Shown here piece after piece: positions 1 to 54,427 of a DNA stretch of 54,427 bases. A program made the position numbers and the translations under genes. Below the pieces are notes generated by a model. The model was not told the DNA's origin, made no database searches, and worked only from the letters and a program-made list of their open reading frames with translations. Numbering within the stretch: position 1 is the first letter of the stretch; the number at the start of each line of letters is the position of its first letter. This DNA is from a virus, in the IMG/VR virus record IMGVR_UViG_3300006754_000023, positions 1 through 54,427 of that record; one strand, written 5' to 3'.

Positions 1-129
1 CCGATACAGATTCCGGATGACTCAAAGGTGCGTACTCTTTTAAATTGGAGTCCGAGTATTTCAATTGAACAAACATTACAAGACCTGTTAAACTATTGGT
101 TAAAGGAGTTAGAAGAAAATGGGAATTAA
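1..129 (+). CDS. C-terminal end of an SDR-type nucleotide-sugar dehydratase/epimerase (partial)
   Basis: The window opens inside a gene. Frame 1 stays open from base 1 to a TAA at 127-129 and gives 42 residues. They read DDSKVRTLLNWSP, then ISIEQTLQDLLNYW. This is the usual end of extended SDR enzymes such as GDP-mannose 4,6-dehydratase and related NDP-sugar epimerases, where a D-x-S-K-x-x-x-x-L-x-W-x-P motif precedes a final helix. The Rossmann fold and the YxxxK active site lie upstream, so the exact reaction cannot be told. It overlaps the radical SAM gene by 11 bases and probably heads the same sugar-processing operon. Confidence 0.6.
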   Translation, partial: PIQIPDDSKVRTLLNWSPSISIEQTLQDLLNYWLKELEENGN

Positions 130-1189
130 AGACGTTGATGGTCACAAACTTATGTATTATCCAGAAGAGGTAGCCAAATGGGCTTCCACTGGCGCTGGAA
201 CACCACTACATGTAGAAGTTGGTCCAACAAATCGATGTAATCACTACTGCAGCTTTTGCAGTGTTGATTGGATTACACACGGTAAAGTATTGATCGATAC
301 AGATGTATTGGTACGAGCCATCCACTCTATGGCTGATATTGGTGTAAAATCGATTTATTTTGCCGGCGAAGGAGAACCATTGTTACATAAAAGCATGGAA
401 GATTTTGTACAAGCTGCACACGGCCGCGGCCTAAAGTGTTCTATGTCTACTAACGGCGCCCTTTTAACTGCTAAGCGCCTCCCGGGCCTCTGGCCATATT
501 TTGCTTGGGTTAGATTTAGTATCGATGCGGCAACGTATGATACTCACAACTCAATTCACAAAAATAAAGATTTTGATAGAATTATTAAGCACATGCGAAA
601 AGCAGTTGAATATAAAAAAGAGCACGGTTTAGAAGTTGAAATAGGTGCACAATTTATTGTCATGGAAGAGAACTTACACGAAATGGAAGATTTTGCCGAT
701 CTTATGAAAGACATTGGTGTTGATAATATTCAGTTCAAACCACACCATAATCACCCAAAGAGTGCTTCTAATCCGACGCTTTATAACTTGACTGATGAAG
801 ACTTACGCCAAAGACTGTTGGCCCGCAGTACTGAGGATTTTACGGTTATGGTCCGCAGCAAAAACATGCAAGAGCTACCAGAGATTGAAGGCCAAGAACA
901 CAACTATTGTTATAAAAAATGTTATGCATATAACTTCTTAACTTTGATTGATGCGAAAGGAGGCTGCTATGGTTGCAATATTTTCTATGATAAACCAGAT
1001 TACAGTTTTGGTAATATATATGAACAGTCATTTGAAGAAATACACACCAGCGGCCAGGTTCAAAAGGTGATTGACAAAGTAGCCGCACTCGAACATAGTC
1101 CTTGTGGAAATTATAAATGCCGCCCACATGTCCTAAACGAGTTCTTAGATAGAATCAAAAATCGACACAAGAACGATGAGTTTATCTAA
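119..1189 (+). CDS. Radical SAM protein with SPASM-like C-terminal cysteines
   Basis: This 356-residue protein has the radical SAM cluster motif C40-x3-C44-x2-C47, which binds the 4Fe-4S cluster that cleaves S-adenosylmethionine. The GEGEPLLH segment that follows matches the usual glycine-rich SAM-binding strand. The last 100 residues carry a second set of cysteines (CYKKC, GGCYGC, SPCGNYKC) and the phrase FGNIYEQSFEEI, as in SPASM or Twitch domains that hold auxiliary clusters. Such enzymes modify peptides, sugars or cofactors; the substrate here is unknown. A clear AAGGAG-type ribosome site lies just before ATG 119. The gene sits between an SDR sugar enzyme and two glycosyltransferase-like genes, so a role in sugar or glycan modification is a reasonable inference. 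Confidence 0.85.
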   Translation: MGIKDVDGHKLMYYPEEVAKWASTGAGTPLHVEVGPTNRCNHYCSFCSVDWITHGKVLIDTDVLVRAIHSMADIGVKSIYFAGEGEPLLHKSMEDFVQAAHGRGLKCSMSTNGALLTAKRLPGLWPYFAWVRFSIDAATYDTHNSIHKNKDFDRIIKHMRKAVEYKKEHGLEVEIGAQFIVMEENLHEMEDFADLMKDIGVDNIQFKPHHNHPKSASNPTLYNLTDEDLRQRLLARSTEDFTVMVRSKNMQELPEIEGQEHNYCYKKCYAYNFLTLIDAKGGCYGCNIFYDKPDYSFGNIYEQSFEEIHTSGQVQKVIDKVAALEHSPCGNYKCRPHVLNEFLDRIKNRHKNDEFI

Positions 1190-2060
1190 GATTAAAATAT
1201 TGTTCGTCGGAGTCTTTGATAAAAACTTTCAGTCTACCAATACATCACAATTACTGGCCTTAAACGAACTTGGTGTTAAAGTTATAGGATATAATTATCG
1301 TGATAAAGCGGCCAAAATTGGAGCAGAAGCAAGAGATCAAAATCTCCTCGACACAGTTATTGATAAAAATATTGATTTTGTAATTTTTAGTAAGTGCAAT
1401 CAAGTTTCATTTAAAACATTTCATGAAATTTCTATGTTGACAAAAACTTGTCTTTGGTTTATGGATCCACTTGTTTCCTACAATCAAGAAATGCAAATAA
1501 AAACCAGCTTGGTTGATTTTTTTTGTTGTGACAAAAAAGATGTTTTCGAAGCTGCATCGTGGATTAATCATAATTCATATCATGTTTTTGAAGGTTTTGA
1601 TTCAACTAACGATAAGCCTCACGATACCAATAAACAATATGATGTAAGTTTTATTGGGAACATATATGGCGACCGACATGAGAAACTTTCCAAAATTGAA
1701 ACCAAGGTTGATATCATTTCAAACGCTTATGGAACCCAACATGCATTGGCTGTTGGCAAGAGTAGAGTTAACTTAAACTTTTGCACTTCAAACGGCGCTT
1801 CTGACAGAGTGTATAAAATTTTAGCAGCAAAAGGTTTTTTACTTACGGACGATTGGGAAGGGCGAAAAGAAATATTTAAAAATAATCATGATTTAGTAAT
1901 ATTTAATGGCATTGAAGATTTAAATGAGAAGATAATATTCTATTTGAACAACCCTCAACAAGCCGAATCGATCGCTGAGCAAGGCCACAAGACTGTACAA
2001 GAGTATACTAGGAATAACTGGGCCAAGAGAATAGTAGAGATTTATGAACAACTTAAATAA
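1176..2060 (+). CDS. CgeB-like glycosyltransferase (GT-B, GT1-type C-terminal domain)
   Basis: The protein has 294 residues. It begins with a Rossmann strand (KILFVGVFD), and its C-terminal half has the layout of the CgeB/YkvP glycosyltransferase family: DVSFIGNIYGDR, then NLNFCTSNGASDRVYKILAAKGFLLTD, then a stretch of the type FNGIEDLNEKIIFYLNN. In this family the GASDRVYK...G region binds the nucleotide-sugar donor. Donor and acceptor cannot be deduced. The start overlaps the radical SAM gene by 14 bases and the end overlaps the next gene by 17 bases, which suggests translational coupling. It probably decorates a virion protein, DNA base or host glycan. Confidence 0.7.
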   Translation: MSLSKIKILFVGVFDKNFQSTNTSQLLALNELGVKVIGYNYRDKAAKIGAEARDQNLLDTVIDKNIDFVIFSKCNQVSFKTFHEISMLTKTCLWFMDPLVSYNQEMQIKTSLVDFFCCDKKDVFEAASWINHNSYHVFEGFDSTNDKPHDTNKQYDVSFIGNIYGDRHEKLSKIETKVDIISNAYGTQHALAVGKSRVNLNFCTSNGASDRVYKILAAKGFLLTDDWEGRKEIFKNNHDLVIFNGIEDLNEKIIFYLNNPQQAESIAEQGHKTVQEYTRNNWAKRIVEIYEQLK

Positions 2061-2868
2061 TACATTAATAGCCGGCCCATGGATCGGAGAATTTGGATGG
2101 GAAATGTTTGCATGGCAAGGATATATGCGCGCACTCTCAAGACACTTTCGCCGGACAATCATAATTTGCCGAAGTGGTTCAAAAGACATCTATAAAGATT
2201 TTGCAGATGAATATGTGTTTTGCGATAAACACACTGGTATGGTAGACTCTTTTTATATGCACGGTTTTGATATAAATACTGAATTGAGAAGCCTTATAAT
2301 GGAGAATGAACTTCACCTTAATGAAAATATTACAGTCTGTCCTCCTCGTCGAATTGGTCTTCCTCCATCTACACACTACACAGAAAGCGCCACCTTTGGT
2401 AATATTAGTATAATACCTGAATATATAATATTTAATGGCAACACAAGCACTTCATATGATTATGTGTTTCATGCGAGAAATAGAGATTTAAGAAGCGAAG
2501 ACAATTGGAGTGTTAATAAGTGGCAAAAACTGCTTAAGTTACTGGGCGGAAAAGTGGCAAGTATTGGGAGTAAAACTGAATCGTTGTTAATAGAAGGTAC
2601 CGACGATCTTCGTGGGGTCGATCTACAAACAACTTTTGGTGTTATAGGAGAATCTAAATGCGTCTTTGGTCCATCATCTGGTCCAATGCATATGTCTAGT
2701 CTCTGTAATACTCCCCATGTGGTCTGGTCAAGGCCAGAGAACCGCGTTAGATATGAAGAAAACTGGAACCCCCATAAGACCCCTGTGTTATTTTTAGATG
2801 AGCATAGCTGGCACCCCGATGCAGAATATGTATATCAAAAATATACGACTTGGAAAGAGCAAATATGA
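2044..2868 (+). CDS. GT9-like glycosyltransferase
   Basis: This 274-residue protein opens with GPWIGEFGWEMFAWQGYMR, and its C-terminal half contains FGPSSGPMHMSSLCNTPHVVW. The second motif has the shape of the donor-binding segment of GT9 heptosyltransferase-like enzymes (G-x-S-G-x-x-H-x-A/S). The length fits one complete small GT-B fold only loosely, so the N-terminal domain may be reduced. The reading frame starts inside the previous gene and ends in an ATGA overlap with the next. The family call rests on motif shape, not on a search. Confidence 0.55.
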   Translation: MNNLNNTLIAGPWIGEFGWEMFAWQGYMRALSRHFRRTIIICRSGSKDIYKDFADEYVFCDKHTGMVDSFYMHGFDINTELRSLIMENELHLNENITVCPPRRIGLPPSTHYTESATFGNISIIPEYIIFNGNTSTSYDYVFHARNRDLRSEDNWSVNKWQKLLKLLGGKVASIGSKTESLLIEGTDDLRGVDLQTTFGVIGESKCVFGPSSGPMHMSSLCNTPHVVWSRPENRVRYEENWNPHKTPVLFLDEHSWHPDAEYVYQKYTTWKEQI

Positions 2869-3731
2869 GCACTATTGGAATAATCGGAAATGGATTTGTA
2901 GGTTCTGCAGTCGCGCACGGATTCTCTCTTTGGCATGATATAAAAATATATGATACTAATCCAAAGTTAGCTAGCCATACGCTTCAAGAAGTGATACAAA
3001 CTAGTGATTTTATTTTTGTTTGTGTTCCAACACCAATGGATGTTTCTAATGGTCATACCATCGATTTATCGATCTTAGACTCTGTTATGGAATCCATAGA
3101 TAAACATAATGACAATTTCACGGCAAATAAGCCAACAATAATTATCAAGTCCACAGCCATTCCCGGAACCACTATAAAATACGAAACAAAATACCCCAAG
3201 GCTAGAATTGTGTTTAATCCAGAGTTTCTGTCAGAACGCACTGCTAAGTTAGATTTTAACAATCCCTCTAGGATTATTTTAGGTGGCTCTCCATCTTCAC
3301 GACAACATGCCGAAAAGCTATATAGAGAACGCTTTCCTCATGTTAATATAATACAGACTGATTCAGAGACAGCAGAGTTTGCAAAATACGCTTGCAATTG
3401 TTTCTATGCAGTTAAGATATCAATTTTAAATGAATTTTATCAAGTAGCACAAAAACAAAATCTAGACTGGGATGCAGTCATGGGAGGCTTATTGTCTTCT
3501 GGGTGGATTAATCCAATGCACACACTTGTTCCGGGCACCGATGGCAATCATGGCTTCGGAGGAAAGTGCTTTCCTAAAGACATTAATGCTTTCATAAACT
3601 ATTTTGAAGATTGTGATGTAGAACCTTTGGTAATGAAGGCATCGTGGCAAAAGAATTTACAAGTAAGAACAAAACAAGATTGGCTCCATATCGATGGCGC
3701 CATCTCAAATAAACAACAAAAAGGAGATTAA
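2865..3731 (+). CDS. Short UDP-glucose/GDP-mannose dehydrogenase family protein
   Basis: The protein is 288 residues from ATG 2865, which overlaps the upstream stop as ATGA; the alternative start 15 bases earlier is less likely. It has the NAD-binding loop GNGFVGSA, then CVPTPMD, the STAIPGTT segment, NPEFLSER, the helix ETAEFAKYACNCF...KISILNE, and the catalytic cysteine motif GFGGKCFPKD. These are hallmarks of enzymes that oxidise an NDP-hexose to a uronic acid. Typical members have about 390-430 residues with a C-terminal UDP-binding Rossmann domain. This one stops about 40 residues after the cysteine and lacks that domain. It may be a reduced viral form or may bind a different substrate. 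Confidence 0.75.
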   Translation: MSTIGIIGNGFVGSAVAHGFSLWHDIKIYDTNPKLASHTLQEVIQTSDFIFVCVPTPMDVSNGHTIDLSILDSVMESIDKHNDNFTANKPTIIIKSTAIPGTTIKYETKYPKARIVFNPEFLSERTAKLDFNNPSRIILGGSPSSRQHAEKLYRERFPHVNIIQTDSETAEFAKYACNCFYAVKISILNEFYQVAQKQNLDWDAVMGGLLSSGWINPMHTLVPGTDGNHGFGGKCFPKDINAFINYFEDCDVEPLVMKASWQKNLQVRTKQDWLHIDGAISNKQQKGD

Positions 3732-3735
3732 TAAA

Positions 3736-3987
3736 ATGAGTAAAAATACATTTTTCAACGACAACGGGACGACAGAAGATACTTTTAAACTATCTAATCA
3801 GGCTTTAGGGGCTGTCATGATGGCATTGCAAGAATCTTTATTAAATGAGCTTGATATAGTACCCATATTAAAGGGATTTAATTTAGTACCAACACCAGAT
3901 GGACTAGTGGTGCAAAATCCACCCACAGTTCGTGTTTCCAGTGAAGAAAAGATCACGGAAGATGACTTGGCCAACATGGTTAAGTAA
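3736..3987 (+). CDS. Small uncharacterised protein
   Basis: I chose ATG 3736 because AAAGGAG lies about 10 bases upstream; the longer open frame begins inside the dehydrogenase gene. The product is 83 residues, mildly acidic and soluble. A hydrophobic helix (LGAVMMALQESLLNEL) sits in the middle and an acidic helix at the end. I do not recognise the family. It directly precedes a zinc-ribbon gene (TAAATG junction) in a cluster that includes the late sigma factor, so a small transcription accessory role is possible but unsupported. Confidence 0.6.
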   Translation: MSKNTFFNDNGTTEDTFKLSNQALGAVMMALQESLLNELDIVPILKGFNLVPTPDGLVVQNPPTVRVSSEEKITEDDLANMVK

Positions 3988-4251
3988 ATGCCAAGGTATG
4001 TTTATCGATGTACTGAGTGTGAAAAAACATACTCAGTTATGCACGCAATCAGTGATATTGTTACAGATTGCACACTATGCTCTACAAGTGGTACAATGAT
4101 AAGACAGTTAACCAGTGCAACTTATGTTACTACAAAAAAGAAAGATGAGAACAAAGTTGGCGAGTTAACGAAAGAATATATCGAAGGAAATAAAGAAATC
4201 TTAGAACAAGAAAAAGAAAAAGCGAGGAAAACGACGTATGAGCCGACTTGA
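3988..4251 (+). CDS. FmdB-type zinc ribbon protein
   Basis: This 87-residue protein starts MPRYVYRCTECEKTY and has a second pair, CTLC, about 20 residues later. This is the CxxC...CxxC zinc ribbon of the FmdB/CxxC_CXXC_SSSS family of putative regulators, common in bacteria and phages. After the ribbon comes a charged helical tail rich in Lys and Glu. Translation starts immediately after the upstream stop and its end overlaps the next gene by 14 bases. Function is inferred as nucleic-acid or protein binding only. Confidence 0.75.
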   Translation: MPRYVYRCTECEKTYSVMHAISDIVTDCTLCSTSGTMIRQLTSATYVTTKKKDENKVGELTKEYIEGNKEILEQEKEKARKTTYEPT

Positions 4252-4591
4252 AATTATATTATCGAGTGTTTTGACCATATCTATAATTTTTAATATAGGG
4301 GTTTTTGCATACGCACGCCAAGCGATACTGCGCCTTCTATGGGTGTCAGAGGAGTTGGGTGATTTAAAAGCCATGGTCGCATCGTTTTCTAACCACATTC
4401 AATCGGTATACAATACAGAAATGTTTTATGGAGACGCCACACTAAGCGCCTTAGTTGATCACGCAAGATCGTTTGATGAACAACTTGAAACATTTGAATT
4501 TATTTACATTTTAACTGAAACTGAAGAAGAAAGAGAGGAATTTGAAACGGATGACGATTCAGAAGAAACAACCAGTCAAGAGACGACGTAG
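4238..4591 (+). CDS. Small membrane-anchored protein with acidic tail
   Basis: The protein has 117 residues. One strongly hydrophobic segment near the N-terminus (about residues 5-25) looks like a single membrane anchor. A helical middle follows (VASFSNHIQSVYNTEMFYGDATLSALVDHAR), and the last 30 residues are almost all Glu, Asp and Thr. No enzymatic motif is visible. It overlaps the genes on both sides, including the late sigma factor. I do not recognise the family. Confidence 0.6.
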   Translation: MSRLEIILSSVLTISIIFNIGVFAYARQAILRLLWVSEELGDLKAMVASFSNHIQSVYNTEMFYGDATLSALVDHARSFDEQLETFEFIYILTETEEEREEFETDDDSEETTSQETT

Positions 4592-5267
4592 AAAAAGAAC
4601 CAAAAATCATTATTTTACGCAAGAACACGAAGACGCAATAATAAGGTATAGTAATACAACTTGCACCCGCGAGAGAACAGAATTATATGTAAAGTGGATC
4701 CAGCCGGCATTCAACCAGATGGTTGACAAGATCGTATTTACATATAAGTTTACTAGCCTTCCTAACTGTGATTATCTCCGCGATGAGTGCAAAATATGGC
4801 TAATGACAATATTGGATAAATATGATCCAAATAAAGGATCTAAAGCATTTTCATACTTTTCTGTCATTACAAAAAACTGGTTCATACATAAAGTTAAGCG
4901 CCAGCAGAAGAGAAATAAAAGAGAGATAGATTTTGATAATATCTCTAAATCGTATGAGGAGGAATTTCTATCTACTAGCGAATCCTACCTCACGATAAGA
5001 GAAGAGGATGAATTTTGGAAATCATTTTATTCTGAGATCAAGTCTTGGGACGAGAACCAGATGAAAGAAAATGATTTGAAAGTTTACAAAGCAATTATAG
5101 TATTGTTCGAATCGAAAGAAGATATAGAAATTTTTAATAAAAAAGCTATTTATTTATACCTACGTGAAATAACCGGTCTTAATACAAAGCAAATTGTAAA
5201 TTCGTTGAAGAAGTTTCGTAAGAAATATTACTCGTTTAAGCATGACTGGGAAGGTGGACAATTGTGA
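4551..5267 (+). CDS. 55: Late transcription sigma factor, T4 gp55-like
   Basis: The protein is 238 residues from ATG 4551; a TTG at 4542 would add three residues and is closer to the AGAGGAA ribosome site. After a very basic N-terminus (RRRRKRTK), it contains a sigma70 region-2-like block: DYLRDECKIWLMTILDKYDPNKG, then AFSYFSVITKNWFIHKVKRQQKRNKRE. This pattern (acidic helix, W/L core, K-x-DP-x-x-G, F-S-x-Y/F, aromatic helix) is the RNA polymerase-binding and -10-recognising region. T4 gp55 is the phage sigma for late promoters and has a similar size. It lies just upstream of the virion block it would be expected to activate. Confidence 0.7.
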   Translation: MTIQKKQPVKRRRRKRTKNHYFTQEHEDAIIRYSNTTCTRERTELYVKWIQPAFNQMVDKIVFTYKFTSLPNCDYLRDECKIWLMTILDKYDPNKGSKAFSYFSVITKNWFIHKVKRQQKRNKREIDFDNISKSYEEEFLSTSESYLTIREEDEFWKSFYSEIKSWDENQMKENDLKVYKAIIVLFESKEDIEIFNKKAIYLYLREITGLNTKQIVNSLKKFRKKYYSFKHDWEGGQL

Positions 5268-5557
5268 GCAAGAAAGATTTGGATAACTTAATAGGAGAGG
5301 CTCTTGGCAATATTCGAGATGATCGAAAAATGGCCCGAGAGTTTCTTAATGAGATAGCAAATCAAATTGCCCTCGATGCCGAGCAAAATAAATACCTTAG
5401 TCCAGTAGCAGCCAAACACATAGAAACAATGCAGAGATCCAACGAACAATTAGTAAAAATCATAGGACTTAAACAAAAATCTTCTGTTGGAACCATAGAG
5501 TTAAGTGAACAAGAGAAAGATGAGTTGTTTGATATAATACAAGGAGCAGAAAGTTAA
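5264..5557 (+). CDS. Small helical protein of unknown function
   Basis: The 97-residue product starts at GTG 5264, overlapping the sigma-factor stop as GTGA, with AAGGTGG upstream. It is predicted to be almost all helix (MAREFLNEIANQI, then HIETMQRSNEQLVKIIGLKQK) with an acidic end. Small helical proteins between late regulators and virion genes can be small terminase subunits or sigma co-factors such as gp33. I see no motif that decides between them, and the sequence does not resemble T4 gp33. Confidence 0.6.
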   Translation: MSKKDLDNLIGEALGNIRDDRKMAREFLNEIANQIALDAEQNKYLSPVAAKHIETMQRSNEQLVKIIGLKQKSSVGTIELSEQEKDELFDIIQGAES

Positions 5558-7030
5558 ATGTCTACTCGCAATAATACAACTTCTATAGACCCCGGAGAGT
5601 TCAGTGACCGCATAGGTTCCAGAGAACTGACAGGTAACTCTAATAGGCGATCCATGGAGCAGGACAAGTGGGCCGGCCAAACAAAGTTTGTGGTTATAGT
5701 CTTAAGTCGACCATTGCCTGTGCGCTCATCAAAAGTGAACGCGTTTATGAACCATGGCCGCTCTGGACCTACAAACCAGAATGATTTTGGCCAGTTTTAT
5801 TTTTATGGCAGAATTCATGCATGCCCGGGCGTCCCGGGAAACACAACTCCCCACTCTTTGTGGGGAAACCCTTGTGCCATGTCCGCCACTTCGGATCCTA
5901 TGTCAGCTGCTATATTGACAAAGAAACACACCAAGTTCATCTCGGGTGACAACTTTGTAGGAACGGTACCAGCCATCGGTGATATAGTTGATGTTGAGCT
6001 TTCTGCCGGCTGGGCCAAAGTTAATTTGCAATATGCGAAATTTGATAGAATAGCTATGTCTTCGGCCGGCGAATATAACGAAGCAATACTACAAGCCGAA
6101 TGTGGAAGTCTCAAAGCACTTTTTGATCGCTTTGATGGCTCTCGTGTTGGTGATGCATCTATGGCAAACTTCAATTCAGGCCTCTTTGGTGCGGCCGGTA
6201 GTGCCAAGATGGAATCTGACATACGAGCATTAAAAGCTCTCGCAACAGCTACAGCAGCAACAGGCATGCAAGTAACCTCGCGGATGTCATCAGCCGCCCG
6301 AGGCCTCATCGAAACCTATGTGAATTCTGAAAACAACCGATGGAACGGCCTCCCCCCCTTTTCTACTCCGCTGGTGGAGAATAACGCCGTCAACCTAGAC
6401 TCCGACGAATATAATATACTCTATTGGTATTGGAGGGCCACTCGGCCTGAGAGAGATGACAGTTGGGTCCAAAATAATGTTCTTAGTGGGGAACCTATAG
6501 CCCACTGGTCAGCAGTATATATTAGCTATATTTTCTATCGAGCACTCCACCCCAACGGCTGGGATACGACCCAAATAGACAACGGTGACGGTACCTTTGA
6601 CGAAGCAGGCCCTCTTACAAATAACCCGGAGTTTGCCTCAAGTTCCGCACACCAATTCTACATGGAACATCCCAACTGGGAAGTTTATGAAGCACAGCCG
6701 GCAAACCTCGTTGGTTTAGGTCATATTAAAGCAGAAATCGGCGATATTCTGCTAACTGTGTACAATGGCGCGAACCGGCCTACGATCATAAATTGTCATG
6801 GCGATGTGGTCTATAGGATTGATCTTGCTAATAGAACAGCATATCTATCGGGAGGCAATCTCAGCGAGTCGGTGTCAATATCTCGTACGGCGGCCCTTGA
6901 CGCCGACGGCAACTATCTCCGAACTCCAGCCGGCATGTCCCAGCCGGGTATGCGCGGCCCATATTATACTATAATGAAGTATCTACCCAGTGAAAGTGCG
7001 TATACACCGCCCTCACCATCGACAACTTGA
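5558..7030 (+). CDS. Probable tail-lysin/baseplate hub protein: OB-like domain plus DUF2272-like peptidase domain
   Basis: The protein has 490 residues. The N-terminal third has a run of beta strands (KFVVIVLSRPLP, GQFYFYGRI, then AIGDIVDVELSAGWAKVNLQY), like the OB-fold of phage hub proteins such as T4 gp5. The C-terminal half, from about residue 240, reads like a DUF2272 domain (NlpC/P60-like cell-wall hydrolases): an opening helix with ENNRWNG, then HWSAVYISYIFYRA, then SSSAHQFYMEHP, then IGDILLTVYN, the His motif NCHGDVV, and LSGGNLSESVS. T4 gp5 has the same logic, an OB fold followed by a lysozyme. It would cut peptidoglycan during infection. The usual nucleophile position after HWS is not a clear cysteine, so catalysis is unproven. 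Confidence 0.5.
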   Translation: MSTRNNTTSIDPGEFSDRIGSRELTGNSNRRSMEQDKWAGQTKFVVIVLSRPLPVRSSKVNAFMNHGRSGPTNQNDFGQFYFYGRIHACPGVPGNTTPHSLWGNPCAMSATSDPMSAAILTKKHTKFISGDNFVGTVPAIGDIVDVELSAGWAKVNLQYAKFDRIAMSSAGEYNEAILQAECGSLKALFDRFDGSRVGDASMANFNSGLFGAAGSAKMESDIRALKALATATAATGMQVTSRMSSAARGLIETYVNSENNRWNGLPPFSTPLVENNAVNLDSDEYNILYWYWRATRPERDDSWVQNNVLSGEPIAHWSAVYISYIFYRALHPNGWDTTQIDNGDGTFDEAGPLTNNPEFASSSAHQFYMEHPNWEVYEAQPANLVGLGHIKAEIGDILLTVYNGANRPTIINCHGDVVYRIDLANRTAYLSGGNLSESVSISRTAALDADGNYLRTPAGMSQPGMRGPYYTIMKYLPSESAYTPPSPSTT

Positions 7031-7090
7031 ATAGTTACCCTTTAAACAAATATTATTATATCTTACTTTACTTAATAACATGGAATAAAC

Positions 7091-8071
7091 ATGACAACAA
7101 CACCAATCAGCAATAATAACTATCTATCGACTCTAAGAGAAAATTTAATATTAAGCCCAGAGCAAGCACAGGCTGAAGGGCGCGCCGTTAACAATGTTGC
7201 AGATCATTCCGGTCTGTATAATTCGGTGGTCCAACAACCCCGGAGAAACTTCGTCGCTGCCGGCAATAATATGTTGTTCACTGATTCGAATAAAAATTGT
7301 GGAATTGTTATTGGCGCCGACCGGCCGTCAGGAGTGGAATCTGGGTATGGTGGAAAAGGCGCCACAGCAGCAAATACTATTGATTTGGTGGTTGGAAGAA
7401 TGTCCTCCAATCCAAAACTGGATGATGGCGCATGGGTTAACAATTCTTTTAGCGGCGATGCTGCAAGAATTTATATTAGTCAACTGACTGATATTGATAC
7501 AAACTTTGGTTGTGAGCCTGGCCAGGCCGGCACTATTAAAGGCCGCGCCGGTATTGGTATAAAAGCGGATGTAGTCAGAGTAATTGGTCGCGAAGGAGTT
7601 AAAATAGTTTCAGGTCGCTCATATGCATTTAAGGGCCACGGCTCTAACGGAGAAACAAACTCTAGAGGTGGTAAAATATCTCAGCCCGCACCCCCAATAG
7701 AATTGATAGCGGGGAACACTAAAAGTGAGGCCGGCTTTCTTGGCATCGGTCCAGAAATTAGGGTTTTGCAGGGTGTAGCAAAAGGCGAAAACGTCAGAGA
7801 CGCACTCAGAGACTTATCTAATATAGTAGACGGCCTTTGGTCGGCGGTTTTTAACATGGCCTTATACAACGTTTACTTATTTGCTACTCTCGGAATTAAC
7901 TGGTCATGCCCTTGGTATGCAACAATGACCGCTTTCACCAATACAAGATATCTAACTGAGGTATTAAGTCCGTTGTGGCACATGAGAGCCAATAAATCAT
8001 TTTTCAATGTTAACTATACTATGCCTTTTGGCGACAAATATGTCTGCAGCGGCAATGTATTCGCTACATGA
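7091..8071 (+). CDS. Putative baseplate spike/hub structural protein
   Basis: This 326-residue protein follows the probable tail-lysin after a 60-base AT-rich gap with no clear promoter. The middle is rich in Gly and short beta strands (IKADVVRVIGREGVKIVSG, then PPIELIAGN), as in beta-helical spikes. It is followed by a helical segment (GENVRDALRDLSNIVDGLW...FNMALYNVYLFATLG) that looks like an oligomerisation helix. The position between the hub-like lysin and the giant protein before gp25 fits a hub or spike component. The assignment is by context and composition. Confidence 0.45.
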   Translation: MTTTPISNNNYLSTLRENLILSPEQAQAEGRAVNNVADHSGLYNSVVQQPRRNFVAAGNNMLFTDSNKNCGIVIGADRPSGVESGYGGKGATAANTIDLVVGRMSSNPKLDDGAWVNNSFSGDAARIYISQLTDIDTNFGCEPGQAGTIKGRAGIGIKADVVRVIGREGVKIVSGRSYAFKGHGSNGETNSRGGKISQPAPPIELIAGNTKSEAGFLGIGPEIRVLQGVAKGENVRDALRDLSNIVDGLWSAVFNMALYNVYLFATLGINWSCPWYATMTAFTNTRYLTEVLSPLWHMRANKSFFNVNYTMPFGDKYVCSGNVFAT

Positions 8072-8089
8072 TTTTAAGGGAGAGAAACC

Positions 8090-11000
8090 GTGGCAGATGA
8101 CACAGTATATAATAAGTCTAATTTTATAAATTTTCAAGACAAAAACGGAGATGGATTAAACGACAAATGTGACGATCTAATTTCTGTCGCAGATGGTCCA
8201 AAATGTCCCCCGTGCCAGCCTAATCCGAATTTTGTGGCGCCAAATTGGAGAGAACAAACTGAGACCCAATCTTGGCTAAATGAAAAGTTTTGTAAGGTAC
8301 AGGCTGTAATACCAACCAGCATTACAAGTCTACTTAGCCCAGAATATTATAATCCAGATGATTATGTTGAGACTGTGTTTGAGGAACATAAGGCCGCAGC
8401 AATCGAAGAAATGTTAACTAACTTTGATAGGGCATACAACGAATCCAATATAGAAACTGTATCAGAATCATTAGAATTTCAGAAATACCACCTTGAAGCT
8501 CGCACCGGATCTTACTTAAAACTTTTATACTCGATTCCGTTTGAAGATCTTGCTTCTTTGCCGGCCGCCGATGAAGACGACGACGATGATGAGGAAGAAG
8601 AAAACACCGGCCCAATAACGGTAACAATGGAAGCCGACTTCATACAAACAAAGATGATAAAATTCAGAAAAGCAATGAATTTGTATTCTAGATTATATCG
8701 AGTGTTGGCATTTGTTAATAAAGGTCATTTGGTGTGGCAATCCGGCCCTAAAGAGGGTACAAAATGGACAACCACCGAGTTTGATAGGTATGGTGACGCC
8801 GGCCTATGGCCAAATTCTATTATGGCTGATGTGGTTAAAGATTTAGATGGTTTCCTCAATGACCATGATTTAAACATTTTTGGAGTTGGTTCTCTTTCAA
8901 TCGGAAGAGATCGTGTTACAAAACTAGAATTTACTTGGAATGAGGATTATAAACTTACAAAACTTCGTGCATGGACTGTTGGCTGTGGAGAAAAGCCAAA
9001 ACGGTTCGGAAAAAGAAAACTTAAGGCATTGAACAGAAGAGAATCATACAAAGATCCAGTAGCCCAAGCCTACTTTTCGCAACTTGACAAGATTGACTCG
9101 CGACTCAGCGCGCGAGAAGCTGTAGAGTGGACTGATTTCGTAAAAGAATTCACAGTACCAAAGGTCCTAGATACCTTTAACTGGCCCGGTAATTTTGGGG
9201 ATACACCCGAAACGGCAATGAGTTGTGTTGGAGACGCCTTAGCAGAGCAGACAAAACAGCTTGGTGACGATATCATGGATGATATCCTCGGCATCGGTGA
9301 TGCCATTGCCTTCCAGTTCAATAAGCAGATTTGCAAAAAGTCATTAGGCGAAGAGCTTGAGAACCAAGGCAAGCTTGGAATTTTAATGGATCCTAATACT
9401 GGTGAACCAACAAATCTATTCGCCATGGCCACCGACCAAGCCTTTAAGGAGTTAGAGGACAACGATGCTGTATTTATGAGCCTGTGTGCTAGGATTTTAA
9501 CTGGCTTTAGTGGTGGTCTTTCCTTCGGCTGTGCCTCCGCAGGTGGCGGAGGAGGAGGCGCCGCACAAAGTTTCTTAGATACGTTATATGCCGAAGGGCT
9601 GGTAAGAATTAAACTTTGTGGCTTAATGGATCTTCTGATGGATACGGTTGGTTGTTTGTTAGGCGGCTTATCATTAGAAGAGGCCCTATCAAGAATTATT
9701 AAGTCTGCCCTAACATCAATGTCGATTGATAATCTCGGAGACTTCTTTATTGGATTACCACCAGAGAAGCAAGCCGAACTTGAAGCCTTAGTAATGAAAA
9801 AACTTGAAAGCGGCGATATTTTTAAAGATGCATCCGGATCCGCACAGGATGGCGGCGCCGCGGTGGCCTCTGATACAGTCTCAGGTAAATTAAAGTGGAC
9901 AAAACCATGGGATCAAGCAACAAAAGCTGAATCGGATACCGACACAACACAGGCTTCAGTCCGTAATCATGCGACTTCACAACAGGGTTCTCAAGTTACA
10001 CGCCGCACTTTAGCCCAACAATTTGATGTTTCTCAAAATGATGCTCAACAATTAAGTCCAAATGTTGTTTTAGAGGCTTATATTCTAGCATTAATCGATG
10101 TTTATAAAGATGACTTGTTATCAGTTGTCGACATGCTTAACAAATACCCCGGCGCCCAGATGATCGCCAAGTTATTGGCCATGGCAGACTGCCCTAGGCC
10201 TCCCATCTTTGATCCTAGTTTTACTGATTTCATTAAGGATATTGATCTACCATGGTGTCGTAACACCAAGGGGATAACACTACCGATGCTATCAAACCCA
10301 TTTGGGTGGATCCCAACCCTTAAAGATTTGACCAAGCTGCTTTGGTTAGCTCTAATGTGTGCAATTCAAAAAGCTATCATATCGATTATTATGCGCATAT
10401 TAGTTAAAATATGCGAATTGTTAGGTAGTGCATTATGTAAGGCCCTTGAGGCGGTAGGATCAGTTGCAGCATCGTTGCCTTCTATTATAGCTGGTCGGTC
10501 TACATTTGCTGACGCAATTAAAGAGGCCATCTGCGGAGAGGGTGCTGATAAAGAACAAGTTGAAGATACTATAGCTGAAATGTTTGAGAAGCTTGGTGTC
10601 GGCGGCGCAGCCTTGGCGGATAAAGATGCGGTTATAGCACTTACAGAAGATATGTCAAGTTTTGCAACAAGGTCTGAGATGATGAACGCATTCAACGGTG
10701 ACATGTCACCACAATTCGCCGGAGGAGTATATCAGATTATTCAAAATGAATATCCACAGTTTGCCGATGCTTTCCCGACAAAAGCATCAATTGGCGATTT
10801 CATGGGCAATGTAGGTAAACTTATGCCAGAAGATGTGAAAAAGGCTATGAAAGACTTTGTAAATGAACTCCCAGAGGACGATGATTATCCGGCAAACCCC
10901 TCTCTATGTGCTACCCCAGAACAGCTTGAGGATTTCAGAGATCTCAGGTGTACAATATTAGAAGGTCGTGCCTCTCCAGAACAGTGCCGACAAATGTTTG

Positions 11001-14000
11001 ATGATATTCAAGATGAATTAGGAGACGACTTAGAAGCTTTAACCAAATTTATGAACGATCCAATGGATCCACAGGACATATTACCACCTTTAATATCAGA
11101 ACCCGGGTGTGATGACGGTCTATTACCCTTTGAGTCTGATGAACAAAAAGCTGCCGCAGCCGTGGCTTTAGGAGCCGGCCTGGAATCTTTACGTAAAGAT
11201 TATACTGAGGACATGCTTGGTAATGGAGGATTCCTCGGCTTCGGCTCTTGGGGCTTCGTTAATTTAATCTTGGCAGACACGATGGGCAGCCCATTAACTA
11301 CACACTATAGAAAAGCTTTTAATCGAGCTAAATACGTAGATTTTATTAGTGAGGGGGATCCCGGCGAAGATGACAACAAGTGGTGGCAGATCCCAGATCC
11401 GGCCCCGGTTTTTAGACAAAGAGGTAACTATCCAACCAAGATTGCACCGTGGCTGCAGACGCAGCTAAAAGATATGAATATTGATTTCTCGTCGGTTAAT
11501 ACTATAAAAGATAAAGTGTCTTACAAGAAAACTATGGAAGAAATAGCATCCCAGAAAAGAGGTGTTGATATGATATCAATTCCGGATCTGGGATATGGTA
11601 CTGAGTTTACTGCAACCACAAAGAATGGTGAGCCAGCAGTTAAGATAGTAAAAATAGCTCGTAAAAAAGATTATGATGTACAACTTAATTTTAAAGATAA
11701 CAACAAAGGAAGAAGAGAACACGATGACACGCCATGGCTTTATGGTTTTAGACTGAATGTCTATTTGGCAGAGTTGGAAAAGAACCCTGAAGATGTTACG
11801 TCCCATCTCGGTAGTTATTTTGAACCTTTGGATACCACCAGAATCAAAATAACAGAACTCTATAATCCATCCGCAGGCTCTAAAGCAGATCTTAAGAATA
11901 TGATGACGAACGATGAGTGGAAGGACTATAAAAAGAATAAAAAGGGTAAAGAAGAGACCGTAACGGATCGCTTATTTGAGTTTGTGGCCATTGATAACAC
12001 ATTCGATGGCGTTGATACTGAACAATATCCAAACTTTTCTGATTGTTTCGAGAGCAAAAAAACTTACATACCTCAAATTGTCCTGTTCAGGGAATTATTA
12101 CAACAAAATAACAATGGAGACGCTCCATCAGAAACCCGATTAAGAAATTTTTATGACACATTTATGGGAGAGATGTTTGAAAAATTTGCAGCCGAAATTG
12201 CAGCAAATGATGCTGCCTTTAATTATGGCGCTAAATATGACGATCTCTCCATAGAGGATGCTGAATATGTGGTCAAACGCGGCCAAACAGATTCTCCCGC
12301 CGGCACATTATATGAAGATGCCAAGATCGACGGCGATAAATTAACAAATGACGATATGATTTTAGGTGTCAGCAGAAATCAATTTGAGGCCGGCGATGAC
12401 GATGCTAGGATATTTTATTTAGATCCAACAACCTACGGTGGTAGTTATAAAAATCCAGCGGTTTATATAAAGCCACTCAAAAATGATGGCTGGCTTGGGT
12501 TTGTTGATGTTTTATTTCCAGATTATAGCCCGTGTAAACCAAGAAGTACGGATTTGATTGATTTTGGAGCGATACAGGGAGAAGTATCTTCGACGTATAA
12601 CAGTATTCCCGAAGATCAAAGACTCAAATCAGATCCAGATTGTGTAGTCGAAGCCCCATATAACCGTATTTTAGAGCGCCCGGGCAAAGCTAATATACAA
12701 GGCCTAATAAAAGCAGCTTGTAGAATTTATGGTACTGTGCATATAATGAAGTCTATGGCTACGTTTACAACGTTTAAGCCAGATTTCTATAATGTTTATA
12801 GCGCAATTTACGCCCAATACATTGTTGAGGTTATGGAAAAATCGTTTAGAGATTCTCAAAAAGCATTTTGGGAGTTTTTCAACCCCTTTAAAGATGATGA
12901 ATTTTGGTTTGCGTTTTTAGAACAGTCTGTACAAACTTATGGACGTTTAGTAGATGACGGTCAAGTAGTAGATCCACCAGAAGCAGTTTTACAGGCTCTT
13001 CTGAGGATTAATGATGCTCAAGAAAAATATAAATATCCTTACAGGAGTGATCTTAAAGAAGCAAAGAAACTTGATGAAACCGGCTTTTTTCAAACCCTCA
13101 AGGGGTACCGAGGTGAAAAAGCATTTGAGTTTGTTCAGGCCACTGAAGAAGATGCCAAAACTGTATTAAAGGAAATGGTCTTGATAGAACTACAAGCAAT
13201 GGGCGAAATTCTAACAGAAAATTTAGACGATGTTGGAATGGCTCCCAAATATACTGACTTGGCATATTACTTGTTTTCAAATATGTGTCAAGGAGCCGAC
13301 GGCCTTGATTTAGATAAAGAATTGGTTGAAACTCCAACTAGTCTCCCAACAGAAGGTGAAGAACATTTTACAAATGGCGCTGAACTTAGTACACCGGATG
13401 GTAAAGAATATGTAGGATATTATCACATACAAAGTGATGAAGACGGAAATGTTCTGTACATGGCTGGTGAATTTGAAACCGGCGATGAACATGAAGAATT
13501 AAATCCGTTTGCAAACAAAATGATTGTGGAGATTGGAGATATTGCTGAATATGGAGCTGGAGGGTTTAACTTGGGTGACGAAGAAATGCCTTTTATACTG
13601 GAGAAATATATTTCTGTTAATGGTCAAAAATATAATCCAACAGCAGCTATTAATAGTGTTACCTCTGTTAATGATCTAAATTTAAATATATCCGATGTTT
13701 ACCCTGGAGATTTAAGGTTAGTGTATCCTCCCGGCCAAGCAGAGGCGGGCACAACTGAATCCCGCACCGGCGCCGCGGAGAATGAAGCGGCCGCCCCGAT
13801 TGGTATTGAAGGAAATCTTGGCATCCGATATGGCGCCCAATTGTCTATTGGAATAGATGGTAGGAAATATTTATTGGCCGAGGGTGAAATAGACGCAGTA
13901 GATGTGAAAATCGGACAATTAGGGCCGCTAGAAGCGAACAGTAAGCTTCTACTTTGCGTGTTAAATAAGCTAAAACAAGACGACAGATTTAAAATAGTAA

Positions 14001-14533
14001 ATGATTATATCTTTTCTTCAAAGAAAATAGTATCCATTTTGGCAATATATAATGACCTCGGGTTCTTAGCCTCAATCGGCGAAAAAACAGTTGAAGATGG
14101 AGATACATTAAGAAATCTTGATAGTGATTGGTTAGAGCCAAACTTTGATACTAAACCCGGCGCTAAAATATCATTCCCGAATGCCGCATATGGCGACTAT
14201 AAAGCAAAGTATGAAGGCAATTCCTCATGGTCTAGTTATGGAGATAGAACCGGCCCATGGTCTCCGTTTGTCACCACATGGGATGAATGGGATCAAACGC
14301 TACTTAGGCAGTCTAAAGCGAGAATTAAGAAATTATTTAAGCAAGACTATTATAGTAGAGACTTCAACCCTGCCGAAGCAGAGCCTCCAAATTTTGCTAA
14401 AATTATAGGTGGCCAACTTAAAGCTTCACTTAAACCAGCCACCGGCGCAAGAATCTTACCCCGTATTACTCGCAGGAATCTTGTTTCAAATCCCTTTAAT
14501 TCTAAGGGTGAACTATGTACTAAAAGCGACTAG
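8090..14533 (+). CDS. Giant virion structural protein (2147 aa), upstream of gp25/gp6
   Basis: Translation starts at GTG 8090, with AAGGGAGA just upstream. Residues 17-29 (DKNGDGLNDKCDD) match the calcium-binding thrombospondin type-3/EF-hand loop pattern. An Asp/Glu run lies near residue 161-172. Two strongly hydrophobic, Gly/Ala-rich helical stretches lie near 460-540 and 745-800. The remainder is acidic and mixed. Length plus hydrophobic helices would suit a tape-measure protein, while position directly before gp25 and gp6 suits a baseplate wedge or hub component. No family is recognised with certainty. It is surely a virion protein by context. Confidence 0.6.
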   Translation: MADDTVYNKSNFINFQDKNGDGLNDKCDDLISVADGPKCPPCQPNPNFVAPNWREQTETQSWLNEKFCKVQAVIPTSITSLLSPEYYNPDDYVETVFEEHKAAAIEEMLTNFDRAYNESNIETVSESLEFQKYHLEARTGSYLKLLYSIPFEDLASLPAADEDDDDDEEEENTGPITVTMEADFIQTKMIKFRKAMNLYSRLYRVLAFVNKGHLVWQSGPKEGTKWTTTEFDRYGDAGLWPNSIMADVVKDLDGFLNDHDLNIFGVGSLSIGRDRVTKLEFTWNEDYKLTKLRAWTVGCGEKPKRFGKRKLKALNRRESYKDPVAQAYFSQLDKIDSRLSAREAVEWTDFVKEFTVPKVLDTFNWPGNFGDTPETAMSCVGDALAEQTKQLGDDIMDDILGIGDAIAFQFNKQICKKSLGEELENQGKLGILMDPNTGEPTNLFAMATDQAFKELEDNDAVFMSLCARILTGFSGGLSFGCASAGGGGGGAAQSFLDTLYAEGLVRIKLCGLMDLLMDTVGCLLGGLSLEEALSRIIKSALTSMSIDNLGDFFIGLPPEKQAELEALVMKKLESGDIFKDASGSAQDGGAAVASDTVSGKLKWTKPWDQATKAESDTDTTQASVRNHATSQQGSQVTRRTLAQQFDVSQNDAQQLSPNVVLEAYILALIDVYKDDLLSVVDMLNKYPGAQMIAKLLAMADCPRPPIFDPSFTDFIKDIDLPWCRNTKGITLPMLSNPFGWIPTLKDLTKLLWLALMCAIQKAIISIIMRILVKICELLGSALCKALEAVGSVAASLPSIIAGRSTFADAIKEAICGEGADKEQVEDTIAEMFEKLGVGGAALADKDAVIALTEDMSSFATRSEMMNAFNGDMSPQFAGGVYQIIQNEYPQFADAFPTKASIGDFMGNVGKLMPEDVKKAMKDFVNELPEDDDYPANPSLCATPEQLEDFRDLRCTILEGRASPEQCRQMFDDIQDELGDDLEALTKFMNDPMDPQDILPPLISEPGCDDGLLPFESDEQKAAAAVALGAGLESLRKDYTEDMLGNGGFLGFGSWGFVNLILADTMGSPLTTHYRKAFNRAKYVDFISEGDPGEDDNKWWQIPDPAPVFRQRGNYPTKIAPWLQTQLKDMNIDFSSVNTIKDKVSYKKTMEEIASQKRGVDMISIPDLGYGTEFTATTKNGEPAVKIVKIARKKDYDVQLNFKDNNKGRREHDDTPWLYGFRLNVYLAELEKNPEDVTSHLGSYFEPLDTTRIKITELYNPSAGSKADLKNMMTNDEWKDYKKNKKGKEETVTDRLFEFVAIDNTFDGVDTEQYPNFSDCFESKKTYIPQIVLFRELLQQNNNGDAPSETRLRNFYDTFMGEMFEKFAAEIAANDAAFNYGAKYDDLSIEDAEYVVKRGQTDSPAGTLYEDAKIDGDKLTNDDMILGVSRNQFEAGDDDARIFYLDPTTYGGSYKNPAVYIKPLKNDGWLGFVDVLFPDYSPCKPRSTDLIDFGAIQGEVSSTYNSIPEDQRLKSDPDCVVEAPYNRILERPGKANIQGLIKAACRIYGTVHIMKSMATFTTFKPDFYNVYSAIYAQYIVEVMEKSFRDSQKAFWEFFNPFKDDEFWFAFLEQSVQTYGRLVDDGQVVDPPEAVLQALLRINDAQEKYKYPYRSDLKEAKKLDETGFFQTLKGYRGEKAFEFVQATEEDAKTVLKEMVLIELQAMGEILTENLDDVGMAPKYTDLAYYLFSNMCQGADGLDLDKELVETPTSLPTEGEEHFTNGAELSTPDGKEYVGYYHIQSDEDGNVLYMAGEFETGDEHEELNPFANKMIVEIGDIAEYGAGGFNLGDEEMPFILEKYISVNGQKYNPTAAINSVTSVNDLNLNISDVYPGDLRLVYPPGQAEAGTTESRTGAAENEAAAPIGIEGNLGIRYGAQLSIGIDGRKYLLAEGEIDAVDVKIGQLGPLEANSKLLLCVLNKLKQDDRFKIVNDYIFSSKKIVSILAIYNDLGFLASIGEKTVEDGDTLRNLDSDWLEPNFDTKPGAKISFPNAAYGDYKAKYEGNSSWSSYGDRTGPWSPFVTTWDEWDQTLLRQSKARIKKLFKQDYYSRDFNPAEAEPPNFAKIIGGQLKASLKPATGARILPRITRRNLVSNPFNSKGELCTKSD

Positions 14534-14555
14534 TATTGAATAAGGAATATCTAAA

Positions 14556-14921
14556 ATGGCCATTAATTTATCTCTACCAATAACTGCCGATGATCGCGAT
14601 GGTTTTACTTTAAACTATTCCCCCAAGCGCGCTCTAAAACAAAATTTTAAAACTTTAATTTTGACTAATCCTGGGGAAAGAGTGATGGAACCTAACTTTG
14701 GAGTAGGAATAAAACAATATTTATTCAACAATTTTTCAAGCGATTCCCGGAGCCTTATCTCCTCCAAAATACGAGAACAAGCAGCAAAGTACATGCCCTC
14801 CATAAGCATACTAGATATTCAATTTGCTGAATCATCATCTGATAATAATACACTGAGTATGAGAATCACATACTCAATTCCGAGATTAGGAAGCAAAGAT
14901 TTATTACAAATTACTATTTAG
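14556..14921 (+). CDS. 25: Baseplate wedge subunit gp25 (GPW/gp25 family)
   Basis: This 121-residue protein is the normal size for the family. It shows the family pattern: a variable start, then ALKQNFKTLILTNPGERVMEPNFGVGIKQYLFNNF, in which L-x-T-x-P-G-E-R-x-x-x-P-x-F-G is the signature. A second half of the form SKIREQAAKYMPSISILDIQF follows. Members sit at the inner baseplate, are conserved from phages to type VI secretion (TssE), and help start sheath assembly. It is followed within 15 bases by gp6, the same order of functions as in other contractile tails. Confidence 0.9.
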   Translation: MAINLSLPITADDRDGFTLNYSPKRALKQNFKTLILTNPGERVMEPNFGVGIKQYLFNNFSSDSRSLISSKIREQAAKYMPSISILDIQFAESSSDNNTLSMRITYSIPRLGSKDLLQITI

Positions 14922-14935
14922 TGTGAGGAATATAG

Positions 14936-16732
14936 ATGCCCGACGAACAGAAAAAGTTTTTACCAATAAAGTACGTTAATAGAGAGTTTACTGAAATACG
15001 AGCCGACTTATTGGAGATGGCTGAACGATTCTATCCAGAAACGTTTCAAGATTTCAGTGAAGCATCATTTGGCGCCATGATGATTGACTCAGTTGCATAT
15101 GTAGCTGATCAATTGAACTTTTATTTAGACTATAATATTAATGAGTCTTTCTTAGACACATCCTTTCAACTAGACAATGTTTTACGCCATGGCCGAGCAT
15201 TAGGATATAAACACAACAGTCGTTCATCGACCTACGGAGAAGTTGCAATATATTTACAAGTACCTGCCCAAGTAAGTGGTTTGGGTCCAGACACATCATA
15301 TGTGCCAATATTAAATCGAGGCACTCGGTTCACGTCCAAGACTGGATTAAGTTTTATGCTCACTGAAAACATTGATTTCAATGATCCTGCTAATCCCATG
15401 GTTGTATCAAAGGTTAATATTACCACCGGCGCCCCCCTTTATTATGCTATAAAATCATATGGCAACGTTGTATCTGGGCGATTAGGACAACAGACAGTCC
15501 CGGTTGGTCCGTTTCAGAGATTTCGTTCAATCACATTAAAAAATCCAGATATTGTTGAAATAGTATCGATTTTTGATGCAGATGGGAATCAATATTATGA
15601 AGTAGATTATTTGTCGCAAGATATGGTATTCAAAGAAATAGCAAACAAAGATTATAAAACTGATAATGTTCCATCTGTATTAAGGCCATTTTTGGTGTCT
15701 AGGAAATTTGTGGTAAATCGCGGCCGACAAAACACTACAATCCAGTTCGGCTCCGGTGACGCATCCGAAACTAATATTGTAGCAAATCCACAAAATGTCG
15801 CAATGGATGTGTTTGGTAAATCATATGTAACAGATACCACATTTGATCCAACTAGGCTGTCAAAAAATATGAGCTACGGCATTGTACCAGCTAATACTTC
15901 TTTATTCGTTACATATCGGACAACTAATCCTGGGAATTCTAACTGTGCCACCAACGTGGTAACTTCAGTAGCTAACATAAATATGACATTTGATTCCGCG
16001 GATCGATTATCAGCTGATAAAATGGGCAAGGTACGAGCCTCGCTAGAGGTCACAAATGAGACGCCGATCACTGGGTATGTAACTTCCCCGGGATCCTCGG
16101 AGATAAAAAGAAGAATCTATGATACCTTCCCCACTCAAAACCGAGCAGTTACACAAGCGGATTATGAAAATATAGTTTACAGAATGCCTGCAAAATTCGG
16201 TTCTATTAAGAGATGTGCAGTATACAAAGATCAGGATTCTCTCAAAAGAAATTTAAATATGTATGTCATCTCGGAAGACAAATTTGGCAAATTAATCAAA
16301 ACCAATAATACCATTAAAACCAACTTGAAAACTTGGATAAACAATTATAGAATGATAAATGATACGGTTGATATATTAGATCCATACATTATCAATTTGG
16401 GCATTGACTTTGAAATAAGAATACAGAGCGGCGTCAACAAAAATGATGCCCTAGGAGCAGCTTTCAATGCGATTAAGAAGAAGTTTTCAGAAGGATATTT
16501 TATTAGCCAAGATTTTTCAGTTAGTGATGTATATTCCGAACTTAAAAATATCACTGGAATTTTGGATGTTACCAACGTAAAAATTACAAACAAAGTCGGT
16601 GGTCAATATTCTCCAGTGACATTTAACGTCTCAAAAAATATCTCTCAAGATGGTTCTATGGTGTTAAGTCCAGCAAATGCCATATTCGAAATAAAGTATC
16701 CATCTTCAGATATTAGAGGAAAGGTTAAATAA
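14936..16732 (+). CDS. 6: Baseplate wedge protein gp6 / gpJ-like
   Basis: The protein has 598 residues, close to T4 gp6 (660). The N-terminus has the typical opening: REFTEIRADLLEMAERFYPETF, then SFGAMMIDSVAYVADQLNFYLD, which corresponds to the baseplate J-like pattern. Further down come VTQADYENIVYRMPAKFG, characteristic of the middle of these proteins, and a C-terminal alpha/beta region (VSDVYSELKNITGILDVTNVKI). gp6 forms the inter-wedge ring of the baseplate and interacts with gp25 and gp53. The stop overlaps the next start as TAATG. Confidence 0.85.
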   Translation: MPDEQKKFLPIKYVNREFTEIRADLLEMAERFYPETFQDFSEASFGAMMIDSVAYVADQLNFYLDYNINESFLDTSFQLDNVLRHGRALGYKHNSRSSTYGEVAIYLQVPAQVSGLGPDTSYVPILNRGTRFTSKTGLSFMLTENIDFNDPANPMVVSKVNITTGAPLYYAIKSYGNVVSGRLGQQTVPVGPFQRFRSITLKNPDIVEIVSIFDADGNQYYEVDYLSQDMVFKEIANKDYKTDNVPSVLRPFLVSRKFVVNRGRQNTTIQFGSGDASETNIVANPQNVAMDVFGKSYVTDTTFDPTRLSKNMSYGIVPANTSLFVTYRTTNPGNSNCATNVVTSVANINMTFDSADRLSADKMGKVRASLEVTNETPITGYVTSPGSSEIKRRIYDTFPTQNRAVTQADYENIVYRMPAKFGSIKRCAVYKDQDSLKRNLNMYVISEDKFGKLIKTNNTIKTNLKTWINNYRMINDTVDILDPYIINLGIDFEIRIQSGVNKNDALGAAFNAIKKKFSEGYFISQDFSVSDVYSELKNITGILDVTNVKITNKVGGQYSPVTFNVSKNISQDGSMVLSPANAIFEIKYPSSDIRGKVK

Positions 16733-18735
16733 TGGGACTCTTAAGATACACGGCGTCCGCCGATAATACCATTGTAAATGGTTACGAATTAGATCTGAGA
16801 ACACGCGGCACAGCATCTAATGCCGGCGCAGCAGATGTTTTGGAAGTATATTCGATGTACGGCAGAATTAACTCAAGCTCACAAGAGCTTTCAAGGGTGT
16901 TGATCAAATTTCCAACATCTAAAATATCAAGTGATAGAGCAGCCGGCACAATCCCCGCATCAGGTAGTGTCAGTTTTTACCTTAAAATGTTCAATGCAGA
17001 ACACTCTCGCACTGTACCGATCGAATATAAAATGATTGTATCCGCAGTATCTCAATCTTGGGAAGAGGGTGTTGGATTGGATTTGAACGGATATAAAGAC
17101 CCTACGAAGGGAAATATCGGCTCTAACTGGATTGCTAGAACAGGAGACAAAATACCTGAGATTACGAGGTATGTGTTCTCTTCTACAACTCCATCAGCTT
17201 ATGGGGCCGCGGCGGGCGCCAATTATGTTAAGGTATATAATGGAACCTCTAGGTATAACTTTTGGTTTGATGATGGGGCCGGCGATTCAGCCCCTTCAGC
17301 CGATGGCACTGAAACGCGCGTTTCCATTAGTGGCTTATCGGCTACAGCGACAATTGCTGAAGCTTTCAAAGCCGCGGCCGATGGCTTGTCGGCCTTTTCG
17401 GCAAACCGAGTCGACTCCACAGTATATGTTACAGCCTCTGCAACTGGTCCCAGTACAGCCGTGGGCATTGAGGGCACGATAACACCGTTAGATGCTAGAA
17501 TATATAGAACCGGCTCCAACGAGACACCGTGGACAAAACCGACTGCGCTTGGAACTTTTGACGATGGATATACTCCATCGCCCGGCGCTGTTTACTCTAC
17601 AGCTTCCGGGGAAACATTCACACAGCATTTTTCTAATGGGCTGGAAGATTTAGAAATAGATATTTCACACTTGGTTGAAGAATGGGTAGCCGGAACTTCG
17701 ACCGCTGGAGGTAACTACGGAGTAGGAGTAATGCTGTCTGGGTCCTATGAAGCATCTTCAAGTGAGGGCGCCGTAGCTCTGGACTCCAATGTAATTTTGA
17801 ATGCTGATGGGGCAACAAAATCATATTATACAAAGAGATTTTTCGGAAGAGGATCTCAATACTTTTTTAAGCGCCCTGTTATAGAGGCGCGCTGGGATTC
17901 ATCAATCAGAGATGATCGTGGAAATGTATTTTTTAGCTCTTCGCGCGCATCTGGCGCCGACAATTTGAACACCATATATTTTTACAACTTAGTTAGAGGC
18001 CGCCTCACAAACTTGCCAAATATAAGCACCAATTATGGTACTTATGATTCGTGGGTCAGAGTTAGTGTATACTCTAGTTCAGCAGGTCAAGACGGCCCAT
18101 CCGGTCCAGCCATTTTATTACATAACACCTCAACGCCAACTACGGTTGTAACAGGTGGATATGTGTCAACTGGTATATATTCCTGCTCATTATGTTTAAC
18201 TAAATCAAATAACCTTGTTACTTTATATGATATATGGTTTTCTGGCTCAACTATGACACAGCCCGAAATGCAGGCGACAAGTTCAGCAAGACAATTTTTT
18301 ACTGGAACGTTAACACCGGAGTTATACGGAACCGGTATGACCTCCTTGGAGCCAAGATATTATTGCAATATTTCTAATCTTAAGAACAACTATTATCACA
18401 ATGAAAAGGTCCGCCTCAATCTCTATGTTAGAGAGAAGAACTGGTCACCTAACATATATACTATAGCCAACAACAATATAGAATCCATAGGCATTCGAAG
18501 CGCCTCTTACGGAGTTGTGCGTCTGATTGATAATACTACGGTTGTTCCATATGGAACAGGAAGTGATTTCCACACAGGGTTATCTTATAATGTTTCGGGC
18601 AATTATTTTGATTTCGATATGAATTTATTAGAACCAGGCCATGCATATGGCTTTAAATTTGTCTTTTATGATGATAGACTTAATTCATGGTCCGAACAAG
18701 AGCAAACATTTAAATTTTGGTTAGAAGAGAGATAA
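16732..18735 (+). CDS. DNRLRE-like virion protein
   Basis: The protein has 667 residues, mostly beta with many Ser, Thr and Gly. The first 110 residues resemble a DNRLRE-type jelly-roll module: ASADNTIVNG, then a stretch of the type SSQELSRVLIKFPTSKI, then VSFYLKMFNAEHS and VSQSWEEGVGLDLNG. In that family such a module forms parts of stalk or surface proteins. The pattern resumes near residues 300-330 (FSNGLEDLEIDISHLVEEW), as if the domain carries an insertion. The C-terminal region is a beta sandwich ending in SEQEQTFKFW. Its position between gp6 and the LamG giant suggests a peripheral baseplate or tail-fibre attachment protein. Confidence 0.5.
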   Translation: MGLLRYTASADNTIVNGYELDLRTRGTASNAGAADVLEVYSMYGRINSSSQELSRVLIKFPTSKISSDRAAGTIPASGSVSFYLKMFNAEHSRTVPIEYKMIVSAVSQSWEEGVGLDLNGYKDPTKGNIGSNWIARTGDKIPEITRYVFSSTTPSAYGAAAGANYVKVYNGTSRYNFWFDDGAGDSAPSADGTETRVSISGLSATATIAEAFKAAADGLSAFSANRVDSTVYVTASATGPSTAVGIEGTITPLDARIYRTGSNETPWTKPTALGTFDDGYTPSPGAVYSTASGETFTQHFSNGLEDLEIDISHLVEEWVAGTSTAGGNYGVGVMLSGSYEASSSEGAVALDSNVILNADGATKSYYTKRFFGRGSQYFFKRPVIEARWDSSIRDDRGNVFFSSSRASGADNLNTIYFYNLVRGRLTNLPNISTNYGTYDSWVRVSVYSSSAGQDGPSGPAILLHNTSTPTTVVTGGYVSTGIYSCSLCLTKSNNLVTLYDIWFSGSTMTQPEMQATSSARQFFTGTLTPELYGTGMTSLEPRYYCNISNLKNNYYHNEKVRLNLYVREKNWSPNIYTIANNNIESIGIRSASYGVVRLIDNTTVVPYGTGSDFHTGLSYNVSGNYFDFDMNLLEPGHAYGFKFVFYDDRLNSWSEQEQTFKFWLEER

Positions 18736-18736
18736 A

Positions 18737-21700
18737 ATGAGTAGTAGAAAACTTTTTGAATCTATCAATCAGAGCGTACAAACTACCGACTATAAAACTC
18801 AAAAAGAAACATTTGAGCAAGTAGAATCACAAGATAACGCGTCAGAACTGTATAGAAAACAAGAAACATTCGAACCACAAATAGACTATGACGATCCTTA
18901 TAAATTTGCTAAATATGGATCAGCTTATTACTATTATCAAGGTGCACTCGATCGTGTTATTAATTTCTATCCCTATGATGGTTCGAAATATGAACAAAAC
19001 AAATTCTATAATGCACTGTTGCCCATTGAAAAATATATTTTTAATAACAAACACCCAAGGTCTACGGGGTATGCAACTCTTTCTTCTGATGGCTGGGGTG
19101 GCACTACAAAAACAAACGGTTATGGCCTCCCCAGTGCCTTAGAATACATAACGTTTAAGGGCGGTCCAAACACTGGATCTGCCGGCACATCTTTAGTTTC
19201 TCAAGGCCCAGACCCTTCATCTGGATTTAGAGATTACGGTAATATATACGACGAAGGCATTTACGAAACCGCGGGCCTCCCTGACGACTATGGTAAGGGT
19301 ACCCGAGAATCTAATTTACGCGCTAACTTTGATGATGGTGTTACAGTAGAATTTTGGCTTAAGACTGGATCATATGCAGCCCTCCCAACTTTAACTAACA
19401 AACAAGTTGTATTTGACTGGTGGAATAATGAAGCGACCACTAGCAGCAAATATGGTAGAATTTTAATTGAGTTAACTTCTTCAGTCGATGAGGATGATAA
19501 CCCAATCAAGCCTTTCGTGATCACAGTAGAATCAGGCTCTACAAGCGCCCGCAGGTTCGTAAGTCTTGGCCCATCATCTTTACACAATAATTTAGATACT
19601 TGGCAGCACTATGCCATTTCTATGTTCAATAGCGGATCGATATTTAAAACCAGATTGTACGTTAATGGTTCCCTTTCAGACACATCAGACAGAGTATATG
19701 ATCTGAACACCCACATGCCAGTTTTCCCTGGTACAGCTTTAGAAAGCCAGAAATATTCTTCAACTAAAACACTGCAAGGTTGGTGGAGATTAAATACAGA
19801 ACAATTTTCAGTTAATGATAAGGTACCAGATTCAAGCGTTCACAACAGGCCTGGTACCTTCATCGCCGCGACACATGTACCCACAGTTTCCCCAACGGTG
19901 CCATCGAAATACATTCAGAACGCCACGTCTTCATATAATTTTGATGGTACCACCGACGCTATCCATATTGGAAACCCAATTGGTAGCCCTAGTCTGTGGA
20001 ACAATATTATTGGAACCGGCCCCGAAGGCTCCTCTAAGATGTCATTCTCTGCTTGGATCAGACCCGCTAGTCTCGGGGAAGGCTCCCGCGGAACGATCTT
20101 AGACTTTGGAGCCAACGACATATTATTTCGAGTCGAAACCAACGGCTCCGGTGGGTATCGAATCGTGTATTCAACGAAATGGAACGGCGGTGACTTCGTT
20201 CATTGGACTGCTACATCCATGAATGGAGTTTTTAATCAGTGGGCACATGTCGTAGTCAGTTATGATGCCACATCAACATCCAATAATGCTGTGTTATATT
20301 ATAATGGTGTGGCACAAACGGTGGCAGAGACTGGCACCGCGCCAGCCGTCGCATGGGATGGGATCGATGGTACCGTGGGAGGCACCATCGGTAATAACTC
20401 TGGTGGATCCGGTACATTCGATGGTCGGCTCGCCGATGTTGCAATTTGGAATTCGATCCTTTCAGCAACGGAAGTAGAGGCACTTTATAGTGCAGTAACA
20501 GTCGATTTAGTTGACTTAACGGTCGGGGAATTGCCATCTAAGAAAGCCATGGGTAGAATCGGAGCCTTACAAACCGCACCCGTTGGAACTACCGCCGCCA
20601 TTGGCGCCGGCAAGCTTTCCGGCTCAATAGATGAATTCAGATACTGGAAAGCTTTAAGAAACTCACAACAAATCGGCCAAAATTGGTTTGATCAGATTGG
20701 CGGCGGTACCAACACGGATATAAATAATACAGAGTTGGGTATCTACTATAAGTTTAACGAAGGAATAACACAGACTGCAAGTATTGACCGAGTGATTTTA
20801 GATTACAGTGGTCGTGTCTCAAACGCAGCTTGGACAGGGTACAGCACCACTTCAAGAAATACCGGCTCAGCGATTGTTTCTGCCTCTGCTGCCAGAACGG
20901 AACATGAAGACTTAATTATTCGCTCGAATCATCCAAAATATGTCACACTAAGAAGCCAATTATTAGAATCTGGCTCTTTTTATGATTCTACTAACAATGC
21001 TTCATTCTTATCATATGCTCCAAGTTGGATCATTGAAGAGCATGAAGATATGGGCAATGAAAATCTCAAACTTATATCACATATTGCCGGCGCATACTTT
21101 GATAAAATAAGATTGTATGCACAAGCACTACCCACCTTTAAACATGTTAATTACGTTAGCGCTTCTGCGGAACCTCTACCCTTTGCAAGCCACTTGCCAC
21201 AGTCAATGGGTATGTATATGTCTGATATATTCACAGACGCAACGTTACAAGAAATACTACTCAATAGAGATGATAAGGCCTTTTTTGAAAGTTCTTTAAA
21301 AGAAGCAAAAGACTTAATTTATCAAAATTTGTATAACAACCTGACAAGCATCTATAAATCAAAGGGTACTGAAAAATCCTTTAGAAACGTTCTACGGGCG
21401 TTCAACATAGATGATAATATCCTGCGATTTAAGATTTATGCAGATAACCAAATATACGAGATATCTGATAATTTACGACAAGTTGTAGCAGAAAACAAAT
21501 TAGTCAACTTCAATAACGTATCTAATCTAAATGCGGTGGTCTACCAGAGAGATCTTGGTAGTGTACATCCCCCAGAAAGAGGTTATATTAGCGGCTCGTT
21601 TGTTCAAGGCGCCTCTGCCGGATCGACACCACTGAATGTCGGCACCGTCGGCGCCGAGCAAAGATTCGGCTTTACTGTTGAAGCTGACGTTGTGTTTCCG

Positions 21701-24700
21701 AAGTTTTTTAAATCAAAAGCGACATTTGACAGAGATTTTTTAACGAGTTCTTTATTCGGAGTATCGACCCCTTCATCAGCTAGCGCGAACCATCTACAAG
21801 GTTCTATAACAACCCCCGAGAAAGACAATCGTACTAATTTGCAGGTATATGCAATTAGACCTGAAGCGAGTTCAAAGGATGTTTACTTCATGTTAACATC
21901 CTCATATACCGCCGAAGCCGGCCGGCCATTTCCACTTCTTACTAGTAGTGTATTCAATGATGTATATGATAATCAAAGGTGGAATTTGTCTGTTAGGCTT
22001 AAACCAAAAAATTATGGAGTGTCTGGCTTCGTTGCCGGCTCAACTCCGGATGTCGGTAAAGCATTTGAATATGATGTCATATTCCGCGGCATTACACAAA
22101 ATCTAGGAGTAATACAAGATAGCTTCGAGGTTTCTAGCTCTATAAGTTATATAAAGGGCGCCCGCGCCGCCGCCTCAAACAAAAGAGTATATACCGGTGC
22201 CCAACGATTAAACTTGACAGGCGCCATTGTACACAAGGCCGATTCATTGGTTTCAAATATCAAGTATTGGACGAAACATTTAGAAAATGCCGCATTAAAT
22301 CAGCACTTGTTTGATGTTAATAATTCTGGTATTTCTGGATCCTTCAAAAATACTTCTTTTAATACCACATTGGGTTTAGGCGGACAATATGAAACAATAA
22401 ATCAAAATTCGTTAGCTTTAGAATGGAATTTTGATTCAGTAACTGGATCTGATTCAGGCGGTAACTTTTGGGTTAGCGACTTCTCGTCTGGATCCGCCGT
22501 ATTATTGAACAACTTTGGTTGGATGGGTAACACTTCCGGAATACAACATACTGGATATGGATATAATTTTGCTGAATCTTCAACAAACGTAGTCGACATT
22601 AAAAGAGAAAATTCATTTAAGTTTACTGACCCAGAAGAAAATGTCGGCTCTGATATGATTCAAATCCTAAGTGATGATGAAACATTATTTCCTAGCACGG
22701 AAACAATTCCAAACTACCTGTTTACGATTGAAAAAAGTATGTATCAAGCAATATCAGAAGAGATGCTGATCTTCTTGGCTGGAGTAGTTGATTTCAACAA
22801 CATGGTTGGTGAGCCGGTTCATAGATACCGCTCTCGATACAAATCTATAGAAAAACTTCGAGAAGCATTTTTCCGGCGGGTTACAACTGTCAGTGATGTA
22901 GAAAAATTTGTTGCTTATTATAAATGGTTTGACGACGCGCTATCTCAAATATTCCAGCAGCTAATCCCAGCCTCGATGGACATTGTGGCAGATACCACCA
23001 ACACAATAGAAAGTCATGTGTTGGAGAGAAATAAGTATGAGAACAAGTTCCCAACTTTAGAATTTAAGGTTCCGGACCCCTCATCCCCAGCGTATGGTAT
23101 GACCGAAATGCTATATGGTCCGGACGGTATGAGTCCATTGCCCTCTTCTCCGAGAAAGACCAATATTCGTCTTAAATATTGGAAAGACCGCGCGGAAAGA
23201 GCCGCACCGGAGATTACCTCCGGTGATGCAACGGTTGACAGTCAGAGAGAGACGATTAGACAAATAGTCTCGTCATTCCCGGCGATGACATCAAGCAACA
23301 CTATATTGATCGGCAAGAACTCGCAAGCATACTTGAGTCATGAATATCCCCGTAGAACATTCATAAAAACATTTGATGCGAAAATCACTCGACACGAAGC
23401 TATTAAGGGCGGTGTTAACTTTACAGATGTTAAAAACCTTGATTACGCAAGAGGTGCCCTATACCCGCATGGCCCTGTGAATCAAGCAGATGGTATTTTT
23501 GTACCACAAAACATTCTATTAGCATACGGTAGCGATTTTGAAGCCCTCACAAACTTTAAGGACCGCGTACCAGATCCAATTAAGAAAACAAAACGATACG
23601 GAAAGGCTTTACATGGCCGCGACAGTAATAATAGTGATGGATATCAACACGTAAAAACGTCCATGGCGTTTCCCTTTAATGTTATAAGTTCATCAGTAAC
23701 CGGCGGCTACCAAACACAAGTTCAAAATGCTATGGACATGCATATTGCAATAACAAACTTACACAATGATGTATATGGGCCGGATATGGAAAAACCATTG
23801 CAAGGTCCGTTTACTGAACATAATGTTGGAGGCTTGCAATACCGCCATGCTGGTGTAAATGCTACTGCTACGGATACGTGGAATAATCGTCCGGAAGGTT
23901 GGAAAATTCTTCTTGGTGCATGCAATACTATATATTCCGGCGCCATCGGTATGGTCGGTGCTGATTATCCAGAACCAGTCGCTGACCCCGCACCCACCCC
24001 ATATCCCGCTACTCAACCACAGCGCGCAGTATATTACAGAGATTTTACAGCCAAAAGACCAGTAAATATAAAGAACATTAACACAAAAAACAGTGTTACA
24101 AACAAGATGGTGCTCGGTAACTATAACAATCAATATGAGATTATACATACTTTCGGCGCCACATCAAACCCTAGAAACTTTATTGAAAAGCAGCCCACGC
24201 TGCCGGCCAACGCATTTCAAAATTACGCAACCAGTTCTAGGCCTACATCCATCAGAACCTTCCTCTCCACGAAGCCCGATCGCCCACATGACTCTAATCC
24301 CGTTGGTGGCTCAAGGCAACACTTTGACTTTGTAGAAGATTATAGTGTTTCATATTTGACTGCAGCCGCCGGCAACAAAACAGTTATTAGAAATAAATTC
24401 TCGGCTCCCGGTGGCATAGAAGTCATGACGCCCGGCTACACCGATGTTAGAGCAGACGAATATTCTGTCTATAACGCTCTCCCATTCAAAAATCTGTCGG
24501 TTATTAAACCGCAGCAGATCCCAAGTTCTTCTCATCCGCAAGGCGCCTCAGTGCTCGTAGAAACAAGAGGCATACGACCTTATGATATTCACGGCTATGA
24601 TTTTGGTCTCCGCCCTCATCTTGCTCGACATTCGGCTCGATTCATGCGTGATTCACTGTGGATCTCTGGAACATCAGCTACCCACCAGCAGACAGATCCG

Positions 24701-27700
24701 AGATCCGGCGGACCCGGTGCACAATATGCACAGTTGCCAGGGTTTCACAAGATTCATAGAAATAATATGGACAGATGTAAGCCAGAATACGGATGGGCAA
24801 ACACATACTTAAATAACCATTTGACAAACACAAAACACTTGTTAATAACCGCAAAGAGAACCTCGTCTGATGGCACTACAATATTGATCGATCCTTCTGA
24901 TGTCAACATGTTGACCAAAAGAAAACAAAGAATCTTCGATGGCAATTACGCACAAAACATATTGCCCGGGTCAACACCTAAAAGAGTAGAGTTTTCAGTT
25001 AGCATGTGGTTGAGAGGTTTCCCGTCGGTAGCCGAAGAATTTGTTAGTTTAGGATGGGATGGAACAGCACCGATACATAAACTAAGACGAGAAAGCAACG
25101 GAAAAATTAAATATATGCTCAGAGCACATAATGTTGCGAACAACAGTGCTCAATCAAAGACATTCACCACCACAGCCGCACACCTCACCGGTAGTGACTG
25201 GATAAATTTAGTGTTTACGCTGTCAGCGTTGCATGGTGACCTTTCTAACAATAGAGCAACTGCGTCGTTTTATATTAACGGACTTCACTACCCCGGCACA
25301 TGGTCAGGTAATTTTACAGCAGACTATATTCGAACCGGCTCTACAGCAACGATGAATAACTTCCGAAATTGGGAAAACCTTGATATAGCCTCACCGGTCC
25401 AATTTTTCGGTAGTCTTAACACAAATAACTCTCAGTGGACTGGATCCATTGACGAAATAGCTATGTGGAAGACAGCACTAACCCCTACAGACATTAACAA
25501 ATATTATAACGATGGGAGTCCTATAAACTTAACTGCTTCTTCCGATTCTAATATCGGAAACTTATATTCTTGGTGGAGAATGGGTGATGGCTCTGGTGAT
25601 AATACATCGATTAGCGGCTCGGCTCCGACACAAGACATCAACTTAACTAACAGGATTGTGGATGTAGTTAGTGGTGCTAATATTCAAATAACTGCTAGAG
25701 ATCCTGCTGATCATGGCGCTGCTGTTGTATTAGCCGGCACATCTTCAACGGGCATTTTGGCCGGCGGCGCTACATTGGCTAGCAGAGACTACGTAGTTAC
25801 CGGCTATGATTGCGATCAAATTTATGATAATTTCTTCGTGTCGCATCAAATCCCGCGCCAAACTAAGCAATACGCTTGGATAGCTGCAAGCTTGGTAGCT
25901 GATAATGGCCCCCCTGGATTCAATGCCTTAGATTTCAAGGTGTCCAGTTCCAATGGTCGTGTTGATCAGTACCTTTTTGCTACCTCTAGCCAAGCTTACA
26001 GTTTTCTGGCTGGTACAGTTCGGAAATGGGATCCGACACAAGTAAGTACTATCAGTAACGTTCCCCAAGTTAGCAATTTCAATACTAATATTATTGAACC
26101 AGTTAGTGGTAGTACAAATATTGTAGGATATCCTAATAGTAGCGATAAATTTGCTTATAAGTCGTATATTAATAGTGATTTTGCTGAGCCGACCAGTATG
26201 AACTTTGGCGCCGGCGGACCCGCGGGATATATGTTTAACAGCCTCATGATCAAAAGAAATGGTCTCTTTGGTGGCTCGATGTGGCAGAATATTAGACAGC
26301 GCAGCGACACTCAATTAATCAAGAACGAGCGCGCCGAGAACAAGATCTCCGTCGTATCGCATGACAATCGCACTATTGAAAAATATGATTTACAACCAGT
26401 TAGTGTTTTAGGGCGCCCAGCACAAGTATCAATTCAGATGGTTGACGCGGCTGGCGCCACTCAGAATGTATTAATGACCGTGGGCCACCAGAAAATATAT
26501 TTTCAAGATGATGCCTTAAATCACAGGTATGTTTATGCTCCTCTCGAAATAAATCCGCTTCAAGCATTATTGATGGCAAGCTATGCTTCTCCGGATATCC
26601 GAGATATCAATTACCTCATTAGTAGGGAAAGTATCTTCCCCTCATACAGAAACCATTTACGACGTGTACCTTCCCAGAGAACAGATTACAACAATGGGTT
26701 TTGGCACTCAAACCGAGATGCTCGAAACAGCATTAATGCCGAGTTAGACAGGTATGCATATCCAGTAACCAACCCGCTCTTGCCGGCACCTAACTGGACT
26801 AGAAAGAATTCCTTTAATCTTAGAATGTCTTCTAGCGCTTGGAAAATGGATGCCCCAACTAATATTTTAACTCGCACAGGCCCATCACTAATCCGAGATT
26901 ATGGAGATGGTGCTGACGGCCGCGCAGACATTGATAATTATGTCAAATGGCGCGCCTATGCTTCCCCAGGAGAGCTACAAAATACATATATGTCCTATCA
27001 GACTGGTAGTGCAATATCTTACGGTGAGGGGCCAAATGGCGCCAGACACAACTATGACTTCATGGAGAGAGTCAAAGCTTTCGCGCCCGGCGCACTGTAC
27101 GCGAGAAAACACACTTTAGGTTCTCCACTATCGCTTGCGTCACCGTACGGAGTTCATGACCAAGCGGCCCAACGATACACCACCCAAATACAAACAGCTG
27201 TTGGAACTGTAACATCTGGCATAAAACTCGGAACAACACCTTTTGATATGACCAATCAGGTTGAAGTTTTTGGTGGTGAAGCTGTTTGGGAAGCTGGAGA
27301 AAAAGCCGGTATAGTTGATATAGACAACCTCGGCAATCGCCGCTGGGTCTCTAAGCCAAGCAAGCCGGCCTATGATGATTATGACAAATTCGTCGCCGAA
27401 ATGAAATTTAAGACACGAGGGTATGCGATAGTCCCAGAATACAGGATTAGCCAACATATTCCCGATTACATCGATTTTGGAAAAACAAGCATCGAGGGCA
27501 AAAACGATACCTTTGAAATTCCCGGCACCCAACATAGTAGTTCAAAAAACAACTTTTATATAGATTATAGTAACTCAGAGTTTCTGAGATACTTCCCGCA
27601 AGTCCACAGCGATTCCGGCTTGCCCGCGAGAGAAATCAGGCTAGCATGTTCAGCGAGCATAAAATTCCACCCATACGAAGGGTTTTATCCTGCCGAAAGA

Positions 27701-30643
27701 AGTTTACAACTTGTTGAAAGATTTAGACAGAGCTTCATGCCAAATATGTCAACACGTATTAGATCAACGATGATTCCGGACTCTATTGATGATCTAACAT
27801 TAGATGGAGATACTATTTTATCTGGAGCCGCTGGCTCACTACGACCGCTGTGTGAAGCCATGTTTGCGCCCGGAATTCTATATAATTCAATCAAGTCAGG
27901 TATTGCAGTTGATTACCCAGTTTTCGACGATAGAGTAAAAATTAGTGTTAACGGTTTAGGTTGGAAACCTCCGTCGAGCCAAGGTATAAATGATTATGCT
28001 ATCGGTGTTCGGGAAGCTGATCTTCCAGCCACCACCGGCGAACCTGTCGCACCCGCGGGCGTGGGCGGAATGTATGGTGGCTCAGGTTCTTTCTTCGACA
28101 AAAGAATCCCCTTTGAGGGTATTATCCGTCCAGAGTTGATTAGTAAGCGAGATTTTGTGGACGTCGAACCACACCCAAGTTGTAGTTTAGAATACACCGG
28201 TTCCCTGCGCTCAGCTTATGGGGGGATGCCTGTAACTTCCTCGGTCTTGGCAGGCTTAAATTCAGCAGAGGAGAAAACATATACTCTGATGGCCAGAAAC
28301 TTCTTTGGTGGTGTTGCTGACTTTTATCTCAAGGATTCCGAGTTTACTTCACTTCGCTCTGAACCAATAAAAGAGCTTAAGTTTGGCAATAATGAAGTAT
28401 ACATGGCTAGAATTAAACTCAGACGCTCCGTTACAGGATCGAGAATTTATAATAAGGAGTCAGGATCTTTTAGTATTTATGCATATAATCGCCTAGGCGG
28501 CCGCTCTTTCACACCCAACCCAAGACTCGCAACGAAGGCGGCGAGGTCCATATCTCAACAATATCAGGCAGGCGCCTCATATTTTGAGTTGCCACAGGAT
28601 CCTGTGAATTCTCCCTCGTTTAAAGAAACATTCACAATGTACAGTCGCCCAACCGCCTTTGGGCCACCGATCGAGGGAATACATGGCCTGGATGCCACGA
28701 ACCCAATTGGTCCCAGTCAGCGCCTATCTCCATATACTTCATCTTTCTATACGTCAGGCGCTTTTCAAGTAATGGACAGTAGAACGGGCTTTAACTGGGC
28801 TTATACACCTCCTTATTATAATGGTGAGGCTTGGGTTGATCTTATTTTTAGGCCCGAAACTGGCGTGACTTATGATTTAGAAAAAATTATGGCAGCAACC
28901 CAGACTGTCTGTTGGCGTGTCGATCCAGGCCCGAGAGTAAATAATTACGATTGGAAATTATCACCCTCCACAGGGAAAACCTCACCAATCGCTGGTGCTC
29001 GAACTTATAGTGGTAATCCGAATAATCCGCACGGATACGGATATGCTAAAGATATTGTGCACGGCTATCATTCATTAATCCATGATCCATATTGCATTAC
29101 AAGTAATTATACCTTTCCAACAGCAATTTATGGCGGTACCCTAATCAATGATTCAGCTATGCAAGCAACTAGTAGTTTGAACATTTTTGGTATCGAATCG
29201 GTACCAAAAGAAATTATTGATCATGATAGTGGCAGAACCATATTATCTGAGACTGAAACAGTTGGTAAAAAGTGGGTCATTCAGACAAAGTTTGAAACTC
29301 CAATGCTTAACTTTAATGACAAATATGGGGATAGACCAGTCACCGCTAGCTTAAATAACAAGACAATAACGCGCACCCTCGCCGGCGGTGGAACGCAGGG
29401 TATATATGCCTCCGGATCGATCGCCAATGGAATGTGGCATCAGTTCGGAACCCTTCCACACAACGCGGAGACTGGTGTGTTTTTAGAGATGCATGACATG
29501 TCCGAAAACTGGCTCAAAAATCATTATCTCGTAAGAAACTCTGGAAGTGCATATAATAACTACATCCCAGACACTGATGGCGAATTGGCACCAAAGGTCA
29601 AATCTCTGAGAGATAGGATTGGTTTTGGAGATAAACAAAAAAGCAAAAGAATCGGAGAATTGAAAGATTCACTAACAGTGAAAGAAGCTATTATTGCGGT
29701 ACCCTATATGTTAACAGCAGAAGAGCCGGCTAATGGTACGATACCAACAAGTGTAGAAAATAAATATTTGTTCGAAATCCCATTAGCACAAATAGACGCG
29801 TCCCTAGATGATCTAATGAACACCCCGGTGGGACTATCGTTAGATTTTGTGGGACAGTCTATCAGGACCCAGGTTAGGTTAATGCAAGAATATATAATCC
29901 CCCCACAGTTTGATTTTATCACGAATAGGGAACTCCAACCTATTGTTATGTATATATTTGAGTTTAGTCACACATTTGACAAAGACGATCTATCGTACAT
30001 GTGGCAGAATGTAATGCCAAGAAACTACAACAAGTTTGAGTTAAAAGGCGCCTCGGTATCCCACATATTAGCGAATAACGAACTTTTTCAGGAGTCTGAT
30101 TTGTTAGAGAATCCAAATTTAAGATGGCAGGTTTTTAAAGTAAAACAGAGAGTACAGTCTAATTATTATGATAAAAAAGTATCCACTATTGGTAGCTTAG
30201 CTTATGGTGCGGGTACTGGTCATGCTCCTCTTGATGGTTTTGATTCTTATGCACAATATAACTGGCCCTATGATTTCTTTTCGATTATTGAGTCAGTCAA
30301 AATTGATGCTGATATTAAAATGTCACATGAAGAATCTGAAGTTGTTAGTCGGTACGGCGGAGCAATCGGTGAGGAATTCACCCCGGGCACATCGACATCC
30401 CCACCAATGCCACCGGGATCTGAGGGCGCCACAGCACGTGCAGCCTTCGTCGAAAGTGTCTCGGCACCTACCAAAACATTTAAAATGCGAACTCCGGGAG
30501 ATGACCTTTATGGAGCCAGCGGCGCGGCGGCCGTTGCTCGGGAGGCAAGTGCCGTTGCCCGCGGCACAACAGATGAGGCACCAGCTGCCTCAAAGGCCTC
30601 TAGTCCCGGAACGCCAGATGGTATTAAGAAGGATATTTATTAA
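18737..30643 (+). CDS. Giant LamG-domain virion protein (3968 aa)
   Basis: This is the largest gene in the window. Three laminin-G/concanavalin-like modules are visible: one from about residue 199 (VTVEFWLKTG) that resumes near 625 (GSIDEFRYW); one of about 345-590 (GWWRLN, SFSAWIRPA, WAHVVVSYD, LADVAIWN) lying inside the first; and one of about 2084-2260 (EFSVSMWLRG, GSIDEIAMWKTAL). LamG folds bind glycans or proteins. The rest is long beta-rich sequence, and the C-terminal 80 residues are rich in Ala, Pro and Gly. It begins one base after the previous stop and ends in a TAATG overlap. It probably forms a large fibre or baseplate-attached host-recognition protein. Confidence 0.7.
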   Translation: MSSRKLFESINQSVQTTDYKTQKETFEQVESQDNASELYRKQETFEPQIDYDDPYKFAKYGSAYYYYQGALDRVINFYPYDGSKYEQNKFYNALLPIEKYIFNNKHPRSTGYATLSSDGWGGTTKTNGYGLPSALEYITFKGGPNTGSAGTSLVSQGPDPSSGFRDYGNIYDEGIYETAGLPDDYGKGTRESNLRANFDDGVTVEFWLKTGSYAALPTLTNKQVVFDWWNNEATTSSKYGRILIELTSSVDEDDNPIKPFVITVESGSTSARRFVSLGPSSLHNNLDTWQHYAISMFNSGSIFKTRLYVNGSLSDTSDRVYDLNTHMPVFPGTALESQKYSSTKTLQGWWRLNTEQFSVNDKVPDSSVHNRPGTFIAATHVPTVSPTVPSKYIQNATSSYNFDGTTDAIHIGNPIGSPSLWNNIIGTGPEGSSKMSFSAWIRPASLGEGSRGTILDFGANDILFRVETNGSGGYRIVYSTKWNGGDFVHWTATSMNGVFNQWAHVVVSYDATSTSNNAVLYYNGVAQTVAETGTAPAVAWDGIDGTVGGTIGNNSGGSGTFDGRLADVAIWNSILSATEVEALYSAVTVDLVDLTVGELPSKKAMGRIGALQTAPVGTTAAIGAGKLSGSIDEFRYWKALRNSQQIGQNWFDQIGGGTNTDINNTELGIYYKFNEGITQTASIDRVILDYSGRVSNAAWTGYSTTSRNTGSAIVSASAARTEHEDLIIRSNHPKYVTLRSQLLESGSFYDSTNNASFLSYAPSWIIEEHEDMGNENLKLISHIAGAYFDKIRLYAQALPTFKHVNYVSASAEPLPFASHLPQSMGMYMSDIFTDATLQEILLNRDDKAFFESSLKEAKDLIYQNLYNNLTSIYKSKGTEKSFRNVLRAFNIDDNILRFKIYADNQIYEISDNLRQVVAENKLVNFNNVSNLNAVVYQRDLGSVHPPERGYISGSFVQGASAGSTPLNVGTVGAEQRFGFTVEADVVFPKFFKSKATFDRDFLTSSLFGVSTPSSASANHLQGSITTPEKDNRTNLQVYAIRPEASSKDVYFMLTSSYTAEAGRPFPLLTSSVFNDVYDNQRWNLSVRLKPKNYGVSGFVAGSTPDVGKAFEYDVIFRGITQNLGVIQDSFEVSSSISYIKGARAAASNKRVYTGAQRLNLTGAIVHKADSLVSNIKYWTKHLENAALNQHLFDVNNSGISGSFKNTSFNTTLGLGGQYETINQNSLALEWNFDSVTGSDSGGNFWVSDFSSGSAVLLNNFGWMGNTSGIQHTGYGYNFAESSTNVVDIKRENSFKFTDPEENVGSDMIQILSDDETLFPSTETIPNYLFTIEKSMYQAISEEMLIFLAGVVDFNNMVGEPVHRYRSRYKSIEKLREAFFRRVTTVSDVEKFVAYYKWFDDALSQIFQQLIPASMDIVADTTNTIESHVLERNKYENKFPTLEFKVPDPSSPAYGMTEMLYGPDGMSPLPSSPRKTNIRLKYWKDRAERAAPEITSGDATVDSQRETIRQIVSSFPAMTSSNTILIGKNSQAYLSHEYPRRTFIKTFDAKITRHEAIKGGVNFTDVKNLDYARGALYPHGPVNQADGIFVPQNILLAYGSDFEALTNFKDRVPDPIKKTKRYGKALHGRDSNNSDGYQHVKTSMAFPFNVISSSVTGGYQTQVQNAMDMHIAITNLHNDVYGPDMEKPLQGPFTEHNVGGLQYRHAGVNATATDTWNNRPEGWKILLGACNTIYSGAIGMVGADYPEPVADPAPTPYPATQPQRAVYYRDFTAKRPVNIKNINTKNSVTNKMVLGNYNNQYEIIHTFGATSNPRNFIEKQPTLPANAFQNYATSSRPTSIRTFLSTKPDRPHDSNPVGGSRQHFDFVEDYSVSYLTAAAGNKTVIRNKFSAPGGIEVMTPGYTDVRADEYSVYNALPFKNLSVIKPQQIPSSSHPQGASVLVETRGIRPYDIHGYDFGLRPHLARHSARFMRDSLWISGTSATHQQTDPRSGGPGAQYAQLPGFHKIHRNNMDRCKPEYGWANTYLNNHLTNTKHLLITAKRTSSDGTTILIDPSDVNMLTKRKQRIFDGNYAQNILPGSTPKRVEFSVSMWLRGFPSVAEEFVSLGWDGTAPIHKLRRESNGKIKYMLRAHNVANNSAQSKTFTTTAAHLTGSDWINLVFTLSALHGDLSNNRATASFYINGLHYPGTWSGNFTADYIRTGSTATMNNFRNWENLDIASPVQFFGSLNTNNSQWTGSIDEIAMWKTALTPTDINKYYNDGSPINLTASSDSNIGNLYSWWRMGDGSGDNTSISGSAPTQDINLTNRIVDVVSGANIQITARDPADHGAAVVLAGTSSTGILAGGATLASRDYVVTGYDCDQIYDNFFVSHQIPRQTKQYAWIAASLVADNGPPGFNALDFKVSSSNGRVDQYLFATSSQAYSFLAGTVRKWDPTQVSTISNVPQVSNFNTNIIEPVSGSTNIVGYPNSSDKFAYKSYINSDFAEPTSMNFGAGGPAGYMFNSLMIKRNGLFGGSMWQNIRQRSDTQLIKNERAENKISVVSHDNRTIEKYDLQPVSVLGRPAQVSIQMVDAAGATQNVLMTVGHQKIYFQDDALNHRYVYAPLEINPLQALLMASYASPDIRDINYLISRESIFPSYRNHLRRVPSQRTDYNNGFWHSNRDARNSINAELDRYAYPVTNPLLPAPNWTRKNSFNLRMSSSAWKMDAPTNILTRTGPSLIRDYGDGADGRADIDNYVKWRAYASPGELQNTYMSYQTGSAISYGEGPNGARHNYDFMERVKAFAPGALYARKHTLGSPLSLASPYGVHDQAAQRYTTQIQTAVGTVTSGIKLGTTPFDMTNQVEVFGGEAVWEAGEKAGIVDIDNLGNRRWVSKPSKPAYDDYDKFVAEMKFKTRGYAIVPEYRISQHIPDYIDFGKTSIEGKNDTFEIPGTQHSSSKNNFYIDYSNSEFLRYFPQVHSDSGLPAREIRLACSASIKFHPYEGFYPAERSLQLVERFRQSFMPNMSTRIRSTMIPDSIDDLTLDGDTILSGAAGSLRPLCEAMFAPGILYNSIKSGIAVDYPVFDDRVKISVNGLGWKPPSSQGINDYAIGVREADLPATTGEPVAPAGVGGMYGGSGSFFDKRIPFEGIIRPELISKRDFVDVEPHPSCSLEYTGSLRSAYGGMPVTSSVLAGLNSAEEKTYTLMARNFFGGVADFYLKDSEFTSLRSEPIKELKFGNNEVYMARIKLRRSVTGSRIYNKESGSFSIYAYNRLGGRSFTPNPRLATKAARSISQQYQAGASYFELPQDPVNSPSFKETFTMYSRPTAFGPPIEGIHGLDATNPIGPSQRLSPYTSSFYTSGAFQVMDSRTGFNWAYTPPYYNGEAWVDLIFRPETGVTYDLEKIMAATQTVCWRVDPGPRVNNYDWKLSPSTGKTSPIAGARTYSGNPNNPHGYGYAKDIVHGYHSLIHDPYCITSNYTFPTAIYGGTLINDSAMQATSSLNIFGIESVPKEIIDHDSGRTILSETETVGKKWVIQTKFETPMLNFNDKYGDRPVTASLNNKTITRTLAGGGTQGIYASGSIANGMWHQFGTLPHNAETGVFLEMHDMSENWLKNHYLVRNSGSAYNNYIPDTDGELAPKVKSLRDRIGFGDKQKSKRIGELKDSLTVKEAIIAVPYMLTAEEPANGTIPTSVENKYLFEIPLAQIDASLDDLMNTPVGLSLDFVGQSIRTQVRLMQEYIIPPQFDFITNRELQPIVMYIFEFSHTFDKDDLSYMWQNVMPRNYNKFELKGASVSHILANNELFQESDLLENPNLRWQVFKVKQRVQSNYYDKKVSTIGSLAYGAGTGHAPLDGFDSYAQYNWPYDFFSIIESVKIDADIKMSHEESEVVSRYGGAIGEEFTPGTSTSPPMPPGSEGATARAAFVESVSAPTKTFKMRTPGDDLYGASGAAAVAREASAVARGTTDEAPAASKASSPGTPDGIKKDIY

Positions 30644-31716
30644 TGGCTAAATTTATAGACAAAAAAGAACAAGTATACGATTTGAAGCTTACTTCTTATG
30701 GTCATTATCTATTATCTACCGGCAGGTTTAAGCCAGAATATTATGCATTCTTTGATAGTAATATTATATATGACGGCTCTTATGCCCGAATGACCGAAAC
30801 CCAAAATGATATCAGCAATAGAATTAAAAATGAAACACAATATATTGAAAGCTTGGTGTTGTTTGAAGATGTAGAAAATCATTTAAAAAATAGTTTTGTA
30901 GATGGCGCCGATCCAACGACAGAAAGATATTTTTCAGTTGATGTCACACCAACTATGATTAAACCTCGTTTAGACGCTTTTAGGTTCACTTCTATAATCG
31001 GCGATGCACATTTGGATGCCGATCAACAAAAGGCTCCCGCATGGAAACTTGTGTCACTTAATGGGGAGATCATGTCATCTTCGTTGGACGACAAGAAAAA
31101 CCAAGTTGATATACCTCAAGTAAATATCAATCTAAATTATCGACTTTCCGTTGAGCGATCCAGCATGTCTGCTGGATACACTGAGACAGGCCTTCGAAAT
31201 GCTACATCTATAACTAAGACATTCTCGGATGGCAACGTTATTAAGCTGAGCGCAGACGACTTATTAATGTATGCTGAAGAATTAAATACTGATATCCTCA
31301 ATGAAAATTTTGACGTTGAGGTATTTGAAATAGAACACGACGCAGTGGCGGCTACCTGTGAAACCTGTACAACTACTGATCGTCTTATAAGAAAATATTT
31401 CCCCGAAGATCCCGAACGAATATTGGGCGGTCTAATGTCTGAAAAAACTCAAGTAGACTCAACCGATCCATATTACGGTTCTGTGTCGCATACAGCGGCA
31501 AGAGCAATTACCAGTGGCAGCGTAGAATATTACTTTGATTTTATTAAAGACACTCAAATCAATCCATTACTAGCCTGTCGCGCCGCCGAAATTTTTAATA
31601 AACAATCTTACTATGTTAGTTTAGATTTTGATTGTGACTCTCAGCGCACTGGCCCTAGTGACCAAAGATATTATGATATATATGGTCCAACCACGGTACC
31701 CGAGGTGTGTTCATGA
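30643..31716 (+). CDS. Virion structural protein with LTxxGxxxLxxGxF module
   Basis: This 357-residue protein begins with VYDLKLTSYGHYLLSTGRFKPEYYAFFDSNIIYD. The same pattern (L-T-x-x-G-x-x-x-L/M-x-x-G-x-F-x-x-x-x-F) starts the two proteins at 39569 and 40699, so the three share a related N-terminal module. The C-terminal half includes a CETC pair and FFDFIKDT-like beta sequence, with no enzymatic motif. It is translationally coupled to the genes on both sides (TAATG and ATGA). A tail or baseplate role is inferred from context. Confidence 0.55.
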   Translation: MAKFIDKKEQVYDLKLTSYGHYLLSTGRFKPEYYAFFDSNIIYDGSYARMTETQNDISNRIKNETQYIESLVLFEDVENHLKNSFVDGADPTTERYFSVDVTPTMIKPRLDAFRFTSIIGDAHLDADQQKAPAWKLVSLNGEIMSSSLDDKKNQVDIPQVNINLNYRLSVERSSMSAGYTETGLRNATSITKTFSDGNVIKLSADDLLMYAEELNTDILNENFDVEVFEIEHDAVAATCETCTTTDRLIRKYFPEDPERILGGLMSEKTQVDSTDPYYGSVSHTAARAITSGSVEYYFDFIKDTQINPLLACRAAEIFNKQSYYVSLDFDCDSQRTGPSDQRYYDIYGPTTVPEVCS

Positions 31717-34700
31717 CCACAAATTGGCTTAAATCATTTACTTCAGACCCTAAACTTCCAATACCTTATATTGAGAGCATAGAGGTTTATAACGACAAAC
31801 TCCTTGTTCAAGCATCGTTTTATATACGAATGTCAGAACAAGAATATTTATATAAAGACCAGATAAGCAGCACTTCCATGTTGCCAGATGGTACAATGGC
31901 CGGCCTATTACCAAGATTAAATTGGGTCTTACAACTCGTTATGGACAGAGGTGTTCCCGACACTGAAGTGGGTAAACAATATGCACTCTCTACATTCTGG
32001 CCAGTCGATCGCACAGACTCGATTGGGGTTTGGACTACTTTTCTACCTCCGGAAGACGGCGGCGCCTCCGAGTATATTAGCTCTTATCCGGTAAATGGTT
32101 ATCTAGATGCCGCCAATGGAAGTGCTTCTGTTCTAGAATCTATCGGACACTTCGATGAAGCTTGTCTGTTCGTCACGAGCGGAGATATCGTTGATTTAAG
32201 AGCGATTGTGGATTCAGACTTGTTGGAAATCTTCGACACATTTACCACCGAATGGCCATTCGCCGAATGGTGGACACCCCCCGAAGAATGCGATTTTTTT
32301 GTAGAATCTGGGTATGTACATACTGACGACGATATCGGTTCCCGGGATGACTACTCAGAACTCTCTGGTTCTGAAAGAGAAGCTAAATTAGCATTAATTC
32401 TACAATATTTATTGGACGAAAGAATGCCATTATATGCTTTGTTCGAACGATTCTGGGCCGAGAACGCGCTCTCCGACGATGATTTCGATGCCCGTGTTGA
32501 AATGCAAACCTTAAATATTGTCACGGGTGATCTTCCTTTGTCCACTTTAACTGTCGCGTCGAATTTCGCATCGTTTACTGAGACGGACACTTATATTCAA
32601 ACTAATGGCGACGTTGTTATAAAATATACAAACTCTGTTGAAGTGTTTACTGACGCTTGGCCTGCTTTGTGGGGTCGCTGGGGCGATTATAAGCTTAAGC
32701 AAATGGGGCTATTGTCATACTCGACTGATATGACCGAAGCAGAATTGCTTGAAGCAAAGGGCTATTACGATTCTATTGACCCTGAAAGGTTTTTGAGAGC
32801 AGCCCGAATATCTGAGTCAAATATTGTAGCGTTCCAAAAGAATGGCAACATTGTGCAAGAATCGATGCATGTATATAGAGATTCAGACGGAATAGTTCAC
32901 AAAGAACCATTACAGAGTATTGACAAATTATATTATGGCCAAGACAAAATTACTTTAGAAGACATAATTTCTTCCATGGCCACCCGAGCAGAGCACGCGG
33001 CCGCTTCTGCAGCCGAATCTTTAAGAGATGCAGGTGAAGCACTCCAATATGTTTTATCGACCAACGAGAAAAACAACGGAATTTTGATCGAGCTAAACAA
33101 CTATAGAAAAGTCTTTGCCGAAAAATCATCTATCACCTCCGTAGGTGCTTTTTATGAAGAGTTTAAAAAACTTCTTTATAGTGCAAATAAGATCGTTCAA
33201 TCGGGAATTAAATTAACTAAGAGTAAAGTTACAAACCCTGTTGTAAAAGATATGAGAGATTGGTCACCGGGAGATGTGTACGCGGGTTATTATTCAGATT
33301 ATTCGATGGCAAACGACTTTATCGACGTTGAATCTACTATATGGAGCAGAACAACAGAAGTATACGGTTTCGACTCGTCCTATGATGGAGACGAGTATGA
33401 TGAAACAGATGAAGGCGCCCATTTGGGCGGCTATAAATATGCTTTAGTTGACAATGGATATTGGTTTTTCAACTACGAAAAAGCACTTAAATCAATGAGC
33501 ACACTCTCTAGAATAATTAATGTGACAAGATTTGAAAAATTTTTTGGTACCAAACTGACCAATCGGGCTTTCCGATTAGGGAAATTTAGTGTATTCTCGC
33601 GCGTCATGTATGAACGGGATATCCCGCATACAGGAGATATTGTCCTTCGCACACACGACGGAACTAACCACAACTGGTACACAACAGGTATTGTGGAATC
33701 GATCTTTACTTATGAAAATAATTTTCCGGAACTGGATCTCACAATTGTTAGAAGCGATGGTGAGGTTACGCTCGATGGCGGATACGATCTTGGTGATTAT
33801 TTTGCATTATATACAGAGTTAGAGGATGCTCTGACTACGAGATCGGAATATTCTGATTCAACCGGTGCGTCTTCTGTATACGGCGGCGCTTTTTGGCAAG
33901 ATGAGAACATCGAACGTAGTTTTTTGGTTTTTAGACCTTTCCAACTTATGTCAAATGAAGAAGGATTTAATCCAAATCTGAATATAAGTAACATAGATTT
34001 TGCAGGACATGTGCCACACCACCGGTATATGGCCTTTGAATACCAAAAGAGAGCAAAGTTTTCTCTGGCTGACACGGACTATGCTTCTGGAGACACTGGT
34101 TTCTCCAGTGAAGGTCTGCTAGAAAATCATCAGATTTATCAATTTTTCCTCCCCCGAGCATATGTATTTGATGAGACGGCCAAAATATTGGCCTTCTTGG
34201 CTGATCTGGTAATTTCTGCTAAAGATTCACTTGATGAATATATATCGGCAGCAGAGGATAAGTGTGCGTTTAATGATACAGATGGATACTTTAATAAATT
34301 TTTTGTTGATGCGGTGGCCGCCCGATTCCCTGATCCAACCACGGCGCCATATATTAAGGTTCCGATAATTTTCTTCATGATGAGCGATCTTTTATATGAT
34401 GAATTTGATGGTGCATTAGATTTAATATATTCGTCCGCCCGAGAGATGATTGCTGGTATCGCTCCAGAAACAGGCACACTTTCCGCACTACAACACTTCG
34501 GAGAAATGTTCGATACAATCTATGATGCGTGGACTACCACCTCTGGCGACGATAGCTTATACGAGATCTTGAGCGAACGCGAGGATAGTGATTGGATCAC
34601 AGATTATGACTCAATATCAGATCTCAAGACAATGTTCTACAAGGCCAGAAAATTCGGCGTCGACGGAGACATGGACGACGAGCCTAAAGTATTTGTACCA

Positions 34701-35018
34701 ACAGAGGACTATGACAATTATCCGGAATACTCAGAAACAGAGGAGCCGGCCGATACGGCCATGGACACAGAGGCCGAAATAGACTTCGACGACCCACCGC
34801 CGGACGACGGCCCAACTACCATTCCAATCGAATGCTGCGATGGTACCATTTTCGAAATTGACTCTGACAGCTCTCTTTCCGATATCTGCCGCGACCATGG
34901 AGGCTCGTTCCCCTGTGTAGATGTGACCGCGGAATCTGACCCCGATGCCGGCGGCTCGGGAGACATCGACTATGGAGATTCCGACACCATCATTCCTGAA
35001 TGGGACCCCGGCCCATAG
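31713..35018 (+). CDS. Large acidic virion protein (1101 aa)
   Basis: I chose ATG 31713, which overlaps the upstream stop as ATGA; a GTG six bases earlier is possible. The protein is acidic, with alternating helical parts (for example SMATRAEHAAASAAESLRD) and beta parts. The last 70 residues are Asp/Glu/Pro-rich and contain a small cysteine group (C1041, C1042, C1059, C1068). No family is recognised. It lies between two structural proteins and is presumably part of the tail or fibre. Confidence 0.55.
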   Translation: MTTNWLKSFTSDPKLPIPYIESIEVYNDKLLVQASFYIRMSEQEYLYKDQISSTSMLPDGTMAGLLPRLNWVLQLVMDRGVPDTEVGKQYALSTFWPVDRTDSIGVWTTFLPPEDGGASEYISSYPVNGYLDAANGSASVLESIGHFDEACLFVTSGDIVDLRAIVDSDLLEIFDTFTTEWPFAEWWTPPEECDFFVESGYVHTDDDIGSRDDYSELSGSEREAKLALILQYLLDERMPLYALFERFWAENALSDDDFDARVEMQTLNIVTGDLPLSTLTVASNFASFTETDTYIQTNGDVVIKYTNSVEVFTDAWPALWGRWGDYKLKQMGLLSYSTDMTEAELLEAKGYYDSIDPERFLRAARISESNIVAFQKNGNIVQESMHVYRDSDGIVHKEPLQSIDKLYYGQDKITLEDIISSMATRAEHAAASAAESLRDAGEALQYVLSTNEKNNGILIELNNYRKVFAEKSSITSVGAFYEEFKKLLYSANKIVQSGIKLTKSKVTNPVVKDMRDWSPGDVYAGYYSDYSMANDFIDVESTIWSRTTEVYGFDSSYDGDEYDETDEGAHLGGYKYALVDNGYWFFNYEKALKSMSTLSRIINVTRFEKFFGTKLTNRAFRLGKFSVFSRVMYERDIPHTGDIVLRTHDGTNHNWYTTGIVESIFTYENNFPELDLTIVRSDGEVTLDGGYDLGDYFALYTELEDALTTRSEYSDSTGASSVYGGAFWQDENIERSFLVFRPFQLMSNEEGFNPNLNISNIDFAGHVPHHRYMAFEYQKRAKFSLADTDYASGDTGFSSEGLLENHQIYQFFLPRAYVFDETAKILAFLADLVISAKDSLDEYISAAEDKCAFNDTDGYFNKFFVDAVAARFPDPTTAPYIKVPIIFFMMSDLLYDEFDGALDLIYSSAREMIAGIAPETGTLSALQHFGEMFDTIYDAWTTTSGDDSLYEILSEREDSDWITDYDSISDLKTMFYKARKFGVDGDMDDEPKVFVPTEDYDNYPEYSETEEPADTAMDTEAEIDFDDPPPDDGPTTIPIECCDGTIFEIDSDSSLSDICRDHGGSFPCVDVTAESDPDAGGSGDIDYGDSDTIIPEWDPGP

Positions 35019-35035
35019 CGGGGATGGCACTTTTT
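35006..35035 (+). terminator. Possible weak terminator overlapping the stop codon
   Basis: CCCCG at 35006-35010 pairs with CGGGG at 35019-35023 around an 8-base loop that holds the stop codon. A run of five T follows after eight more bases. The short stem and the gap before the T run make it a weak candidate. The 71-base space after it has no clear promoter. Confidence 0.25.
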
Positions 35036-35089
35036 AGGTGAGCACTAATATTGAAAAAGTAACTAATTAAACAAGAGGAATAGAATAAA

Positions 35090-35653
35090 ATGTCAAAAAC
35101 TATGAGAACTACCGAACTTAATCGAGCCGGCATATCTAAAAGAATGGGTAAGAAAAAGACTTGGAAAGTTGTCGAAGGCCAGCCAGTTAAAGCAGGCAGC
35201 AATAGAGAAAAAATGTTAAAACTGCAGCAGAAAATGTCGAAAAACGGCACACTGTCTGCGACTATGACAAACCCCACAGTCACTAATATGGCTCAAGTCT
35301 GCTTGGCTAGTTTAGACATAAGTTATAGTATTGATTCAAGACCTAACAAAAGCTTATTAGATGAAGAAGATTCAAGCAATCAAATAAAGAATACTAAAAT
35401 TGTAGATGTAAAAGGGATTGAACTTTTGGAAAGAAAAAAGATAACTGCTGCAGATCGGTTTGGCACTAACACAAAAGATCCGTGGTATCAATTAGATATG
35501 GAAGCTCCGAGATATGTTAGGAATCTAAATCCCAAACCAGACTCAAAAAAAGCTCCAGATATGACTGCAGTTTGCGCCGCGATTTATTCTATAAATGAGA
35601 CAACTGGCAAACTAATTGGCCGCTCGTTACCACAACTAAAAGATAATAAATAA
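35090..35653 (+). CDS. Small basic protein in the virion block
   Basis: This 187-residue protein has a Lys/Arg-rich N-terminus (about 20 of the first 70 residues), then a more ordered second half with ITAADRFGTNTKDPWYQLDMEAPRYVR. A clear GAGGAA ribosome site precedes ATG 35090. No known domain is recognised. The basic N-terminal part could bind DNA or an acidic partner such as the preceding Asp-rich protein. Confidence 0.5.
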   Translation: MSKTMRTTELNRAGISKRMGKKKTWKVVEGQPVKAGSNREKMLKLQQKMSKNGTLSATMTNPTVTNMAQVCLASLDISYSIDSRPNKSLLDEEDSSNQIKNTKIVDVKGIELLERKKITAADRFGTNTKDPWYQLDMEAPRYVRNLNPKPDSKKAPDMTAVCAAIYSINETTGKLIGRSLPQLKDNK

Positions 35654-35668
35654 TAAGAGGAAAAGTAA

Positions 35669-36529
35669 ATGGGGTTTTGGATATTTGGGGACAGCGATGC
35701 TTATTATTTAGATCTACACGAAGCGTGGGTCTTCTCCACCGCCGTCACCATGGATGCCGGCACAGAGAGTACATATTCGACGTCCTATAGCAGTTTGATG
35801 TTTTACACTTCTTCAGTTGTAAGTAGAGCAGATTTATATGCCAAGGGGTTTGTAGATAATTTAAAATTCCCAGACTATGCCACGCCATATTGTATCACTA
35901 AGACCACAACTTGGGAAAATAAAAAGGTCTATGGTGATGACGCCAGCGACATGGAGTCGCACGCCACGCTCTCCACTTCAGTGGTTAACACATTTTATTA
36001 CGACATTTTAAATCTACCTAGTTCATCGGTGGGAGTTATGATGTTATATGATGGAGATGTGAGCGAAACTTCGGACTACGAACGTGCGCTAGAATATAAT
36101 GTTGCAGAAAGTGATGTTTCGGAAACATGGACCAACTATGACTCGATAGATATTGTCCATGATTATATAGATGATAATGGAGACTTTTGGAAAGATTCAA
36201 CGGGCCGTTCAGCCACGGTCAGCTGGAACGTTGATAACCTTGAGCCTTGGCGCGGCCAAGCCTCATACGCTGAGTCCGAAAAAGGATATTTAACAGAATT
36301 ATTTGGAACCACCGCCGAGTCCATGCATATTTCGGCCTCCGCAGCAGAAATTTTTCACGACTTCGTAACAGATATTTATAACGCTGCTCCGGTTAGCCGC
36401 ACAGCCTTCGCGGTAACACCTAATATTGGTCTCCACAACTATAATCTGCAGCCCCTCCAACAAGCCGAATCCGGTGGAGGTACGGTTGGAGGCAATTATA
36501 CAAGCAGAGAAGAATCCGACACAGCATAA
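35669..36529 (+). CDS. Putative virion structural protein
   Basis: This 286-residue protein is rich in Tyr, Ser, Asp and Trp and poor in Lys, like the neighbouring structural proteins. No signal peptide, membrane segment or catalytic motif is seen. It has a typical AGAGGAAA ribosome site and lies 15 bases after the previous stop. The C-terminus is Gly/Ser-rich. The family is unknown. Confidence 0.5.
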   Translation: MGFWIFGDSDAYYLDLHEAWVFSTAVTMDAGTESTYSTSYSSLMFYTSSVVSRADLYAKGFVDNLKFPDYATPYCITKTTTWENKKVYGDDASDMESHATLSTSVVNTFYYDILNLPSSSVGVMMLYDGDVSETSDYERALEYNVAESDVSETWTNYDSIDIVHDYIDDNGDFWKDSTGRSATVSWNVDNLEPWRGQASYAESEKGYLTELFGTTAESMHISASAAEIFHDFVTDIYNAAPVSRTAFAVTPNIGLHNYNLQPLQQAESGGGTVGGNYTSREESDTA

Positions 36530-36554
36530 TAATGCTAATTAATCAGAGAGAACA

Positions 36555-39500
36555 ATGGCCGATAATATAACACTCACATACTACGATAGTAACCTCTTAT
36601 CAGGTTCTTCAGATTTATTTCGCAACAGCATGAAAAGCTATTTAAGTATAGTTCCCGATGCGGATGGCGAGACGTATGGCGACGGCGCAGTCAAAGGAGA
36701 AATAGAAGTAAGTGCCTACGCCGGCCGGCATGTCAGTCCCAATCTTAGCAGTGCTCTTATAAATCAGTATGAATCCCCAACCGAAGCGATACTTACAGCG
36801 ACTGATGACACTTTGTTCAACAGTATACAATATTGTGTTTCACTTCGCGGTTGGGATGATTTACTCGATGGCTCCGACTATTTCTCTGATGCTGATAATC
36901 CGAGTTATCTCAACATGGAGGACAATGATAAATGGAAAGCCTATGTTGTGGGAGGGAGCTATGGAGAATTGTCTTATCCTGGCGTTGTTGCCATGGGAAC
37001 ATATGATATAAATTCGCTATCAGTTAATACTACATATGATTTGGGTTATGCTAAAGCTTTATCACCAAAAAATTATGCAGCTTATCAAACTCACGAACAC
37101 ACTTATCTTTATAATTATTATCTTCATAAATATGAACAGCATCTTGAGTTAAATAACTCTTCGATAGCCCTTATGCCGAACATATATTTGATGTCTCAAA
37201 CCGTGTTAAATGTATCGTGTGATATTGAACGTATAGAACCCGAACTATTAAAGTGGTCATATATAGGCGATTGGGAGTCTGTTCCTAAATATATTATAGA
37301 CGGCGGCCCAACTGTAGATGCAGCCACTTTAACTACATACATAACTGATTTTTTATATGGAGACGCTTTTGAGAGACCGTCCCTTGATTTTTCAGATATA
37401 GAACCTACACCTTTTGCCCCAGCCTCTCCTACTGAGTATACCCATGAAAATTATGCTGCAAAGGAATATCTATCATATGTTGATCCATCTGGGGAGTCGA
37501 TCGGAAACGGATTTACAAACACTGATTTGGCGCCAAATGTAACCTCTTATATATTTAACAATACTAAAAATCTAATTTTCAACAAATATGGTGTTCAACA
37601 AACTTTTCCAACGGCCCATTTCGCAGTGCAAAGGATGCCATACGCAACAATCATTGAGTTGCCCAATCTCGCAGCCAGCACCTTCTCGGAAACACTTGTT
37701 AGCACTGGATTTGGTGATGTTGTGTTGTGTGAAATAGCAGAGCAATTTGTGAATAATCCTGATATGTTGCCTGCTCAAAGTTTTGTTAGTAAAATATCCG
37801 GCGACACATTTGATGATACCGATCCTTCTACAGCGCCAATAGAAACAATTACTCAAATAAACTCTCAAGATTTAAAATATATAGATGTCTCAGAAATGTT
37901 AGTGCACTATTCAAACGAGGGCACCCCCCGCCACAATATATTCGGCTCTGCGAATGAAAGTTTTTATTTCATAGGAAGTCAAAATATTGATGATGACTCC
38001 CGCGCCCGAAGAGTTAGAGAGATGGCCTCGATTAGTCGTGATAACAACCTCCACTATTATAATAAATTGGCCGCAGATTCTGCAATAGAAGCTCTACAGG
38101 TCATCACCGAAGATACAGGCTATTCTTTTTGGAAAGCCGGCCGCTCCGCATCCGGCCTCGTGGAATCCACGGACAACTCCAGATACAACAAGATATTATT
38201 ATCTGCTATAGAACCAGATTCCTCATCACAGGAAGTGGTGGCCATAAGAATTTTAAAAACGGATGTTGAGACCGGAGAACAACAAAACATTATCATTCAA
38301 AATCAGCAAGTATCAAATGATGATCAGGGCGCTTCACAACAGGCTAGCGCAGATATCAATTGGAAATACTATGATACACAAGTGGTCTATGGGAAAACAT
38401 ATACATACGAGATTTATTTGTATGTATTCTCAATGGGCTTTAGGTATTCTTATAGCGATCTGGCAATCTCTAGAACAATTGCTAGCTATGATTCAAGTGA
38501 CGAACAACAGTGCATTGAATTTTACGATCCATATACCGGAAACTCGAAAGCTTCTCCTATGGAGACAGCCCGTCTAGAGGAACTCGGTGTACAACCTCAA
38601 GGCGACACCGGCGACGTAAATCGAACAACGTTATCATCACTACTCACTAGCGGGTATTCAACTACAGCACAAGAAATGGTCGTGGCAACCGCCCAAAAAG
38701 GCTGGCCGTACGCCGATTTCTTGGTTACTGTAACACCCACCTTTAAGATCTTCGAGATACCTATAGATAGAAAAGATTTAACAGTTCTTGATCACCCTCC
38801 ATCAAAAATGGAAATAAGGCCATATCAGACCAAAGATGACTCGCAAACAATCGGACTAATGGGCCGCCTTGAACCACACGTTCCCCATCGATATCCAACG
38901 GTCTTTAGCAACGAAGATTTAACCATGTCTGCCAAGTACCTCACATCTAATAATCTTTTAGTAGATGAGGAGATTGAAAATGCTTCTGTGTCAAAATCGC
39001 GATTTGTTGAAGTTTACAGAACAGATAAAGAACCAAATAAAATGTCTGACTTTCAAGGAAAGCGGGTTATAAGGCACGACTTAATTGTCGATGGTTATAG
39101 AGAGGTGCCAGAACTCCACGAAACAGTTGCAGTATCATCATGTATATTTCATGAAGAAAAGATAGCAACCAATCATAAATTTTATTATGCCATAAGGTAT
39201 TTAAACGAACACATGGTTCCAGGCCCATGGGAAGATATTCAGGTCATTGAGTTGGTGAATGATGGTGGGTATAAATATCTTGTTCAAGATTCGATTAGGG
39301 TAGAAGATTTAAATCAACCTTCACAAGATGCCGATCCTGCGATACAATATAAGAAACTATTTAAACTTGCGCCCAACCCAGAACAAATTTTTCTGAACAC
39401 TTCCGCTGTTGATTATAACGACACATCGGTAAACCAAATTGAAAATATAGTAGTCGGTACATCGCGCGACTCGATATGGGGAAAAACATTCAAGATTCGT

Positions 39501-39569
39501 ATGACATCTAAGAAGACAGGTAAAAAAGTTGATTTAAATGTTACGTATCATCTAAGGAGCGAATTATAA
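36555..39569 (+). CDS. Large virion protein with fibronectin-III-like segment (1004 aa)
   Basis: The protein has 1004 residues. Around residues 540-640 the sequence VAIRILKTDV, then QVVYGKTYTYEIYLYVFSMGFRYSYSD has the strand pattern of a fibronectin type III fold (the Y-x-Y-x-x-x-V/I F-strand is clear). A second such segment is possible near 840-900 (FVEVYRTDKEP ... NHKFYYAIRYLNEHMVPGPW). Fn3 modules are common on phage tail and fibre proteins. The stop shares its last base with the next start (TAATG). A tail-surface role is inferred. Confidence 0.55.
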   Translation: MADNITLTYYDSNLLSGSSDLFRNSMKSYLSIVPDADGETYGDGAVKGEIEVSAYAGRHVSPNLSSALINQYESPTEAILTATDDTLFNSIQYCVSLRGWDDLLDGSDYFSDADNPSYLNMEDNDKWKAYVVGGSYGELSYPGVVAMGTYDINSLSVNTTYDLGYAKALSPKNYAAYQTHEHTYLYNYYLHKYEQHLELNNSSIALMPNIYLMSQTVLNVSCDIERIEPELLKWSYIGDWESVPKYIIDGGPTVDAATLTTYITDFLYGDAFERPSLDFSDIEPTPFAPASPTEYTHENYAAKEYLSYVDPSGESIGNGFTNTDLAPNVTSYIFNNTKNLIFNKYGVQQTFPTAHFAVQRMPYATIIELPNLAASTFSETLVSTGFGDVVLCEIAEQFVNNPDMLPAQSFVSKISGDTFDDTDPSTAPIETITQINSQDLKYIDVSEMLVHYSNEGTPRHNIFGSANESFYFIGSQNIDDDSRARRVREMASISRDNNLHYYNKLAADSAIEALQVITEDTGYSFWKAGRSASGLVESTDNSRYNKILLSAIEPDSSSQEVVAIRILKTDVETGEQQNIIIQNQQVSNDDQGASQQASADINWKYYDTQVVYGKTYTYEIYLYVFSMGFRYSYSDLAISRTIASYDSSDEQQCIEFYDPYTGNSKASPMETARLEELGVQPQGDTGDVNRTTLSSLLTSGYSTTAQEMVVATAQKGWPYADFLVTVTPTFKIFEIPIDRKDLTVLDHPPSKMEIRPYQTKDDSQTIGLMGRLEPHVPHRYPTVFSNEDLTMSAKYLTSNNLLVDEEIENASVSKSRFVEVYRTDKEPNKMSDFQGKRVIRHDLIVDGYREVPELHETVAVSSCIFHEEKIATNHKFYYAIRYLNEHMVPGPWEDIQVIELVNDGGYKYLVQDSIRVEDLNQPSQDADPAIQYKKLFKLAPNPEQIFLNTSAVDYNDTSVNQIENIVVGTSRDSIWGKTFKIRMTSKKTGKKVDLNVTYHLRSEL

Positions 39570-40645
39570 TGTCGTATCAAAACACCGCCGGTACAATTAT
39601 TTTAGATGCTGTCTTAACCGACACAGGCCGCCGCTATATGTCACAAGGTAAATTTCATATTGAAAAGTTTGCTTTAGGTGACGATGAGGTCGATTATGCC
39701 CTTGGCGATCTTGACGGAGTAACCGGTGATGGCTATTATTATCTTTATGGAGACGACGGCTATTACTATACTTCAACAGTCCCGGTTTTCGAAGCGCACG
39801 CTACTCCACACTCCGTTATCAATTATGGACTCATGGATCTCCCAAGACAAGATATAATATTATTGCCAAGTTATAAGATAAACACAAAAATTGATAATAG
39901 CACAGCTTTGTGGAACAATGAGGTTGTATTACTGTCAGTAAATGAAGAAACAACCAAAAAATTAAAACTTTATGTCGATATTACTAAAGAAGTTATACAA
40001 AATAATGAAGTATATGGTAATATGGTTATATTAGAGTCCGGAATTCCACATACTGACGAATTCGAAATTGTTGGCACTAAACACAATAGAGACAATTTCA
40101 TTTATAATATGAATTTGTTTGACGATTGCGTGTTTGTCCACTGTAATGGAAACTTTATAGATAATGTACTTTCCAACAACGCTAACGCCGAGGTTAACAA
40201 TGATACGTCGGGCAACTTATATGAGAATTTATCGCCACTTGGAACAAGAATAAAGACTAGTTTAAACGAATATTTAAAAGAATATGATACTTATTATTGT
40301 AGAGCCGTTAAAAATGACTTGTTTAGTTTTGATGGAAATGAATATTATGACGCACCAGTTGCATTGAACGCAGCAGATGAATTATCAATGTTTGAAGGTC
40401 CCAGATCTTCGATTTTGTCTTTAAACTTTAAAATAAACCAAAAGATGCTCTCAACCTCCAATGGTGAACCAGACGTGAGATATACTTTGTTTGGCAAAAC
40501 TTCACAAGTTCTTTTTCCAACTTCGACTTCCGGGGGTCTCGCCGACAGATTTGATTATGTTGATACTCCAGTTGTAGTCGAGGGTCTCGCAACAGCAAAG
40601 AAAATTAGGTTTACACTGAGAATTATAAGGTACGCGGGCGAATAA
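39569..40645 (+). CDS. Virion structural protein, LTxxGR family (paralogue A)
   Basis: This 358-residue protein begins AGTIILDAVLTDTGRRYMSQG, then KFALGDDEVDYALGD. The next gene starts with almost the same pattern (GDIILDAVLTKKGRAALSSG, FSLGDDEINYGLYD). Both end with a similar strand set (FDYVDTPVVVEG...IRFTLRIIRY versus FDYIDTMVHITG...LSIPVRIVRR). They are clearly paralogues. Proteins of this type occur in tails of large phages. The exact place in the particle is unknown. Confidence 0.6.
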   Translation: MSYQNTAGTIILDAVLTDTGRRYMSQGKFHIEKFALGDDEVDYALGDLDGVTGDGYYYLYGDDGYYYTSTVPVFEAHATPHSVINYGLMDLPRQDIILLPSYKINTKIDNSTALWNNEVVLLSVNEETTKKLKLYVDITKEVIQNNEVYGNMVILESGIPHTDEFEIVGTKHNRDNFIYNMNLFDDCVFVHCNGNFIDNVLSNNANAEVNNDTSGNLYENLSPLGTRIKTSLNEYLKEYDTYYCRAVKNDLFSFDGNEYYDAPVALNAADELSMFEGPRSSILSLNFKINQKMLSTSNGEPDVRYTLFGKTSQVLFPTSTSGGLADRFDYVDTPVVVEGLATAKKIRFTLRIIRYAGE

Positions 40646-40698
40646 TTAAATGGACAACAAAAAAAATATCAACTATTTATATGAGGAGAAACAAATAA

Positions 40699-41736
40699 AT
40701 GGCCTTTTTAGATAACTCTGGCGACATCATTTTAGATGCGGTCTTAACAAAGAAGGGTCGTGCCGCACTTAGTTCGGGCACCGGCCTTAACATATCCCAG
40801 TTTTCACTTGGGGATGATGAAATAAACTATGGTTTATATGACAAGAACCACCCAAGTGGTTCAGCTTACTATGATTTGGAAATTTTACAAACGCCCGTCT
40901 TGGAAAGCTTTACAGATATTAATGCAAATATTAATTATGGCCTCCTAACTTTTACTCGCAACGATATTCTCTACATGCCAGAAATGTATAGATTAGAAAA
41001 AACAGCAGTATCAGATCTCGGAATATTGTATACTTACTTGGATAAGTATTGGATTGCTGTCAATCAAGAAACTTATGACGCCCTGTTAACAACTAGTTCG
41101 CCATTCGATGGCACTAATAAGACGACAAAGGGCGGATCCGCCGGCACAAAAGCAATATATTTGGAAACAGGCTTTGATTCGACCGCACTAGATAAAACAG
41201 CGGAAGGAAGAACTTCAGCAATATCAGATTCTGACGGCCTTGTTGATTCTTCGTACACAGTGTCGGTAGATGGTAGATTTATAAATAATGTGTATGGTTT
41301 AAGTTCCGGCGCCTCTGCGTACGCTAATAGTGACTCGGGAACAGCACCAACATCCCCAGTGGCATCTTCGGTCACAACAGGGGCTTCTACACGTACCTCC
41401 TCGGGTACCCGCCTACACTATAAGAATTATACAGTGCAGTCCTCGCCAAATCAAATATATATATCTTCAGAGGGCGATTATAACGATTATACAAAAATCA
41501 GAGGCCCCGGAGCGTCTGTAACACTTTTCAGGCCCGCAGTTGAGAGTGTATTACAAACTCAAATGGCCGGCCTCCGTTCAACCAAATATAGCGATTATGG
41601 AAAGACTGGTAAAGCTATATCTGGGATTGGAGGAGGAAAAACCTTCGATTACATCGATACGATGGTTCACATCACCGGGAACACTTCTGGTGTTACCCTA
41701 TCAATACCAGTCAGAATTGTTAGAAGAGCTACTTAG
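40699..41736 (+). CDS. Virion structural protein, LTxxGR family (paralogue B)
   Basis: The protein is 345 residues and is a paralogue of the preceding gene, with the same N-terminal ILDAVLTxxGR and GDDEIxY motifs and the same C-terminal FDYIDT strand. The middle is more divergent and richer in Ser, Thr and Gly. A GAGGAGAAA ribosome site precedes the start after a 53-base AT-rich spacer. The pair may form hetero-oligomers or alternate around the tail. Confidence 0.6.
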   Translation: MAFLDNSGDIILDAVLTKKGRAALSSGTGLNISQFSLGDDEINYGLYDKNHPSGSAYYDLEILQTPVLESFTDINANINYGLLTFTRNDILYMPEMYRLEKTAVSDLGILYTYLDKYWIAVNQETYDALLTTSSPFDGTNKTTKGGSAGTKAIYLETGFDSTALDKTAEGRTSAISDSDGLVDSSYTVSVDGRFINNVYGLSSGASAYANSDSGTAPTSPVASSVTTGASTRTSSGTRLHYKNYTVQSSPNQIYISSEGDYNDYTKIRGPGASVTLFRPAVESVLQTQMAGLRSTKYSDYGKTGKAISGIGGGKTFDYIDTMVHITGNTSGVTLSIPVRIVRRAT

Positions 41737-41745
41737 GAGTTAAAG

Positions 41746-42855
41746 ATGCCAAGAAATTATTTAGATGTCACAGACACTACTGAAACCAGAACCTTACTTC
41801 ATGAGGTTCTTCCGCTTACTGGTACTATAGTTAGTGGAACTTATGGAGCATTTCGTTCAGAAAGAAACGTTAAAGACTATACGCACGGCCAATTTCAATC
41901 TGTGTATGATTATCCATATTTGAGTTCTTCCGCAAACCATATTCTTGATATAACTGTAGGGTACGATGAATCATCATACCTTTCGTCAAGCTTGAGACGT
42001 GTTATGCAGAAGAAAAAGATAAACATGTACAACCAGTTCGCGCAACTTTTACTTGGTTATACTGGCTCAACTGCCGATGGTATTCGTAGATTTGAGGGCG
42101 ATCTGAACAGCGACGGCGCAGGGCTTATGAAGGAGTGCTTCTTTATTAGTTTCTCAAGGCTTCTAACAAAAGACCAAGTCAAGAAAGGCTCTTTCTCGAT
42201 GACTCTCGGAACAGGATCTTGGGACAAACCGTTTATGACAAGCGGTAGTGCCGTTAAAGCCAGAATATTATCTGATGTGTCTGCATCAACTGATAGCTCT
42301 AATGTGGGCATTTGTGATGGCGGAGAATACGGACTCTTATACGATAGTGGCGACGTCAAGAAGTCGTCAACAGTTCACGGCCTTGTATTTTATCAAGCGG
42401 GAATTGTAGTGCTTTCCTCTTCTGCATTTACGTCAGCCAGCGCAGCGGATTGGGGTGATCCTCGCGTTGCTGCAGAGTTTGCAACTAATAAGGGCCACTA
42501 TGCAGGAAATCTTAGTGTTGCAGACACATTTAGAAGCGCTTCAATTTCAGCCTCTTGTGACGCTTTACGGCATAGAATTAAAAACATTTCGTTCAACAAT
42601 ACAACTGAAATCAATTCAAAGATATATTTCTGTCGTGTACCACATAACAGATTTAACTATAGTGCAAATCCAACCTACACTAGCGGCAGTAAAATTGTTG
42701 TTAAGAACGACGCAGCAGATCATCCGGTGTCATACATCACCACAGTTGGCTTATATAATGGAAGCGGCGAGCTTCTCGCAGTAGCTAAACTATCAGAACC
42801 TCTTAGGAAAGATCCCACTAACGATGTTACCATCCGAGTCCGCTTAGACTATTGA
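41746..42855 (+). CDS. Virion structural protein (paralogue C)
   Basis: This 369-residue protein has an N-terminal alpha/beta part (HILDITVGYDESSYLSSSLRRVMQKKKINMYNQFAQLLLG) and a beta C-terminus with the motif FNYSANPTYTSGSKI, followed by ITTVGLYNGSGELLAVAKLSEPL and TIRVRLDY. The next gene has the same C-terminal motif set, so the two are paralogues in that domain. It probably forms part of the tail or fibre. No enzymatic motif is visible. Confidence 0.55.
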   Translation: MPRNYLDVTDTTETRTLLHEVLPLTGTIVSGTYGAFRSERNVKDYTHGQFQSVYDYPYLSSSANHILDITVGYDESSYLSSSLRRVMQKKKINMYNQFAQLLLGYTGSTADGIRRFEGDLNSDGAGLMKECFFISFSRLLTKDQVKKGSFSMTLGTGSWDKPFMTSGSAVKARILSDVSASTDSSNVGICDGGEYGLLYDSGDVKKSSTVHGLVFYQAGIVVLSSSAFTSASAADWGDPRVAAEFATNKGHYAGNLSVADTFRSASISASCDALRHRIKNISFNNTTEINSKIYFCRVPHNRFNYSANPTYTSGSKIVVKNDAADHPVSYITTVGLYNGSGELLAVAKLSEPLRKDPTNDVTIRVRLDY

Positions 42856-42867
42856 GATGGTAAAAGT

Positions 42868-44178
42868 ATGGCATTTAAGAAATTTAAAAAGCACGAAGTT
42901 TTAACAAACACTATGCGCTCGTTTCCGAGCGTGGACTTTTTTATTTACAACGGAAAGGTTTATTATAACCAAATGCCAGATCTCCCTGGCGTTCGTCCAC
43001 CATGGCATGACGGCTCCGCTGTTGCTCATAAAGTTAGGAACGTTCCAGCCGGTTATATAAACTTGTATGAATATAATATTGACCGCGGCGAACACACGAC
43101 CGGTCGCTATGTCGGTCTCGACCCTTCTATACCTGACAATAATATGATCTATCCATGGATCTCAAAAGATTCCGCTGGTTCAAGTTTTAAGACTGTTGGA
43201 GAAGTGTCCTACGCAACCGAGTTCGATGTTGGAGATATCATCCGATCAGAGTACCCATTATCAGCCTCGATTACAAGTCAGTATATTGGATTACCCTCTT
43301 CTTCTCTCGACGTAGATGGAGACGACGAAACCGGCAAGGGCATATATAGCGCATCGTATATGGCACTCAAAAACAGATTGAATTATTTGGGAGCAAGAAG
43401 CGAACATTATCTGGTATCTTCATCACTATTTCCGCGGACCAAAAACGAAGCTCCGCTAAATATAATACATATACCATCTATTTTTTATGGTTCTCGAATC
43501 GAGCCTGGAACGGTGTCACTTAAGTGGTATTTTACTGGTTCATTAGCCGGAGAATTAAGAGACAAGAATCAAAACGGAGAATTGATACAAGTAACCTCAT
43601 CAGACTCCCCACTCTACAATGGTAAAGTAGCGGGCGTTGTAATGTATGATGAGGGGTTCATCTTGTTAACAGGCTCGTGGAAGTTGAATAACAAATCTAT
43701 TCACATGCACTCTGCTGCCCGCGGCCGAGCCGCGTTGTCCGACGCTCCTCGCTGGAAGTATTTTGCTGCCGGCGCGAACGACGGCAACAACACAAGCGAC
43801 ACCGGCGCAACATTCAACTCGGCGTCTTTTGCAATGTCATTTAAAGGCCGCACAGAAACCCAGGTGCTAACAATGTTCGCTCACGCAAAACGAGGGGAAG
43901 TTAATTATTCTAACAATCCAACATTTATTAAAAAAGGCCAAGAATTAATTTTTAAGACATCCTCCACGGTATATCATGAGAATGATGAGGTAGAACTGGT
44001 GAATTTCGTAAGCTCAAGTTACCTCAAGCACTCTGCCTCTTTTAAAAGGCAAGTCTATATCTCTAAAGTGGCGATATATGACAAAAGCAAGAATCTGATA
44101 GGAGTCGCTACGCTAGGTTCTCCAGTATTAAAAGAAGAAAATCAGGACTATACATTCAAACTCAAGTTGGATATATGA
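42868..44178 (+). CDS. Virion structural protein (paralogue D)
   Basis: The protein has 436 residues. Its C-terminal 100 residues match the preceding gene in pattern (VNYSNNPTFIKKGQEL, then ISKVAIYDKSKNLIGVATLGSPV and TFKLKLDI), while the N-terminal region is different and longer (FFIYNGKVYYNQMPD, then PAGYINLYEYNIDRG). It contains a Lys-rich N-terminus. It closes the long virion block, and the stop overlaps the next start as ATGA. Confidence 0.55.
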   Translation: MAFKKFKKHEVLTNTMRSFPSVDFFIYNGKVYYNQMPDLPGVRPPWHDGSAVAHKVRNVPAGYINLYEYNIDRGEHTTGRYVGLDPSIPDNNMIYPWISKDSAGSSFKTVGEVSYATEFDVGDIIRSEYPLSASITSQYIGLPSSSLDVDGDDETGKGIYSASYMALKNRLNYLGARSEHYLVSSSLFPRTKNEAPLNIIHIPSIFYGSRIEPGTVSLKWYFTGSLAGELRDKNQNGELIQVTSSDSPLYNGKVAGVVMYDEGFILLTGSWKLNNKSIHMHSAARGRAALSDAPRWKYFAAGANDGNNTSDTGATFNSASFAMSFKGRTETQVLTMFAHAKRGEVNYSNNPTFIKKGQELIFKTSSTVYHENDEVELVNFVSSSYLKHSASFKRQVYISKVAIYDKSKNLIGVATLGSPVLKEENQDYTFKLKLDI

Positions 44179-44519
44179 AAATACCAATAAAGATTATAGC
44201 CCCCAAATTTCTAAAGACAATATCATGGGTTGTAGATATATCTGCTATAACGCTATATCCGTTTATCGTAAGCAGAGAAGTAATGTCTGATGATGTATTA
44301 AACCATGAAAGTATACACATCGTTCAACAAAAAGAACTTTTTGTGGTATTCTTTTATATGTTGTATGCCTGGGATTGGATTGTCGGATTAATAAAATACC
44401 GCGACAAACAGAAGGCTTATTTCCGAATTAGATTCGAACAAGAAGCTTATGACCAAATGTGTACAGAAGAATATTTAGCGAAAAGAAAAAAGTTTAGTTG
44501 GCGAAACTACAAGGTTTAA
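44175..44519 (+). CDS. Small HExxH protein, putative membrane-associated zinc peptidase
   Basis: This 114-residue protein has the zincin motif H44-E45-S-I-H48 in a short helix (VLNHESIHIVQQKE), followed by a hydrophobic helix (LFVVFFYMLYAWDWIVGLI) and then FRIRFEQEAYDQ, whose glutamates (E88 or E90) could be the third zinc ligand. This HExxH, membrane helix, E-x-E-A-Y layout is seen in small uncharacterised bacterial and phage proteins. The substrate is unknown. It overlaps the last structural gene and sits directly before the RuvC-like gene. Confidence 0.55.
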   Translation: MKIPIKIIAPKFLKTISWVVDISAITLYPFIVSREVMSDDVLNHESIHIVQQKELFVVFFYMLYAWDWIVGLIKYRDKQKAYFRIRFEQEAYDQMCTEEYLAKRKKFSWRNYKV

Positions 44520-44520
44520 A

Positions 44521-45075
44521 ATGGTTATTGGGTTTGATATTAGTACCAGTATAACTGGTGTTGCATTAATTGCGGAAGGCGAGTTAATTTATTATGATTC
44601 GTTTGATCTTAGAAAATATAAAGATGTGTTTGAAAAAACAGTAGCTTTTAAAGAGAAATTGTTAGATCTATATGAAATGTATCAGTTGGATAACGAAGTT
44701 CATTTTGGCAATTCTGATTATCCGATAGAACATATTTATATCGAACAATCGCTCCATATGTTTATGGGCGGCAAGTCGTCGGCTAAAACTCTCTCAACAC
44801 TCACCCGATTTAATGGCATAGCATCATGGCTTATTTATGAATTGTTTGAAATCAAGCCAAAGTTTATTGGAGCCTCATCCGCTAGAAAACATGCCGGCAT
44901 TAAAGTCCCAAGAGGCCAGAAAGCAAAACAGGTTGCGCTAGAACATCTTCTTAAAAACGAACCAGCATTTAAGATAGAATATACAAGATATGGTAATCCA
45001 AAGCCAGAAAGCTATGACCGCGCCGATGCTATTGTTGTAGCTAAAGCCGGCTATAACTTGGAACAAAATAATTAA
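44521..45075 (+). CDS. RuvC-like Holliday junction resolvase
   Basis: This 184-residue protein fits the RuvC-type RNase H fold. The first strand carries GFDIS with D6, a second acidic residue lies in YIEQS (E75), and the last helix carries SYDRADAIVVAK with D166 and D169, which complete the metal-binding site. A short basic segment (KVPRGQKAKQVALEHLL) precedes that helix, as in RuvC. It would cut branched DNA during replication, recombination or packaging, the job endonuclease VII does in T4. It is the last gene before the chaperone promoter. Confidence 0.75.
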   Translation: MVIGFDISTSITGVALIAEGELIYYDSFDLRKYKDVFEKTVAFKEKLLDLYEMYQLDNEVHFGNSDYPIEHIYIEQSLHMFMGGKSSAKTLSTLTRFNGIASWLIYELFEIKPKFIGASSARKHAGIKVPRGQKAKQVALEHLLKNEPAFKIEYTRYGNPKPESYDRADAIVVAKAGYNLEQNN

Positions 45076-45084
45076 GAAAAAAGC

Positions 45085-45112
45085 TTGACATTATTTCAAA
45101 AAGGGTTATATT
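45085..45112 (+). promoter_or_regulatory. Sigma70-type promoter of the hsp20 gene
   Basis: TTGACA at 45085-45090, a 16-base spacer, and TATATT at 45107-45112. The -35 lies in the 8-mer CTTGACAT shared by three other promoters in the window. Predicted transcription starts at the left arm of the inverted repeat at 45118. Confidence 0.65.
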
Positions 45113-45117
45113 TATAA

Positions 45118-45145
45118 GACGAACAGAGTATTGTACCTGTTCGTC
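45118..45145 (+). promoter_or_regulatory. Inverted repeat (operator or 5' hairpin) upstream of hsp20
   Basis: A perfect 9-base inverted repeat, GACGAACAG at 45118-45126 and CTGTTCGTC at 45137-45145, with a 10-base loop. It starts at about the expected transcription start of the hsp20 promoter. The layout resembles the CIRCE operator of heat-shock genes (9-base arms, 9-base spacer), but the sequence is different. It may be a repressor site, a stable 5' RNA hairpin, or a terminator for upstream transcripts, since ATTTTATA follows. Confidence 0.6.
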
Positions 45146-45180
45146 ATTTTATACTAACAATGATAAAAAGGAGAAATAAA

Positions 45181-45666
45181 ATGCCAAATCTTATTCGTAG
45201 AGGCGCCCAACCCGCGCGCCAAATTTCAAAGCGGGAATTCCTGACTCCATTTGATGAAATATTCAATAACTTGATGGGAGATATGTTTCCAACATTCCAT
45301 CAGGAGTTCGGACAAGACTTTTTTGTACAAGGATCATATCCAAAGTGCAATGTATTGAATTTTGATGATCGCGTTGAAATTGAAGCCGCAATTCCGGGGC
45401 TTACAAAAGAAGACGTATCTGTTGAGGTTGTGGACGGCGTACTTACGATCAAGGCCGAGAGCAACCAACGTGCCAATGTTGAAGATTCGCAATATGTTAA
45501 GCGAGAAGTTAAACGCTCCGCATTCGCACGCTCCTTCCGCCTCGGGGATAATCTGGTGGAAAGAGACATCTCAGGCGCGTTTGAAAATGGAATCTTAACT
45601 ATCACACTTCCGAAGGTTCAGCCTACGAACATTGAACCCGCTGTGCACAAGATTGAGATTCGCTGA
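45181..45666 (+). CDS. Small heat-shock protein Hsp20
   Basis: The protein is 161 residues from ATG 45181, with AAGGAG nine bases upstream; a longer frame from 45160 is not supported. Residues about 55-150 form the alpha-crystallin domain: VEIEAAIPGLTKEDVSVEV, then GVLTIKAE, VKREVKRSAFARSFRL, and ENGILTITLPK. The tail has the I-x-I motif (I158-E-I160) used for oligomer contacts. It holds unfolded proteins and may help assemble the very large virion proteins. Hsp20 genes occur in many marine T4-like phages. It has its own promoter and terminator. Confidence 0.92.
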   Translation: MPNLIRRGAQPARQISKREFLTPFDEIFNNLMGDMFPTFHQEFGQDFFVQGSYPKCNVLNFDDRVEIEAAIPGLTKEDVSVEVVDGVLTIKAESNQRANVEDSQYVKREVKRSAFARSFRLGDNLVERDISGAFENGILTITLPKVQPTNIEPAVHKIEIR

Positions 45667-45672
45667 AATCAA

Positions 45673-45698
45673 GCCCCCCTGCAATGGGGGGCATTTTC
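45673..45698 (+). terminator. Rho-independent terminator after hsp20
   Basis: GCCCCCC (45673-45679) pairs with GGGGGGC (45686-45692) around a six-base loop, followed by ATTTTCT. The stem is strong and the T run short. It isolates hsp20 from the FKBP promoter, whose -35 begins four bases later. Confidence 0.8.
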
Positions 45699-45701
45699 TA
45701 C

Positions 45702-45730
45702 TTGACATGTGTAGGATTACATGTTACTAT
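45702..45730 (+). promoter_or_regulatory. Sigma70-type promoter of the FKBP gene
   Basis: TTGACA at 45702-45707, a 17-base spacer, and TACTAT at 45725-45730; a TATAAT at 45728-45733 would need a 20-base spacer. The -35 again lies in CTTGACAT. A good ribosome site (TAGGAG) precedes the ATG at 45767. Confidence 0.7.
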
Positions 45731-45766
45731 AATTAAGATGATCTTTCATCATACCTAGGAGATAAA

Positions 45767-46330
45767 ATGAAAGTAACAACCGGACACAATGTTAGTGTCC
45801 ATTACAAAGGTACCCTCTCGGATGGTACCGAATTTGATAATTCGAGAACACGCGGAACTGCAATTAACTTTGAAGTTGGATCACCCCGGATGATTCGTGG
45901 CTTTAATGATGCGGTTGTGGGAATGGCTGTCGGAGAGACTAAATCGGTCACTCTAGAGCCGGATGCCGCATATGGCCCACGCAACGAGAATGCCTTCCAG
46001 AAGGTACCTCGGGAAGCCTTTGGTCCAGATTTTGAGTTTCGTGTCGGAGGGACTATTCAAGGAAACGGCCCAGCAGGCCCATTCTTGGCAAAGATCTTCG
46101 AACTTCAGGACGATCATGTGGTTCTTGATATGAACCATCCATTGGCCGGCCAACATCTTAGCTTTGAGATCGAGGTTGTCTCGGTCGATGGTGGAGAAGT
46201 TTCGGTAACCAGCGGAACATGGACTCCGAAGATGAAGAAAGCCCAACTTCTTGAATTCGCTCGCGAGCGTGGATTGGACGTCAATACACGTACGACTAAG
46301 AAGCAACTTATCGCTGCCCTTCAGGGATAA
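45767..46330 (+). CDS. SlyD-type FKBP peptidyl-prolyl isomerase with C-terminal SAP/HeH-like domain
   Basis: This 187-residue protein has the FKBP core (VSVHYKGTLSDGTEFDNS, then MIRGFNDAVVGMAVGETKSV and AAYGPRNE), interrupted at about residues 75-130 by the chaperone flap typical of SlyD, and closing with MNHPLAGQHLSFEIEVV. Such enzymes turn proline bonds and hold nascent chains. SlyD proteins normally end in a His-rich tail. Here residues 152-186 instead read WTPKMKKAQLLEFARERGL, then TTKKQLIAALQG, a SAP or HeH-type helix pair often used to bind DNA. It is transcribed alone, between its own promoter and terminator. Confidence 0.88.
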   Translation: MKVTTGHNVSVHYKGTLSDGTEFDNSRTRGTAINFEVGSPRMIRGFNDAVVGMAVGETKSVTLEPDAAYGPRNENAFQKVPREAFGPDFEFRVGGTIQGNGPAGPFLAKIFELQDDHVVLDMNHPLAGQHLSFEIEVVSVDGGEVSVTSGTWTPKMKKAQLLEFARERGLDVNTRTTKKQLIAALQG

Positions 46331-46345
46331 TAGAATACAAATAAT

Positions 46346-46380
46346 AACAAGCCCTCGGTAAACGAGGGCTTGTTTTGTTT
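46346..46380 (+). terminator. Rho-independent terminator after FKBP
   Basis: A 12-base-pair stem (AACAAGCCCTCG with CGAGGGCTTGTT), a five-base loop, and a T-rich tail TTTTGTTTTG. This is a textbook intrinsic terminator. Confidence 0.92.
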
Positions 46381-46424
46381 TGAGTGAACTATATAGAGTA
46401 TTATATAATAAGGAGAATTATAAA

Positions 46425-46811
46425 ATGGCCGTTACCGTTACCAATCAAACAAGTCCACTGGGCAGCAAAATTGTTCAAGACAACAGCTGCGGAGCCGACG
46501 CGGGAAGCAGCGCTGTCGCCGCGACCGACAATGCAACCGGTGCTGCCGGCACGCTTTATCTGGTAGAAATTGACAATTCTTCTTACTCAACTGATATATT
46601 TTTTAAATTAGCCGACACTACAAACGCCACGGCAGGCACAACAGCAGCGTCGATGGTTTTGCTCTGCCCTGCGAGTTCTAAGCGTAGTTATGTGTTCCCA
46701 GAAGGAATTGTATTTGATAACGGCTTTAGCCACTGGTGTACAACCGGAGCAGCCGAAGGTTCGACCGCAGTGTTAGCCACACCGGCAACCGTCAGATACG
46801 TAACTACTTGA
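46425..46811 (+). CDS. Small virion-like (decoration/coat-type) protein
   Basis: This 128-residue protein starts at ATG 46425, with AAGGAG ten bases upstream. It is rich in Ala, Thr, Ser and Gly, has only a few charged residues, and is predicted to be all beta (GTLYLVEIDNSSYSTDIFFKLAD, then MVLLCPASSKRSYVFPEGI and ATVRYVTT). The composition and single-domain beta fold are like small capsid decoration or head-fibre proteins. It lies alone between a strong terminator and the primase promoter. Just upstream is an AT-rich stretch (ATTATATAATA) that may serve as a late-type promoter. The function is inferred only. Confidence 0.55.
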   Translation: MAVTVTNQTSPLGSKIVQDNSCGADAGSSAVAATDNATGAAGTLYLVEIDNSSYSTDIFFKLADTTNATAGTTAASMVLLCPASSKRSYVFPEGIVFDNGFSHWCTTGAAEGSTAVLATPATVRYVTT

Positions 46812-46824
46812 TAGCAAAAACTTC

Positions 46825-46853
46825 TTGACATCACTTATGGATTGTGTTACCTT
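46825..46853 (+). promoter_or_regulatory. Sigma70-type promoter of the primase unit
   Basis: TTGACA at 46825-46830, a 17-base spacer, and TACCTT at 46848-46853, in the shared CTTGACAT context. TATAAATG at 46853-46860 differs by one base from the T4 late consensus TATAAATA, so the site could also serve late. Confidence 0.6.
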
Positions 46854-46870
46854 ATAAATGAGGGTGGCAC

Positions 46871-47809
46871 ATGAACAGAAAAGAAGCAAAGAAGATCCTG
46901 TATGAAACGCTTGGGCACTACTCAGACAAAGGCAACGAATTACTTTTCGCGTGTCCGGCATGCAATCACCACAAGCGTAAGTTCTCAGTTAACTTGGATA
47001 AAAATGCTTATAAGTGTTGGGTTTGCGATTATCGCGGTCGTAATATTAGGCGTGTTGTTAGGCGTTTTGGTTCGTATACACAACTACAGAAATGGGACGC
47101 AATTACAAACCGGTCAGATCTTGAAAGATTTGCTGACCTCTTTATGGCACCAGAGTCTGGAGAAAGCCCGCAGAAACTCGAACTCCCGTCAGAATTCGTA
47201 AGCCTTTGTCACAGCAACATACCCGCCACGGGCTTATATGCTTTGCGCTATTTAGAATCCCGCGGCATTACGAAAGACGATATCATACGATGGAAGATAG
47301 GATATTGCTTCAGCGGCGAATATAGAAATAGAATTATTTTTCCGTCCTTTGATAATGACGGCGATGTGAATTACTTTGTTGGTCGATCATATTCCGGAGA
47401 TTCTTATAAATATAAAAACCCCAAAGCTTCGAAGAATATAATTTTTAACCACCTATATATCGACTGGAATAAAGATTTAACCATAGTAGAGGGAATTTTT
47501 GATGCACTGGTCGCAGGAAACGCTGTTCCTATATTGGGTTCAACATTACGGTCTGACTCCGAACTTATACGAGAAATCGTTAAAAACGACACCCCAGTCT
47601 TCATTGCCCTCGACCCAGATGCCGCAGACAAAGAGCGTCGGGTTATTAAGACGTTGCTTAAATATGATATCGAACTTTATAAGATCGATGTCGCCGGATA
47701 CGAAGATGTAGGTTCGATGCCAAAGAGCATATTTGAAGAAAGAAAAAACAATGCTGTATTTATCGATAACGACGACTATTTATTATTAGATTTATTATCG
47801 GCAATATAG
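46871..47809 (+). CDS. DNA primase (DnaG/T4 gp61 type)
   Basis: This 312-residue protein has an N-terminal zinc finger with C28-x2-C31 and C49-x2-C52 (CPACNHHKRKFSVNL, then YKCWVCD). It is followed by the RNA-polymerase region (GYCFSGEYRNRIIFPSFD, then YFVGRSYS and YKYKNPK). The TOPRIM domain has the glutamate E207 in TIVEGIFDAL and the D-x-D motif D248/D250 in IALDPDAADKERR. It makes RNA primers for lagging-strand synthesis. No helicase is fused, as in T4. The length fits a compact phage primase. It starts the unit that also contains the tagged small proteins. Confidence 0.9.
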   Translation: MNRKEAKKILYETLGHYSDKGNELLFACPACNHHKRKFSVNLDKNAYKCWVCDYRGRNIRRVVRRFGSYTQLQKWDAITNRSDLERFADLFMAPESGESPQKLELPSEFVSLCHSNIPATGLYALRYLESRGITKDDIIRWKIGYCFSGEYRNRIIFPSFDNDGDVNYFVGRSYSGDSYKYKNPKASKNIIFNHLYIDWNKDLTIVEGIFDALVAGNAVPILGSTLRSDSELIREIVKNDTPVFIALDPDAADKERRVIKTLLKYDIELYKIDVAGYEDVGSMPKSIFEERKNNAVFIDNDDYLLLDLLSAI

Positions 47810-47820
47810 GAGAAGATAGT

Positions 47821-48279
47821 ATGAAAGTCGCGCGCTCAGAACTTAAAAAAATAATCAAAGAAGAATTAGAAGCAGCCTTATCTGAAGACAACCCAGCATC
47901 CGGCGAGAATCCACAGGCGATCGCTGATGTTGCCGACGCATTAGGCCAATCAGAAGTTGTTATGAACACGGTACAACAGTTATCACAGGACCCTGAATTG
48001 GCAGCAATATTGGCGGCTGCTATGGAAGAGGGTAACCTAGGCGAAACTTATGATCGCTCCGCCCAAGATTTAAACACAGCAAAAACTGCGATGATAGGTG
48101 GCGGAACAATAGCTATCGCCAGCCTTATTGCCTCTTCTCCCACTTCTGTTTTTGCTGTAGAGTTCTTGCCATGGCTGGCTGCTAACCCAGCAGCTGCAGC
48201 ACTGGGGATAGTGGGCGGCCCGCTGTTGATGGCTCTTGGAGTATTGATCGCGAAGAACGCCCTTAACAACACTAAGTAA
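47821..48279 (+). CDS. Tagged small protein 1 with Ala-rich hydrophobic C-terminus
   Basis: This 152-residue protein starts MKVARSELKKIIKEELEAAL-SE, an amphipathic helix that ends in the (L/I)-x-E triplet L20-S21-E22. Three downstream neighbours share the same helix. The middle is acidic. Residues about 90-150 form two hydrophobic Ala/Gly-rich helices (GGGTIAIASLIASS and LGIVGGPLLMALGVLIAKN), so the mature part may insert into a membrane. No family is recognised. If the tag is a head-targeting peptide, this could be an internal head protein that reaches the host membrane. Confidence 0.6.
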   Translation: MKVARSELKKIIKEELEAALSEDNPASGENPQAIADVADALGQSEVVMNTVQQLSQDPELAAILAAAMEEGNLGETYDRSAQDLNTAKTAMIGGGTIAIASLIASSPTSVFAVEFLPWLAANPAAAALGIVGGPLLMALGVLIAKNALNNTK

Positions 48280-48291
48280 AGTAATAAGAAT

Positions 48292-48316
48292 ATGAAAATC
48301 ACAAAACAACAACTTA
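48292..48316 (+). repeat. 25-base direct repeat, copy 1 (tag-coding)
   Basis: The first 25 bases of the gene are identical to 48549-48573, in the same reading frame, and encode the start of the N-terminal tag. Similarity ends soon after the tag, except for another 13 shared bases around the KEEI codons. Confidence 0.85.
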
Positions 48317-48537
48317 AACAGATCATTAAAGAAGAGATTGGAAAGGTTTTGAACGAACGTGAGGTATTTACTTATAGCGGAGATGCACAAGAGCTTATCG
48401 ATTATGCAAAGTCTCTGGGTTGGGAATTTATTGAAGATAATTATGTCGATGCCGATGATTATATTGATTGGGACAAAGCGATGGGCGAAGCCACCGCGTT
48501 TCTGAAAGATAAAGAAGTTGAAATAGAATATAATTAA
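48292..48537 (+). CDS. Tagged small protein 2
   Basis: The product has 81 residues and begins with MKITKQQLKQIIKEEI, the shared N-terminal helix, ending with L20-N21-E22. The remaining 59 residues are an acidic alpha/beta fragment (SGDAQELIDYAKSLGWEFIEDNYVD...). The first 25 bases of the gene are identical to those of the gene at 48549. The function of the body is unknown. Confidence 0.6.
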   Translation: MKITKQQLKQIIKEEIGKVLNEREVFTYSGDAQELIDYAKSLGWEFIEDNYVDADDYIDWDKAMGEATAFLKDKEVEIEYN

Positions 48538-48548
48538 GGAAAAATAAA

Positions 48549-48573
48549 ATGAAAATCACAAAACAACAACTTA
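48549..48573 (+). repeat. 25-base direct repeat, copy 2 (tag-coding)
   Basis: Second exact copy of the tag-coding repeat. A third, diverged version starts the gene at 49193 and a fourth, more distant one starts the gene at 47821. Confidence 0.85.
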
Positions 48574-49151
48574 CACAACTGCTTAAAGAAGAGATTCGAA
48601 ATATTATAGAAGAGGGCCACGGCGCGCATTTATCAATGATGCCCGCCGCAAAGACAATGTCCTCTCACGGTATAGCATCGCGTCCAGAGTCTGTTAGAGC
48701 AGAACTTATGAAACTGGTTGTCGACTTGGACCCCCAGGACCCAGAAGAGCTACAACAGCTGGCTAATATGGTCGCTAGTTTAATGGATGCCTCACAAGAA
48801 AACATTGAAGGCGATTATGGTCTTGAAGAAGGCGCCGAATTAAAGATCCCAGTCGAAAGATACGATGCATTCAAAAGAAAGATCGAACAGTGGGGTATGT
48901 TGTTTAACAAATTTACCGGATATACAGCAGATTTGGATCTTCAGTCGTTTGATCGAAAAACTGAGGGACGTAGAATACGTAGAATGGCTGTCAAGCTTGA
49001 TCAAGAATTGTTCAAGATTATGAAAGAATTCGACTTAGATTATAAGGACTATGAAGATGAGCGCCACGCGCAGCGTCAAAAGCTCGATAGGTTTGATGGC
49101 GATAACGAATTCTTTTTAGAAGAAAAAGAAGAAGATGAAGAACACGTGTGA
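48549..49151 (+). CDS. Tagged small protein 3
   Basis: This 200-residue protein has the N-terminal helix MKITKQQLTQLLKEEI and an (L/I)-x-E triplet I20-E21-E22. The body is acidic, mostly helical (AELMKLVVDLDPQDPEELQQLANMVASLM, then ERYDAFKRKIEQWGMLFNKFTGY) and ends in a Glu/Lys-rich tail. I do not recognise the body. It is followed by a small hairpin and the fourth tagged gene. Confidence 0.6.
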   Translation: MKITKQQLTQLLKEEIRNIIEEGHGAHLSMMPAAKTMSSHGIASRPESVRAELMKLVVDLDPQDPEELQQLANMVASLMDASQENIEGDYGLEEGAELKIPVERYDAFKRKIEQWGMLFNKFTGYTADLDLQSFDRKTEGRRIRRMAVKLDQELFKIMKEFDLDYKDYEDERHAQRQKLDRFDGDNEFFLEEKEEDEEHV

Positions 49152-49162
49152 CCACAAAAACA

Positions 49163-49181
49163 AGCACTCAGTTTGAGTGTT
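49163..49181 (+). promoter_or_regulatory. Small hairpin before tagged gene 4
   Basis: AGCACTC at 49163-49169 can pair with GAGTGTT at 49175-49181 (seven pairs, one G-U) over a five-base loop, directly in front of the GGGAG ribosome site. The arms look like CIRCE half sites but the spacer is 5, not 9. It may limit translation of the next gene. Confidence 0.35.
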
Positions 49182-49192
49182 GGGAGATAAAA

Positions 49193-49441
49193 ATGAAGAT
49201 CACAAAAGAACAACTTAGAAAAATTATTATGGAAGAAGTTGCTTCTGAGGGTATTGTTGATACAGACATCGGCGGCCATGGCGATGAAGCAATCGTCACC
49301 GGACCAGAAGGAGACGCTTCTGAGCATGCTCAGGCAGGTGCTCGCCTTAAGGATGTTATTCTGTATCTCGAAGGGAATGACAGAGCCGACTTGGCAGAGC
49401 CACTCCGCAAGATTCAAGAAATGATCGACGCACTTAGATAA
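49193..49441 (+). CDS. Tagged small protein 4
   Basis: The product has 82 residues from ATG 49193; the frame is open upstream to 49148 but GGGAG supports this start. It begins MKITKEQLRKIIMEEVASEG, the shared helix. In this copy there is no (L/I)-x-E at residue 22; the nearest candidate is V16-A-S-E19. The rest is acidic with a C-terminal helix (ARLKDVILYLEGNDRADLAE...). The function is unknown. Confidence 0.55.
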   Translation: MKITKEQLRKIIMEEVASEGIVDTDIGGHGDEAIVTGPEGDASEHAQAGARLKDVILYLEGNDRADLAEPLRKIQEMIDALR

Positions 49442-49449
49442 AAAAACAC

Positions 49450-49478
49450 TTGACATCCCTCATTAAACGAGATATACT
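49450..49478 (+). promoter_or_regulatory. Sigma70-type promoter of the Mre11-Rad50 unit
   Basis: TTGACA at 49450-49455, a 17-base spacer, and TATACT at 49473-49478. It is the best match to the bacterial consensus of the four CTTGACAT promoters in the window. Confidence 0.75.
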
Positions 49479-49514
49479 TGTATAGTAGAAGCACACTTAT
49501 GTCTGGAGGGACCA

Positions 49515-52500
49515 TTGAAATTTGCACATATTAGCGACACTCATATCAAAAATTTGAAGTATCATTATGAATACAGAATTGTTTTTGAGCAGTTATACAA
49601 AACCTTACGAGAACAAGAAGTTGATTACATTGTTCACTGCGGAGACATTGCACACACGAAGACACAAATCTCACCTGAGTTTGTCGAGATGTGTTCTGAC
49701 TTCTTTCGCAGTTTAGCAGAGATTGCACCAACATATATTATCTTGGGCAACCACGACGGCAATCTAAAGAATAGTAGCCGCCAAGATGCGCTTACACCCA
49801 TCGTAGATGCGTTAAACCTTCCTAGGCTGCACTTGCTCAAGGACTCAGGAGAAACGCATCTAAATGATGACTTCTGTTTGAATGTTCTGTCGGTCTTTGA
49901 TCGAGAACAGTGGCTAAAGCCAAGTAATCCGGATAAGATCAACATTGCTCTTTACCACGGCTCTATTAGTCGCTGTAAAACAGACACTAACTGGACAATG
50001 AGTTTTGGCGAAGACGAGATCACAATCTTTGATGATTTTGATTTTGCAATGCTTGGCGATATTCACAGGCGCCAATTCTTAGATGACGCCGGCCGCATTT
50101 GGTATGCCGGCTCAACGGTCCAACAGAATCACGGTGAAACTAACGACAAGGGCATTCTTATATGGGATATTAAATCAAAGGATGAGTGGGATATTGAACC
50201 GATTGTGTTACAAAACCCCAAACCCTTTTTCACTATCCCGTTGACACTCCGCGGCCGCATGCCAAGAAAAATTGAAGTACCAGAAAACGCGCGCCTTCGT
50301 TTAGTCAGCACTAACAACTTGCCGCTCAATGTAATGAAGCGAGCAATGGATATTGCTAAGTCTAGATTCAAGCCCGAATCTATATCGTTTTTAAATCGCG
50401 CTAGCGGTGAACGCGGAAATGTAGAAGAAATCACAGACGGCCTCAAGACTGAAAACTTGCGAGACCCAAAGATCCAAGAAGAGCTTATTTCAGAGTACCT
50501 TAAAGACCATCAGGTGCCCTCTGACACTATGGAAAAAGTTTATGAGTTAAATCGTACTTACAACAAAATCATCGAAGAGAAAGAAGAAGTCTCGCGCAAT
50601 GTTAATTGGAAGCTAACAAATTTTGAGTTTGATAATCTTTTTAATTATGGTGAAGACAATGCTGTCAATTTTAGTTCTCTTAATGGTATTATTGGGATTT
50701 TCGGAAAAAACTTTAGCGGTAAAAGTTCCATTATTGACGCTGCTCTTTATACTTTATTTAATACAACTTCAAAAAATGAACGAAAGAACCTCAATGTCAT
50801 CAATCAGAATAGAGACCTCGGTAGAGGTAAACTAACAATTGAGTGTAATAATAAAACATATACCATTGAAAGAGAATCAAAGAAATATGTCAAGCGTTTG
50901 AAGGGGGAAGAAACCTTAGAAGCTAAAACAGATCTCAACTTCGAAGTATACGATCCGCTTACGGATGAGACGGTTTCACTTAATGGGACCACACGCAATC
51001 AGACAGATGCAAATATTCGTAAGCACTTTGGCACTATGGACGACTTTATGGTATCTTCGTTGGCTTCACAGCACGGCTCATTGGCCTTCATTGACGAAGG
51101 TTCCACCCGCCGAAAAGAAATTATTGCAAAGTTTTTAGATTTGGAGATTTTTGAAAAGAAATTTAAAATGGCCAAAGATGACTCTATCGAAGCCAAGGTT
51201 CTAATTAAGAAGCACCAAAATCGAGATTATGGCGAAGAAATAGAAGAATCGAAGTTAGCCCTGCTACAGCAAGTACAAAAGTCTGAAAACAATAAGACGG
51301 TCTGTGAGTTGCTCAAAAATAAGATCGAAGCAACAAAGACGTCCCTAACCTTGGTTGACGAACAGATCTCAACGATTCCAGCAGAACTTATCGACATTAG
51401 AAATGTAAGAGAACAACAAAAAAGTAAATCTCGTATGCTGGTCTCCTTGGCTAGCACGATCTCTGAACAAAACACTATAGCAAAGCTAAAACAGATCAAA
51501 ATAATTAATTTGAATAAGATTTTAGAATCTGTAGATTTAGAGAAATTATTAAAAGATAAGTCTACGATCGACAAAGTAAAGCAAAACATATCTCTTTTGA
51601 ATCGCAGCATAGGCGAAGCGGACAAAAAGATTAAAATGCTGAAGGATCACAAGTACGATCCAGATTGTAAATATTGCAGCGAGAACACCTTTGTTAAAGA
51701 TGCTCATGCCGCGTCTAAAGATAGAAAAAACGATGTTACCACATTAAAGACGACAGAGAACAAGCTTGATGAACTTAAGCCAGAACAGAACAAAAGCAAT
51801 CTAATAAGGTATGAATCAATTGCTTCCGAGTTGTCGGTTGCTGAAAAGGAGTTGTCTAATATTAAGCTCGCTAGAGAAAGAAATAAGAATTCTTTAACCA
51901 GAACAGAGCTTGAATTAAGAGAGATCACAGAGTTAATTAAAAAATATGATGACAACAAAGATGCAATCGAAAACCTTGAAGAACTTATGACAATGCGAAC
52001 CGATTTCAATAAACAGATCGGCACCCTATCAAGTGAACTTGAATCTTGCGAGTCCGACACTCTTGAGGTTGTAAAAATGATAGGTTCTTGTGAGCAGAAG
52101 ATAGAAACCTTGCAAGAACAGAAAAAAGAATATGTCGACTTACAAAATTCATATGCAGCCTACGATCTGTTTATGCAAGCTATGCATCCTAATGGAATAG
52201 CATACGATGTAATCAAAAAGAAGATACCAGTGATCAATCAAGAAATTGCTAAAGTGCTAGCAAATATTGTGGATTTTGAGATTTTCTTTGAAAGTTTCGG
52301 AAATAAGTTTGATATTTTTATTAAACACCCGCTTTATGATGAGCGCCCGATTGAAATGGCGTCAGGGGCGGAGAAGACGATGGCGGCCATGGCCATCCGG
52401 TTATCGCTCTTAAGTGTCTCTTCTCTTCCAAAATCGGATGTGTTTATCCTTGACGAACCCGGGACAGCATTAGATGAAGAAAATATGGAGGGATTTATTC

Positions 52501-52631
52501 GTATCTTGGAACTAATTAAAGTGTATTTCAAGAATGTCTTACTTATCTCACACCTTGATTCGCTCAAAGACTGTGTTGATATGCAAGTCGTAATCGAAAA
52601 GAAAGACGGATATGCAAGAGTAAACCAGTAG
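49515..52631 (+). CDS. Single-chain Mre11-Rad50 (T4 gp47-gp46, SbcD-SbcC) fusion
   Basis: The start is TTG 49515, four bases after GGAGGG. Residues 1-340 form a calcineurin-type nuclease with all Mre11 motifs: DTH, GDIAH, GNHDGN, YHGS and GDIHRRQ. From about 363 a Rad50/SbcC ATPase follows: Walker A GKNFSGKSS (about 397-405), a coiled coil with a zinc hook C718-x-x-C721, the signature ASGAEKT (949 onward), Walker B VFILDEP (976-982) and the H-loop LISHLD. The two activities are separate proteins in T4 and in cells. Here one 1038-residue chain joins both. It resects DNA ends for recombination-dependent replication and may degrade host DNA. Confidence 0.93.
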   Translation: MKFAHISDTHIKNLKYHYEYRIVFEQLYKTLREQEVDYIVHCGDIAHTKTQISPEFVEMCSDFFRSLAEIAPTYIILGNHDGNLKNSSRQDALTPIVDALNLPRLHLLKDSGETHLNDDFCLNVLSVFDREQWLKPSNPDKINIALYHGSISRCKTDTNWTMSFGEDEITIFDDFDFAMLGDIHRRQFLDDAGRIWYAGSTVQQNHGETNDKGILIWDIKSKDEWDIEPIVLQNPKPFFTIPLTLRGRMPRKIEVPENARLRLVSTNNLPLNVMKRAMDIAKSRFKPESISFLNRASGERGNVEEITDGLKTENLRDPKIQEELISEYLKDHQVPSDTMEKVYELNRTYNKIIEEKEEVSRNVNWKLTNFEFDNLFNYGEDNAVNFSSLNGIIGIFGKNFSGKSSIIDAALYTLFNTTSKNERKNLNVINQNRDLGRGKLTIECNNKTYTIERESKKYVKRLKGEETLEAKTDLNFEVYDPLTDETVSLNGTTRNQTDANIRKHFGTMDDFMVSSLASQHGSLAFIDEGSTRRKEIIAKFLDLEIFEKKFKMAKDDSIEAKVLIKKHQNRDYGEEIEESKLALLQQVQKSENNKTVCELLKNKIEATKTSLTLVDEQISTIPAELIDIRNVREQQKSKSRMLVSLASTISEQNTIAKLKQIKIINLNKILESVDLEKLLKDKSTIDKVKQNISLLNRSIGEADKKIKMLKDHKYDPDCKYCSENTFVKDAHAASKDRKNDVTTLKTTENKLDELKPEQNKSNLIRYESIASELSVAEKELSNIKLARERNKNSLTRTELELREITELIKKYDDNKDAIENLEELMTMRTDFNKQIGTLSSELESCESDTLEVVKMIGSCEQKIETLQEQKKEYVDLQNSYAAYDLFMQAMHPNGIAYDVIKKKIPVINQEIAKVLANIVDFEIFFESFGNKFDIFIKHPLYDERPIEMASGAEKTMAAMAIRLSLLSVSSLPKSDVFILDEPGTALDEENMEGFIRILELIKVYFKNVLLISHLDSLKDCVDMQVVIEKKDGYARVNQ

Positions 52632-52644
52632 GAGATTGCACGAT

Positions 52645-53709
52645 ATGAAATTACTAATGGAAAACTGGAAAAAGTTCGTAAACGAAGATATAGAAACAGA
52701 AGAACAAGCAGCACAATGGTTAGCACAGAACATTGCACCACTTATTGATGCAGCAGATGCTGGTAATTTTAATCAACCCTTAGCGCAACTAGTTGCAAAA
52801 TTAAACACGCCTGAAGGCGCAAGCCCAGCAGTAAGGGCGCTTCTTAAACTTGGTGACGAAGATGCAAAGCCTTCTGACGAGGTAATCAAAGTTGCTATGG
52901 GGCAAACTATTCCCGCACCTCAACTAGTGCCAACTCAGGGCGTCATCGATTTGTTTAAGTCTGTAGGTTTTAATGGTTCTAATGCTAAAGGCTTGCAAGC
53001 TGTTATCGCTGGTACTTCGGCCGCTCCACCTATTCTTGTAGCCGGAAACGGTGGTACATATTATATTATTGATGGTCACCATAGGTGGTCCGGCGCAACT
53101 GTTTTTAACACCAATTGTAAAATTCCTGCCAATGTAATTGTAATGGATCCAGGCAAAGCGCTTTTAGTTAGCCAATTGGCAATTGCAGCATATCTTGGCG
53201 CCGGCAAAGCGATCCCGTCAGCATCAGCTAAGAAAGGCCGAAGCATTATCGGATCAAGTGCGATGGATAGAGAACAAGTTGAGCAAGCACTTTTATCCAA
53301 TGTTGGAAAAGTTATGGACCCTAAATCGGGTGGCAGCTTTATGAACCCTAAAGTTATAGCGGTTATAGGAAACACAGGATATGGACAGGGAACAGGTGGC
53401 AAACCTGTCAAGGGCTTCCAAGGTTCGGCTCCCGAAGAGGAAGCAGAACAAGTTCAAGAATTGACCACACCTGGCGGCAAACTTGGCAAGAGAAAGGAAA
53501 GGCTTGTAGTCGGAGCTTGTGCTGAGATTGCTGACAACTGCGGCGCCCTCGCACAAAAGTATTCTAGCGAAGGCCCACCAAGAGAAATCATGCCACAGTT
53601 TGATCCAGATAAGGGTGGCCCAGATTTCAGTGCAGTTAAAGATGATTTTGCTGGTGGTAAGTTAAACTTTGCACCTACATTTACTAGAGCCAAAAAGGCC
53701 GCAGAATAA
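52645..53709 (+). CDS. ParB/sulfiredoxin-like protein with an N-terminal capsid-targeting-like peptide
   Basis: The protein is 354 residues from ATG 52645; TTG 52636 is too close to the TAGGAG ribosome site. It begins MKLLMENWKKFVNE, a short peptide of the form MKxxxE...F-x-x-E followed by an acidic helix. Residues about 125-170 contain LVAGNGGTYYIIDGHHRWSGA; DGHHR is the motif of ParB-like nuclease/CTPase and sulfiredoxin folds. The C-terminal half is rich in Gly, Ala and Lys and unassigned. It lies between the Mre11-Rad50 gene and an FtsZ-like gene. It could act on DNA or as a nucleotide-using modifier of host proteins. Confidence 0.6.
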   Translation: MKLLMENWKKFVNEDIETEEQAAQWLAQNIAPLIDAADAGNFNQPLAQLVAKLNTPEGASPAVRALLKLGDEDAKPSDEVIKVAMGQTIPAPQLVPTQGVIDLFKSVGFNGSNAKGLQAVIAGTSAAPPILVAGNGGTYYIIDGHHRWSGATVFNTNCKIPANVIVMDPGKALLVSQLAIAAYLGAGKAIPSASAKKGRSIIGSSAMDREQVEQALLSNVGKVMDPKSGGSFMNPKVIAVIGNTGYGQGTGGKPVKGFQGSAPEEEAEQVQELTTPGGKLGKRKERLVVGACAEIADNCGALAQKYSSEGPPREIMPQFDPDKGGPDFSAVKDDFAGGKLNFAPTFTRAKKAAE

Positions 53710-53719
53710 GGAATAAACA

Positions 53720-54427
53720 ATGTCAGACGAGAACGACAACAAAAACGAATTTGATTTTCTGCCTCCCGCAGAACCACCACCCTCCTTTAATCAGGAGAAA
53801 GACCACTATCACGAACAGGTAGATGCTGAAGATTTCGGTATGGTAGAAGACTTTGGACTCCAGATGGAATACTCTGATGAAGACCTCTTGCCAGAAAACA
53901 CAGCGCCCTCTTCAATTAATGTGGGCTTTGTTGGCGTCGGCGGTGGAGGCAACAAAATGGCGAATGCGTTTATTGAACTAGGTTTCAATAAGACGCTACT
54001 CGTAAACACAACTGGAAAAGATATTCCGAAGAACGTTGAAGAGGATCACGTCGTTTTAATTCCCGATTCTGATGGAATCGGCAAAAATGTAGAATATGGA
54101 AAAGAGGTATTAAGTCAAAATGGTGCAATTATTGAAGATGCTCTCCGCATCAAACTCGGTAAAGTTGATTGGTTATTCGTCCTTGCTGGTGGCGGCGGCG
54201 GTACCGGTAGCTCTGTCACTGCTCTTCAGCCTGTCTTTGAGCGTTACTTACGCTCTGTTCAAGCGAGCGGCCGCGTCGTTTATGTAGTTTCATGGCCAAC
54301 TGCGCAAGAAAACCTTAACCCCACAATCGCTCGTAATGCGTTGACGCTGGCAAATGATGTTGCCGCGCATCCGCACATTGTTCTTGACAACGAACGAGCC
54401 ACTCGCTTACTTCGCGGCAGAATTGGC
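53720..54427 (+). CDS. FtsZ/tubulin-like GTPase (partial, runs off the window)
   Basis: The frame is open from ATG 53720 to the end of the window, giving 236 residues. About 65 acidic, Pro-rich residues come first. The GTPase core starts at residue 66: INVGFVGVGGGGNKMANAF (loop T1 of FtsZ), then NTTGKD (loop T3 region), GIGKNVEYGKEVL, and the tubulin signature AGGGGGTGSSVTA at about 156-168. FtsZ has GGGTGTG or GGGTGSG; the last Gly is Ser here. YVVSWPT and a segment with NPTIARNA follow. Phage tubulins (PhuZ, TubZ) centre or move phage DNA; this one looks closer to FtsZ. The C-terminus is not available. Confidence 0.8.
   Translation, partial: MSDENDNKNEFDFLPPAEPPPSFNQEKDHYHEQVDAEDFGMVEDFGLQMEYSDEDLLPENTAPSSINVGFVGVGGGGNKMANAFIELGFNKTLLVNTTGKDIPKNVEEDHVVLIPDSDGIGKNVEYGKEVLSQNGAIIEDALRIKLGKVDWLFVLAGGGGGTGSSVTALQPVFERYLRSVQASGRVVYVVSWPTAQENLNPTIARNALTLANDVAAHPHIVLDNERATRLLRGRIG

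Follow-up and report, generated by a model that had tools for sequence, protein, structure and literature searches.

We find that four adjacent small proteins of a phage genome begin with the same 22-residue leader (tag A), and that these shared residues are probably a capsid-targeting propeptide, T4-like in its working, whose cargo would be packed, cut and probably delivered. In T4, internal head proteins carry a short N-terminal peptide that routes them into the prohead and is cut after (L/I)-x-E by gp21. At the level of sequence comparison, our analysis establishes a modular N-terminal leader with an (L/I)-x-E boundary, the swapping of leaders between bodies, a prohead protease in the same genome, and a second leader (B) on genes at that protease. 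Tag A itself appears to belong to a set of three or more interchangeable leaders on unrelated proteins in this phage group (consensus A, MKITKxQLKQIIKEE...LxE; B, MKLLxENWRKYLxE; C, KRIDPRYFLxE).

The analysed stretch as a whole, here called the window, comprises 54,427 bases and is itself an IMG/VR record. A longer record, 3300025096_000001 (195,459 bases), contains all of it, with 11 mismatches. Because this longer record has a terminal direct repeat of 127 bases, we treated it as complete and circular, with a genome length of 195,332 bases. Genome positions beyond 54,427 are window coordinates continued through this complete 195-kb genome.

Four adjacent genes with a common leader

The original prediction described four adjacent open reading frames (ORFs) with unrelated bodies behind a common leader, and we confirmed both the ORFs and the leaders. 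The leader reads MK(I/V)xKxxLxx(I/L)(I/L)xEE, and in three of the four proteins residues 20-22 are exactly L20-S-E22, L20-N-E22 or I20-E-E22, as had been claimed. The first gene (47821..48279, + strand, 152 aa; leader MKVARSELKKIIKEELEAALSE, 47821-47886) belongs to this set of three. Its body is acidic, with a hydrophobic C-terminal half and without a known domain, and distant homologs of the body (L198, L051) bear leader C in place of tag A. The second (48292..48537, +, 81 aa; leader MKITKQQLKQIIKEEIGKVLNE, 48292-48357), also without a known domain, has the top tag-A profile score in the complete genome, 42.6. The third (48549..49151, +, 200 aa; leader MKITKQQLTQLLKEEIRNIIEE, 48549-48614) consists of the leader, a linker that ends in L-E-E and runs to residue 94, and a conserved helical body that begins GAELKIPVERYD at residue 95. 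The fourth (49193..49441, +, 82 aa from the ATG; leader MKITKEQLRKIIMEEVASEGIV, with MKITKEQLRKIIMEEV at 49193-49240; profile score 22.3) is the only one that lacks (L/I)-x-E at residues 20-22. This gene could instead start with a GTG at 49148, which would give a longer frame, but GGGAG directly precedes the ATG; a homolog of its body, in L090, likewise carries tag A.

The four bodies show no mutual resemblance, and none matched a Pfam or NCBIfam family above that family's cut-off, which bears out the claim that they are unrelated. Their mature pI values are 4.0-4.7. An AlphaFold model of the 48549 protein (mean pLDDT 47) did not have the quality that a fold search needs.

For context, the left-hand neighbor of the cassette is a DnaG-like primase gene (46871..47809, +; phrog_47, E=1.8e-46), and the right-hand neighbor encodes a fused SbcD-SbcC-like protein (49515..52631, +). 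Promoter motifs told us little: near the cassette there are 24 sigma-70-type matches versus 20.8 in shuffles, and the T4 late-promoter box TATAAATA occurs 13 times in the window versus 5.9. Elsewhere in the window, a single ORF of 3968 aa, the largest (18737-30643), lies amid baseplate and tail genes, and in the region 45160-46330 a small heat-shock gene, Hsp20 (Pfam E=1e-19), adjoins an ORF that by eye resembles a prolyl isomerase of the FKBP type, to which a further segment is added at the C terminus. The window's phage also has a further repeated family of small proteins with another kind of common start: many small ORFs at about 139-159 kb, window-continued (parts of L191-L193), begin MKVGDLV or MQVGDLI.

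Specificity and spread of tag A

A profile built from leader residues 7-22 scores exactly six genes of the 195-kb genome at 14.9-42.6, while the maximum over 47,791 interior windows of the proteome is 8.7; tag A is thus not a chance resemblance. The six are the window's four and two more, at 56176 and 57955 (window-continued), so the proposed search of the full genome did yield further tagged proteins.

The tag is also common in other virus contigs, where it had been suggested that we look. A degenerate codon pattern for MKITKxQLxxIIxEE found at least 120 stretches in virus contigs, and a less specific control pattern, with the codons reversed, found 7. In each of the 20 large records that we tested there are 2-11 copies, always on one strand within a record, and none of the reversed pattern. 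Altogether we collected 251 distinct tag-A proteins, whose bodies form 190 clusters. Across phages the residues are fixed while the codons vary, which indicates selection on the leader. By contrast with virus contigs, 84,980 cellular genomes gave only 8 stretches, on 5 contigs, all from metagenome-assembled genomes; one of these contigs holds seven tags together with an S77 protease, which suggests binned phage DNA. When cultured phages were searched by tblastn with the 22-residue tag by itself, one version gave no match, and another gave a single weak match (E=6) to an uncultured 484-kb record. Mel-JY01, a distant cultured relative, has the protease and no tags; among cultured phages, the window's SbcDC protein matched this one alone. 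No cultured isolate bearing the tags came to light.

With a median of 85 aa, tag-A bodies are small, and most are acidic (pI below 5.5 in 65%); recognizable effector domains are almost absent from them. One recurring domain, GEGSMARxQLxRTAExAxMLxxMIxDDxxLEEWVExKI, was seen in many tag-A proteins and in at least one large tag-B protein, in their C-terminal parts (L263, L061, L031, L025, L055, L111, L141).

The leader ends at residue 22

Over the 190 body clusters, residue conservation drops to background past residue 22. (L/I)-x-E ends exactly there in 64 clusters (34%), against a background of 1.2%. Of the 82 cases with L or I at residue 20, 64 have Glu at residue 22 and none has Asp, even though the two are about equally common within tag-A bodies. 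This count is independent of our search, whose pattern left residues 17-22 free; I12-x-E14 is nearly invariant as well, but the pattern fixed it and it is not counted as evidence. About half of the clusters, 49193 included, have no (L/I)-x-E within residues 18-25. The absence of Asp at residue 22 matches T4, where Asp at P1 blocks processing: in internal protein III, Asp for Glu at position 10 blocks processing and not targeting (PMC9026906).

The family of the 48549 protein places the boundary directly. In nine homologs (L140, L141, L143, L146, L200/L454, L447, L449, L451, and L093) the conserved body starts at exactly residue 23, for example with MKITKRELKEILKEEIEATIDE followed immediately by GAELKIPVERYD. 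The window's 48549 protein and L201/L139 have a longer linker, which ends in L-E-E or M-K-E ahead of GAELKIPVE. Two further homologs, L203/L144 and L147 (VKKLFENWRKHTNEA, MKKLFENWRKNITEA), have leader B instead, then a linker ending in M-N-E, and then the 48549-type body. The joins at (L/I/M)-x-E, together with this swap, indicate that the leader is an exchangeable module of defined length.

Leaders B and C

Tag B, whose conservation ends at residue 14-15, was found on 196 distinct proteins in 104 body clusters, with a median body of 186 aa. Family matches among them include protein kinase (Pkinase), zeta toxin/AAA_33 (Zeta_toxin), ART-PolyVal, NUDIX, and GNAT, as well as nucleotidyltransferase, ParB, HAD, and others; by analogy, the first five are enzymes of the kind that would be expected of injected effectors. 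In the window's phage the tag-B genes start at 52645, 54859, 63766, 65365, 163326, 165572, and 166632, all but the first window-continued, and a degenerate copy at 167141 (window-continued) is weakly HAD-like. The 52645 gene (52645..53709, +, 354 aa; leader MKLLMENWKKFVNE, 52645-52686) has a body weakly like ParB-type nucleases (phrog_1033, E=3.6e-4; Pfam ParBc_2 below its cut-off), and its homolog L103/L197 has tag B as well. The 165572 protein (165572-166588 window-continued; L191, 12669-13682, - strand) is kinase-like, with a Pkinase match (E=9e-7) just under the Pfam cut-off, and is possibly a head-packaged kinase. In the proteome of the window's phage, the first 25 residues are 25-fold enriched in the motif W-x-x-(F/Y)-(L/I)-x-E relative to all other positions. 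Tag C, RKNxKRIDPRYFLxE, occurs on 19 proteins and is never internal.

Tag-A bodies recur behind leader B in many pairs, six of which we verified by alignment. Such exchanges on natural bodies indirectly favor the idea that a leader by itself may be enough to load a foreign protein.

The prohead protease and the head genes

The original prediction would have been abandoned if the genome lacked a prohead protease of the gp21 type. The complete genome of the window's phage encodes one, a Peptidase_S77 at 64767-65372 (window-continued; E=4.6e-30), about 16 kb downstream of the tag-A cassette and on the same strand. An S77 protease is present in 17 of 20 large tag-bearing records versus 9 of 18 control contigs (Fisher p about 0.02). 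With half of the controls positive, its presence alone is weak evidence, and the co-occurrence is something that the reading needs rather than proof of it.

The genes directly before and after the protease in the window's phage (63766 and 65365) carry leader B, and B-like leaders lie on the protease-flanking genes of several relatives. Shortly downstream of the protease, a further ORF has a tag-A-like leader, MKKNDLKHLIKPLVKECIHEVLLEEG in the window's phage and MAKMSRNQLKSLIKECLVEVLVEG in a jumbo relative. On the tag-A profile, five jumbo versions of this leader score 13-22, above the interior maximum of 8.7, and that of the window's phage scores 3.8, below it, so the link to the head genes is graded by group: firm in the jumbo group and suggestive in the window's phage.

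Gene order and annotated relatives place a terminase-like gene at 58802 and a portal-like gene at 60685, and a gp23-like major capsid protein gene lies at 74239 (all window-continued). The capsid protein has L-L-R-E directly after a conserved ENQAK stretch, near the position of the F-L-T-E/A site of the T4 capsid protein (slash, cut); at this position the capsid proteins of relatives have LLRE, IVSE, or LISE. Between the protease and the major capsid gene we also noted an ORF that is bS21-like by eye (66946-67191 window-continued), and Mel-JY01 has an annotated RpsU gene at the corresponding place.

Alternative explanations

Besides a capsid-targeting propeptide, three other accounts of the shared leader were weighed. 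The tagged proteins might be parts of the prohead core or scaffold that are cut up and mostly lost, rather than packaged, injected effectors. The small size and low pI of tag-A bodies are what core proteins can show, the protease-proximal ORF with the tag-A-like leader is conserved, and T4 gp22 and gp67 are indeed cut to fragments (PMC9026906). However, unrelated bodies in 190 clusters, with turnover from phage to phage, fit accessory cargo better, as do arrays of 2-11 tagged genes per record, and some of these bodies also occur behind leader B, a leader with clear enzymes among its proteins. A core or scaffold role is thus possible but, in our judgment, unlikely. We regard as improbable a never-cut docking helix for some other partner (RNA polymerase, membrane, portal, or tail), in which (L/I)-x-E would simply mark the helix end. 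The hydrophobic residues of tag A, at 8, 11, 12, 16, 19, and 20, have a periodicity that suits a helix, the low-confidence model of the 48549 protein makes residues 5-26 helical, and the half of the clusters without the motif in 18-25 would be accommodated. Yet Glu, never Asp, at residue 22 after L or I at 20 is unexpected for a mere helix end, and the nine bodies that start directly past E22, the related leaders on protease-flanking genes, and the fact that a replacement leader brings its own (L/I)-x-E all speak against it.

The remaining account is plain paralogy, with the four genes as products of recent duplication, their 5' ends still undiverged, and a leader that has no function. Two of the genes, 48292 and 48549, are adjacent and have leaders identical in DNA over their first eight codons, as this account would have it. 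It is disfavored by leader swaps on shared bodies, one body type being found behind the unrelated leaders A, B, and C, and by the constancy of residues over variable codons, which points to selection; we consider it very improbable.

Proposed mechanism and implications

The evidence as a whole supports the original interpretation in part. That the tag is transferable is strongly supported by the unrelated bodies, the body start at residue 23, and the bodies shared between two leaders. The S77 protease, the Glu-never-Asp (L/I)-x-E22 boundary, the same body start, and the protease-flanking leaders argue strongly that it is a cleavable leader. The likeness to the T4 peptide is one of pattern, and leaders B and C and the second possible site, I12-x-E14, go beyond what was first proposed. 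Under the capsid-targeting reading, we infer core docking, cleavage, packaging, and injection of the tagged proteins; an effector role for the four window bodies is putative. As the head assembles, the amphipathic leader would dock the cargo to the prohead core, and the S77 prohead protease would cut after (L/I)-x-E at residue 22, with a second cut possible after I12-x-E14. The mature body would remain in the head with the DNA and would probably be delivered to the next host cell, as are T4 IPI-IPIII and Alt.

It is tempting to generalize, and we lean, with modest confidence, towards a modular loading code in large uncultured T4-superfamily phages. At least three interchangeable leaders would be read by the core and removed by the protease, and the cargo packed and delivered at infection would run to hundreds of bodies with rapid turnover, among them nucleases, kinases, ADP-ribosyltransferases, enzymes like zeta toxin, and many further families. 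Packaged or injected phage proteins are normally learned only through mass spectrometry of cultured phages. If such a code is real, the injected proteins of a virus could be listed from its sequence alone. Should the leaders prove to be propeptides that target the capsid, genomes would suffice to predict what large uncultured phages package, and nearly 300 mostly uncharacterized body clusters would gain a predicted location, timing, and mature N terminus. Through swapping, the leader would become an address label that can move from protein to protein.

Comparison with known systems

We searched the literature for the leader strings and, in marine phages, for shared head-targeting leaders, and nothing specific was returned; none of six leader strings stood in any paper covered. 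Because these searches covered sources other than subscription journals and supplements, the description of tag A as new is likely rather than certain. Propeptides cut after a motif that ends in Glu are documented for phiKZ and SPN3US, ejection proteins among their carriers (PMC9026906, PMC10052503). As proposed here, head proteins are cut by a gp21-related protease, and the SPN3US propeptides are 20-24 residues long (PMC10052503). Their motif differs (A-x-E or S/A-x-E), and a transferable leader on many unrelated bodies is not described in the accessible part of that source (PMC10052503).

The polyvalent proteins of phages and plasmids are predicted to be packaged and injected with the DNA (PMC5512222), and their effector domains overlap those of tag-B proteins (ART-PolyVal, ParB, NUDIX, and GNAT), but they are large multidomain chains, whereas the tagged proteins are many separate proteins with one short leader each. 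The polyvalent arrangement, in which disparate domains are strung along a single long chain, is not seen in the four window proteins (81-200 aa). The ADP-ribosyltransferase Alt of T4 is packaged (PMC9026906, PMC5512222). Set beside Alt by description, tag B, with ART-PolyVal among its bodies, follows the same logic of a packaged enzyme, but its cargo covers many enzyme types.

The closest parallel in working is with T4 IPI, IPII, and IPIII. These share with the tagged proteins a short N-terminal leader on unrelated bodies, an (L/I)-x-E end, and an S77 protease in the genome. The T4 leaders (AF158101), with cut sites as described for T4, are MKTYQEFIAE/A in IPII and IPIII and MKTFKEFTSTTTPVSTITE/A in IPI. 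T4 propeptides are 10-19 residues long, compared with 22 for tag A, and the positions that matter in them are 4 and 7 when it comes to targeting, 8 and 10 when it comes to cleavage (PMC9026906). The tags, known here from sequence, also differ from T4 in having at least three interchangeable leaders and many more cargo families. We rejected sequence homology to the T4 leader, with IPI and IPIII scoring below -17 on the tag-A profile, and we therefore call the tag capsid-targeting-like in its working, not a homolog. Of the proposed T4-like targeting peptide, what stands is the resemblance in pattern. Aligned on the Glu, T4 has Y..FIAE, tag B has W..YLxE, tag C has P.YFLxE, and tag A has L..IIKE, so that all four have the frame hydrophobic-x-x-hydrophobic-(I/L)-x-E in common.
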